Source: Apteryx mantelli (taxonomy: Eukaryota; Chordata; Aves; Apterygiformes; Apterygidae). From it: a stretch of DNA of 64,000 nt. Below are positions 1 through 64,000 of this stretch, piece after piece (the first letter of the stretch is position 1; each line of letters opens with the position of its first letter). The position numbers and the translations under genes are program-made. The stretch spans positions 62,001 to 126,000 of the forward strand of contig NC_090014.1 of assembly GCF_036417845.1 (NCBI RefSeq), read 5' to 3'. The notes below the pieces were generated by a model that ran no database searches, was not told where the DNA came from, and saw nothing but the letters and a program-made list of their open reading frames with translations.

Positions 1-135
1 ACGTGGCCCCCCAACGACCGGCCGAGCACCCGCGCCGACCGCCTGGCGCTGGGCTTCAGCACGCAGCAGCGCGACGCCGTGCTCGTGCGCGTGGAGAGCG
101 CCTCCGGCCTCGGCGACTTCCTGCAGCTGCACATC
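1..135 (+). CDS. NRXN2: NRXN2 exon in last LNS domain (left-truncated)
   Basis: Frame 1 reads [11 protein letters not shown], then a neurexin LNS stretch ending GDFLQLHI, closely matching mammalian neurexins. The donor ATC|GTAAGC leaves phase 0. The exon begins before the window. Confidence 0.95.
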
Positions 136-3100
136 GTAAGCGCCCGCCCGGACGCCTGGGCCCCTTGCGGGGGGGACGGGGGGTGCCCCGGACACCTGGG
201 CCCCTTGGGGAAGGGAGGAGGGGGGTGCCCCGGACACCTGGGCCCCTTGGGGAAGGGAGGAGGGGGGGTGCCCTGGACACCTGGGCCCCTGGAGGAGGGT
301 GGGGGTGGCAGGGGTGGCCCCGGACACCTGGGCCCACCGGGAAGGATGTGGGGTGGAGAAGGGGGTGACTGGGTCCCCTGGGGGGGAGGGGGGTGGCCCC
401 GGACACCTGGGTCCCCTGGGGGGGAGGGGGGTGGATTGGGAGCCTCCGGACACCTGGATCCCCTGGGAAAGGTGGTGAGGTGCCTGGACGCCTGGGTCCT
501 CTGTGGGGCGCCCGGACGCCTGGGCCCCCCTGGGAAGGGTGTGGGGCGGATTGGGGGGGGGTGGTGCCCGGATGCCTGGGTCCCTGGCAGGTGATGTAGG
601 GGGGGGATTGGGAGCCCCCGGACGCCTGGGTCCCCTGGGAGGGTATGGGGTGCCCGGATGCCTGGGTGCTCTGTGGGGCACCCGGACACCTGGGCCCCTG
701 GGAAGGGTGTGGGGCGCCCGGACGCCTGGGTCCCCCCCGTCCCCCCCGGGGGCCGGCGCAGCTGAGCCGGTGATTCAGCTGCTTCCGCCCCCCCCCCCCC
801 CCCGTCAGCACCAGCCTCCGGCTCCAGCCGCCCCCGGACGCCTGGGCCCCTGGAGCGGGGGTGCCCGGACACCTGGGTCCCTGCGAGAAGTGGGGGGGGG
901 TGGCAGGGCCCACCCGGACGCCTGGGCCCCCCCCTCCCCCCCCCGGTGTGTGGGACGCATCCGCCAAAGCGGCTCTGCCACCACCCACCCTCCCCCTCCC
1001 GCCCGGATTAATTTTGGTGCCGCGACGGGGGGGGGGGGGGGGGGGGGTCGTTATTTCGGTCGCGATTAATGCGATTCTCCCTGGGAAACGTCGCTCTGGT
1101 GCGGCAGGGGGAGGGGGGGGGTCCCCGTGGGGAGAGGGCCCAGGCGTCCGGGAGCCCCCGCTCCGCCCCATGACCCCCAGGGACCCCGGCGTCCGGGTGA
1201 TGCTGGTGCCTGGGGGCCCAGGCGTCCGGGGCGGGGGCCCAGGCGTCCGGGGGGGGGGGTGTTCCGCACGGCTGACGCTGGCCCGCAGGCGCAGGGGGCC
1301 GTGGGGAAGGGGCCCAGGCGTCCGGGGGGGGGTGGTGTTCCGCACGGCTGACGCTGGCCCCGCAGGCGCAGGGGGCCGTGGGGGGGGGCCCAGGCGTCCG
1401 GGGGGGGGGGGGGCGTTTTCGGCACGGCTGACGCTGGCCCCGCAGGCGCAGGGGGCCGTGGGGGGGGGCCCAGGCGTCCGGGGGGGGGGGCGTTTTCGGC
1501 GCGGCTGACGCTGGCCCCGCAGGCGCAGGGGGCCGTGGGGAAGGGGCCCAGGCGTCCGGGGGGGGGGGGGCGTTTTCGGCGCGGCTGACGCTGGCCCCGC
1601 AGGCGCAGGGGGCCGTGGGGGGGGGGCCCAGGCGTCCGGGGGGGGGGGGGGCGTTTTCGGCACGGCTGACGCTGGCCCCGCAGGCGCAGGGGGCCGTGGG
1701 GGGGGGGCCCAGGCGTCCGGGGGGGGGGGGTGTTCCGCACGGCTGACGCTGGCCCCGCAGGCGCAGGGGGCCGTGGGGGGGGGGCCCAGGCGTCCGGGGG
1801 GGGCCCAGGGCGTCCGGGGGGGGGGGGTGTTCCGCACGGCTGACGCTGGCCCCGCAGGCGCAGGGGGCCGTGGGGGGGGGCCCAGGCGTCCGGGGGGGGG
1901 GGCGTTTTCGGCGCGGCTGACGCTGGGCCCCGCAGGCGCAGGGGGCCGTGGGGGGGGGCCCAGGCGTCCGGGGGGGGGGGGGGGCGTTTTCGGCGCGGCT
2001 GACGCTGGCCCCGCAGGCGCAGGGGGCCGTGGGGGGGGGCCCAGGCGTCCGGGGCGGGGGGCCCAGGCGTCCGGGGGGGCGGGGGGGCGTTTTCGGCGCG
2101 GGCTGACGCTGGCCCCGCAGGCGCAGGGGGCCGTGGGGGGGGGGCCCAGGCGTCCGGGGGGGCGGGGGGCGTTTTCGGCACGGCTGACGCTGGCCCCGCA
2201 GGCGCAGGGGGCCGTGGGGGGGGGGGCCCAGGCGTCCGGGGGGGGCCCAGGCGTCCGGGGGGGGGGTGTTCCGCACGGCTGACGCTGGCCCCGCAGGCGC
2301 AGGGGGGCCGTGGGGGTGCTCTTCAACGTGGGCACCGAGGACATCGCGCTGGAGGAGCGGGGGGCGGCCGTGAGCGACGGGCGCTTCCACGTCGTCCGCT
2401 TCACCCGCAGCGGCGGCAACGCCACCCTCCAGGTGGACGGGGGCCCCCTGCACGAGCGCTACCCCGCAGGTAGGCGCCCCCCCCCCCGCGGCTCCTATAG
2501 CGCCCCCCATGGGCTCCCTATAGCTCCCTAGGGCTCCTATAGCGCCCCAGAGGCTCCCTGCAGCCCCCGCGGCTCCTATAGCACCCCCCATGGGCTCCCT
2601 ATAGCTCCCTATGGCTCCTATAGCGCCCTCTATAGGCTCCCTATAGCTCCCGATGGCTCCTATAGCGCCCTCTATAGGCTCCCTATAGCTCCCTATGGCT
2701 CCTATAGCACCCCAGAGGCTCCCTATAGCACCCCAGAGGCTCCCTATAGCTCCCTATGGCTCCTATAGCACCCTCTATAGGCTCCCTATAGCTCCCTATA
2801 GCTCCCTATGGCTCCTATAGCACCCCAGAGGCTCCCTATAGGCTCCCTAGGCTCCTATAGCACCCTCTATAGGCTCCCTATAGCTCCCTATGGCTCCTAT
2901 AGCGCCCTCTATAGGCTCCCTATAGCTCCCTAGGGCTCCTATAGTGCCCCAGAGGCTCCCTATAGCTCCCTATGGCTCCTATAGTGCCCCCTGTAGCGCC
3001 CCCCATAGGCACCCTATAGACTCCCTGCATCCCCTATGGCTCCTATAGCACCCTAGAGCCCCCCATAGGCTCCCTATAGCTCCCTAGGGCTCCTATAGTG

Positions 3101-6100
3101 CCCTCTATAGGCTCCCTATAGCTCCCTAGGGCTCCTATAGCACCCCCCCATAGGCTCCCTGCAGCCCCTGGGGCTCCTGTAGCACCCTAGAGGCACCCTA
3201 GAGCCCTCCGTGGGCACCCTATAGCTCCCTAGGGCTCCTATAGCACCCCCCCCATAGGCACCCTATAGGCTCCCTGCATCCCCTATGGCTCCTATAGCAC
3301 CCTAGAGCCCCCCCCTCCATAGGCACCCTGTAGCTCCCTATGGCTCCTGTAGCACCCTATAGGCACCTTATAGTCTCTATGGCTCCTAAAGCGCCATATA
3401 GCTCCCCCCATAGGCACCCTATAGCTTCCTACAGCCCCTGTGGCTCCTATAGCCCCCCCCATAAGTGCCTATAGCTGCCTAAAGCCCCTATGGTTCCTAT
3501 AGCCCCCCCCATAGGTGCTTATAGCTACCTAGAGCCCCTATGGTTCCTATAGCCCCCCCCACAGGTGCCCTATAGCCCTGCCACAGCCCCTATGGATCCA
3601 GAGCCTTCCCATAGGTGCCCTATAGCCCCCCCCAGGTGCCCTATAGCCCCCCCAGGTACCCTATAGCCCCCTGGCCCTATGGTTCCTATAGCCCCCCATA
3701 GGCACCCTATAGGCCCCCGCAGCCCCTATTGCGCCCTATGGACCGCGGCAGCCCCTATAGCCCCCCCCCCGGAGCCCTATAGCCCCCGTGGCCCCGGGGG
3801 GTCCCGGCCCCGGCGCTCGTCCCCGCTCTAATTAGCGGCCGCGGCCCTAACGAGGGCCCCTCCCCCCCCCGCCCCCCCCGCAGGCAGGGTCAGGCCGGGG
3901 GCCCAGGCGTCCGGGCGGCCCCTAACGCCCCCCTAACGCCCCCCTCCCCCCCCCCGGGGAACCTAAACGCCGCATAAACCCCCCGAAACGCGGGCACGGC
4001 AAGGACACGGCAAGGACACGCCACGGTCACGCCATGGCCATGGCTCGGTCACGGCACAGTCACGGCTCGGACACGGCACGGACATGGCAAGGTCCTGCCG
4101 GGAACACGCCACGCTCGTGCCGTGATCGTGCCGTGCCTTGCCAGGGTCACGCCGTGGTCACGCCGTGTCACGCCAGGGTCACGCATGTGGGTGCGTGGCG
4201 TGCGTCTCCTCACCCCCCCATCACGCCGTGGTTACGCCTGGCCCCGCGTGTCTCCTCGCCCCGGTCACGCGTGCGGATGCGCGACGCGTGTCCGTCTCCT
4301 CTCCCGCGGCCCCTCTGCGGTCACGCCATGGTCACGTGTGACGCGTGTCCGTCTCCTCGCCCCCATCACGCCGTGGTCACACGTGACGCGTGTCTCCTCC
4401 TCTGTGGTCATGCCGCAGTCACGCGTGACGTGTGTCTCCTCTCCCGTGGCCACGCATGACACGCATCTCCTCTCCCGTGGCCCCGGCGCGTGATGCGCGT
4501 CTCCTCTCCCGCGGTCACACATGACACATGTCTCCTCTCCCTTGGTCACGCGTGACGCGCGTCTCCTCTCCCTTGGTCACACGTGACGCGTGTCTCCTCT
4601 CCCATGCTCCCGCCGCGGTCCCGCCATGCTCCTGTGCGACGCGTGTCTCCTCACCCCATCACGCCATGGTCACGCTCTGGCCCTGCGTGACGCGTGTCTC
4701 CTCTCCCTTGGTCACACGTGACGCGTGTCTCCTCTCCCACGGCCCTGCCGCGTGACACGTGTCTCCTCTTCCACGGCCCCGGTGCATGACACGTGTCTCC
4801 TCTCCCACGTGACGCGTGTCTCCTCTCCCTTGGTCACACGTGACACATGTCTCCTCTCCCGTGGTCACGCCATGGTCATGCCACGGCCACGCCATGGCCC
4901 TGCGTGACGCGTCTCCTCTCCCTTGGTCACATGTGACACGTGTCTCCTCTCCCGCGGCCCCACGTGACACGTGTCTCCTCTCCCGTGGTCACGCCATGGC
5001 CCCGCGTGACGCGTGTCTCCTCTCCCTTGGTCACATGTGACACGTGTCTCCTCTCCCGCGGCCCCACGTGACACGTGTCTCCTCTCCCGTGGTCACGCCA
5101 TGGCCCCGCGTGACGCATGTCTCCTCTCCCTTGGTCACATGTGACACGTGTCTCCTCTCCCGCGGCCCCACGTGACACGTGTCTCCTCTCCCGTGGTCAC
5201 GCCATGGCCCCGCGTGACGCGTGTCTCCTCTCCCTTGGTCACACGTGACACGTGTCTCCTCTCCCTTGGTCACACGTGACACGTGTCTCCTCTCCCGCGG
5301 CCCCATGTGACACGTCTCCTCTCCCGTGGTCACACGTGACGCGTGTCTCCTCTCCCACGGCCCCATGTGACACGTCTCCTCTCCCTTGGTCACACGTGAC
5401 ACGTGTCTCCTCTCCCGCGGCCCCATGTGACACGTCTCCTCTCCCGTGGTCACACGTGACGCGTGTCTCCTCTCCCACGGCCCCGCGTGACGCGTGTCTC
5501 CTCTCCCTTGGTCACACGTGATATGTGTCTCCTCTCCCGCGCTCCCGCGTGACGCGTGTCTCCTCTCCCTTGGTCACACGTGACGCGTGTCTCCTCTCCC
5601 ACGGCCCTGCCGCGTGACACGTGTCTCCTCTTCCACGGCCCCGGTGCATGACACGTGTCTCCTCTCCCACGTGACGCGTGTCTCCTCTCCCGTGGTCACA
5701 CGTGACACGTGTCTCCTCTCCCGCGGTCATGCCACGGTCGCGCCATGGCCCCACATGATGCATGTCTCCCTTCCCTTGCTCCCGTGTGACGCATGTGTCC
5801 TCTCCCGCGGTCACGCCACGGCCCCGGCGTGTGACGCATGTCTCCTTTCCCACGGCCCTGCGTGACATGCGTCTCCTCTCCCTTGGTCACGCGTGACGCG
5901 TGTCTCCTCTCCTGTGGTCACACGTGACACATGTCTCCTCTCCCGTGGTCACGCCATGGTCATGCCACAGCCACGCCATGGCCCTGCGTGACGCGTCTCC
6001 TCTCCCTTGGTCACATGTGACGCGTGTCTCCTCTCCTGCGGCCCCACGTGACGCGTGTCTCCTCTCCCTTGGTCACACGTGACACGTGTCTCCTCTCCCG

Positions 6101-9100
6101 CGGCCCCATGTGACACGTCTCCTCTCCCTTGGTCCCGTGTGACGCGTGTCTCCTCTCCCGCGTGACACGTGTCTTCTCTGCCGCGGTCACGCATGACGCG
6201 TGTCTCCTCTCCCTTGGTCACGCGTGACGCGTGTCTCCTCTCCCGTGGTCCCGCGTGACGCGTGTCTCCTCTCCCGCGGTCCCGCGTGACGCGTGTCTCC
6301 TCTCCCGTGGTCCCACGTGACGCGTGTCTCCTCTCCCGTGGTCACGCCACGGTCCCGCGTGACGCGTGTCTCCTCTCCCGCGGTCCCGCGTGACGCGTGT
6401 CTCCTCTCCCGTGGTCCCGCGTGACGCGTGTCTCCTCTCCCGCGGTCCCGCGTGACGCGTGTCTCCTCTCCCGTGGTCACGCGTGTCTCCTCTCCCGCGT
6501 GACGCGTGTCTCCTCTCCCGCGCTCCCGCGTGACGCGTGTCTCCTCTCCAAGGCAGCGCGGATAGCGAGCGGCTGGCGATTGCCCGGCAGCGCATCCCCT
6601 ACCGGCTCGGCCGGGTGGTCGATGAGTGGCTGCTCGACAAAGGTAACCGGGATCCCCCGGATCCCCCGCCTGGAGCCCCCGGCGCCCCCGCCTCCCCCCG
6701 GCGCCCCCGGCAACGGGATCCCCCGGATCCCTTGGGATCCCCCTGGGAGCAGGGATCCCCCCCCGGGGAAACTGGGATCCCCCTGGGGTAACCGGGATCC
6801 CTCCCAGGGCAACCGGGATCCCCCTGGGGTAACCAGGACCCCCTTGGGGGCAACTGGGATCCCCCCTGGGGCAACTGGAATCCCCCCCTGGGGTAACCAG
6901 GATCCCTCCCAGAGCAACTGGGATCCCCCTGGGGTAACCAGGACCCCCTTGGGGGCAACTGGGATCCCCACTGGGTAACTGGGATCCCCCCTGGGGTAAC
7001 CAGGACCCCCTTGGGGGCAACTAGGATCCTCCCAGGGCAACTGGGATCCCCCCTGGGGCAACTGGGTTCCCCCCAGGGCAACTGGGATCCCCCTGGGGTA
7101 ACCAGGACCCCCTTGGGAGCAACTGGGATCCCCCCAGGGCAACTGGGATCCCCCCTGGGGTAACCGGGACCCCCTTGGGGGCAATTGGGATCCCCCCTGG
7201 GGTAACCGGGACCCCCCCCGGGGCAATTGGGATCCTCCCAGGGTAACTGAGATCCCCCCCGGGGCAACTGGGATCCTCCCCAGGGTAACTGGGATCCCCC
7301 TGGGGTAACCAGGATCCCCTTGGGAACAACTGGGATCCCCCCAGGGGTAACAGGGATCCCCCCGGGGGAACCGGGATCCCCCCTTTGGGGTGACTGGGAC
7401 CCCCCCCCCCCCTGCGGGCACCCAGCTGCCCCGGGGGCCCAGGCGTCCGGGGGGCCCAGGCGTCCGGGGGGCGCCGCCCCCCCCCCCCGCAGCCCCCCCG
7501 ATCCCCCGCGTCTAACCCGCGTCTAAACCCGCTAACCCCCCCCCCCCCCCCCGCCGCCGCCTCGTTAAAGGGACCCCGCGACCTTAACGGCCCCCTAAAC
7601 CGCGCTTAACCCTTTGAGTGCCGCCGCGGGCCTAAAATTCGCATAAACGCTGCTAATAACCCGCCGCTAACGAGCACTAACAACGAGCACTAACTAACGA
7701 GCACTAACTAACGAGCGCCGCCCTGCTCCGATCCGCTCCGATCCGATCCGATCCGATCCGCTCGCTCCTCCTTGGGCGCCCGGCGCCGCTGAGCACCCGC
7801 GAGCTCGTGGCACGGGGCTGCCGCGGTGCTGGGAGCGCACGGGGGGGGCGAGCGCACGGGGGTGAGTGTGCACGAGGGTCGTGTGTGCACGAGGGGTGAG
7901 TGTGCACGAGAGTCGTGTGTGCACAAGGGTGACGTGTGCACGAGAGTCGTGTGTGCACAAGGGTGACGTGTGCACGAGGGTCGTGTGTGCACAGGGATCA
8001 CGTGTGCATGAGTTGTGTGTGCATGAGGATCACGTGTGCACGAGGGGTGAGTGTGCACGAGTCGTGTGTGCATGAGGATCACGTGTGCATGAGAGTCGTG
8101 TGTGCATGAGAGTCATGGGTGCACGAGAGTCGTGGGTGCACGATGGGTGTGAGTGCACAAGGATCACGTGTGCACGAGAGTCGTGTGTGCATGAGGATCA
8201 CGTGTGCACGGAGGTGAGTGCACGAGAGTTGTGTGTGCATGAGAGTCGTGTGTGCACGAGGATCACGTGCACGAGAGTCGTGCGTGCACGAGGATCACGT
8301 GTGCACAAGGGCTGTGAGTGCACAAGGATCACGTGTGCATGAGAGTCGTGTGTGAACAAGAGTCGTGGGTGCACGACAGGTGTGAGTGCACAGGGCTGCA
8401 TGTGCAGGGGATCTCGTGTGCACGAGGGCCGTGTGGGCACGAGGATCATGCGTGCACGAGGGCCATGAGTGCACGACGGGGACGTGTTTGAGGGCTGTGT
8501 GTGCACGAGAGCCGCGTGTGCATGAGGGCTGCGAGCGCGCACAAGCGCATGTGCACGAGGGCCACGAGTGCACCAGGGCTGTGTGCGCATGAGAGTTGTG
8601 CGTGCGCACAAGGGTTGTGCGTGTGCACGGGGGGTGACGTGCACGAGGGCTGTGTGTGCACCAGGGTTGTGAGCACACAAGAGCTGTGTGTGCACGAGGG
8701 TCATGACTGCGCAAGGCGAGTGTGCATGAGGGTTGTGTGAGCGCACCAGGGCTGTGTGTGCACAAGAATCGTGTGTGCATGAGGGTGACGTGTGCATGAG
8801 GGTTGTGTGTGTGTGTGTGTGTGCACGAGGGCCGTGTGTGCACGAGGGTTGTGTGTGCACGAGGGTGACGTGTGGTCGTGCGAGGAGCGTGCGAGGGCGC
8901 CGTGCACGCCTGCCCCCCCCCCTTGGCACCACCCCGTGCCACGAGCTCGCCCGGCCTCAGCCGGCCCCGCGCACCAGCGCCGGCCTCGCACGGGACCGGA
9001 GCGACCGGGGGGTCGCGCGCACAAACCAAACCAGCGTCGCTAAACAGGCACTAACGAGGCCACGTTCGTTTGCCCCACCACCACCACCACCCCCCGCCGC

Positions 9101-12100
9101 TAACGAGGCCCGGCCCCCCCCACCCCCCCCCTGCCGGCCCGAACGAACCAAAACCGGCCGAACCGAGCCCGAAAGCCCAGTGCAACTCAGAGGGTTAAAA
9201 GGTCTCTGGGACGGAGCCGCGTTGGGTCCCTTTAACGTGCGCCCCGCGGCGCCCGCGCGGGGACACGGGGGGGGGGGGGGACACGGGGGGGGGGACACGG
9301 GGGGGGGATGTGGGGGGGGCACGGGCTGCACGCGGCGGCGGGGGGTGGGGGGGGGACCCTCGTGCGAGAGGCGCACGGGAGGCGCGCGAGGCCCCCACGC
9401 AATGCGCGCCGGGACGTTGCCCGTGCGACGGGTGCATGCGAGGCCCCCGCGCAGGGCGCACGGGGACCCTCGTGTGATGCACGCCAGGGCCCTCGTGCGA
9501 CGGGTGCATGCGAGGTCCCCAGTCACACGGGGACCCTTGTGTGATGCACAGCAGGACCCTCGTGCGATGCACACCAGGACCCTTGGGTGACGGGTGCACA
9601 CCGGGACCCTTGTGCGACGCACACCAGGGCCTTTGTGCGACGGGTGCACGCGAGGCCCCTCTTCGACGCGCGCTGGGACCCTCGCACACTGGGTGCATGC
9701 AAAGCCCCCGTTCACGCTGGGACCCTCGTGCGATGCACGCCAGGGCCCTTGGGTGACGGGTGCACACGGGGCCCCTTGTGCGATGCACACCAGGGCCTTC
9801 GCGTGATGGGTGCACACCAGGACCCTCATGCGATGCACACGGGGACCCTCGTGTGACGGGTGCATGCAGAGCCCTGTTCACACTGGGACCCTTGTGCGAC
9901 GCACACCAGGGCCCTTGGGTGACGGGTGCACGCGAGGCCCCTCTTTGACACGTGCCGGGACCCTCAAGTGCCAGGTGCATGCAAAGCCCCCATTCGTGCT
10001 GGGACCCTCGTGCAATGCACACCAGGGCCTTCGTGCGATGGGTGCACACGGGGCCCCTCGTGCGATGCACATGGGGACCCTTGTGTGATGCACACCAGAG
10101 CCCTTGGGTGACGGGTGCACACCGGGACCCTCGTGCGATGCACACGGGGCCCCTCGTGCAACGCACGCCAGGACCCTCGCGCGATGGGTGCATGCAAAGC
10201 CCCCGTTCACACCGGGACCCTCGCGCGATGCACGCCAGGACCCTCGTGCGATGCACGCCAGGACCCTCGTGTGATGGGTGCATGCAAAGCCCCCGTTCAC
10301 ACCGGGACCCTCGCGCGATGCACGCCAGGACCCTCGCGCGCCGGGTGCACGCCGGACCCCCCCCCCCCTCGCGCGCCCCCCCCCCGGTGCGAGGCGGCCG
10401 CGGTGCGAGCCCCCCGCCGCCGTGCGCTCTCCCCGCAGGCCGGCAGCTGACCATCTTCAACAGCCAGGCGGCCGTGCGGGTGGGGGGCCGCGACCGGGGC
10501 CGCCCCTTCCAGGGGCAGCTCTCGGGCCTCTACTACAACGGGCTCAAGGTGCTGGCGCTGGCGGCCGAGGGGCACCCGCGCGTGCGCCTCGAGGGCGACC
10601 TGCGCCTCGTGGGCGAGCCGCCGCCCCCCCCCGCCGCGCCGCCGGGGGCCACCGCCGCCCCCCCGGACATGGCCACCACCATCATGGAGACCACCACCAC
10701 CATGGCCACCACCACCACCCGCCGCGGGCGCTCCCCCACCCTGCGCGACACCGTGGCCCAGGTGCGCCCCGACGCGCCGACGGCGGGGGCGAGGGGGGGC
10801 GAAGGGGGGCGGGACGCCTGGGCCCCTGCTTGGGGGGGGGGCAGGATGCCTGGGCCCCTCTGGGGGGGGGGTGAGGGGGGCGGGACACCTCGGTCCCTCG
10901 GGGTGGGGACAAGGGGGGGGCAGGACGCCTGGGCCCCTTGGGGGGGGATGAGGGGGGCAGGACGCCTGGGCCCCTGCTGGGGAGGGGGACAAGGGGGGCA
11001 GGATGACTGGGCCCCTCCTGGGGGACCAGGGGGGACACCTGGGCCCCTGCTGGGGGGGGGGGCAGGATGCCTGGGCCCTTCTGGGGGGGGGACGGGGGGG
11101 TGGGACACCTGGGCCCCTGCTGGGGGGGGGCAGGATGCCTGGGCCCCTCTGGGGGGGGTGAGGGGGGCGGGACACCTCGGTCCCTCGGGGTGGGGACAAG
11201 GGGGGGGCAGGACGCCTGGGCCCCTTGGGGGGGGGATGAGGGGGGCAGGACGCCTGGGTCCCTCTGGGGGGGGGGATGAGGGGGGTTGGGACGCCTGGGC
11301 CCCTTGTGGGGGTGGGACAAGGGGCGCAGGATGCCTGGGCCCCTCCTGGGGGACCAGGGGGGGCACCTGGGCCCCTCTGGGGGGGGGGAACAGGGAGGCA
11401 GGACACTTGGGCCCCTGTTTTGGGGTGGGGGGGGGCAGGACACCTGGGACCCTCTGGGGGATGGGGGGGGGCAGGATGCCTGGGCCCCTGTTTTGGGGGG
11501 CATCTAGGTCCCTTGGGGAGGGGGACAGGACACCTGGGCCCCTTGGGGGGGGCATGTGGGTTCCTTTGGGGGGGGGGGGCAGGATGCCTGGGCCCCTGAG
11601 GGGGTGGGGCAGGACACCTGCGTCCTTTCTGGGGGGGGGCATTTGGGTCCCTTGGGGGGGGGGGAGGACACCTGGGTCCCTTTGGGGGTGAGGCAGGATG
11701 CCTGGGCCCATTGTGGGGGGGGGGGGGAATGGTGGGGGGGGCCCCGGACACCTGGGCCCACAGAGAGGGGGAACAGGGGCACCCGGACGCCTGGGCCCCC
11801 TGGGGGGGGACAGGGGGGAGCCGAGGCGCGCGGGGGCCGGGAGGGGCCCCGGTGTCCGGGCTGAGGCGCTGCCCCCCCCCCCCCCCAGAACACGGACGAT
11901 CTCCTGGTGGCGTCGGCCGAGTGCCCCAGCGACGACGAGGACCTGGAGGAGTGCGAGCCCGGCACAGGTGGGTGCTCGTGCGCGGGGGCCGCCGGGGCCG
12001 CCGGGGGCTGCTGGGGCCGGGGCGGCGCCTCGCACGCCCCTCGCACGCCCCTCGCACGCCCGGTACGCGGGGGGGCCGTGCGCTGCGGCGCCGCCTCCTC

Positions 12101-15100
12101 GTGTGCGTCCCGTGCAACGCGGCCGCCCCGTGCGACATGGCCGCCCCGTGTGACATGGCCGCCCCGCACAATATGGCCGCCCCATGTGACATGGCCGCCC
12201 CATGCAACATGGCCACCCCGTGTGACATGGCCACCCTGTGCGACATGGCCGCCCCGCACAATATGGCCGCCCCGTGCAACATGGCCGCCCCGTGCGACAT
12301 GGCCACCCCGCACAATATGGCCGCCCCGTGCAACATGGCCGCCCCGTGCAACACGGCTGCCCTGCACAATATGGCCGCCCCATGCGACATGGCTGCCCTA
12401 TACAATATGGCCGCCCCGTGCGACATGGCCGCCCCGCACAATATGGCCGCCCCGTGCAACATGGCCGCCCTATACAATATGGCCGCCCCGTGCAACATGG
12501 CCGCCCCGCACAATATGGCCGCCCCGTGCAACATGGCCGCCCCGCACAATATGGCCGCCCCGTGCGACATGGCCGCCCCGTGCAACACGGCTGCCCTGCA
12601 CAATATGGCCGCCCTGTGCGACATGGCCGCCCCAGGCACGCCGGCCCTCTTGCACACACGTAAGCGCACACACACACACGCAAGTTTTTTGTGGGGCAGC
12701 ACGAGCACCCGCCCGCCCCACACACGCGTGTGTACATCCGCCCCGCACACGCATGTGAACGCTCGCCCCGCACACGCGTGTGCACACCCGCCCGCCCCCA
12801 TGCACACGCGTGTGCGCGCCCGCCCCCGTGCACACGCCGCCAGGGCCCCGTGCGAGGGACCCCCCCCCGGCCCACCCCACCCCGGTGTGCGGCCGCCTCG
12901 CACGCCCCAGCCCTGCCCACAGACGGACGGATGGACGGACAGACGGACGGACGGAGCCCCCCCCCCCCCCACCCCAGGAGGGGAGGGCCCAGGCGTCCGG
13001 GGGCCCAGGCGTCCGGGAAGGGGCGCCCGCTCTCCCCTTTCCAGCGCCTCCGTCCCCCCCCCCCCTTGTCGTGCGAGGCGAAACCCTCGTGCGAAGCTGT
13101 CGCACGCTCGCCCCCCTCCCCCCCCCCCCCCCCCCCCCCTTCCCGGGAGCCCGACGCCTGGGCCCTGTCCCAGGAGCCCGGACGCCTGGGCCCCCCTCGC
13201 CCAGCAGACGCCCAGGCCAGGGCGGCAGGCCGGGACGGAACGCAAGGGCGAGCGGCTGGGACGGCTGGCCGGGACGGACAGACAGAGACGGCGGACAGAC
13301 GGACGGACAGAGGGACGGATGGATGGACGGAGCAGGGGTGGCGGACGGATGGAGCCGCGTGCGGACAGACGGACGGACGGAGGGACCGGTGCAGGGACGG
13401 GTGCAGGGAGGGAGGGAGGGATGGATGGATGGATGGAAGTGGGATGGTTGCAAGGACAGACGGACGCACGGACGCACACACGGACGCACACATGCGTGCA
13501 GGGTTGCAGGGACAGACGGACGCACGGATGGATGGATGGATGCATGGGAGGACGGCCGTGCGGACAGACAGATGGCCGGACAACTGGATGCACGGATGGA
13601 TGGTTGGATCAATGGAGGGACCAATGGAGAGATGTAGGGTAGCGATGGATGGAGGAATGGATGGATGGATGGAGGGACCGATGGAGGGAAAGATGGATGG
13701 ATGGATGGTTGGATTGATGGAGGGATGGATGGAAGAATGGATGGTTGGATCAATGGAGGGACGGATGGAGGGATGGATGGTTGGATTGATGGTTGGATTG
13801 ATGGAGGAATGGAGGGATGGATGGTTGGATTGATGGAGGGATGGATGGATGGAAGGGGGAATGGTTGGATCGACGGAGAGACCGATGGAGGGATGGATGG
13901 TTGGATTGATGAAGGAATGGATGGATGGAGGGATGGATGTTTGGATCGACAGAGAGACCGATGGAGAGATGGATGGTTGGATTGATGGAGGGATGGATGG
14001 ATGGAGGGGGGAATGGTTGGATCGACGGAGAGACCGATGGAGGGATGGATAGTTGGATTGATGAAGGGACCGATGGGAGTGATGGAGGCATAGATGGATG
14101 TGGGAATAGATGGATGGACGATTGATCAATGGAGGGACGGATGGATGGGCAGATGGTTGCAGGGATGGCTGGACGGATGGCTGGACGGAGAGCTAGATGG
14201 AGGAATGGACGGATGGAGGAGCAGATGGACGCACAGATGGAGGGATGGATGGACAGAGGCATAGATGGATGTGCAGACGGGCACATGGAGATGACAGGTA
14301 CTTGCCCGGACAGATTGACGTGTGCGGGGTTGCGTGCTGGACGCACGGACGCGTGGTTGCCCGGACGGACGGATGGACAGGTGCCGGGTTGCACACGGGC
14401 AGCTGCGTGCAGGCGTGAGCCGGGCTGCACAGGCGGTTGCGTGTGGCCGGATGGACAGACGGTTGGACGCATGGTTGTGCGCGCAGGGCGTGGACGAACG
14501 GACGGTTGCATGCGTGGTTGCACGCACAAAGTGTGGATGTGCAGACGGACGGATGGACGGACGGACAGCGGCGTGCGGGCTCGGCGCACGCTCACACGGA
14601 CGGAGGGGTGCCCGGCCGGTCGCACGCACGGGTGGGCAGGGACGCAGGGATGCGCGGTGGCGAGGACGGCTGCACGGACGCGTGGCCGTGTGGACAGTGG
14701 CGTGCGGGGATGCAGGGACGGAGGGGTGCACGGATGGATGGATGCACGGATGGATGCAGGGACGGTTGCGCGGCCGCACGGCTGCGAGGACGGTCGCCCT
14801 GGCGCATGGCCGGGCGGCCGCACGGCAGGTTGCGCACACGGGCGCACGGATGGACGGCCGCCTGCAGGCTGCGTGCGTGGACGGACAGGTGGTTGCAAGG
14901 ACAGATGCATGGATGGACAGCCGCCTGCGGGGCTGCACGGATGCACAGATGGATGGTTGCATGGATGGATGATTGCGTGGATGGACGGATGGTTGCAGGG
15001 ATGGTTGAATGGATGGATAGATGATTGGATGGATGGATGAATGGTTGCAGGGATGGATGATTGCGTGGGTGGATGGATGGATGTTTGCGGGGATGGTTGC

Positions 15101-16736
15101 ATGGATGGATGATTGTGTGGATGGACGGATGATTGCATGGATGGATGGATGGTTGCATGGATGGACGATTGCAGGAATGGATAGATGGATGGTTGTATGA
15201 ATGGATGATTATGTGGATGGATGGATGAATGGATGATTGTGTGGATGGATAGATGGATGATTGCGTGGATGGATGGATGGGTGGTTGCGTGGATGGTTGC
15301 GTGGATGGTTGTAGGGATGGATGATTGTGTGGATGGACGGATGGTTGCAGGAATGGTTGAATGGATGGATAGATGATTGCATGCATGCATGGATAGCTGC
15401 GTGGATGGATGGATGGTTGCAGAGATAGATAGATGATTGCCTGGATGGATAAACGGATGGATGATTGCATGGATGGAGAGATAATTGGATGGATGGATGG
15501 ATGGATGGTTGCATGAATGGATGATTGCATGGATGGATGAATGAATGATTGCGTGGATAGATGGATGGTTGCATGGATGGATAGACGGCTGGTTGCAGGG
15601 ATGGTTGTACAGATGCCTGCGTGCAGGGTTGCACAAAGAGACGGTTGCCCGGATGGTTGCCCAGACGGATGGTTGCCCAGTTGGTTACCTGGATGGCTGC
15701 CCAGATGGCTGCGGGAATGGTTGCCCGAATGGACGGTTGCCCAGATGGATGGATGGATGGTTGCCCGGACGGACGGCTGCGTGCAGGCCTGCACAGACAG
15801 ACGGTGCCGGACAGACGCCCGGACGCAGACACTCAGCGGCGGCGGCGGCTGGAGCAGTGCCGGGGGGGGCCGCCCAGCCTGGTTTGGCCCGGCCCGGCCC
15901 GGCCCGGCCGCGGCCTTCCCCACTCCCTCCTCCTCCTCCCCGTCTGGGCCGGGAACCTTCTTACCGAGTCTCTCTCTTTTTTTCTTTTTTTTTTGTTTTG
16001 TTCCGTTTCTCTTCTTTTTTTTTCTATATTCTTTTATGCTTTTTTGTTTCTTATTCTTCCTTCCTGCAATTTCTTTCCCTCCACGCTAAAATCACCCGGC
16101 CCCATTCCTCGATGTAAGTTGACGGCAGCGCCGCGGTTTGCTCTTAAAAAAAATAATAATAGCGCTAACGGTTAGAGCGGCTCGCCGCCCTCGGCGGGGT
16201 CCGGGGGGGGCGGGGGCGGGCGGGGGGGGCGGCGGGGGGCGGCGGGCGGGGGGTGTCCCCCGCAGCGGGGGGGGCACGGCGGGGGGCCGGCCGCTGACGC
16301 CGCGTCCGTGTGTCTGTCTCTCCCCCCCCCCCCCCCCCCGCAGGCGGCGAGCTGGTGCTGCCGGCGTCGCCGGCGGCCCCCCCCCCGCCCCCCCCCGGCC
16401 TGCGGCCCCGACTGCGAGGAGCCTCCGGCCGCCTCGGGCTTCGCCTCGGGCGAAGCGGCCGACTCCAGCCTGCCGCCGGCTGACGACGAGGACTTCGCCG
16501 CCGCCGCCGCCGCCGCGTCCCCGTCCCCGCCGCCGGCCCCCACCCGCCACCCCCCCGCCGCCGCCGCCGCCGCCGCCTCGTCCCCCCCCAGCGTCACCCT
16601 GCCCGGGGGGCCGGTGCCGGCGGGTGAGCGGCACCCGCGGGAGGGCGGCCCCGGGCGGCCGCCGCCGCCGCCGCCGCCGCGACCCTCGGTGACGCCGCCG
16701 CGTGTCCCCACAGCGGAGCCGGGGGGGGGCCGCCCC

Positions 16737-16767
<31 letters not shown>

Positions 16768-17084
16768 TGGAGGTGGTGCGCGAGGCCGGCAGCACCACGG
16801 GCATGGTGGTGGGCATCGTGGCCGCCGCCGCCCTCTGCATCCTCATCCTCCTCTACGCCATGTACAAGTACCGCAACAGGGACGAAGGCTCCTACGGCGC
16901 CGAGGCGGCCGCCGCCGCCGCCGCCGCCGCCGCTGCTGCCCGGGGAGGGGGGTCCCGCAGCGCCGCCATCACCGCCGCCGCCGCCGCCGGCGGCACGGGG
17001 GGGTCCGGCAAGGAGAAGCCACCTGGCCCCGCCAAGGCGCCTGCCAAGGGAAAGAAAAACAAGGACAAGGAGTATTACGTGTGA
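1..17084 (+). CDS. NRXN2: Neurexin-2, 3' part of gene (partial at left edge)
   Basis: Presynaptic single-pass adhesion receptor that binds neuroligins, LRRTMs and cerebellins through its LNS domains. Seven exons are visible: 1-135, 2297-2469, 6553-6642, 10439-10761, 11889-11967, 16344-16623 and 16714-17084. They encode the last LNS domain, the SS4 insert, a Thr-rich stalk, the SS5-region acidic exon, a long juxtamembrane exon, a transmembrane helix and a tail ending KNKDKEYYV. Splice phases chain correctly. NRXN2 is preferred over NRXN1/3 because the juxtamembrane exon carries [13 protein letters not shown] and [11 protein letters not shown], which match human NRXN2, and because FRMD8 and MALAT1 lie next door. 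Two exons have a +1 homopolymer offset (2302-2307 and within 16377-16396), probably sequence errors. Oddities are the poly-Ala cytoplasmic tail and introns made almost entirely of tandem arrays. The upstream exons lie left of the window. Confidence 0.95.
140..945 (+). repeat. Motif-1 array (CCCGGACGCCTGGGC) in NRXN2 intron
   Basis: About 18 copies of the 15-bp GC motif or its CpG-decayed forms (GACACC, GATGCC), separated by G-rich spacers of 20-50 bp. The first copy starts about ten bases after the donor at 136. Confidence 0.9.
1200..2296 (+). repeat. Tandem array of the next exon's 3' splice site plus motif-1
   Basis: Twelve decoy units of about 75-95 bp. Each has GCTGACGCTGGCCCCGCAG, then the exon start GCGCAGGGGGCCGTGGGG, then motif-1 in antisense form and a poly-G run. 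The last member is the functional acceptor and exon at 2297. Confidence 0.93.
2297..2469 (+). CDS. NRXN2: NRXN2 LNS exon between the partial exon and SS4
   Basis: Acceptor CCCCGCAG at 2289-2296 and donor GCAG|GTAGGC. It encodes [14 protein letters not shown], then [20 protein letters not shown] and a terminal YPAG, the neurexin LNS consensus. The exon is 173 nt where phase demands 172. The G run at 2302-2307 is six long, whereas the twelve upstream decoy copies of this exon edge have five Gs, and five gives the expected AQGAVG reading. The extra G is therefore probably a sequence error. Confidence 0.93.
2480..3775 (+). repeat. TATAG-rich minisatellite in NRXN2 intron
   Basis: Degenerate repeats of CTCCCTATAGCTCCCTATGG and CTCCTATAGCACCC, period about 30-50 bp. 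It starts right behind the donor at 2470, where CTCCTATAGCGCCCC is the first unit. Units decay toward the 3' side. Confidence 0.9.
4030..6552 (+). repeat. About 2.5 kb array made of the SS4 acceptor tract
   Basis: Roughly 70-80 units of about 31 bp, GTGACGCGTGTCTCCTCTCC plus a variable GCGGTC or TTGGTCAC end. The terminal unit is GTGACGCGTGTCTCCTCTCC followed by AAG, which is the real SS4 polypyrimidine tract and acceptor. Short higher-order blocks (for example around 4980-5200) repeat. Confidence 0.95.
6553..6642 (+). CDS. NRXN2: NRXN2 splice-site-4 (SS4) cassette exon
   Basis: Exactly 90 nt (30 codons, phase 1 at both ends), the length of the conserved SS4 insert. The core [14 protein letters not shown] and the end DEWLLDKG match the mammalian SS4 peptide. 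Inclusion of this insert is known to switch neurexin partners and to be regulated by STAR-family splicing factors. The acceptor is TCTCCTCTCCAAG and the donor CAAAG|GTAACC. Both splice-site sequences are also the repeat units of the flanking tandem arrays, which is very unusual. Confidence 0.96.
6643..7400 (+). repeat. Array made of the SS4 donor sequence
   Basis: The functional donor reads GGTAACCGGGATCCCCC. Downstream, GGTAACCGGGATCCC, GGTAACCAGGACCCCC and GGCAACTGGGATCCCCC alternate for about 750 bp, with a dozen GGTAAC decoys. Each retains a GT-bearing 5' splice-site-like core. Confidence 0.93.
7410..7860 (+). repeat. Mixed short repeats: motif-1 pair, CTAACGAG cluster, GATCC run
   Basis: Two antisense motif-1 copies near 7435-7470, several GCACTAACTAACGAG units at 7660-7715, and a (GATCC)n-like run at 7725-7765. 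No coding potential seen. Confidence 0.7.
7860..8885 (+). repeat. GTGTGCACGAG minisatellite
   Basis: About 1 kb of GTGTGCACGAGGGTCGTG and GTGTGCACAAGGGTGAC variants, period about 18-20 bp, in the NRXN2 intron between SS4 and the stalk exon. Contains a (GT)n run at 8804-8822. Confidence 0.9.
8886..9350 (+). other. NRXN2 intron spacer without clear array
   Basis: GC-rich sequence with two CTAACGAGG copies near 9050-9100, a CACCACCACC run and poly-C/G tracts. No exon or RNA gene seen. Confidence 0.5.
9350..10365 (+). repeat. GACCCTCGTGCGATGCAC minisatellite
   Basis: Units of about 28-50 bp built on GGGACCCTCGTGCGATGCAC and GGGTGACGGGTGCACAC, ending about 75 bp before the exon at 10439. Higher-order repeats such as GGTGCATGCAAAGCCCCCG recur. 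Confidence 0.9.
10439..10761 (+). CDS. NRXN2: NRXN2 LNS end plus Thr-rich stalk exon
   Basis: Starts [10 protein letters not shown] after the SS4 junction, continues [14 protein letters not shown] and LRLVGE (end of the LNS fold), then an extracellular stalk with [13 protein letters not shown], a neurexin hallmark and likely O-glycosylated. Acceptor CCCCGCAG, donor CCCAG|GTGCGC, phase 1 in and phase 0 out. The proline run between LVGE and the Thr-rich part is longer than in mammals. Confidence 0.95.
10790..11870 (+). repeat. Motif-1 array in NRXN2 intron
   Basis: About 35 copies of GGACGCCTGGGCCCC or variants alternating with TGGGGGGGGGCA spacers, filling the intron between exons 10439-10761 and 11889-11967. 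Confidence 0.92.
11889..11967 (+). CDS. NRXN2: NRXN2 acidic exon before the juxtamembrane region (SS5 region)
   Basis: Encodes [20 protein letters not shown] and then ECEPGT, nearly identical to mammalian NRXN2 in this stretch. Acceptor is a C-rich tract plus CAG at 11886-11888; donor ACAG|GTGGGT; 79 nt, phase 0 in and phase 1 out. Confidence 0.95.
12110..12640 (+). repeat. 18-bp array ATGGCCGCCCCGTGCAAC
   Basis: About 29 units of 18 bp (ATGGCCGCCCCGCACAAT, GTGCAAC and GTGCGAC versions). The period is a multiple of three, so all frames stay open. Each unit carries CAATATGG or CAACATGG, resembling a YY1 site. Confidence 0.92.
12650..13260 (+). repeat. CACACGCGTGTG repeats and scattered motif-1
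   Basis: Alternating purine-pyrimidine CACACGCGTGTG units at 12660-12850, then C-rich sequence with motif-1 in antisense (near 12990) and sense (near 13150-13190). Confidence 0.7.
13260..15800 (+). repeat. GGATGGATGG / GGATGGTTG minisatellite
   Basis: About 2.5 kb of (ATGG)n-derived repeats: ACGGACGGATGG at the 5' end, GGATGGTTGGATTGATGG in the middle, GGATGGTTGCATGGATGG at the 3' end. It fills the last large NRXN2 intron and explains the very long open frames on both strands. Confidence 0.93.
15955..16170 (+). other. T-rich then A-rich island in NRXN2 intron
   Basis: An abrupt T-rich stretch (runs at 15978-16035) followed by CTTAAAAAAAATAATAATAG at about 16143-16160, in an otherwise GC-rich intron. 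No retroelement family recognised. Confidence 0.5.
16344..16623 (+). CDS. NRXN2: NRXN2 long juxtamembrane exon
   Basis: Opens [12 protein letters not shown] in the frame set by the previous exon, then switches frame across two C tracts (16377-16386 and 16388-16396) into [16 protein letters not shown] and [11 protein letters not shown], which matches human NRXN2. One surplus C would explain the switch. The rest is Ala/Pro-rich low complexity. A 90-nt intron (16624-16713, GTGAGC to CCCACAG) probably follows; because its length is a multiple of three, retention would also keep the frame. Confidence 0.85.
16714..17084 (+). CDS. NRXN2: NRXN2 last coding exon: TM helix and PDZ-binding tail
   Basis: Encodes [18 protein letters not shown], then a transmembrane helix ([17 protein letters not shown]) and [10 protein letters not shown], conserved with mammals. 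The mammalian segment rich in Asn and Ser that follows is replaced by poly-Ala and Gly/Ser (16903-17000). The end, [13 protein letters not shown], restores the 4.1-binding and PDZ-ligand terminus. Stop TGA at 17082-17084. Confidence 0.93.
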
Positions 17085-18660
17085 GCGCCCCCAAAACGAG
17101 CGATGCGGGGTGTCCCCCCCCCCCAAAAAAAAACAAAAAAAAAGGAGCGACGCGGGGTCCCCTCCCTGGACCGACGACGTGGGGCGTCCCCCCCTGTCCC
17201 CGAGACGAAGACCGACGTGGGGCGCGTGTGTCCCCCTCCCCCCCCTTCCCCGGACCGACCGACGTGGAGGGTTCCCCCCCCCCCCCGAAACGGCGCCCAA
17301 CGACGCGCAGCCCCCTCTTCGCAAAATGGCGCCCGACGACGCGGGGTCTCCTCTGCAAAATGGCGACCGCTGTGGGGTTTCCCCTCCGCGAAATGGAGAC
17401 CGACGACGTGGAGGGTTCCCCCCCCAAGACAAAGACCGACGTGGGGCGTTCCCCCCCCCTCCAAAAAACGACGACGGACGCGGGGTGTTGCCCTCGCAAA
17501 ATGGCGCCTGACGACGCGGGGTCTTCTCCACAAAATGGTGCCCGACACAGAGGATCCCCCTACGAAATGGCGCCCAGCGTGGGGTTCCCCCCTCTGCAAA
17601 ATGGAGACCGACGACATGGAGGGGGCCCCCCCCCCCGGCCCCCAGACTGACGACGCGGAGGGAACCCCCAAAACGACGCCCGGCGGGGGGGTGTCGCCCT
17701 CACAAAATGGCGCCCAGTGACGCGGGGTCTCCACAAAATGGCGCCCAACGTGGAGGGTCCCCCCCTCCTCCACAAAATGGTGCCCAAGGTGGGGGGCCCC
17801 CTCCCAAAACAACGCCCGACGATGTGGGGTCCCTCCACAAAAATGGCGCCTGACGTGGAGGGTCCCCCCCACTTCCACAAAATGGCGCCCGAGGTGGGGG
17901 GCCCCCTCCCAAAATGACACCCGATGACGTGGGGTCCCTCCACAAAACGGCGACCGCTGTGGGGTTCCTCTCCACAAAACGGCGCCCGACGACACGGGGG
18001 CCGTCGTCCCCCCCAGGACCGATGACGTGGAGGGTGTCCCCGAAACGAAGACCGATGTGGGGCGCCCCCCCCCAACAAAACGACCACCAACGGGGGGGGT
18101 CTTGCCCTCACAAAATGGCGCCCGAGGTGGGGGTCCCTCCACAAAATGGCGCCCGACGACGCGGGGTCCCCCCACAAAATGGTGCCCGAGGTGGGGGGGG
18201 TCCCTCCACAAAATGGCGCCTGACGCGGAGTCCCCCCTTCCCAAAACGACGCCCAACGATGCGGGGTGTCCCCCCCCCTTCCCCAAACTGCCACCGTGGG
18301 GCCCCCCCGGACCCGACGCCCTGAGACCGTTGGGGTCCCCCCAAAGCGAAGCGGGGTGTCTCCCCCCCAAAACTGCCACCGTGGGGCCCCCCCCACACAC
18401 ACTCCCTCCGAATGCCGGGCCGGGCTGCGGGGGCCCCCCAAAACGGGGTGCAGGGGCCCCCCCCAAAAAGGGGGTGCGGGGTCCCCCCGAAACGGGGTGC
18501 AAGTGCCCCCTCCGCCTGGGGTGCTGGGACCCCCCCCAAAATGGGGCTTAATCTGTCCCAATTGGGGTGCGGGGGAGGCACGGTTTTTATTCTTTTTTTC
18601 CTTTTTTAACTGATTTTTCCCCATTCCCTACGTTTTTTTTTTTTAATTTAAAATAAAAAC
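17085..18660 (+). other. NRXN2: NRXN2 3' UTR, largely a minisatellite
   Basis: Follows the NRXN2 stop and ends near a consensus AATAAA. From about 17290 to 18290 it is a degenerate array whose unit contains ACAAAATGGCGCCCGACGAC. At least ten copies keep AAAATGGCG or AAAATGGTG, the core of the YY1 consensus. No stable coding frame. Confidence 0.75.
18652..18657 (+). terminator. NRXN2: NRXN2 polyadenylation signal AATAAA
   Basis: Consensus hexamer in a rare T/A-rich patch (18590-18660), 1.57 kb after the NRXN2 stop and just before the FRMD8 CpG island. Confidence 0.7.
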
Positions 18661-18960
18661 TGGAAACGAGGGTCCTCCCCGCCCCCCCCCGCCAGGGGGA
18701 CCCCCCCCTCCGCCGCCCCCCGGGACTCCGGGGACACCCCCCCCGCACCCCCCCACCGTTTCGCGCCCCGGGACTCCTGGGCCCCCCCCTCCTCCCTCCT
18801 CGGACTCCGGGACCCCCCCGAACATCGCGCTCGCGCGCTCCGGGACCCCCCCCGGGGACTCCGGGGCCCCCCCGGGACCCCCCCGTCCATCGCGCACAGA
18901 GGAAACACGACTCTAACTTCGTAGCGCGCCTCCGCCTCTTCCTGCGCCGACCGGGGGGGG
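18661..18960 (+). repeat. GGGACTCC repeats between NRXN2 and FRMD8
   Basis: Degenerate units of CCGGGACTCCTGGG or CGGGACTCCGGGG, relatives of motif-1 (GGACTCC for GGACGCC), between the NRXN2 poly(A) site and the FRMD8 promoter. Confidence 0.6.
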
Positions 18961-19271
18961 GCGGCGGGGGGGCGCAGGCGTCCGGCCCGCCCCACCGCCA
19001 GGGGGCAGCAGCGCCGCCGGCGCGCCCCCCACCACGTGACTCCGTGAGGGCGGGGCGATGTGACGTCTCGCCGCGGGGAGGGAGGCGTGGCCATGAGAGA
19101 TGGAGGGCGTGGTCAGTCTGGGCCCCGCCCTCCCCTCCGCGGCGGCGCTTCCGGCGCGGCGGCGCGGCGGCGGCGGCGGCGAGCGGAGCTGGCGCTAACG
19201 CGCGCGCGCGCGCGCGCGGCTTGACCCCGCCCCGACCCCGCCGTGACCCGAGCGTGACCCCGGCCCCGCGC
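18961..19271 (+). promoter_or_regulatory. FRMD8: FRMD8 CpG-island promoter
   Basis: CpG-dense, TATA-less sequence upstream of the FRMD8 ATG with an E-box CACGTG (19033-19038), a CRE-like TGACGTC (19061-19067) and an ETS-type CTTCCGG (19148-19154), ending in a (GC)n run (19200-19219). Typical housekeeping architecture; the start site is not resolved. Confidence 0.6.
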
Positions 19272-22200
19272 ATGGAGGGGGAGGGGCCGCCCGCGCCCCC
19301 CGGCGGCGCCCGGCGCGGGAGCGGGGCCGGTGAGAGGCCGGGACGCCTGGGCCCCCCCGGGGGGGGGAGGGGAAGGGAAGGGAAGGGAAGGGGCACCCGG
19401 ACACCTGGGACCGTTTTGGGGGGAGGGGAGGAGGGAGAGGATGCGCCCGGACGCCTGGGCCCCCCGGTGGGGGTGGGGGTGCGGCTGCCGGGACGCCTGG
19501 GCCCCCGGAGGGGGGAGGGGGTGTGCTGGGGGGGGGGCTCGGACCCCTGGGTCCCCGGGAGGCACTTGGACACCTGGGCCCTCATGGCGGGAGGGGGGCA
19601 GAGCGGGGCCCCTCTGTCCCGGACGCCTGGGCCCCTGAGCCCCCCCCCCACCCCGGACTCCTGGGCCCCTGAGCCCCCCCCCCCCCCGGACTCCTGGGCC
19701 CCTGAGCCCCCCCCCACCCCGGACTCCTGGGCCCCTGAGCCCCCCCCCGCCCCGGACGCCTGGGCCCCCTTGACCTGGACACCTGGGCCCCCCCCGCCCC
19801 GAACGCCTGGGCCCCCAGACAGGGGGGTGGGGTGAAGCGGGGCCCCCCGGACGCCTGGGCCCCTGAGCCCCCCCCCCGCCCCGGGCTCCTGGGCCCCTGA
19901 GCCCTCCCCTGCCCCTGACGCCTGGGCCCCTGAGCCCCCCCCCCGCCCCGGACTCCTGGGCCCCTGAGTCCCCCCTGCCCCGGACGCCTGGGTCCCCGAG
20001 CAGGGGGGTGGGGTGAAGCGGGGCCCCCCGGACTCCTGGGCCCCCAGACAGGGGGGTGGGGTGAAGCGGGGCCCCCCCGCCCGGACGCCGGGGCCCCTGA
20101 GCCCCCCCCGCCCGGACGCCGGGGCCCCTGAGCGCGCTCGCCGCCCAGGCCCGGACGTGCTGGTGTTCCTGGCGGACGGCGCGGCGGTGCCGCTGGCGCT
20201 GGAGCACCCGGCGGGAGCCACGGCCGCCGAGCTGCAGCGACGCCTGCGCGCGGCCCTGCGCCTGCCCGACGCCGCCGCCGAGGCCCTGGCGCTCTGGCTC
20301 GCCTCGCCCCTCCTCGGTGAGCGGGGGGGGCCGCGGGGGGGGGCCCAGGTGGCCGGGGGGGCCCAGGCGGCCGGGCATCCGCCACCCCGGAGGCCGGACA
20401 ACCATCCCGCACCGCTTCGGGACGCCCGGACGCCTGGGTCCTCGGTGGGGGTCAGGGCCCGGACGCCTGGGCCCTTCGTGGGGGGTTTGGGGTCGGGACC
20501 CGGACGCCTGGGCCCTTCGTGGGGGGTTGGGGTCGGGACCCGGACGCCTGGGCCCTTCGTGGGGGTTTGGGGTCAGGCCCGGACGCCTGGGCCCTTTGTG
20601 GGGGGTTTGGGGTCGGGACCCGGACGCCTGGGCCCTTCGTGGGGGTTTGGGGTCGGGACCCGGACGCCTGGGCCCTTCATGGGGGTCGGAGGTTGGGGCC
20701 CGGACGCCTGGGTCCTTCGTGGGGGGTTGGGGTCAGGCCTGGACGCCTGGGTCCTTGGCGGGGGTTTGGGGTCGGGGCCCGGACGCCTGGGCCCTTCATG
20801 GGGGTTGGGGTCGGGGCCTGGACGCCTGGGTCCTTGGCGGGGGTGGGGGCCCGGACGCCTGGGCCCTTCATGGGGGTCGGAGGTCAGGGCCCGGACGCCT
20901 GGGCCCTTCATGGGGGTCGGAGGTCAGGGCCCGGACGCCTGGGTCCTTGGCGGGGGTTTGGGGTCGGGGCCCGGACGCCTGGGCCCTTCATGGGGTTTGG
21001 GGTTGGGGCCCGGATGCCTGGGCCCTTCATGGGGGTCGGAGGTCAGGGCCCGGACGCCTGGGCCCCCGCTGACGGCGCCCCGCAGAGGTGCAGCTCAAGC
21101 CCAAGCACCAGCCCTTCCGCCTCTGCCGCCAGTGGCCGGAGCTGCTGCTGCGCTTCAGCGACGCCTCCGACGGCGCCATCGCCCACGGTGAGCCGGACGC
21201 CGGGGCCCCCCGGACGCCTGGGTCCCTGTGGGGGGGGCCGGATGCCGGGGCCCCCCGGACGCCTGGGTCCCCGCCTGACGCCGTCTCCCCCCCCCCAGAT
21301 GAGCCGTGTCTGCAGCTGCGCAGGAACGTGTTCTTCTCGAAGAAGAAGGAGCTGCAGGTGAGAGGGGCCCGGACGCCTGGGCCCCCCCCTGGGCCCCCCC
21401 CCTGCCCCGGACACCTGGGTCCCCATGGGTGGGGGCTGGGTGAGGGGAGCTGATGAGGGGCCCGGACACCTGGGCCCCTGAAGGTGGGAGCTGGGTGAAG
21501 GGAGTGGGGAGCTGCCCCGGACGCCTGGGCCCCGCGGGTGGGGGCTGGGTGAGGGGAGCTGGGTGAGGGGAGCTGGGGGGGGGTTCCCCGGACGCCTGGG
21601 CCCCTGCATGGTCCCGGACACCTGGGTCCCCGTGGGTGGGGGCTGGGTGAGGGGAGCTGGGTGAGGGGAGCTGAGGGGGGGGGTTCCCCGGACGCCTGGG
21701 CCCCTGCATGGTCCCGGACACCTGGGTCCCCGTGGGTGGGGGCTGGGTGAGGGGAGCTGGATGAGGGGAGCTGGGAGGGGGGTTTCCCCGGACGCCTGGG
21801 CCCCGTGGGTGGGGTCTGGGTGAGGGGAGCTGGGGGGGGGCGTTCCCCGGACGCCTGGGCCCCGCGGGTGGGGGCTGGATGAGGGGAGCTGGGGGGGGGC
21901 GTTCCCCGGACGCCTGGGCCCCCGCGCGGTCCCGGACGCCTGGGCCCCGCGGCAGCTGGAGGACGAGGAGCTGCTGCGGCTGCTGTACGAGGAGGCGCGC
22001 GGGAACCTGCTGGGCGGCCGCTACCCCTGCGACCCCGAGGACTGCGAGGAGCTGGGCGCCCTCGTGTGCCGCCTGCGCCTGGGCCCCTTCGACGAGCGCC
22101 GGCACACGGCCAGCGCCCTGCGGTGAGCGCGGGGCCCCGGCGTCCGGGGGGCCCCGGCGTCCGGCCCCCGCGCCCCCCCCCCCCACACCCCCGCCCCCGA

Positions 22201-25200
22201 CAAAGCGCCCTTGTTCCCTGCGCCTTCCCATCCCCCCGCCTGGCGGAGGGCCCAGGCGTCCGGGCGCCCTGTTCCCCACCCCCGCTGGGGCCCAGGCGTC
22301 CGGGCGGCTCGTCTCCCGCCGGGACGCTGCCTGTTTGAGAGGGACCCAGGAGTCCGGGTGTCCCCACTCGCCCTGTGTCACCCAGGGACCCAGGTGTCCG
22401 GGCGTTCCCCTTCTCTTCCCATGGGACCCAGGTGTCCGGGTGTTCCCGCTCTTCCCGCGTCCCCCGGGGGCCCAGGCGTCCAGGTGTTCCCGCTCTTCCC
22501 ACATCCGCCCAGGGCCCAGGCGTCCGGGTGTCCCCGCTCCTCCCGCATCCGCCCAGGGCCCAGGCATCCGGGTGTCCCCGCTCCTCCCGCATCCCCCGGG
22601 GGCCCAGGCATCCGGGTGTCCCCGTTCTTCCCGCATTCCCTGGGGGCCCAGGCGTCCGGGTGTCCCTGCTCCTCCCGCATCCCCCCAGGGTCCCAGGCGT
22701 CCGGGTGTCCCCGCTCCTCCCGCATCCCCCGGGGGCTCAGGCGTCCGGGTGTCCCCGCTCTTCCCGCGTCCCCCCGGGGGCCCAGGCGTCCGGGTGTCCC
22801 CGCTCCTCCCGCATCCCCCGGGGGCCCAGGCGTCCGGGTGTCCCCGCTCCTCCCGCATCCCCCGGGGGCCCAGGCGTCCGGGTGTCCCTGCTCCTCCCGC
22901 ATCCCCCGGGGGCCCAGGCGTCCGGGTGTCCCCGCTCCTCCCGCATCCCCCAGGGGCCCAGGCGTCCGGGTGTCCCTGCTCTTCCCGCATCCCCCGGGGG
23001 CCCAGGCGTCCGGGTGTCCCCGCTCTTCCCGCATCCCCTGGGGGCCCAGGTGTCCGGGTGTCCCTGCTCCTCCCGCATCCCCCGGGGGGCCCAGGCGTCC
23101 GGGTGCCCCCACATCCCACAGGGACCCAGGCGTCCGGGTTCTCCTCTCCCCTCCCCATGGGGCCCAGGCGTCCGGGCGCCCCCCTCGCCCCCCGCGGGGC
23201 CCCGGCGCTGAGGCGTCGCCCCCCCCCCCGTCCCCCCCGCAGGCCGCTGCTGGGCCGGGAGGTGCCGGGGCCGCGGGGCGCCCGGGGGCTGCTGGGGGCC
23301 CTGCGCCGGGGCGGCCGCCGGGCGCCGGAGCTGGGGCTGCTCCGGGCTTTCCGGGCCGGGCCGGGCGCCGCCGCCGCCGCCTCCGGCCTCTACCGCGCCT
23401 TCCTGCAGCGCTGCCACCAGCTGCCCTACTACGGGTGAGCGGGGCCCCGGCGTCCGGGCGGGGGCTGGAGGGGGCCCAGGCGTCCGGACGGGGGGCTGGA
23501 GGGGGCCCAGGCGTCCGGGGAGCTGCGCCGAGGAGAGGGAGGGGGTGTCTGGGGGCGACCCTGGCATCGGGGAAGAGGGATCCAGGGGGGACCCAGGTGT
23601 CCGGGGGGGGAAATCCAGAGATCCAGGGATCCAGCGGGGGCCCAGGCATCCAGGTGGGACCCAGGCGTCCGGGGGGGACCCAGGCATCAGGGAAGAGGGA
23701 TTCAGGCATCCCGGGGGGGATCCGGAGATCCAGGCATCCAGGGGGGGCCCAGGCATCCGGGGGGGACCCAGGCGTCTGGGGGGGGATCTGGAGATCCAGG
23801 GGGGACCCAGGCATCCAAGAGGGGTCCAGGTGTCCGGGGGGGGATCCGGAGATCCAGACATCCGGGGGGGGATCCAGGCATCCGGGGAGGCCCAGGCGTC
23901 CAGGGGGGATCCGGAGATCCAGGCATCCGGGGGGGACCCAGTTGTCTGGGGAAGGGCCCAGGCGTCCTAGACAAGCTCAAGCATCTGGGGGGGGCCCAGG
24001 CGTCCGGGGGGGCCCAGGCGTCCGGGACCCAGGCGTCCGGGCGCCCCCAGGTGCGCCTTCTTCCCGGGGGCCATCGACCGCCCGCCCGGGGGGCTGCTGA
24101 GCCGGGGGGGGCCGCCGGGCCGTGAGCGTCGCCGTGGGGCTGGAGGGCGTCAGCATCATCGACCCCCGCGAGCAGGTGGGGCCGGGCCCGGGGGGTGCGA
24201 GGGGGCAGTTGGGGACGCTGGGGGGGGGGGGCGCCGTGGGGCCATGGGGGGGGCAGCTGGGGACACCGTGGGGCTGCGGGGGGGCACTTGGGGGGCACAA
24301 GGGAGCAGTTAGGTGACACTATGGGGCAGCTAGGGACACCATGAGGCGGATGTGGGGCAGTTGTGGGGCCCTGGGGGATGCTATGGGGCAGTTGGGGGTA
24401 CCACGAGGCAGCCATGGGGCAGTTGTAAGATGCCATGGGGCAGTTGGGGGGCACTGGGGGACCCTGTGGGGCTGCTGTGGGGCAGTTGGGGATGCCATGG
24501 GGTAACCATGGGGCAGTTTGGGGGCCCTGGAAGTATCTGTGGGGCAGTTGGAAATGGTATGAGGCAGCTATGGGGCAGTTGTAAGATGCCATGGGGCAGT
24601 TGGGGGGCACTGGGGGACCCCATGGGGCCCCTGTGGGGCAGTTAGGGACGCTATGGGGCAGTTGGGGGGCCCTGGGGACATCCATGGGGCTGTCGGGGGC
24701 ACCGTGGGGCAGCAGGGGGAGGCCATGGGGAAGGTGGGGGGCAGCAAGGGGCGGTTGGGGGGCCCCGGGGGGCATCTCTGGGGCAGCCGTGGGGCTGACG
24801 GCGCGGCGCCCCAGCACGTGCTGCTGACGCTGGCCTTCCCCGAGCTGTGCTGGGAGCTGGTGGGCGCCGTGGGGCCGGCGGGTGCCGTGGGGCCGGCGGA
24901 CGCCGTGGGGCCGGAGGAGGCCATGGGGCCGCCGCAGCTGTGGCTCGAGTTCGACGGCGAGCGCGAGGGCGCCCCCGTGAACCGGCTGCTGCGCGTCGTC
25001 TCCCCGCAGGTGAGCGGGGGCCGCGCCGTGGGGCTGGGACGCGCCGTGGGGCCGGGACCCCCCGGGACTCGCCCGGGACCCGCCATGGGGCTGGGACCTT
25101 CCCCAGGGATCGTCTGTGGGGCTGGGACCCTCCTGGGATCCCCTATGGGGCAGGGACCCGCCATGGGGCTGGGACCTTCCCCAGGGATCGTCTGTGGGGT

Positions 25201-27786
25201 TGGGATCTCCTGTGGGGCAGGGACCCACCGTGGGGCTGGGACCCTCTGGAACTCGCCTGAGATCCTCTGTGGGGCAGGGGACCCGCCGTGGGGCTGGGAC
25301 CTTCCCCAGGGATCCTCTGTGGGGCTGGGACCCTTTGGGATCCCCTATGGGGCAGGGATCCGCTGTGGGGCTGGGACCCCTGGGGACCCTCCTAGGATCC
25401 CCATGTGGGTCGGGGACCCTCTGTGGGGCTGAGACCTTCCCCAGGGTCCCTCCGTGGGGCAGGAACCCCCCCCCCATGGAGCCCGCTGTGGGGCAGGGAC
25501 CCCCCCCCGGGTACCCCTGGATACTCCTGTGTGGGGCAGAGACCCCCAAATACCCCCCAGCTCCCCCTGTGTGGGGCAGGGCCCCCCCCATCAGTCCCTA
25601 CAGGCTGAGAGGGAGTTTGGGGGGGGGGGTGCCCCGGAGGGGGTGTTTGGGGGCACCGGGGGGTGTCTGTGACCCCCGGGGCTGTTCTGGGGGGTGTTTG
25701 GGGGTGTTTTGGGGGTGTCTGTGACCCCCTCGGGGGTGTTTTGGGGTGTTTTGGGCTGTTCTGGGGGGTGTTTCGGGGCACCTGGGGGTGTCTGTGACCC
25801 CCGGGGCTGTTCTGGGGGGTGTTTGGGGGTGCTTTGGGGATGTCTGTGACCCCCTGGAGGTGTTTTGGGATGCCTGGGGGTGTCTGCGACCCCTAGGGCT
25901 GTTCTGGGGGGTGTTTTGGGGCGCCGGGGGGTGTCTGCGACCCCCGGGGCTGTTCTGGGGGGTGTCTGTGACTTCTGAGGGTGTTTTAAGGCTGTTCTGG
26001 GGGGTGTTTCGGGGCGCCGGGGGGTGTCTGCGACCCCCGGGGCTGTTCTGGGGGGTGTTTGGGGGTGTTTCAGGGGTGTCTGCGACCCCCGGGGCTGTTC
26101 TGGGGGGTGTTTTGGGGGTGTCTGTCACCCCCCGGGGGTCTTTTGGGGGTGTTTTGGGCTGTTGTGGGGGGTGTTTGGGGGTGTTTCAGGGGTGTCTGTG
26201 ACCCCCCCGGGGGTGTTTTGGGCTGTTTTGGGCTGTTCTGGGGGGTGTTTCGGGGCACCTGGGGGTGTCTGCGACCCCCGGGCTGTTCTGGGGGGTGTTT
26301 TGGGGGTGTCTGCGACCCCCGGGGCTGTTCTGGGGGGTGTTTGGGGGTGTTTTGGGGGTGTCTGTGACCCCCTCGGGGGTGTTTTGGGGTGTTTTGGGCT
26401 GTTCTGGGGGGTGTTTCGGGGCACCTGGGGGTGTCTGCGACCCCCGGGGCTGTTCTGGGGGGTGTTTTGGGCTGTTTTGGGGGTGTCTGCGACCCCCGGG
26501 GCTGTTCTGGGGGGTGTTTGGGGGTGTTTCGGGGCGCCGTCACCCCCCCGCGCCCCCGGCTGCCGCAGGCCGAGCTCATGAGCGCCCTCATCGAGTGCTG
26601 CATCGCGCTGGGGGGGGGCGACGGCCCCGGCCCCCCCCGGGCCCCACTGCGGCGCCAGGACAGCGTCACCCGCCCCCGGCTGCAGCGCCTCAACACCATC
26701 GACTACGTCGACGACGGTGCGCCGAGGGCGGGGGGGCCCAGGCGTCCGGGGGGGGATCCCAGGGGACCCAAGCGTCCGGGAAGGGGGGGCCCAGGCGTCC
26801 GGGGAGGATCCCGGGGGTGCCCAGGCGTCCGGGGGCATCCCAGGGGAGCCAGGCGTCCGGGAAGGGGGGGCCCAGGTGTCTGGGAAGGGGGGGCCCAGGC
26901 GTCCGGGGGGGGATCCCAGGGGATCCAGGCGTCCAGGAAGGGGGGGGCCAAGGCGTCCGGGGGCATCCCAGGGGACCCAGGCGTCCGGGAAGGGGCGGCC
27001 CAGGCGTCCGGGGGGGGGATCCCAGGGGATCCAGGCGTCCGGGGGGGATCCCAGGGGATCCAGGCGTCCGGAAAGGGGGGGCCCCAGGAATCTGGGGGGG
27101 GTATCAGGGGATCCAGGCATCCAGGAAGGGGGGGGGGGCAGGCATCCGGGGGGATCCCAGGGGACCCAGGCGTCCAGGAAGGGGGGGCCCAGGCGTCCGG
27201 GGGGGATCCCGGGGGATCCAGGCGTCCGGAAAGGGGGGGGGCCAGGAATCTGGGGGGGGTATCAGGGGGTCCAGGCATCCAGGAAGGGGGGGGGCAGGCA
27301 TCCGGGGGGATTCCAGGGGACCCAGACGTCTGGGAAGGGGGGGCCCAGGAGTCCGGGGGGATCCCAGGGGATCCAGACATCCGGGAAGGGGGGGCCCAGG
27401 AGTCCGGGGAGACTCCTGGTGTCCGGAGAGGGGGGGGCCCAGGAGTCCGGGTGGATCCCAGGAGTCCAGGGAGATCCCAGGGGACCCAGACGTCCGGGAA
27501 GGGGGGGCCCAGGAGTCCAGGGGGGGGCCCAGGCCTCCGGGTAGGGAAGGTGGACCGGGGACCCTGGGGTGCAGGAGGTGGGGCCCAGGCGTCCGGGGGG
27601 CCCAGGCGTCCGGGTGACCCCCTCCTTCCCCCCCCCCCCCCCCCCAGGGCAGGAGCTGCGGCGGGTGAAGCCCCCCCGGCGCGCGGCCTCCTTCTTCGGG
27701 CGCCAGCTGCCGCACGGGGGGGGGGGCGGCGCCGGGGGGCACCTACAGCCCCGTGCCGGGGGGGGGCCGCGCTGGAGCAGGGCTGA
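19272..27786 (+). CDS. FRMD8: FERM domain-containing protein 8 (complete gene)
   Basis: Cytoplasmic FERM protein; the mammalian orthologue (iTAP) binds iRhoms and stabilises the iRhom/ADAM17 sheddase complex. Ten coding exons: 19272-19329, 20149-20316, 21086-21187, 21299-21357, 21956-22122, 23243-23434, 24051-24175, 24815-25009, 26569-26716, 27648-27786. All junctions are GT/AG and the phases chain. Signature segments are [57 protein letters not shown] and [19 protein letters not shown], all aligning to human FRMD8. About 449 aa expected (human 464). Apparent +1 shifts lie in G runs at 24104-24111, 27716-27726 (or 27734-27739) and 27758-27766. Removing one G from each reading gives [11 protein letters not shown] and a C-terminus [16 protein letters not shown], parallel to the human ending SLEQG. 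Start chosen as the first ATG in frame with exon 2. Confidence 0.94.
19330..20148 (+). repeat. Motif-1 array filling FRMD8 intron 1
   Basis: About 25 sense copies (GGACGCCTGGGCCCC, GGACTCCTGGGCCCC) with CTGAGCCCCCCC spacers. The array runs to within about 20 bp of the exon 2 acceptor. Confidence 0.92.
20410..21075 (+). repeat. Motif-1 array in FRMD8 intron 2
   Basis: Regular units of about 40 bp: motif-1 plus a TTCGTGGGGGTTTGGGGTCG spacer, about 17 copies, all sense. Confidence 0.92.
21190..21955 (+). repeat. Motif-1 arrays in FRMD8 introns 3 and 4
   Basis: Sense copies with spacers such as TGGGTGAGGGGAGCTGGG. Near-identical 110-bp blocks repeat at about 21560-21780. The final copy (near 21932-21948) forms the intron end directly before the exon 5 acceptor. 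Confidence 0.9.
22130..23200 (-). repeat. Motif-1 array (antisense) in FRMD8 intron 5
   Basis: About 30 copies of GGGCCCAGGCGTCCGGGTGT with CCCGCTCCTCCCGCATCCCC spacers, period about 39 bp. Orientation is opposite to the arrays in introns 1-4. Confidence 0.92.
23440..24045 (-). repeat. Motif-1 array (antisense) in FRMD8 intron 6
   Basis: About 20 copies with GGGGGGGATCCGGAGATCCAG spacers. The last copy overlaps the polypyrimidine region of the exon 7 acceptor at 24049-24050. Confidence 0.9.
24180..24810 (+). repeat. ATGGGGCAGTTGGGG array in FRMD8 intron 7
   Basis: Degenerate units of ATGGGGCAGTTGGGGGCAC, 30-60 bp. A related GCCGTGGGGCCG repeat continues into exon 8 coding sequence. Confidence 0.88.
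25010..25600 (+). repeat. GTGGGGCTGGGACC array in FRMD8 intron 8, 5' part
   Basis: Units built on CTGTGGGGCTGGGACCTTCC and GGGATCCTCTGTGGGGCAGG, period about 25-60 bp, beginning about ten bases after the exon 8 donor. Confidence 0.88.
25620..26545 (+). repeat. GGGGCTGTTCTGGGGGGTGTTT array in FRMD8 intron 8, 3' part
   Basis: About 0.9 kb of G/T-rich units with GTGTCTGCGACCCCCGGGG, strongly strand-asymmetric. The + strand has dense GGGG runs. Confidence 0.9.
26725..27620 (-). repeat. Motif-1 array (antisense) in FRMD8 intron 9
   Basis: About 35 copies of CCCAGGCGTCCGGG, with decayed forms GGCATCC and GGTGTCC, spaced by GAAGGGGGGG and GGATCCCAGGGGA blocks. Confidence 0.92.
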
Positions 27787-27876
27787 GCCCCCCCCCTGCC
27801 CCCCCCGCCGGGGGCCCAGGCGTCCGGGCCCCCCCCCCCACCCGCCCCCGCCGCCGCCCTCGGAACCGTCCGCGCT

Positions 27877-27882
27877 AATAAA
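27877..27882 (+). terminator. FRMD8: FRMD8 polyadenylation signal AATAAA
   Basis: AATAAA about 90 bp after the FRMD8 stop, followed by GGGG/GT-rich sequence. The 3' UTR is very short. Confidence 0.75.
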
Positions 27883-27954
27883 GGGGGGCCGGTGCCGCTG
27901 CGTGTGCAGGGACACGGCTCCGGCACCGCACGTGTGTCGCGGCTGTGTTTGCAT

Positions 27955-29090
27955 CACGCCTCCGTCACGCCTCTGCCGTGGTCTCGTGCGCGTCACGCGT
28001 CCGTCACGCCTCTGACATGGTCCTGCCCCTGGTCACGCCTCCGTCATGCCTGTGACATGGTCCTGCCCTGGTCACGTCTCTGTCACACCTGTGACATGGT
28101 CCTGCCCCTGGTCACGTCTCTGTCACACCTGTGACATGGTCCTGCCCTTGGTCACGTCTCTGTCACACCTGTGACATGGTCCTGCCCTTGGTCACGTCTC
28201 TGTCACACCTGTGACATGGTCCTGCCCTTGGTCACGGCTCTGTCATGGCTCTGTCATGCCTGTGTCATGATCCTGCCCGTAACATGATCCTGCCCCTGGT
28301 CATGGCTCCATCACACCTGTGACATGGTCCTGCCCCTGGTCTTGGCTCCGTCACACCTGTGACATGATCTTGCCCCTGGTCTTGGCTCCGTCACACCTGT
28401 GACATGATCCTGCCCCTGGTCACGCCTCTGTCACGCCTGTGACATGATCCTGCCCCTGGTCATGGCTCCATCATGCCTGTGATATGGTCCTGCCCCTGGT
28501 CACGGCTCCATCACGCCTGTGACATGGTCCTGCCCCTGGTCACAGCTCTGTCATGCCTGTGACATGGTCCTGCCCCTGGTCACAGCTCTGTCACGCCTGT
28601 GACATGGTCCTGCCCCTGGTCACGGCTCTGTCACGCCTGTGACATGATCCTGTCACTGGTCACGGCTCTGTCACGCCTGTGACATGGTCCTGCCCCTGGT
28701 CACAGCTCTGTCACGCCTGTGACATGATCCTGCCCCTGGTCACGGCTCCGTCACGCCTGTGGCATGATCCTGTCACTGGTCACGGCTCTGTCACGCCTGT
28801 GACATGATCCTGCCCCTGGTCATGGCTCCGTCACGCCTGTGACATGGTCCTGCCCCTGGTCATGGCTCTGTCACGCCTGTGACATGGTCCTGCCCCTGGT
28901 CACAGCTCCGTCACGCCTGTGACATGATCCTGCCCCTGGTCATGGCTCTGTCACACCTGTGACATGGTCCTGCCCCTGGTCACAGCTCCGTCACGCCTGT
29001 GACATGGTCCTGCCCCTGGTCACGGCTCCGTCACGCCTGTGACATGGTCCTGCCCCTGGTCACGCCTCTGTCATGGCTCCATCGTGATCC
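27955..29090 (+). repeat. 40-bp satellite downstream of FRMD8
   Basis: About 27 units of roughly 40 bp, CGCCTGTGACATGGTCCTGC plus CCCTGGTCACGGCTCTGTCA, with high homogeneity from 28290 to 29060. Confidence 0.94.
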
Positions 29091-29965
29091 CACCCCGTTC
29101 ATGGTCTGTCACGGCTCCATCACGCCCATCGTGATCCCATCCGTGTTTGCGGCTCCATCACACCTCTGTCATGGGACATTCTCCAGCCCGCTCATGGCTC
29201 CATCATGTTCCCCCCTTCCCTGTTACAGCCCTGGTCACGGATCTGTCATGTTCCCTAGTCCCAGCACGGCTCCGTCATGGTCCTGGTCCCATCATGGCTC
29301 CGTCACGCCCCCATGCATGTCCTGGTCTCATCATGGCTCCATCCGTGTCCTGGTCCCATCACGGCTCCATCTGTGTCCTGGTCCCATCACAGCTCCATCA
29401 CGCCCCCATGCGTGTCCCAGCCCCACCGCAGCTCTGTCACGCCTCTGTCCGTGTCACGGTCCCCTCCCCGTCATGCCTCCATCACGCCCCCATCCCTGTC
29501 ATGGTCCCGTCACGGCTCTGTCACGCCCCTGCCTGTGTCCCAGCCTCATCATGGCTCCGTCACGCCTCCATCCATGTCCTGGTCCTGTCACACCCCCCTT
29601 CCCCATCCGTGTCCCAGCCCCATCACGGCTCCGTCATGCCTCCGTCCGTGTCCTGGTCCTGTCATGCCCCCCCACATCCATGTCCCGGTCCCATCACAGC
29701 TCTGTCATGCCTCCGTCCGTGTCCTGGTCCTGTCATGCCCCCCCACATCCGTGTCCCAGTCCCATCACAGCTCCGTCATGCCTCCGTCCGTGTCCTGGTC
29801 CTGTCATGGCCCCCCCATCCGTGTCCCGGTCCCATCACGGCTCCATCATGCCTCCATCCGTGTCCTGGTCCTGTCATGCCCCCCCACATCCGTGTCCCGG
29901 TCCCATCACGGATCCGTCACGCCCCGGCTGTGTCCCAGCCCGGCCACGTCACGGTCCCGGCTGCC
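29090..29965 (+). repeat. GTGTCCTGGTCCCATCACGG minisatellite
   Basis: A diverged relative of the preceding array, period about 30-60 bp, with a higher-order block TCATGCCTCCGTCCGTGTCC repeated at about 29640-29880. Confidence 0.88.
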
Positions 29966-30160
29966 CCAGGGCTGGGGGGGGTTGGGGCTAATTAGGGGCT
30001 CGTTAGCACTCAGGGGCTCGTTAGGCAGTGGGAGCCCGGGGGGGGGGGGGGGAACAGCAGCGCCACTGCCAAATGGCTGCCCCACGTGACGGCGGCCATT
30101 TTAGGGTTGAGCTAACGAAGGCGACTCGTTAGGGGCCCCCGGGGGGGGGGAGGCGGAGGG
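29966..30160 (+). other. Short non-repetitive spacer with CTAATTAG/CTCGTTAG elements
   Basis: Contains CTAATTAGG, CTCGTTAGC, CTCGTTAGG, GCGGCCATTTTAGGG and GCTAACGAAG within 150 bp. No gene seen. Confidence 0.5.
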
Positions 30161-31125
30161 GGGGTCCGGTGTGCAGAGCACACGGGTGTGCGTGTGACTG
30201 GGGAGCCGTGCGTGAGTCACACGGGTCCGTGGGCGAGGCGTGACGGGCCACACGCGTGGTGCAGGGTGGGGCCGGGGGCGAGTCACGCAGCTCTGGGAGC
30301 CGCGAAGGGCCGTGTGCGAGGCGTGAAGGTCCGTGTGCGAGGCGTGAGGGCCCGTGTGCGAGGCGTGAGGGCCCGTGTGTGTTGTGAGGGCCCGTGTGCG
30401 AGTGGTGAGGGGCCGGGTGTGAGGCACAAAGGTCCGTGGGGCGCACGGGGTCCGTGTCGGAAGCGTGCAGGTCCATGTGTGAGGGTCCGTGTGCGATCCG
30501 TGGGTCACGGGTCCATGTGTGAGGCGTGAGGGCCCATGTATGCGGGTCCGTGAGTGAGACACGGAGGCCTGTGGGTCACAGGGGTCCGTGTGCGAGGCGT
30601 GCAGGTCCATGTGCAAGCTGTGGGTCACAGGCATCCATGCGTGAGGCATGTGCAAAGCATGAAAGTCCACGTGCAAGGCATGAAGGTCTGTGGGGGGTCT
30701 CACGGATCCGTGTGTGAGGGTCCGTGTGCGAGGCATGTGAGTCCACGTACGAGGGTCCACGTGCAATCTGTGGGTCACGGGTCCGTGTGTGAGGTGTGTG
30801 AGTCCACATACGAGAGTCCATGTGCGATCCGTGGGTCACGGATTCGTATGCGAGGGTCCATGTGCGATCTGTGGGTCACAGGTCCATGTGTGAGGCGTGA
30901 ATGCCCGTGTATGATGGTCCGTGTGTGATCCGTGGGTCATAGATCCGTGTGCGAGGGTCCGTGTGCGATCCGTGGGTCATAGATCCGTGTGCGAGGGTCC
31001 GTGTGTGATCCGTGGGTCATGGATCCATGTGCGAGGGTCCATGTGTGATCCGTGGGTCACGGGTCTGCATGCGAGGCGTGACGGCACATGGGTCGCACGG
31101 ATCCATGCGTGAGGCTTCGGCGAGG
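30160..31125 (+). repeat. GGGTCCGTGTGCGAGGCGTG minisatellite
   Basis: About 1 kb of GTCCGTGTGCGAGGCGTGAG and TGTGCGATCCGTGGGTCACG units, period about 25-55 bp, ending at the border of the non-repetitive region. Confidence 0.9.
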
Positions 31126-31149
31126 CACACGTCCCGGTTGGCCCTACGG

Positions 31150-34100
31150 ACACGGAAACCCGCAGCCGCACAAACACCCCTTTTTGTGGCTTTTCGCAGT
31201 ATTTAACCCTTCCCCTGCTGCCCGGCTCCGGGGCCCTGCTGCGGCGCAGCGAATCGGGGCGGCTTTTGAGCAGGGTTTTGCCGCATTCGCGCACCCGCCC
31301 CCAGCGCCCGCTGCAGCACCGCGCTGCAGAAACCCCAATTCCTGCGGGGCGTTTTTAAGGAGGAAAAGCAAGTTAGTGAAAGTTTTGTGCTTTGTAAACA
31401 CTTTTGAGAGGAATCTGTAAATGTTATCGGTGCTGCCGGGCAACAAATGTAAAACAGGGGCCCTGAAACCCACCAGGTGAGGGACAAACTGGGGGAAAAC
31501 AGTAAATATTTTGGCAAAGTCGCTTTGTTTGGTTTCCCAGAAAGGAAACAGCCAGGAAACGCCGTTTGTTCCCCGTTTCCTCTGCACTGTCTGGGGGGGG
31601 GAGGGCACCGGCCGGGCCCTTCCCCCTGGCCAGGCCCCTTAGGGGTGAAAATTTATGGAAAAACAACGCTTTTTCCCTTGATGGGGCACAACCAGGGTGA
31701 GATTTTTGCAGTATTTGGGATAGAAAACAAAAATTTGGGATAAAAAACAGCCTGAGAGAAAGGGGGGGGGGACATACTCTCAGCGCTGCTTTCTGAGGTA
31801 AAAAGCAGGGGGGGGAAGGGTTTTTTGGCCGCTGTGGGTGGGGATTTTGTGGCATTTGGGACAAACGCCACAGCCTACCTTGGGGGAGGGGGGCACACGC
31901 TCAGCGCTGCTTTCTGAGGTAAAAAAAAACAGGGGGAAAGGGGCTTTTTTCTACCGCTTTCCCGCTGGGCCGGGGGGGGGGGGGGCCCGCGCAACGGCCG
32001 ACAGCCGAGCCCGGAGGGGAATTTGCCCTTTCCTGGCCCCTTTGGGGCACGGCAGAGGCGGCCAGGCGCGGGAGAGCAGGCGCCTTGCTGCCGCCACCCC
32101 CCCCCCCCCCCCGTCACCACTGCGGCAAGCTGCCCCCGGTGCGGGGGGGGGGGGCTGCTGCGCATGCGCAGTTCCGCACTGCGCCACCAGCAGCCGCGGC
32201 GGGGCGGCGGTTGCGGCCGGTTGGAGCCGGTTAGAACCGGCCGCGGAGCCGCCTCACGTGGCGGATCCCTCCGCGCCGCCGTCACCGCCCCCCAAAATCG
32301 CTAATTGGGGCCTTTATGGGGGTGGCGAGGGAGGCGATAAAGTGAAAAACTAGAGTTTTGGGGGGGGGAGGGGGCGCATATATGTGGCACCTTTTTTTAA
32401 GGGGCGCTTTGGTCTGCCTGGATTAAAGGCAGCTGGGGGGGGATCTCGGAGGTGTAATCCCCCCCCCCTTTTAGGGTAATTTTGCTGTGAAAAAATCATT
32501 AAAAACGCTCTTTTGGGAGGGGAGGGCAGATGAGGAGGAAATGGCGCGTTAATGAATCAAATCGGGTTGATAAACGGGGGGTTTCACCCCAGGATCGACT
32601 CAAAAACTGTCTCTGTGAGGGGTGAACCCCCATTTCGGGGGCTGAAGATGGGAAATATGGACAAAAAGGAGCCGAAATGCCCCCTCACTGTCTTGGCGAT
32701 GATTTTTTTGAAGCGTTGCCTGGAGTTCTGTATTAAATAACGTGTTTTCAGTCGGTATCCAGCAACCAAACATGGCTAAATCAGCCTGGAAGAGATGTTG
32801 GACACAAAGGCTCAATGAGGGCGAAAATTTCCACCCGGAGCAAGATGGAAACAGCCTCGTTCAAGCTGATTTTGAGGAGATTTTAAAAGCATCCAGGAAA
32901 AACTGAGCGTTTCCATCCAATCCCTTCCCCACCACCACCTTTGAGACAGGAAGGCAAAAAAAAAAAAAAAGCTTTTGCTGAAAATTTCCATCACGCAGCA
33001 GGCGGCTGAATGTTTCCTGCCGCCGCTGCCCCCTTCCAGATTGACCATTCAGATGCAAAACCCCCCAAAAGAGCGCTGAACGGGCCGAATTGCTGGAAAA
33101 AGGCAGCTTGTGGGGTGCTGGTGCAGCCAGCGATTGCAACCCCTCGCTGCCTCCTCCCCGATAAAATAAATTTAAAGGCTGCTCGTTTGAGGGAGGGTTT
33201 TTCACGGGTAAAAAAAAAAATCCAAAAAATGCGCAAATCATTGGTTACAGCAGAGCTGTTGCAGTAATCTTGCAAATTAACTGCGAAATGCTTCCCATTA
33301 CCGACGTGAAGATTCCCCCCCGACTTTGAAACACTTAAAAAAATAAAAATAAATAGAGCTACGAGAGTCTTAATCGCAAAATATTCCAGCACAATCTTCT
33401 CCCGCAGGAAACGCCCTGGAAAAACAGGCAGGGGCCGAAACAGGTCCGGCGCCCTCGTTAAAGCGCTTGGGCGATGCGTCAGCGCGTCGCGGGCAGCGGC
33501 TGCCTCGGCCCGGCCGGGCGCCTTAATCACACGTTTCCCCCGTTTTTGGGGACGTCCGGGTGACACAGGCCGCGCGCGGTGGCAGCGCGTGACGCCCGGC
33601 CGGCGATCGCCGAGGCGAACAGGGGCCCCTGGCAGGAAATGCCGCTGACGGGGATTTTTCCTCGCTGATGAAATTCGGCACCACCTCCGGAGCTTCCTGA
33701 AATTAGGACGTTTGGGTGCCCTTCCCGGGGGGGAAAAAAATAGTAATAAAAAGAAGGTTTGCTCGGCTTTGCAGGGAGACACAGGGCACAAGGGGAAGTG
33801 CTTTTTCGGGGGGGGGATTTTCACCCCAAAAGGCCCACAGAGACCCAGCCCGGCCCATGGGCTCAAACCTCATCCAAGGATTTGTGCCCATGTGGATTCA
33901 GGAGCCATTTTCAGAGGAAAACCACCCCCCCCCCCCATGCCAGCACCGTGACACAGCAAAAAGCAAACGGGGCAAACCACCTGAAAAAAAAAAAAAAAAC
34001 CAAACCACATTAAAAAAAGCTCCAGCCGCCTCGCTTTGAGCAGGGGTTGTATTTTCATGGGGGGGGGGGGGGGTCGCGGTTCTGCCCTCTCCCCTCGGTG

Positions 34101-34330
34101 AAAAATTACAGATCGGTGGCAAATTTTGCCGTTTTCACGCCCGCAGCGAGCTGCCGAGCGCCTTTTCCTCCCCATTTTGTGGTGGGGGATGGTTGGGGGG
34201 GGGGGGAACGAGCGGCAAGGCATGATTTTAAATTAATTTTTTTTTTTTGGTGGCATTCCAGGGACTATTTTGTTTTCCGGGCCGGCCTCGCCCCGCGCGG
34301 AAGCAGCCGGCAGCCACGGCACCGCCGCAG
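31150..34330 (+). other. Non-repetitive AT-richer region upstream of MALAT1
   Basis: About 3.2 kb of largely unique sequence, unlike the flanking arrays. It contains a tandemly duplicated segment (about 31765-31830 and 31885-31950, sharing CAGCGCTGCTTTCTGAGGTA), a CpG-rich core (31960-32290) with a perfect NRF1-type palindrome at 32159-32170, and poly-A/T tracts. No long conserved ORF. In human, NEAT1 occupies this interval between FRMD8 and MALAT1, but I recognise no NEAT1 sequence here. Confidence 0.6.
32159..32170 (+). promoter_or_regulatory. NRF1-type palindrome TGCGCATGCGCA
   Basis: A perfect NRF1 consensus inside a CpG-rich 300-bp island (31960-32290) in the interval before MALAT1, suggesting a promoter of an unidentified transcript or a CpG-island enhancer. 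Confidence 0.55.
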
Positions 34331-34338
34331 TTATAAGG
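34331..34338 (+). promoter_or_regulatory. MALAT1: MALAT1 TATA box
   Basis: TTATAAGG lies about 30 bp upstream of the segment aligning to the human MALAT1 5' end. Human MALAT1 likewise has a TATA-type element (CTATAAATA) at this position. Start site inferred near 34361. Confidence 0.7.
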
Positions 34339-34360
34339 CGCCGCGGGGCCGGAGCGGCCC

Positions 34361-37300
34361 AGAGCCGCAGGGAGCAGCCAGGGAGGCAGCGCAGGGGCTC
34401 GGCAGGGCCGGGGGCTGGCTAGCGTCTTCCGAGCAGAAACAGCCCCAAAAAAAACTAAAATACAAATTATAGCTTAAAATCTTTAAAAAAAAATTAGACC
34501 TAACTAGGGTTCGCTCTTAAAAAAAAAAAAAAAAGCAATTAAACGCTTTTAGCAGAGGAAATGCGAAGATTTTTACGCGAAGATTTAAAAAAAACACGCG
34601 AGGCAATTGGAAGAGAAGAGACGAAGGACGAAAGCGGGAGCCGCTAGGTTCGGGAGGGTGAGCGGAGGTTTGGGTAAAGGATGGAAGGAAATCGGGGCTT
34701 TTCACAAGCCTGCGCGAGGCGTTTTTTTTTAACCGTTGGAAGAGAGGAAGCCTCCCAAAAAAAAAAAAAAAGCAGTTAAGATAAAATATTAAATTTTATT
34801 TAAAAGAAAGATAGAAGATGATGTAGAAAAAAGGAAGATTAATTGAAAAGAGAAAATAAATTTTGAAGAAAAGAAAAACCAAGAGTGTAAGCGAAGATAT
34901 ATTTAGAAGCAAACAAGACAAGCTTAGAATTGAAGATAAATTTTGTAAAAGAGGATCAAGGGAATTAAAAAAAAAAAAAAAAAGGAGCTTGAAGAGCGAT
35001 TTTGGTCCCGGACTCGGCTTCATGCCGGTTCGGGACAAGGAAGCGCAAAACTAACCCGGTTTTTTGGCCGGTTTCAAAGCGCTGGCGGGCGGAGAGTCTG
35101 CTTCATGCAGCGAAAAGCCGAAGAGAGGAAAACCAGAGGTTATAACTTAAAAAAAAAAAAAAAAAAAAAGGCAAGTTGAGGTTTTATAAGAAAACGTTTA
35201 GGAGCCTTACAGAAGGTAGAAACAAAACGAAGGTTGGAAGATTTTCTGTGCAAGAGAGGCTACTTTTAGAAGAGAGAAGGTTTCTTTTAATATTAAAGGC
35301 AGAAGGCAACTTAGAAGAGGAGCGAAGAAGAGAGAAGGGGAGTTCAGAGGTTTAAAGAGGAAGATTTAAAAAATATAAACATGCCTTATAGGCATCGGGT
35401 CGCTTGCACCCTGGTTACAGAGCTAGTAGAAAAGGCAGGAGGAAAAGCTATATGAAAAAAACAGGACTTTATACGTTAAAAAAATTCCTAAGGCTTGCGA
35501 AGCCTTTAATTATCTCTAATTACTGCTAATGCCATATTGGATGCGAGCAGAAGGAATATTTTCAAGCTCTTAAACGAGCTCGATGTGCTGGACTGAGAGA
35601 AAAACGATCAAAAAAAAAAAAAAAAAGCTGTATTTTGAGCAAAGGCATAGCAAAAAAAAAAAAAAAGGAAAAAAAAAATATATAAAAACGTAGCCGGGAA
35701 AGGATTTCCCTGGTGGCCCGATGGCCTGAGGAGGCGGCAGGACACCGAGGCAGGACCGCGAGGAGCCGGCGGTGAAGCTAGAGAGAAAATGTAGAAAAGC
35801 CAGTGGAAATTGGTGTGAAGCTAGAGGCGAAATAAAAAAGAGCCAGTGGAAATTGGTGAAGCTAGAGGCGAAATTGAGAAAGAGCCAGTGGAAATCGGTG
35901 AAGCTAGAGGCGAAAATTAAAAAGAGCCAGTGGAAATCGGTGAAGCTAGAGGCGAAATTGAGAAAGAGCCAGTGGAAATCGGTGAAGCTAGAGGCGAAAA
36001 TTGAGAAAGAGCCAGTGGAAATCGTGAAGCTAGAGGCGAGAGAGGCAGAAGCCCCCGAAAGCGGAGCCGGTGGCGGCGCCGTTCCCGGAGCACCTTGGCG
36101 AAGGCGAAAGCTGAGCGACGCCGGCAGTAATTTGCCCCCCACCCTCGGCCCGGGGAGCCGCGGTAACCGCTTCCGCCCCCGATTCCGGGGGTTTTTCCCC
36201 CCAATCCTTTTCCTCCCGCGCGGGGGTCCGGGGTGGTTGTGGTGGTGCGGGGGGGGCCGTGGCGGGGGGGGGGGGCAGGTTTTTCTCTTTTCAGGCCTAA
36301 CGTTCGCTCACGGCATCTTGCCCCGAAGCCGCCCGCCGCCGGCCCCCCCGCTTGGCGCCGGCCCCTACGGCCGCGTTGCCGCAATATTGTCCCCCCCTCC
36401 CCCCCAATGTGTGACCGCCGCAGGGGACAGGAAGCCACCTAATTAAAAAAAAAAAGCAAAAAATACCCCCCAAAAGGCATCGCCGCGCTCGCCGCAGCTG
36501 TAAATACCGTAGGTAACGCGTACCGCCACCCGCTCTTCATAGTAAGTGAGAATCTGTGTTGTTTTGTTTCTGTTTCTCCTCCCGACCCCCCCCCACCTTT
36601 TTACCCCATTTTGGGAAAGAAAAAAGAAAATGTTTTATTTTCCTTTTGCGGGGGGAGGTGGGGGGGGCAAAACATGTCCAGTCTTTTTCCCCCTTAGGTG
36701 TGTGGCTAAAAGAGCCTAGAACCAGACGACGAGAGAGGTGTGACAATGTAAAAGGAAAAGCAGACAAACAAAATGGGATAATAATGATAAGGAAAAGCGA
36801 GCCAGTCTCAGGAGATGTGTGTGTATATAAGGAAAAAGGAGAAAACACAAACAAAACCAGACAAACAGCCCGGCGCGTGTTGCGGGCAGTGGTTAGCGAG
36901 CCGCGGCGCCCCAGAGAAACGCAGCGTTGTTGTGCTTCTGCTTTTGCTAATTCGGCCTCTTTTCGGAAGTAAGCCCTTTCCGTTTCCTTGCTGTCGTTGT
37001 TGCTGGTTTTCCTCTTTAAAAGGTGCCGCGTTTCGGGGAAGCGGAGGGAGGGGGGGGGACGAGCAAGCGGTGTCTTGTACCGAGGGGATTGGGGGGGGGG
37101 GAAGGCGTAAAAATGGGCTTTTTCCGGACTTTTGGCAGACGCTAGAGCCCCGCGCGGGCTGGGTTAGCAGGGTGTTTGTGCCGCGCGGGCGGTTTAATTT
37201 GGAAGAAAAAGGAGAGTTTAAGCCCAAGCGGAGTCGGAGAGAGGGAGCACAGCTCGCGTTGAGTTCGGTCGTCCCCTAAGGAGCCGTTCGGAAAAGCTGG

Positions 37301-39243
37301 GTTAGTCCCGGACCGCCAGTTAAGTGTCTGCTGGGGGGGAAAAAAAGCCTAAATTCACCCCAAACCCCCGAGGGGCTCGTGGTGCGCTTGTCGGCGGGGG
37401 CAAATGCTTTGCAGGGAGGATGGTTTGTTTTGTGGGGGGGGGGAGGGGGGCGTAACATGATGTATTTTCAGGTTTTCTCCACAAACTGCCAAAAAAACGC
37501 AAAAAACAAAAAAAGTAAGTTTAGGAATGAGAGAGAGAAACAATACAAAAAAAAAACAGGAAAAAACTAACCCAAACTATAATCAAAATCCTCAGCATCG
37601 ACTTTGGCAAGTAACGCTCGGCTTGAGAGGGCGGCCGGGGGGGGCGGCGCGGGCGCAGGCAGGCGGAAAGGGGGGGAAAAAGGAGGGAAAAAGGGGCAGG
37701 AGGCGCCGCGGGCTTTGCGGGAAGCAGCTGGCAGTTGGGGGCTCCTTTCCGGCGGGTTTTTATCCCCCCCCTCCTTCTCCGAGGTTTTCAGCTCGCTCAG
37801 CGCCACCGTCGCCGAAAAGCCCCGCCGGGGGGTCGGTGGGGCGCGCGCGCGGGGGGCTCGATCGCTCGCTCGCTCGTGGGCCGTGCCGGTGTCCCGCTGC
37901 TTCCGACGCGCCGCGCTGCCGCCTCGCTAGCGGGAGAAGGGAGGGGGAAAAAACCACGGAAAAGAGCAAAAACGGGCCGCGTGCGGCGTCGCCCCTGCCA
38001 CCCCCCCCCACACCACCCGCCTGCGCACCCCCTTAACGAACCCGCCGCGAGTAATTAACCCCGCGCCGACGGGCCGAGCGGCAGCGACGACGGCAGCAGC
38101 GCGGCGGCGGGAGCCAACTCTGTCTTGCAGCCGTTTTTGCAGATGCTCCTTGCCGGCCCCGAGCGACCCTAAAAACCCGCCGCGGGAGCCGCTGAGCAAA
38201 GGGCGGCCCCGGCCTCGTAGCTCTTAACGACCCGATGGGAGACGCGTAACGAGGTTCCGCCAAAATCGTATCCCCGCACGGAAAGGCAGCCCGATACCGC
38301 GGGCGGACGGCGAGCGCCGAGCGCCCAGGGAGGATTTGAGCTCGGGAAAGGGCCCGACCGGGAGGCCCGGCGGGCGGCCGCCCTTCTCTAACGGCCTAAT
38401 TCTCGTTAACGAACGAGCGAGGAGCTCTGCGGCAGTTGGGCGCAGATTGAGAGCAAATAACGTCAACAAAAAAGCGCCAAAAAAGAAAAATTATATAATA
38501 TGTATATATAAAAAAAAGGCGATGCCTGTTCACACTGCTTCTACCAAAATTGGTGCCGATGTTGCTCAATGGATCGGACGATGGCACCCGAGATACTCGC
38601 AGTCGGCAGTGATTTGGGATCGGCTGTGGCGAGGACGAGGAGGAGATTTGGCGTGTGCCCCCATTGGCCTCAGGCAGGTTTCTCAGCTTAAGAGGAATTT
38701 TGCTTCACTTCATCCAGGAGCCACCAAAAAAACCACCCCAAAATGCAAAAAAAAAAAGGCAAAGAAACCAAAAAGCTAAACCCAGCGCAGGCAGGCGCCT
38801 CCAGCAGATAAGTCCCTCGACGCTCGCTCGTTCGCGCGCGTGCGCCCGGGCGGCCCGCGGTCCCCCGACCCCGCTCCCCGGCGTCCCCCACCCCTCGCCC
38901 CCCTTTTTGGTGGAAACCGCGGCTTTTTGGTTTTTTTGAATTTTAGGAAAAGGCTGGCGCAGCCCCGTTGAATAAAGGTGCCGTACGAGCGGGCCGGTCG
39001 TGTCTGTGTGCCGCGGCGGGGGGGGGGGGGGAGGCCGCCGGCGGATTCCCTTTGATTTTCCAGAGTTTTTCCCTCCACGACCGCCCGAGGTGATCAGGAC
39101 TGAGCGGAAGGAGCCCCAAAATGTCTTTTGTTCAGGCAGGACCGAGCTCGCCGCCGCTGCTGTTTGTTTCTCTCCTCTCTCCCTCCCTCCCGCTCTCTCC
39201 CCTGAGGCAACGTAGGTCCCAGCTCCCTAACGGAGGAATTTGA
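34361..39243 (+). ncRNA. MALAT1: MALAT1 nuclear lncRNA, 5' part (cut by assembly gap)
   Basis: Abundant single-exon nuclear RNA of splicing speckles. Colinear blocks match my recollection of human MALAT1: CAGCGCAGGGGCT just after the start (34387-34399); a purine-rich GAAGA/TTAGAAG region (34590-35400); the GAAGCTAGAGGCG repeat (35773-36040); TTTTTCTCTTTTCAGGC (about 36280-36296); GGCAAAACATGTCCAGTC followed by CTTTTTCCCCCTTAGG (36666-36698); TTGGCAAGTAAC (about 37604-37615); and TTGGCCTCAGGCAGG, then TTGCTTCACTTCATC and CAGATAAGT (38660-38815). Order and strand fit the FRMD8-MALAT1 synteny. No conserved ORF. The human transcript is about 8.7 kb, so about 3.5 kb, including the triple-helix 3' end and mascRNA, is missing in or beyond the N gap. 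Confidence 0.88.
35773..36040 (+). repeat. MALAT1: 42-bp tandem repeat inside MALAT1
   Basis: Six near-identical units of CCAGTGGAAATCGGTGAAGC then TAGAGGCGAAATTGAGAAAGAG, period about 42 bp, preceded by a partial unit. Human MALAT1 has two to four diverged copies of the same element (GAAGCTAGGAA, GCCAGTGCGATTTGGTGAAG), so the repeat is ancestral but expanded and homogenised here. Confidence 0.88.
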
Positions 39244-39443
39244 NNNNNNNNNNNNNNNNNNNNNNNNNNNNNNNNNNNNNNNNNNNNNNNNNNNNNNNNN
39301 NNNNNNNNNNNNNNNNNNNNNNNNNNNNNNNNNNNNNNNNNNNNNNNNNNNNNNNNNNNNNNNNNNNNNNNNNNNNNNNNNNNNNNNNNNNNNNNNNNNN
39401 NNNNNNNNNNNNNNNNNNNNNNNNNNNNNNNNNNNNNNNNNNN
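39244..39443. other. 200-N assembly gap
   Basis: Exactly 200 N, the usual placeholder for a gap of unknown size. It truncates MALAT1 on the left and FERMT3 on the right, so the true missing sequence must be many kilobases. Confidence 0.98.
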
Positions 39444-39497
39444 TCCCCCAAGAGCCCCCTGGCGGCGGCGGCGGGGGGGGGGGGGACGACGACGCAC

Positions 39498-41852
39498 CGA
39501 GGAGGCGGCAGGCGTGGGCGACAGCGCGGCTCACGGGCTGGGCGAAGGAGAGGCGCAGGCGGAGGCGGCGGCGGTTGGGCAGGCGCAGGCGCAGCGGCCG
39601 GTGCTGGGGGGCGAAGCGCAGCGCGGCGTCCGCCCCCACGCCCAGCGCGTCCAGCGTGCGCCCGGGCCGCAGCAGCCACTGCCGCCGCTGCGCCCACCAC
39701 AGCGCGTGGTCCGACCAGTCCCGCTGCACCCCTGCGGCGGGGAGAGGGGTTGGTGGCGACCGTTGCACCCCGAAACGGGGACCTGGGGGGTCTGGGGGTC
39801 CCATTGCACCCCGAAACGGGAACCTGGGGGGTCTGGGGGTCCCATTGCACCCCGAAATGGGAACCTGGGGGGGCTGGGGGGTCCCATTGCACCCCAAAAT
39901 GGGGAATGGGGGGGCTGGGGGTCCCATTGTACCCTGAAATGGGGAATGGGGGATCTGAGGGTCCCATTGCACCCCAAAATGGGGAACGGGGGGGCTGGGG
40001 GTCCCATTGCACCCCGAAATGGGGACCTGGGGGATCTAGGGGTCCCACTGCACCCCAAAATGGGGACCTGGGGGATCTGGGGGACCCATTGCACCCCAAA
40101 ATGAGGACCTGGGGGATCTGGGGGGTCCCATTGTACCCCAAAATGGGGACCGGGGGGTATGGGGGTCCCATTGCACCCCAAAATGGGGACCGGGGGGGTC
40201 CCAGCACAGCGCGTGGTCCGACCAGTCCCGCTGCATCCCTGTGGGGGGAACAGGAGTCAGGGGGACCCGCTGCACCCCAAAACGGGAACCTGGGAGGGTC
40301 TGGGGGTCCCACCACACCCCGAAATGGGACCGAGGGGTCCCAACGCACCCTGCGATGGGGACTGGGGGGGGCCACTGCGCCCCAAAATGGGGACCACAGG
40401 GGTGACGTGGGGGGGACACGGGGACCCCCAGCACCACCACGGGTCACAGGGTGACGTGGGGGGGGACATGGGGGGACACGGGGACCCCCCACGGGCAGCC
40501 CGGGAAGGACCCAGGCGTCCGGGCCCCACCCCGGGGCTATTTATGGCCTGCGGTTCCCTTATCGGCCGGGCCAGGGGGACACGGAGGGGGACACGGGGGG
40601 GACGCGGAAGGGGGGAAACGGGGGGGGGCGGAAGCGGGGGGCGCCGGCAGCCCCCCGATAAGGGCTGGGTGTCCCCAGGCCGCATCCTGCCCCGCCCCCC
40701 TGCCCCCCCCCCCCCGGCGGCCACTCAGTGCCGCGTGATGCCACGCGGGGGGGGGGGGGTGAGCCCAGGCGCCTGGGTCCTCGGGGGGGGCGGATCCAAG
40801 GCTGCCCGGACGCCTGGGCCCTCGGGACACCAATGGCGCCAAGGGCTGGAGCAGAGACCACCCGGACGCCTGGGCCCTCGGGGGGTGGATCCGAGGCCAC
40901 CCGGACGCCTGGGCCCTCGGGGAGATCAGAGCAGGGATGACCCGGACGCCTGGGCCCTCAGGGGTCAGAGCCGAGGCCACCCGGACACCTGGGCACTCAG
41001 GGGTCAGATTCAAGGCCGCCCGGACGCCTGGGCCCTCAGGAAGATCAGAGCAGGGATGACCCGGACGCCTGGGCCCTTGGGGTCAAATCTGAGGCTGCCC
41101 AGACGCTCGGGGATATCAGGGCAAGGACCACCCGGACGCCTGGGCCCTCAGGGGTCAGAGCCAAGGCTGCCCGGACGCCTGGGCCCTTGGGGAGATCAGA
41201 GCAGGGATAACCCAGATGCCTGCGCTCTCAGGGGTCAGATCCAAAGCCACCCGGACGCCTGGGCCCTCAGGGATCGGATCCAAGGCCACCCGGACGCCTG
41301 GGCCCTCGAGGGTCAGAGCCAAGGCTGCCCGGACGCCTGGGCCCTTGGGGAGATCAGAGCAGGGATAACCCAGATGCCTGCGCTCTCAGGGGTCAGATCC
41401 AAAGCCACCCGGACGCCTGGGCCCTCAGGGATCGGATCCAAGGCCACCCGGACACCTGGGCCCTCGGGGGTCAGATCCAAGGCCACCCGGATGCCTGGGC
41501 CCTCAGGGGTCAGATCCAAGGCCACCCGGACGCCTGGGCCCTTGGGGGTCAGATCCAAGGCCACCCGGACGCCTGGGCCCTCGGGGAGGCTGGAAGCACC
41601 AGGGATGCAGGAAGGGGGCGGCGGCGCCGGATGCCTGGGCCCGCGGCAGCGGGGAGGGACGGGACGGGATGGGACAGGGATGGACTCACCAACGGTGTCG
41701 ACGATGAGGAGCATGAGGCCGCCGACGTGGAGGTCGCCGGTGACGCGGAGGGCGAGGGCGCGGGGGGGCGCGGGGGGGCCCTGCTCCACCTCCACCCGCA
41801 GCTCGAAGGAGCCGTCGATGGCTTCGCCGCTCGCCGTCTTCAGCCCCGCCAT
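39498..41852 (-). CDS. FERMT3: Kindlin-3, first two coding exons (3' part lost in gap)
   Basis: Haematopoietic kindlin, a FERM-domain co-activator of integrins with talin. Exon 1 (41852 down to 41690) encodes [20 protein letters not shown] through [11 protein letters not shown]. Exon 2 (39731 down to 39498) encodes [38 protein letters not shown] and VAHACRLL. These align to the kindlin-3 F0/F1 domain (human [38 protein letters not shown]). Phases: 163 nt then 234 nt, GT/AG junctions. Exons 3 onward should lie at lower coordinates and are hidden by the gap. STIP1 lies immediately upstream in the same orientation, as in human. Kindlin-3 rather than 1 or 2 is supported by that synteny and by the MAGxKTASG start. 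Confidence 0.92.
39740..40200 (+). repeat. GGTCCCATTGCACCCCAAAATGGGGACC array in FERMT3 intron 1
   Basis: About nine units of roughly 52-58 bp (CCCATTGCACCCCAAAATGG, then GGACCTGGGGGATCTGGGGG), starting just past the exon 2 acceptor. GCACCC at the acceptor edge (CGCTGCACCCCTG) is echoed in each unit. Confidence 0.88.
40202..40241 (-). pseudogene. FERMT3: Duplicated FERMT3 exon 2 acceptor edge
   Basis: Forty bases nearly identical (two mismatches by eye) to the start of FERMT3 exon 2 and its acceptor, encoding [10 protein letters not shown] before diverging. It sits about 470 bp upstream of the real exon and has its own AG, so it is a decoy acceptor. Confidence 0.85.
40245..40780 (+). other. 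FERMT3 intron 1, degenerate repeats
   Basis: Diverged continuation of the CACCCCAAAATGGGGAC units to about 40400, then GGGGGACACGGGG repeats and one antisense motif-1 near 40510. No exon seen. Confidence 0.6.
40780..41645 (+). repeat. Motif-1 array in FERMT3 intron 1
   Basis: About 20 units of 40-48 bp: CACCCGGACGCCTGGGCCCT followed by CAGGGGTCAGATCCAAGGC. The array runs to about 50 bp from the exon 1 donor. Confidence 0.92.
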
Positions 41853-41879
41853 GGCGCCGGGGCCCCGCGCGGCACCGAG

Positions 41880-42860
41880 CCCTGCGGCACCCGCACGCCT
41901 GGGTCCCCGCTGCTGTCACCGCCGCCCCGGACGCCTGGGCCCCTGACGCTGCTGCTGCCGCCCCGGACGCCTGGGTCCCTGCCGCTGCCGCTGCCCCGGA
42001 CGCCTGGGCCCACCCCGGTGCTCCCACCGCCGCAGAGGAAGTCGAGGAGGGGAAGGGAGACCGGCCCGGACGCCTGGGCCCCTAAGTCGTCATCCCCCTC
42101 CCTACCGCCTATCGGGGACACACCCAGATGCCTGGGCCCCTCCTGCCCCGCCGTCCCCCATTGCGTCTATCGGGGGGGGACCCGGACGCCTGGGCCCCTC
42201 CTGCCCCGTCATCCCCCATCACTTCCGTTGGGGGGAACCCGGACGCCTGGGCCCCTCCTGCCCCATCATTTCCCATTGCATCTATTGGGTGGGACCCAGA
42301 CGCCTGGGCCCCTTCCCCACCATGCCATCGAGCCGCTAGATATGGGGGCCCGGATGCCTGGGCCCCTGCCCCGCCCTCCCCCATCACATCTGTCGGGAGG
42401 AACCCGGACGCCTGGGCCCCTCCTGCCCCACCGTCCCCCATCGCATCTATTGGGGGGGACCCGGACGCCTGGGCCCCCGCCCTGCCCTCCCCCATCACAT
42501 CCGTCGGGAGGAACCCGGACGCCTGGGCCCCTCCTGCCCCGCCATCTCCTCCTTACACCCACCGGGGGGGGGGCCCGGACGCCTGGGCCCCCCGCCCCAC
42601 CACCCCTGTTAGCAGGGGAGCCCGCAGGGGGCCCGGACGCCTGGGCCCCCGATGGCGGGGGAGGCCCCAGGAGCGCAGGCGGGCCCAGGCGTCCGGGCGG
42701 GCCCCACTCACCGCGGTGCCACCTTTGTCCCCGGGGGGGGGGGGCGGGAATCGGGTCCTTCCGGGGCGCCGCGCGCAGGCCCCGGGGCGGGGCAGGAAGC
42801 GGCACCCGGACGCCTGGGCCCCCCCCCCGGACGCCTGGGCCCCTGCAGCACGCGGCACCG
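41880..42860 (+). repeat. Motif-1 array upstream of FERMT3
   Basis: Sense copies with CCTCCTGCCCCGCCGTCCCC and CATCACATCTGTCGGGAGG spacers, lying where the FERMT3 promoter and 5' UTR would be expected. Confidence 0.9.
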
Positions 42861-43200
42861 CGGAGGGGGCCACGCCCGCACACCCGGGCTCCTTTTTATT
42901 TGGGGCGAGAGACGCCCAATTTAGGACAAAATCACCCCCCCCACGGAGAAGCGGGGGCGGCTCCGCCCAGGGGCCCAGGCGTCCTGCCCTCCCCCCCCCC
43001 CCAACCACGTGCCAACCCTCAACTTCCCCTTGGAGCAGGGAGCCCAGGCGTCCGGGGGCCGGTCCCACCCCCCCCCCCCCCGTGCGGGAGCCGGGGAGGG
43101 GCCCAGGCGTCCGGGACCCCCCCCAGCACCCCGTGTCCCCCCCCCCCCCAAGGGGCCCCGGCGTCCGGGCGCCCCACAGACACCTCAGCTCGGCAACTGC
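42861..43200 (-). other. FERMT3-STIP1 intergenic, with a second AATAAA on the minus strand
   Basis: Contains CTTTTTATTTGGGG near 42892 (AATAAA-type hexamer on the minus strand), three or four antisense motif-1 copies, and C-rich tracts. The hexamer could be a distal STIP1 poly(A) signal. Confidence 0.45.
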
Positions 43201-43207
43201 TCCGCTT

Positions 43208-43213
43208 TTTATT
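43208..43213 (-). terminator. STIP1: STIP1 polyadenylation signal AATAAA
   Basis: Plus strand TTTATT is AATAAA on the minus strand, about 310 bp after the STIP1 stop, in a local T-rich patch. Confidence 0.7.
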
Positions 43214-43519
43214 GGGGCGCGGGGGGGGGCCGCGGCACCCCCAAAACCGAAACAACATGGTGGTGGCGGGGGGGGCACCTGGGCCCCCCCCCAACGATGT
43301 CCCCATGTCCCCCCCCCCCCCCGGGGACACCCTGCCACCCCCCTGCCCCCCTCCGGCGCGTCCCCGATGTCCCCCCCGGGGCAGCCCCGATGGCCCCGGG
43401 GGGGGAGGGGGGGGGGAGGGAGAGGGGACACCCTGCCCCCCCCCACGGGGAGGGGACGCCCCACGGAGGGGGGGGGGACACGGCGGCGGCGGCGGCGGGT
43501 GGCCCCCGGGCGGGGGACA

Positions 43520-53489
<9,970 letters not shown>

Positions 53490-53534
53490 GGCGGCGCCGG
53501 TTCCGCTCGCTCCGCTCCCGCCGCCCCGCGCCGC

Positions 53535-53554
53535 CTTCTGGAACCTGCTAGAAG
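53535..53554 (-). promoter_or_regulatory. STIP1: Heat-shock element, four-unit, near STIP1 start
   Basis: Reads cTTCt gGAAc cTGCt aGAAg: four alternating 5-bp HSF units with one mismatch, 46-65 bp upstream of the STIP1 ATG. Confidence 0.7.
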
Positions 53555-53869
53555 CCTCGCGGCCCGCCCCCCCCGCCCCCCCATTGGCCGCAGGCCCCGC
53601 CCGCGCGCACCCCCGCGCGCCCCCATTGGCCGGCGCCCGCGCCCCGCCCCGCCCCCCGCCGCCGCCCATTGGCCGCGGGGAAGGACGCCCACCCGCCGAA
53701 GGCCCGCCCCGCCTCCCCTCCCGGAAGCCGGCTCGGCCCGGCAACGAGGGGGCCCGCCCCCTTTGCCCGCCGATTGGCCCGGGCTGGCGGCGCTCACCGC
53801 CCATTGGCCCGCCCCGCCCGCCTCGCGACGCGGCGGCGGCGGCGGCGCCCATTGGCCAGGCCCCCCTCC

Positions 53870-53884
53870 CTTCTGGAATTTTCC
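53870..53884 (-). promoter_or_regulatory. STIP1: Heat-shock element, perfect three-unit
   Basis: Reads cTTCt gGAAt tTTCc, a perfect nTTCnnGAAnnTTCn HSF1 consensus, about 380 bp upstream of the STIP1 ATG and flanked by CCAAT boxes. Confidence 0.78.
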
Positions 53885-54234
53885 ACCTCTCCCATTGGCT
53901 CGGCGCGGGGCCGACGCGCGGGGGGCGGGGCCTCGCCTGGAACCAGGGCGCCGCCTGGCGGCCGGGAGGCCCCGCCGCGGCGCGACGCCGCGCCCCCCCA
54001 CCGCCACCAGAGGGGGGCGGGGCCTCGGGGGGGAGACACGTGCCTTGCACGAGGGGGCGGGGCCTGGGGGCGGGCCTTGCACGAGGGGGCGGGGCTGCGG
54101 GCAGCCTTGCACGAGGGGGCGGGGCTCTGCACTGGCCGGGGCGGGGGGGGAGGGGGGGCAGCACCCTGCGCCTCAGTGTCCCCCGGTGCCCCGTCCTTGT
54201 GCGTCGCACGTCAGCCGCTAAGTTTAGCCGGGGT

Positions 54235-54242
54235 TATTTATA
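54235..54242 (+). promoter_or_regulatory. MACROD1: TATA-like element of MACROD1
   Basis: TATTTATA in a GC-rich promoter, about 85 bp before the MACROD1 ATG, giving a start site around 54265. Confidence 0.5.
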
Positions 54243-54325
54243 CCCGCGCTCGCACGAGGGCGGTGGCAGGGGAGGGGGGGGCGGGGGGGGTAATTCGACC
54301 TGCCCCCCCCCCCCCGTGCGAGGCC

Positions 54326-56665
54326 ATGTTGGCCCTCGTGCGCCGCGCAGCCGCCGCCACCCTCGCCCCCCGCCGCCCCGCCGCCCCCGCCCGCCCCATG
54401 GCCGCCAAGGTTGACCTGGTCACCGCCACCGACTGGCGGGAGGCCAAAGGTGAGGGGACACCTGGGGGGGGACATGGGGGGGGACACCAGGGGACCTGGG
54501 GGGACACGGGGGGGGCAGGGGATGTGGGGGGACAGAGGGAGGGACAAGGGGGACATGGGGGGGTCCTGGGGGGGACACGAGGGGACATGGGGGGAACATG
54601 GCGGACATGAGGAGGGACATGGAGGACGGGGGTAGGGGGGGACACGAGGGGACACAGCCCCCCCCCCCCCCCAGGCCGCAGGGACTCCCCCAGGCCTGGC
54701 CGCCAGGCCCCGTTACCATGGCAACCCCGGGGTCACCCCCACACACACACACACACACCTCCCCCCCGCCCCAGGCCTGGTTACCATGGTGACACCAGGG
54801 TCAACCCCCCCACACACCCAAGGTCCCTGTGGCCCCCCCCAAACCAGGCCCCGTTTCCATGGCGACAACAGGCCTAGGGGACCTCCCCCCCCAGGCCCCA
54901 TTACCATGGCGACATGGGTGCCCCCCCACCTGGTTGCCACGGCAACCGCACCCCCCCATTTGGGGGTGTGTGAGGGCCCACTATGGGGGGGGGGAGGGGG
55001 CAGCCCGGACGCCTGGGCCCTCCCCGGTGGCGCGAGCCTCGTCGCTGAGCGCCGCGAATAGCTGTGGGGGGGGGGGGGGCTTGTGCAAGGCCACGTGCGA
55101 GCCCTCGTGCAAGCCCTCGTGCAAGCCGGGCCTGGATGAGCGGCTCTGGGGGGGGGGGGGTATCGAGGGGGGCACCCCAAACACCCAGGTTGCCCAATGG
55201 GGGGGTGAGCGGGGTGGCCCCATGCGAGCCCCGTGCGAGCCGTCGTGCGAGCTGTCGTGCGAGCCCCGTGCGAGCCATCGTGCAAGGCCTCGTGCAAGCC
55301 GGGCCTGGATGAGCGGCTCCGGGGGGGGGGTATCGAGGGGGGCACCCCAGACACCCGGGTTCCCCGATGGGGGGGGGAGCGGGGCGGCCCCCCGTGCGAG
55401 CCCCCGTGCGAGCCGTGGTGCGAGCCGTCGTGCGAGCGGGCGCCGGCAGCCTTCCTGCAGGGGCTGTCGCCGAAGCAGCGCCGGCAGCACTACTTCACCC
55501 GCGACTTCCTCGCCCTCAAGAGCGTCGAGCCCTGGCGCCGCGCCGGCAAGGGTGCGCGGGGGGGGGTCCGGGGGGGGGGTCTGGGGGGATCTGGGGGGAT
55601 ATTGGGGGTGTTGGGGGTATTTAGGGGTGTCTGGGGGGATATTTGGAGGGTATTGAGGCTGTTTGGGGGTATTTGGAGGGTATTGAGGAGGTATCGGGGT
55701 TATTTGAGGTTGTTTGGGGGTATTTAGGGGGTATTGGGGCTATTTGGGAGGTATTTGTGGGATATTTGGGGGTATTTGAAGACTATTGGGATTATATAAG
55801 AGAAATTCGGGATATTGAGAGGATATTAGGAGTATTCAGAGGTATTGCGAGTGTTTGGGGGGTACTTGGGGGTATTGGGGTTATTTGGGGAATATTTGGG
55901 GGTATTGGGGCTATTTGGGGGTGTTTGGGGGTATTGAGGGGTATTGGGGGTGTTTGGGGGTATTTGGAGGGTATTGGGGTTATTTGGGGGATATTTGGGA
56001 GTATTGAGACTGTTTGGGGGGTACTTGGGGGTATTGAGAAGGTATCGGGGTTATTTGAGGTTGTTTGGAGGTATTGAGAGAGTACTCTGGTTGTTTGAGA
56101 GATGTTTGAGAAATATTTGGGAGTATTTGGAAAGCAATGGGGTTATATAAGCAAAATTTGGGGTATTGAGAAAATATGGGGAGTATTCACAGATACTTGG
56201 GAGTGTTTGGGGTCATTGGCAGGTATTTGGGGGCTATCGGGAATACGTGGGGGGTATTTGGGGAGGTATTTGGGGGTATTCGGGAGCATTGGGGGTTATT
56301 TGGGGATATTGAAGGCATTTGGGGGCATTGGGGGGTGTTTTGGGGGTATTCGGCAGCATTTGGGGGTGTTTGGGGAGATGCTAGAGAGTTTGGGGGGCAT
56401 TGGGGGTTATTTGGGGTATTGAGGGTGTTTTGGGGTATTGGGGGTGTTTTGGGGGTATCTGGGGAGGGTTTTGGAGGGGAAAGGGGGTATGTGGCAGTAC
56501 TCAGGGGTAACCAGGGGGCTTTGGGGGGCGTTTTGCCCCCCGCAGGTGCCCGGGCGCCCCCGGACGAGACCCCGCGGTTCCCCCCGGCGCCGGCGCTGGC
56601 CGAGAAGCTCTCGCTGCTGCGGCACGACATCACCCGCCTCGAGGTGGACGCCATCGTCAACGCCG
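54326..56665 (+). CDS. MACROD1: ADP-ribose glycohydrolase MACROD1, exons 1-3 (partial)
   Basis: Macrodomain hydrolase that removes mono-ADP-ribose from proteins and hydrolyses O-acetyl-ADP-ribose; mainly mitochondrial in mammals. Exon 1 (54326-54449) encodes an Ala/Arg-rich N-terminus (MLALVRRAAAATLAP, plausible mitochondrial presequence) then MAAKVDLVTATDWREAK. Exon 2 (55450-55551) encodes AFLQGLSPKQRRQHYFTRDF. Exon 3 (56546-56665) encodes LAEKLSLLRHDITRLEVDAI and VNA, the start of the macrodomain fold. All align to human MACROD1 (AAKVDLSTSTDWKEAK, FLKGLSDKQREEHYFCKDF, EKISLLRSDITKLEVDAIVNA). Each exon ends in phase 1. The catalytic exons lie beyond the right edge. The presequence is much shorter than in human. 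Confidence 0.95.
54455..54665 (+). repeat. GGGGACATGGGGG repeats in MACROD1 intron 1
   Basis: G-rich units GGGGACACGAGGGGACATGG directly after the exon 1 donor, dense in GGGG runs. Confidence 0.8.
54700..54950 (+). promoter_or_regulatory. MACROD1: Cluster of five RFX X-box palindromes in MACROD1 intron 1
   Basis: GTTACCATGGCAAC (54712-54725), GTTACCATGGTGAC (54780-54793), GTTTCCATGGCGAC (54853-54866), ATTACCATGGCGAC (54900-54913) and GTTGCCACGGCAAC (54933-54946). The first and last fit the RFX consensus GTTRCCNNGGYAAC exactly. They are carried by a degenerate 35-75 bp tandem unit that also includes CCAGGCC. Confidence 0.75.
55000..55449 (+). repeat. CGTGCGAGCC repeats and duplicated block in MACROD1 intron 1
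   Basis: Runs of CTCGTGCAAGCC and CGTGCGAGCC. A block of about 150 bp (GGGCCTGGATGAGCGGCTC, then GGGGGTATCGAGGGGGGCAC) is duplicated at about 55125-55215 and 55300-55385. It reaches the exon 2 acceptor. One sense motif-1 near 55005. Confidence 0.82.
55560..56535 (+). repeat. TATTTGGGGG / TATTGGGG array filling MACROD1 intron 2
   Basis: About 1 kb of G/T-rich units with almost no C on the + strand, period about 15-30 bp (GGGGGTATTTGGGGGTATTG). Much more AT-rich than its surroundings and highly strand-asymmetric. Confidence 0.92.
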
Positions 56666-56689
56666 GTGAGGCTCGCGCGGGCCTCGCAC

Positions 56690-56990
56690 GAGGGCTCGCA
56701 CGGGGGGGGGGGGGCACACGGGGACACGGGGGGGCATCGGCGACGCCGCTGAGCCTCGCACAGGGGGGCACGAGGGGACACGACAGCGCACGAGGGGTCA
56801 CGACGGTGCACAAGGGGACACGGTGGTGCACGAGGGGACACGGCCATGCACGAGGGGACACGACGGCGCACGAGGGGTCATGGTGGTGCACGAGGGGTCA
56901 CGGCCATGCACGAGGGGACACGACGGTGCACAAGGGGACATGGTGATGCACGAGGGGACACGACGGTGCACGAGGAGGGGTCACGTGCCG
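56690..56990 (+). repeat. GCACGAGGGGACACGACGGT array in MACROD1 intron 3
   Basis: About ten units of roughly 21 bp; the CACGAGGGG core is shared with the motif-2 family (CTCGTGCGAG). Confidence 0.88.
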
Positions 56991-57140
56991 GGACGCTGCC
57001 GGCCCCGAGGGCCGCGGGGGGCTCGGCCGGTGCCCTCGTGCGAGGGGGTGTTTCACGCCTGCCGGGCGTGCGAGGCGCCGGGGGGGCCCAGGCGTCCGGG
57101 CGAAGGAGGCGCCGCCGGCGGTAAAAGGAACCGTCTCTAC

Positions 57141-57146
57141 TTTATT
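57141..57146 (-). terminator. FLRT1: Candidate FLRT1 polyadenylation signal
   Basis: Plus-strand TTTATT gives AATAAA on the minus strand, 1.77 kb after the FLRT1 stop, in a small non-repetitive T-rich patch (57130-57240). A 3' UTR of this length is inferred. Confidence 0.5.
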
Positions 57147-57319
57147 TCGGGGGGGGAGGGGGGAGGGGGGGGTCGCGTCGCCTCGGTTTTGGTCTTTTCT
57201 CCTGCTTTTTGTCCGTTTTTCCCCCCGTTTCCGCCGGTCCCGTGGGGGGAGGGGTGTGAAGGCACCTCGAGGGGGTGGGGGGGGCACTTTGGTACTCGCA
57301 GATCCACCCCGAATCCGCG

Positions 57320-57650
57320 CCGGGGCCCGGACGCCTGGGCCCCCTCCCCGCGACCCCCCTCCCCACACGCACACGCGCACCCCGCAGAGCGCCCGGACGC
57401 CTGGGCCCCTTCCCACGGCTCCCTGAGCGCCCGGACGCCTGGGCCCCCTCCAGGCATTGAGGACCCGGACACCTGGGCCCCCTCCAGGATGGGTGACCCG
57501 GACGCCTGGGCCCTCTCCAGGCACTGAGGACCCGGACGCCTGGGCCCCCTTCAGGATGGGTGACCCGGACGCCTGGGCCCTCTCCGGGACGGGGGACCCG
57601 GACGCCTGGGCCCCCTCCAGGCATTGAGGACCCGGACGCCTGGGCCCCTC
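57320..57650 (+). repeat. Motif-1 array within the inferred FLRT1 3' UTR
   Basis: About eleven sense copies with CCTCCAGGCATTGAGGACCC and CAGGATGGGTGACC spacers. Confidence 0.9.
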
Positions 57651-57849
57651 TTCCTCTCTCCCCTCCCAAGCCCCGAACCAGCTTTGGGATCTGAACCAAA
57701 ATCTGCTCTTTTTCCCCCAAAGCCTCCGCAGCGCCTGCGGAGGAGGAAAATGCCTAAAAAAAGCCAAACTGCCCCCAAAAAAGGCGGGGGGTTGGGGGGG
57801 CTGGATGAAGCCGGGGGGGGGTCCCTGGACGTGTCCCCAAAGGGGGGGT

Positions 57850-58915
57850 CCTGGGCACCGAATGTGTCCCCAAGGGGGGGGTCTCACTGTTGGGGTCCCA
57901 GCACCGTCCCCATCCCCGTCGGGGTCTCCTTGAGGGTGTCCTGGTGCCGTCCATGTCCCCATGGGGGTCTCATCCAGGGGGTCCTGGCGCCGTCCATGTC
58001 CCCAAGGGGGGGGGAGGGTCTCACCGTTGGGGACCGAACACCGTCCCCATCCATGGTCGGGGTCTCACCATGGTGGTCCCGGCAGTGTCCCCATCCCGGT
58101 TGGGGTCTCGTCCTGGTGATCGGGGCCATCGTCCCCATCCATGGTCGGGGTCTCATTGAGGGTGTCCTGGTGCTGTCCATGTCCTCGGGGGGGGGTCTCA
58201 CTGCTGGGGACGAAACACCATCCCCATCCTGGTTGAGGTCTCATCATGGTGGTCCCAGTATCGTCCACATCTTGGTCAAGGTCTTGTCCTGGTGGTTGGA
58301 GCCATTGTCCCCATCCATGGTTGAGGTCTCATCATGGTGGTCCCGGCATCATCCATGTCTCGGTCGAGGTCTTGTCCTGGAGATTGGGGCCACCGTCCCC
58401 ATCCATGGTCGAGGTCTCCTCATGGTGGTCCCAGCACTGTCCCCATCCATGGTCAGGGTCTCACCATGGGGGTCCTGGTACCGTCCCCATCTCCGTTGGG
58501 ATGTCACCATGGTCACCCTGGCATCATCCATTTCTCAGTTGGGGTCTTGTCCCGGAGATTGGGGCCACCGTCCCCGTCCATGGTTGAGGTCTCACCATGG
58601 GGGTCCCAGCATCATCCATGTCTTGGTCGAGGTCTTGTCTTGGAGATTGGGGCCACTGTCCCCATCCATGGTCGGGGTCTCACCATGGGGGTCCCGGCAT
58701 CATCCATGTCTCGGTCGAGGTCTTGTCCTGGAGGTTGGGGCCACCGTCCCCATCCTGGTTGGGGTCTCACCACGGGGGTCCCGGCACCGTCCCCACCCCG
58801 GTCGGGGTCTCACCATGGTGATCGGGGCCACCGTCCCCATCCACGGCCGGGGCGTCACCGCGGGGGTCCCGTCCCCGTCCCCGTCCCCGTCCCCGCGGGG
58901 GGGTGGTGGGCGGCC
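57850..58915 (+). repeat. CCCCATCCATGGTCGGGGTCTCACC array behind FLRT1
   Basis: About 1 kb of 35-90 bp units with GGGGCCACCGTCCCCATCCA and GGTCGAGGTCTTGTCCTGG, ending at the FLRT1 stop codon. Confidence 0.9.
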
Positions 58916-58918
58916 ACC

Positions 58919-60793
58919 TCAGGACCCGCCGTATTCGGCGTGCGGCACCCGCCCGTCCGGGAAGCCCCGAGCGGCGCCGCCGTCCCCGTCACCCCGCGAC
59001 GCTGTTGCCGCCACCACCGCCGGCAACGGCAGCGGCGGCGGCGGGGGGAAGACGGTGCGGACGCCGCCGTCCCGCAGCGGCCGCAGCGGCAGCCCGGGCC
59101 GGGTGACGCCACCACCGCCGCCGACGCCCGCCTTGTCACCGCGCCGCCCGCCAACACCGCGCCGCCGCCGCCAACACCCCGCCGCCACCCCCAGCGCCAG
59201 CCCGGCCGCCGCCGCCGCCACCGCCGGCGGGACGACGCCGCCGGGGATGACAACGCGCGGCGGCGGCGGCGGCGGCGGCGACGGGGACGAGGCGGTGCTG
59301 TCCCCATCGCCGCCGCCGCCGTCGGTGCGTCCGTGGGCGCAGCGCGGCGGGGCGCCGGGCGGCTCCAGGGCGGCCAGGCAGACGCGGTAGGCGGCGCGGG
59401 GCTGCAGCGCCGTCACCACGTACTCGCCCCGCTCGCCCCGCACCAGCGTCTCGGTGACGGCGCCGGCGCCGGGCCGCAGCCAGCTGAGCCGCAGCGAGGC
59501 GCCCGCCGGCGCCGGCGGCCAACGCACCCGCAGCGCCCCGCCGGGGGCCGCCTCCACCCAGATGCCCTGCGGCGGCGGCGGCGCCGGCGGTGCCGCAACA
59601 GGCGGCGGCGCTGCGACAGGCGGCGGCGCGGGGGTGCCGCAGGCGTCCAGCTCGGCGCGCAGCTCGCCCACGGGCAGCCCGCGCAGCCGCTCGGGCGCCT
59701 GGCACAGCAGCCCGCGCACCTGGAGGCCCGGCGGCGCCCGGCGCCGCAGCCACTCGGGCAGCCAGGCCAGGCCGCAGCCGCAGAACCAGGGGTTGTTGCG
59801 CAGCAGCAGCTGGCTGAGGCTGCCCAGGTCGTCGAAGACGCCCGGCGGCAGCGTGGTCAGGTTGTTGTCGGAGAGGTCGAGCCGCTCCAGCGCCCGCATG
59901 CGCGCCAGGGCCCCCGGCGGCACGTGGCTGATGGCGTTGGCCGCCAGCGAGAGCCGCCGCAGCCGGGCCCGCGGCAGGTTGGCCGGCGGCGCCGCCAGCG
60001 CGTTGCGGCCCAGCGACAGCTCGCTCAGGTTGTGCAGCCGGGCGAAGGTGTCGTCGGCCATGCGGCGGTTCGCCAGCAGGTTGCCGTCCAGCACCAGGCG
60101 CCGCAGCGCCGGCAGCCCCTCGAAGGCCCGCAGCGGGATGGTGGCGATGCGGTTGTCGTCGAGCCGCAGCTCCTCCAGGCCCGGCGGCAGCCCCGGCGGC
60201 ACGCTGCTCAGGTGGTTGCGCGAGAGGAAGAGCAGCCGCAGGCGGGGGCTCTCGGCGAAGGCGTCCTCCTCGATGCCCGCCGCCGACACCGAGTTGTCGT
60301 CCAGGTGCAGCCGCTCCAGCAGCGGCGCCCGCGCCAGCGCCCGCCGCCCCAGCGCCCGCACGTTGTTGTCCTGCAGGTGCAGCTCGCGCAGCGCCGGCGG
60401 CAGGTGCGCCGGCAGGTGCTCCAGCGCGTTGGCGTACAGGTAGAGCACCCGCAGCGCCGGCAGACGCCCCAGCCGCGGCGGGATGCCCGCGTCGCCGATG
60501 CGGTTGTTCTGCAGGAAGAGGGTGGTGGCGCCCGGCGGCAGCCCCTCGGGCACCGCCGTCAGCCCCCGGTCGTTGCAGTACACCCGGCCGCCGGCGCAGC
60601 GGCAAACCGCCGGGCAGCCGCCCGCCACCGCCGCCGCCGCCGCCAGCGCCGCCACCGCCGCCGCCGCCGCCGCCGGGCCCCAGCGCCGCCGCCGCTGCTG
60701 CTGCTGCCGCTGCCGCCGCTGCTGCTGCTGCTGCTGCTGTTGCTGCTGCTGCCGCCACCCCGGGCACCCCCCCGGGCGCCCCCCGGCTCGCAT
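58919..60793 (-). CDS. FLRT1: FLRT1, leucine-rich repeat/FNIII transmembrane adhesion protein
   Basis: Cell-surface ligand of latrophilins and Unc5 receptors that also modulates FGF signalling. Single coding exon, 624 aa. Order: signal/anchor (Ala-rich, after a poly-Gln stretch), LRRNT ([19 protein letters not shown]), LRRs with [57 protein letters not shown] and [18 protein letters not shown], an LRRCT ([16 protein letters not shown]), an FNIII domain ([16 protein letters not shown]), a transmembrane segment (about residues 510-535) and a short tail. It is nested in MACROD1 intron 3 on the opposite strand, as in mammals. The first ATG is used, but the N-terminus is uncertain because poly-Gln before a signal peptide is unusual. 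The cytoplasmic tail is Gly/Pro-rich and diverged, keeping only GPGL-like and TVFP motifs. Confidence 0.95.
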
Positions 60794-60859
60794 GGGGGCG
60801 CCGGCGGCCGGGCGCCCCGCGCCTCCTGCCGGGTGGGGGGAGAGAGGGGCTTAGCGAGG

Positions 60860-61530
60860 GGCCCAGGCGTCCGGGCGCTGCATGCATCCGCCGTGGCACA
60901 GGGGGCCCAGGCGTCCGGGCGCTGCATGCATCTGCCCCAGGACAGAGGGCCCAGGTGTCCGGGACCTGCACCAACCCTGGGACAGGGGGCCCAGGCATCC
61001 GGGGGCTGCATGCATCTGCCATGGCACAGGGGGCCCAGGCGTCCAGGTGCTGCATGCATCTGCCCCAGGACAGAGGGCCCAGGTGTCCGGGACCTGCACC
61101 AACCCTGGGACAGGGGGCCCAGGCATCCAGGCGCTGCATGCATCAACCCTGGGACAGGGGGCCCAGGCGTCCGGGCGCTGCATGCATCTGCCATGGCACA
61201 GGGGGCCCAGGCGTCCGGGCGCTGCATGCATCAGCACCAGGACAGAGGGCCCAGGCATCCGGGACCTGCACCAACCCTGGGACAAGGGGCCCAGGCGTCC
61301 GGGAGCTGCATGCATCCGCCATGGCCCAGGGGGCCCAGGCGTCCGGGACCTGCACCAATCCCAGGACAGGGGGCCCAGGTGTCCAGGCGCTTCATGCACC
61401 CGCCCCGGGACAGGGGGCCCAGGCGTCCGGGCACTACATGCACCAACCCTGGGACAGGGGGCCCAGGTGTCCGGGCGCTGCATGCATCAACCTCAGGACA
61501 AGGGGCCCAGGCGTCCGGGCGCTTTACGGC
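60860..61530 (-). repeat. Compound motif-1 array upstream of FLRT1
   Basis: Units of about 50-57 bp: GGGCCCAGGCGTCCGGGCGC, TGCATGCATCTGCC, then ATGGCACAG or CCAGGACAG. About 14 copies, orientation antisense on the + strand. Confidence 0.92.
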
Positions 61531-62165
61531 CAGGACGCCGAGGCGGCGGGGGCGGGGCAGGGCCCTTCCTCCTACCTTCCTCCTCCTCGTGCTCCTGGGT
61601 GCGCAGGCGTGTGCAGGCGTGTGCAGGCGTGTGCGGGCGTGTCCCTCCCGGCGCTACCGGCTCCGGTGCTCCATGGCGGCGCCGGCCTGCGGCAGGGCGT
61701 GAGCCGGGCCCGCGGCACGCACACGCGTGTGCGCACGCCTCATGCAAAGCACGCTCACGGTCACGTACGACGCCCACGTGCGCATGCAGAGCCTCGAGGC
61801 AACACGCACACGTCAGCGCACACGCGTGACCCCCGTGCAACACATGCGTGGGCCAACACGCCTGGATGCGGTGTAACACGCGTGTACGAGCACGGCACGA
61901 TGCACGGACACAGTGCGACGCACGTGGCCATGGTGCAACGCACACGCACGGACACGGTGCAATGCACACACGTGCGGTCACAGTGCAACACGCACGCGTG
62001 GCCACGGTGCAACACGCGTGCACACGTCTGTCGTCACAGCGCAACACGCACCCACACGCATGTTCGTGCTGCAACGCGCAGTCGTGCGCAGCCCCGGCGC
62101 AACGCACACGCGTGCAGCCCCCCCCCCGCTCACACCCCCACGTCCTCGTGCGACGCAACCGCCCC
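61531..62165 (+). repeat. GTGCAGGCGT and CACACGCGTG minisatellites
   Basis: GTGTGCAGGCGT repeats at 61605-61645, then about 400 bp of CACGCGTG/GTGCAACACGCA units (61700-62120) with alternating purine-pyrimidine character. Includes a strong Kozak GCCGCCATGG on the minus strand at about 61671-61680 that may belong to a FLRT1 5' exon. Confidence 0.75.
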
Positions 62166-63240
62166 CGGAAAGGGACCCAGGCGTCCGGGCCTCCGCGCTC
62201 CCCTCCCCCGCGGGCTAATTAACGCACAGCACTAATGAACCTCCCCCCCCCCCCAGGGGCTCGTTAGCATCGGGAACCTGCTCCCGGCCCAGAATCCTCC
62301 GGGGCCGCTTGAGGCCTCGCACGAGGGGCCGCGGCGTCGCACGAGGGGCCCCGGTGTCCCCCAGCGCCCGCCCCCCTCGCACGAGGGCCCCCGTGCGACA
62401 GGCCCCGGGGAGCCCCCCCCCCCACCACCGAGCGGCGCTGAGGGGCCCAGGCGTCCGGGCGGCGCCCCCTCCCCCGCCGGCCGGCCGGCCGGGGGCCCAG
62501 GCGTCCGGGCGGCAGAAGGGTCCCTTGTGCCGCGGGGACAAAGGGGCCTTTCACGGGGGCCGGCGCCATCCGGCCGCCCCCCCCGGCCCCGCTGCCGTGT
62601 CACACGCGTGTGCGACGCGTGTGCAGCGCCGCGGCCCCGTCCGGGCAACGCGAGAGCCGGGCTGGGGGGGGGGGGGGCAGGGGCCCAGGCGTCCGGGGCC
62701 ACGCACACGCGTGTGGGGACGGGGGACACGTCTGTGCGGGGCAGGGGTGCGCGCGGGGGCTAATTAGCGGCTCCTCGTTAGGAAGCCTCGTTAGGAAGCG
62801 GCCCCGGGGACGCCCTTGCGTCAGGCCGGGGCCTCGCACGAGCCTCGCACGAGGGCTCACGTGTTCCCCCCCCTCCCGCGTTGCTCCCCATGGGGAGGGG
62901 CCCAGGCGTCCGGGGGCCTCGCACGGCCTCGCACGAGGGCTCACGTGTCCCCCCCCCCCGCCATGGGGAGGGGCCCAGGCGTCCGGGGGCCTCGCACGAG
63001 GGCTCCTCGCCTCCCCCACCCGGCGGGCCCAGGCGTCCGGGCCGTTGTGGCGCCGCGCGCACCCAGGCCCCGTCCTCGTGCCGTCCCGGCCGTCGTGCGA
63101 GGGGGCGTGCGAGGAGCGTGCGTGTGCACACGAGTGTGAAACCCCCTCACTCAGACCCCCCCTCCCCCCCCCAGAACAAGGGGCCCAGGCGTCCGGGGGA
63201 TGAAGTCCCCCCCCCAACCCTATAGCAGCCACCAGAGACT
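62166..63240 (+). repeat. Mixed motif-1, CCTCGCACGAGG and CTAATTAG sequence in MACROD1 intron 3
   Basis: About a dozen antisense motif-1 copies, many CCTCGCACGAGGG palindromes (62310-62400, 62830-63010), and CTAATTAA, CTCGTTAG elements at 62213-62265 and 62760-62795. No exon recognised. Confidence 0.75.
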
Positions 63241-64000
63241 CCCCGCAAGGGGGGGCCCGGACTCCTGGGCCCCTTCCTGGTATAATGGTCGGAGCCCGTG
63301 GGGGGGATGCTGGGGGGGCTCCAGCTCCCGGACGCCTGGGTCCCTCACACCCCCTGCCCCCCCCCCCGGACGCCTGGGTCCCTCCCCGCGGCTGCAGCAC
63401 CCTCATGTACCGGGGGGGGGGGGGGGGTTGGTTGGGGGGCTGGAGCAGGGGAACCGGGGGGGGGGGGGCCTAGGCCTGCGCTCCCGGACGCCTGGGTCCT
63501 TCAACCCCCCTCCCCCATCCCCTGCTCCCGGACGCCTGGGCCCCTTGTCCCCCCCCCCGGACACCTGGGTCCCTCAGCCCCCCCCACCCCCCCCCCGTTC
63601 CCAGACACCTGGGTCCCCTCCATTCCCTGCAGCCGGACGCCTGGGTCCTTCACCCCCCCCCCGGATGCCTGGGCCCCTCACGCCCCCCCTCCCCGGACAC
63701 CTGGGTCCCTCGTCCCCTCTCCGCCCACCCCCACTCCCGGATGCCTGGGACCCTCACCTCTCTGCCCCCCCCCCGGACACCTGGGTCCCCCCCATTCCCT
63801 CCACCCAGACACCTGGGTCCCTCAGCTCCCCCTGCCCCCCTCCCCCCATCTCCCGGACGCCTGGGCCCCTCACACTCCCCACCCCCCCACTCCCGGACAC
63901 CGGGGTCCCTCGTCCCCCTCCTGCCCCCCCCCATCTCCCGGACACCTGGGCCCCTTCATCCCCCCGCTCCCCCTCATCTCCCGGACACCTGGGCCCCTCA
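63240..64000 (+). repeat. Motif-1 array at right edge
   Basis: About 20 sense copies (CTCCCGGACGCCTGGGTCCC, many with the ACACC decay) spaced by CTCACCCCCCC, running off the window. Confidence 0.92.

Follow-up and report, generated by a model that had tools for sequence, protein, structure and literature searches.

We believe that both introns around the SS4 exon of NRXN2 in Apteryx mantelli have probably undergone sequence stuttering of the kind found on avian dot chromosomes, and that this probably pushed a splicing silencer from about +13 to about +880 of the downstream intron. The array phenomenon itself is already published (Hron et al., PMC12954441, February 2026); what we add is how the regulatory elements are arranged around SS4. 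The window we analysed is a stretch of 64,000 nucleotides with a GC fraction of 0.69, taken from a contig of 777 kb.

The SS4 exon and the arrays on either side

The exons, arrays and splice signals discussed in this section are as follows.
1212..2316, + strand: neighbouring array of 77-103 bp units in which the real acceptor is copied 12 times together with 19-20 exon bases, a case of exon stuttering at the exon preceding SS4
2297..2469, + strand: NRXN2 exon preceding SS4, in which one extra G relative to the array copies breaks the frame
4188..6549, + strand: upstream array with some 65 units, the majority 31 bp long, each of branch-like TGAC plus a TCTCCTCTCC tract, the unit being free of AG
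6533..6552, + strand: presumed working 3' splice signal in the last upstream unit, with a candidate branch A at -20, TCTCCTCTCC, then AAG
6553..6642, + strand: NRXN2 SS4/AS4 alternative exon, 90 bp, borders G/GC...AAAG/G
6643..6658, + strand: SS4 donor GTAACCGGGATCCCCC, common to the downstream units (15-17 nt matches), donor score 3.12
6714..7407, + strand: downstream array of GGGGTAACCGGGATCCCC-type units of about 21 bp, with partial matches beginning at 6714 and the strict TRF array at 6733
10439..10761, + strand: NRXN2 exon following SS4

Judged by its coordinates and reading frame, the exon at 6553-6642 is the SS4 (AS4) exon of NRXN2, as the preliminary description had it. Its frame encodes a 30-residue peptide, and the closest solved protein to the joined LNS6 peptide is neurexin-2-beta, 3mw3, which is the best match at 345 bits against 328 bits for NRXN1. 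The exon is intact between its two arrays. The frame break in the preceding exon is probably a homopolymer base error, and such errors are likely in two exons near SS4. This raises the question of whether the repeats are an assembly artefact, collapsed or inflated and accompanied by polishing errors. Two other NRXN2 exons contain coding homopolymer indels, as read visually, and the contig has 200-N gaps, both of which speak for it. However, the divergence among units is patterned, the other mapped introns show the same pattern, and the chicken PHF8 repeat structure was verified by raw nanopore reads (PMC12954441, section 7), so we give an artefact hardly any credence.

The upstream array was first described as about 2.5 kb of 31-bp units. 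The unit length holds, since 31 is the core-to-core spacing in 36 of 64 gaps, but the array is about 2.36 kb (2361 nt) long. Its first core tract is at 4205, its merged TRF rows span 4378-6549, and its last base lies 3 nt before the exon. It holds 65 TCTCCTC cores, 58 exact copies of TCTCCTCTCC and 26 of GTGACGCGTGTCTCCTCTCC. A TGA stands just upstream of 56 of the 58 exact tracts. A stretch of 27 nt on the acceptor side of SS4 matches array units and ends just before the AAG, which bears out the claim that the arrays and the functional splice signals have sequence in common, as do the donor matches. It is not correct, however, to call these units copies of the exon's own acceptor. Only two AGs occur in the 2361 nt (at 4417 and 5969) where base composition would predict 53, and among the 58 exact tracts checked only the last, which is the real splice signal, has an AG within 21 nt. 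A set of acceptors, each with branch point, tract and AG, is therefore ruled out. The units read as branch-point-like-plus-tract modules that lack AG, and the A at -20 would serve as the branch. Selection against AG in the array is unsupported; the unit simply has none, and an AG-free run of 1235 nt occurs elsewhere on the contig.

Downstream, the preliminary description had the array begin with the functional donor. Intron bases +1 to about +15 do match the units, but the strict array of about 0.7 kb (merged TRF rows 6733-7407) starts some 90 nt past the donor. Besides the real donor there are 13 GGTAAC and 13 GGCAAY motifs. By a simple PWM, 14 GTAAC/GTGAC decoy donors score from -0.4 to 2.1, all below the real donor, and one other GT site scores -8. 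Searched against the genome, the downstream array DNA returns 8 of 9 matches at this locus and one weak match (78%) on C41, which points to a local origin of these repeats.

Do the arrays have a role in splicing, either by offering competing sites or by soaking up pyrimidine-tract and U1 factors like a sponge, and are they kept for that? Each transcript would carry 58 exact tracts and 13 GGTAAC motifs, and the 653 nt directly upstream of the exon are predicted to form much more stable structures than 20 shuffled versions (z -10.1), with the last pyrimidine tract mostly unpaired in the model. Against this, no exact tract but the last has a nearby AG, the two AGs present could provide no more than one or two weak acceptors, the decoy donors all fall short of the real one, and all other mapped NRXN2 introns hold similar arrays. 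We consider a splicing role for the arrays very improbable. Short stretches of the introns' own edges, a branch-point-like and pyrimidine stretch on one side and the donor's first 15 or so bases on the other, recur many times outward from the exon. SS4 would still be spliced from the last upstream unit and the true donor, and the array decoys would mostly be ignored because they lack either the AG or the AAG exon context.

Arrays across NRXN2 and beyond

The two-sided arrangement is not special to SS4 within NRXN2. Arrays occur in 17 of 17 mapped introns, where they make up 41-94% of each length and 67% of the 56.6 kb of mapped intron, at a median donor-to-array distance of 31 nt. We compared 34 junctions (18 exons, 17 introns; the NRXN2-beta first exon and some small alternative exons were omitted) with all mapped introns. 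For 10 of the 34 the best match is the junction's own intron, where 2 are expected (binomial P about 2e-5). Both SS4 probes prefer their own intron over the best of the other 16, the acceptor by 17.5 to 10.5 and the donor by 15 to 12. The claim that the double arrangement goes beyond chance is upheld by this match to SS4's own edges; having arrays on both sides is not unusual in this gene, since every mapped intron has them.

Matches to the exon parts alone win in 3 of 34 cases where 2 are expected (P 0.32), which is not significant by rank. The case for exon-part copying in NRXN2 comes instead from long exon matches. At three other junctions the copies hold the complete splice site plus 19-36 exon bases, with exon bases contained in 12 copies at the acceptor of the exon preceding SS4, in 4 copies at the YIHY acceptor and in 4 at the ELYI donor; at a fourth, the VVYK donor, they hold 4-10 exon nt. 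The earlier suggestion that exon edges seed repeats is supported for NRXN2 by these comparisons. At SS4 itself the copies on both sides include 0-2 exon bases each, so exon stuttering is not found there and the SS4 arrays are best classed as intron stuttering.

The paralogue regions of this genome are nearly free of such arrays. TRF assigns to arrays 0.6% of the 20 kb surrounding NRXN1 SS4 and 0.1% of a 32-kb stretch of NRXN3; the NRXN3 SS4 exon was not found in C4:66684001-66716000, a region containing a 299-N gap. A replicate on STIP1 used 12 junctions, 6 of its 12 introns (those longer than 120 nt) and borders taken from tblastn ends. The own intron is best for 3 of 12 junctions with 2 expected, which is not significant, while exon parts alone win 5 of 12 with 2 expected, and at two junctions the scores are 35 versus 12 and 17 versus 10.

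As described for chicken in PMC12954441, the stuttering signature is the same as the NRXN2 pattern here. Both consist of local repeats in introns whose units measure tens of bases and upwards (tens to hundreds in the published case, about 31 and 21 bp at SS4), both copy an exon edge and its splice site into the neighbouring introns, and in both the repeats are absent or nearly so from ohnologs on other chromosomes, here NRXN1 and NRXN3. Intron lengths that vary among individuals are a further trait of published stuttering. The SS4 arrays differ in that almost only intron-side bases are copied, upstream without the AG. The main text of PMC12954441 makes no mention of NRXN2 or neurexin, and the parting of a regulated exon from its silencer, which the SS4 arrays may have caused, is a consequence that its account of stuttering does not seem to discuss.

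A candidate displaced T-STAR element

T-STAR represses mouse Nrxn2 AS4 through a UWAA element that starts 13 nt behind the exon and comprises UUAA, CUAA and UAAAA; bony vertebrates have conserved this element, and mouse minigenes tested it to +241 downstream (PMC3636136, PMC5397175). The corresponding features in the window are these.
3964..3978, + strand: a pair of UWAA motifs ahead of the upstream array, at -2589 and -2578
7512..7711, + strand: UWAA/CUAA cluster, candidate displaced T-STAR/SLM2 response element, with 8 UWAA (overlaps counted) and 12 CUAA, +870 to +1069
7667..7716, + strand: small tandem repeat of the 14-bp unit CTAACGAGCACTAA, containing ACUAAC..UAAC sites

The sites in the small repeat are of the QKI type, and this genome has the KHDRBS1/2/3 genes. 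Between +1 and +881 of the intron behind SS4 there is no UWAA, so nothing in its first 200 nt starts about 13 nt after the exon as in mouse. Given that UWAA is rare throughout the gene, composition leads one to expect none close to the exon. The cluster begins about 100 nt beyond the downstream array and packs its 8 UWAA into 125 nt. It shares with the mouse element its place behind this exon, its clustered UWAA, its UUAA, UAAAA and CUAA motifs and the scarcity of UWAA elsewhere in the gene; it differs in starting about 870 nt from the exon rather than 13. We believe it is a candidate for the displaced element, and growth of the downstream array would have displaced it.

A rival reading is that this is ordinary GC-rich minisatellite drift that touched the exon by chance and left the SS4 choice unaffected, the ancestral silencer having been lost. 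The cluster at +880 may be an unrelated AT-richer island. Arrays occur in every mapped NRXN2 intron, the 61 kb of the gene hold just 33 UWAA, and by length alone this intron would receive a random cluster in about 6-7% of cases, which makes location by itself weak evidence. On the other hand, 8 of those 33 UWAA fall in the cluster, which is the densest of the 61-kb gene body for UWAA and for CUAA alike and includes UAAAA, and its UWAA density was reached in 0 of 900 Markov simulations. The junction matches to own introns also far exceed expectation. We regard drift as unlikely, though it is a serious competitor, and prefer stuttering with a displaced silencer.

Array-specific folding that brings the cluster near the exon is ruled out. 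The predicted folded distance from donor to cluster is about 36 steps, no shorter than the 24-37 of shuffled arrays, which do likewise, and the modelled folding z of the downstream array is only -2.1.

Consequences for the SS4 switch

A displaced silencer would either repress SS4 from its new position or be weakened, in which case SS4 inclusion would become less switchable, possibly in dependence on array length. A bolder version holds that a silencer kept since early bony vertebrates has moved about 870 nt while its exon persisted, that a polymorphic array governs the SS4 choice in this lineage through its length or folding, and that synaptic splice ratios differ among individuals; we think this doubtful. 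Stuttering was presented as a structural peculiarity of dot chromosomes in birds, and here it reaches a deeply conserved splicing switch. If the element is displaced yet working, nature would have provided an experiment on the reach of a STAR-protein silencer. Should it have failed, one of the three neurexin SS4 switches may be lost in this lineage. The length of the array would then be, if all this is true, a natural dial on a synaptic isoform.

The NRXN2 locus and its contig

The contig that holds the window, C37, is 776,894 bp long in a genome of 1.5 Gb, and we infer that the host is a bird and C37 a dot chromosome. Across the window (C37 bases 62001-126000) GC is 0.69 and TRF arrays make up 53%. 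Positions 32001-40000 are sharply unlike the remainder, with GC of 0.50-0.59 and 6-8% tandem arrays. The features used here are as follows, in window positions.

6553-6642, plus strand: SS4 alternative exon of NRXN2, 90 bp, in frame, 30-residue peptide
4188-6549, plus strand: upstream array, 65 TCTCCTC cores, main spacing 31
about 90 nt into the intron (strict start) to near 7407, plus strand: downstream array
1212-2316, plus strand: array copies of the acceptor before SS4, 12 copies within 1260-2220, each with 19-20 exon nt and a complete AG site
43523-51115, minus strand: STIP1, short introns, two junctions with exon-containing copies in their own introns
21923, plus strand: FERM-domain exon (Pfam match)
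60616, minus strand: leucine-rich-repeat ORF (Pfam match), which we take to resemble a FLRT gene

The closest match of the joined LNS6 domain is neurexin-2-beta 3mw3 at 345 bits, against 328 bits for neurexin-1. Another SS4 exon, on contig C3, encodes a peptide identical to that of NRXN1 and belongs to that gene; the gene on C4 we take to be NRXN3. With a human NRXN1 protein as guide, 18 coding exons of NRXN2 could be placed on C37, and the final one ends in EYYV at 17081. The beta first exon was seen and stands outside the junction test described below; some small alternative exons are absent from the set. By eye, extra homopolymer bases seem to shift the frame of two exons (window 2297-2310 and C37:48233-48425), so these are probably base errors.

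Tracts and donors on either side of SS4

The preliminary description held that the upstream array consists of copies of the SS4 acceptor, and this does not hold up. The exact tract TCTCCTCTCC accounts for 58 of the 65 cores, and the terminal unit passes into the exon through GTGACGCGTGTCTCCTCTCC and then AAG. The acceptor shares at most 27 bases with other units, and the shared stretch ends immediately 5' of that AAG. AG occurs only twice in the 2361 nt of the array (4417 and 5969) versus 53 predicted by base composition, and the last exact tract is the only one of the 58 to be followed by an AG within 21 nt. Cryptic acceptors are therefore possible in the array at these two AGs only: the one at 5969 follows the exact tract at 5934 by about 25 nt, and the one at 4417 follows an inexact tract by about 14 nt. 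Because AG is this scarce and TGA stands immediately 5' of 56 of the 58 exact tracts, the units are branch-point-like-plus-tract modules from which the acceptor is absent. The last unit places its TGAC adenine at -20, a distance usable for a branch, which makes it a candidate branch point of SS4.

Likeness to the terminal unit is 91% in the nearest 400 nt versus 75-82% farther out (Spearman -0.41, P 0.002, for 57 non-independent units), which suggests that the array grew recently at its exon end. The 653 nt directly upstream of SS4 fold on average better than 20 shuffles (z -10.1).

Downstream, the idea that the units begin with the functional donor is half right: the donor GTAACCGGGATCCC has 15-17 bases in common with them, but the strict array starts some 90 nt away. 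The dozen or so GGTAAC donors described earlier are there, 13 by count, alongside 13 GGCAAY. In a simple position weight matrix of donor frequencies the true donor scores 3.1; among the 15 GT sites that follow it as far as 7411, 14 score -0.4 to 2.1 and one -8. A transcript spliced at 6788, the first decoy, would be 145 nt longer and out of frame; decoys past it would meet an in-frame stop at 6789. Across the genome this array DNA matches its own locus only, except for one weak 78% match on contig C41.

Splicing of the SS4 exon probably still relies on the terminal upstream unit and the true donor. The AG-less tracts are unable to serve as acceptors, and the AAG context is missing at the decoy donors.

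Sequence stuttering across NRXN2

A sandwich between arrays is not peculiar to SS4, contrary to the initial reading. The 17 mapped introns of NRXN2 (56.6 kb in total) are 67% tandem array; the arrays begin a median of 31 nt after the donor and stop a median of 71 nt before the acceptor. SS4 has the second shortest gap at its acceptor (3 nt), but at its donor, with 90 nt, it ranks 13th of 17. The SS2 alternative exon (C37:29446-29490), unlike SS4, has array-free flanks of 362 and 243 nt, among the gene's longest.

That exon edges seed minisatellites is borne out. When each 40-nt NRXN2 junction was compared with all 17 introns, its own included, the own intron was the best match for 10 of 34 against 2 expected (P ~2e-5). 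Exon parts alone win at 3 of 34 versus 2 expected, so the strength rests on the length of the exon matches at three junctions, one of them the acceptor before SS4. The other two are in NRXN2 introns outside the window, at C37:47716-48123 and C37:50519-50823: four copies of the acceptor of the YIHY exon (36 exon nt) and four of the donor of the ELYI exon (26-29 exon nt); copies in the donor array of the VVYK exon hold 4-10. STIP1 has strong copies at two junctions, yet its total of 3 of 12 junctions versus 2 expected is not above chance.

The twelve-copy array 5' of the exon at 2297 is a clearer splice-site duplication than SS4.

The phenomenon is already published. Hron et al. 2026 (PMC12954441) describe sequence stuttering (tandem-repeat expansion) in chicken dot chromosomes, including exon-edge copies that carry splice donors or acceptors; the repeats are missing in ohnologs on other chromosomes and vary in length between individuals. 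The NRXN2 arrays are of this known kind. The words NRXN2 and neurexin are absent from that paper's main text, and word searches of the open-access literature, mostly titles and abstract starts, gave among the matches listed nothing on avian NRXN2 SS4 and no further paper on stuttering at splice sites. As for the same arrays at the paralogs, TRF covers 0.6% of the NRXN1 region and 0.1% of that of NRXN3. In the latter no SS4 exon could be made out between the exons on either side (C4:66687482-66713989, an intron with a 299-N gap).

The UWAA/CUAA cluster and T-STAR

According to Ehrmann et al. 2013 (PMC3636136), T-STAR uses six UWAA motifs to repress Nrxn2 AS4; they sit within 51 nt beginning 13 nt behind the exon, an organisation kept across bony vertebrates, tortoise among them. 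Danilenko et al. (PMC5397175) give the element UUAA, CUAA and UAAAA parts and report activity after relocation to +112, +163, +241 or upstream.

Behind SS4 in the window the earliest UWAA is at +882; in NRXN1 of the same genome they run from +2. Three KHDRBS genes, T-STAR included, are present. From +870 to +1069 (7512-7711) lie 8 UWAA if overlapping motifs are included, or 7 separate sites, together with 12 CUAA; UAAAA is among the motifs. No other part of the 61-kb gene, with its total of 33 UWAA and 44 CUAA, is as dense in them. Markov sequences were trained on non-array intron (300 at each of orders 1, 2 and 3). Eight UWAA in 125 nt appeared in 0/300 at second order and 0/300 at third, with a maximum of 6 and the UWAA total reproduced; first order likewise gave 0/300, but with too few UWAA overall. 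By length alone a random cluster would land in this intron with a chance of about 6-7%.

The near-exon position that defines the known element is not that of the cluster. On the simplest reading, growth of the array would have separated the candidate element from the donor. The downstream array folds on average better than 20 shuffles (z -2.1). Shuffled arrays compact the downstream intron just as much, so we make no claim that folding brings the element to the exon.
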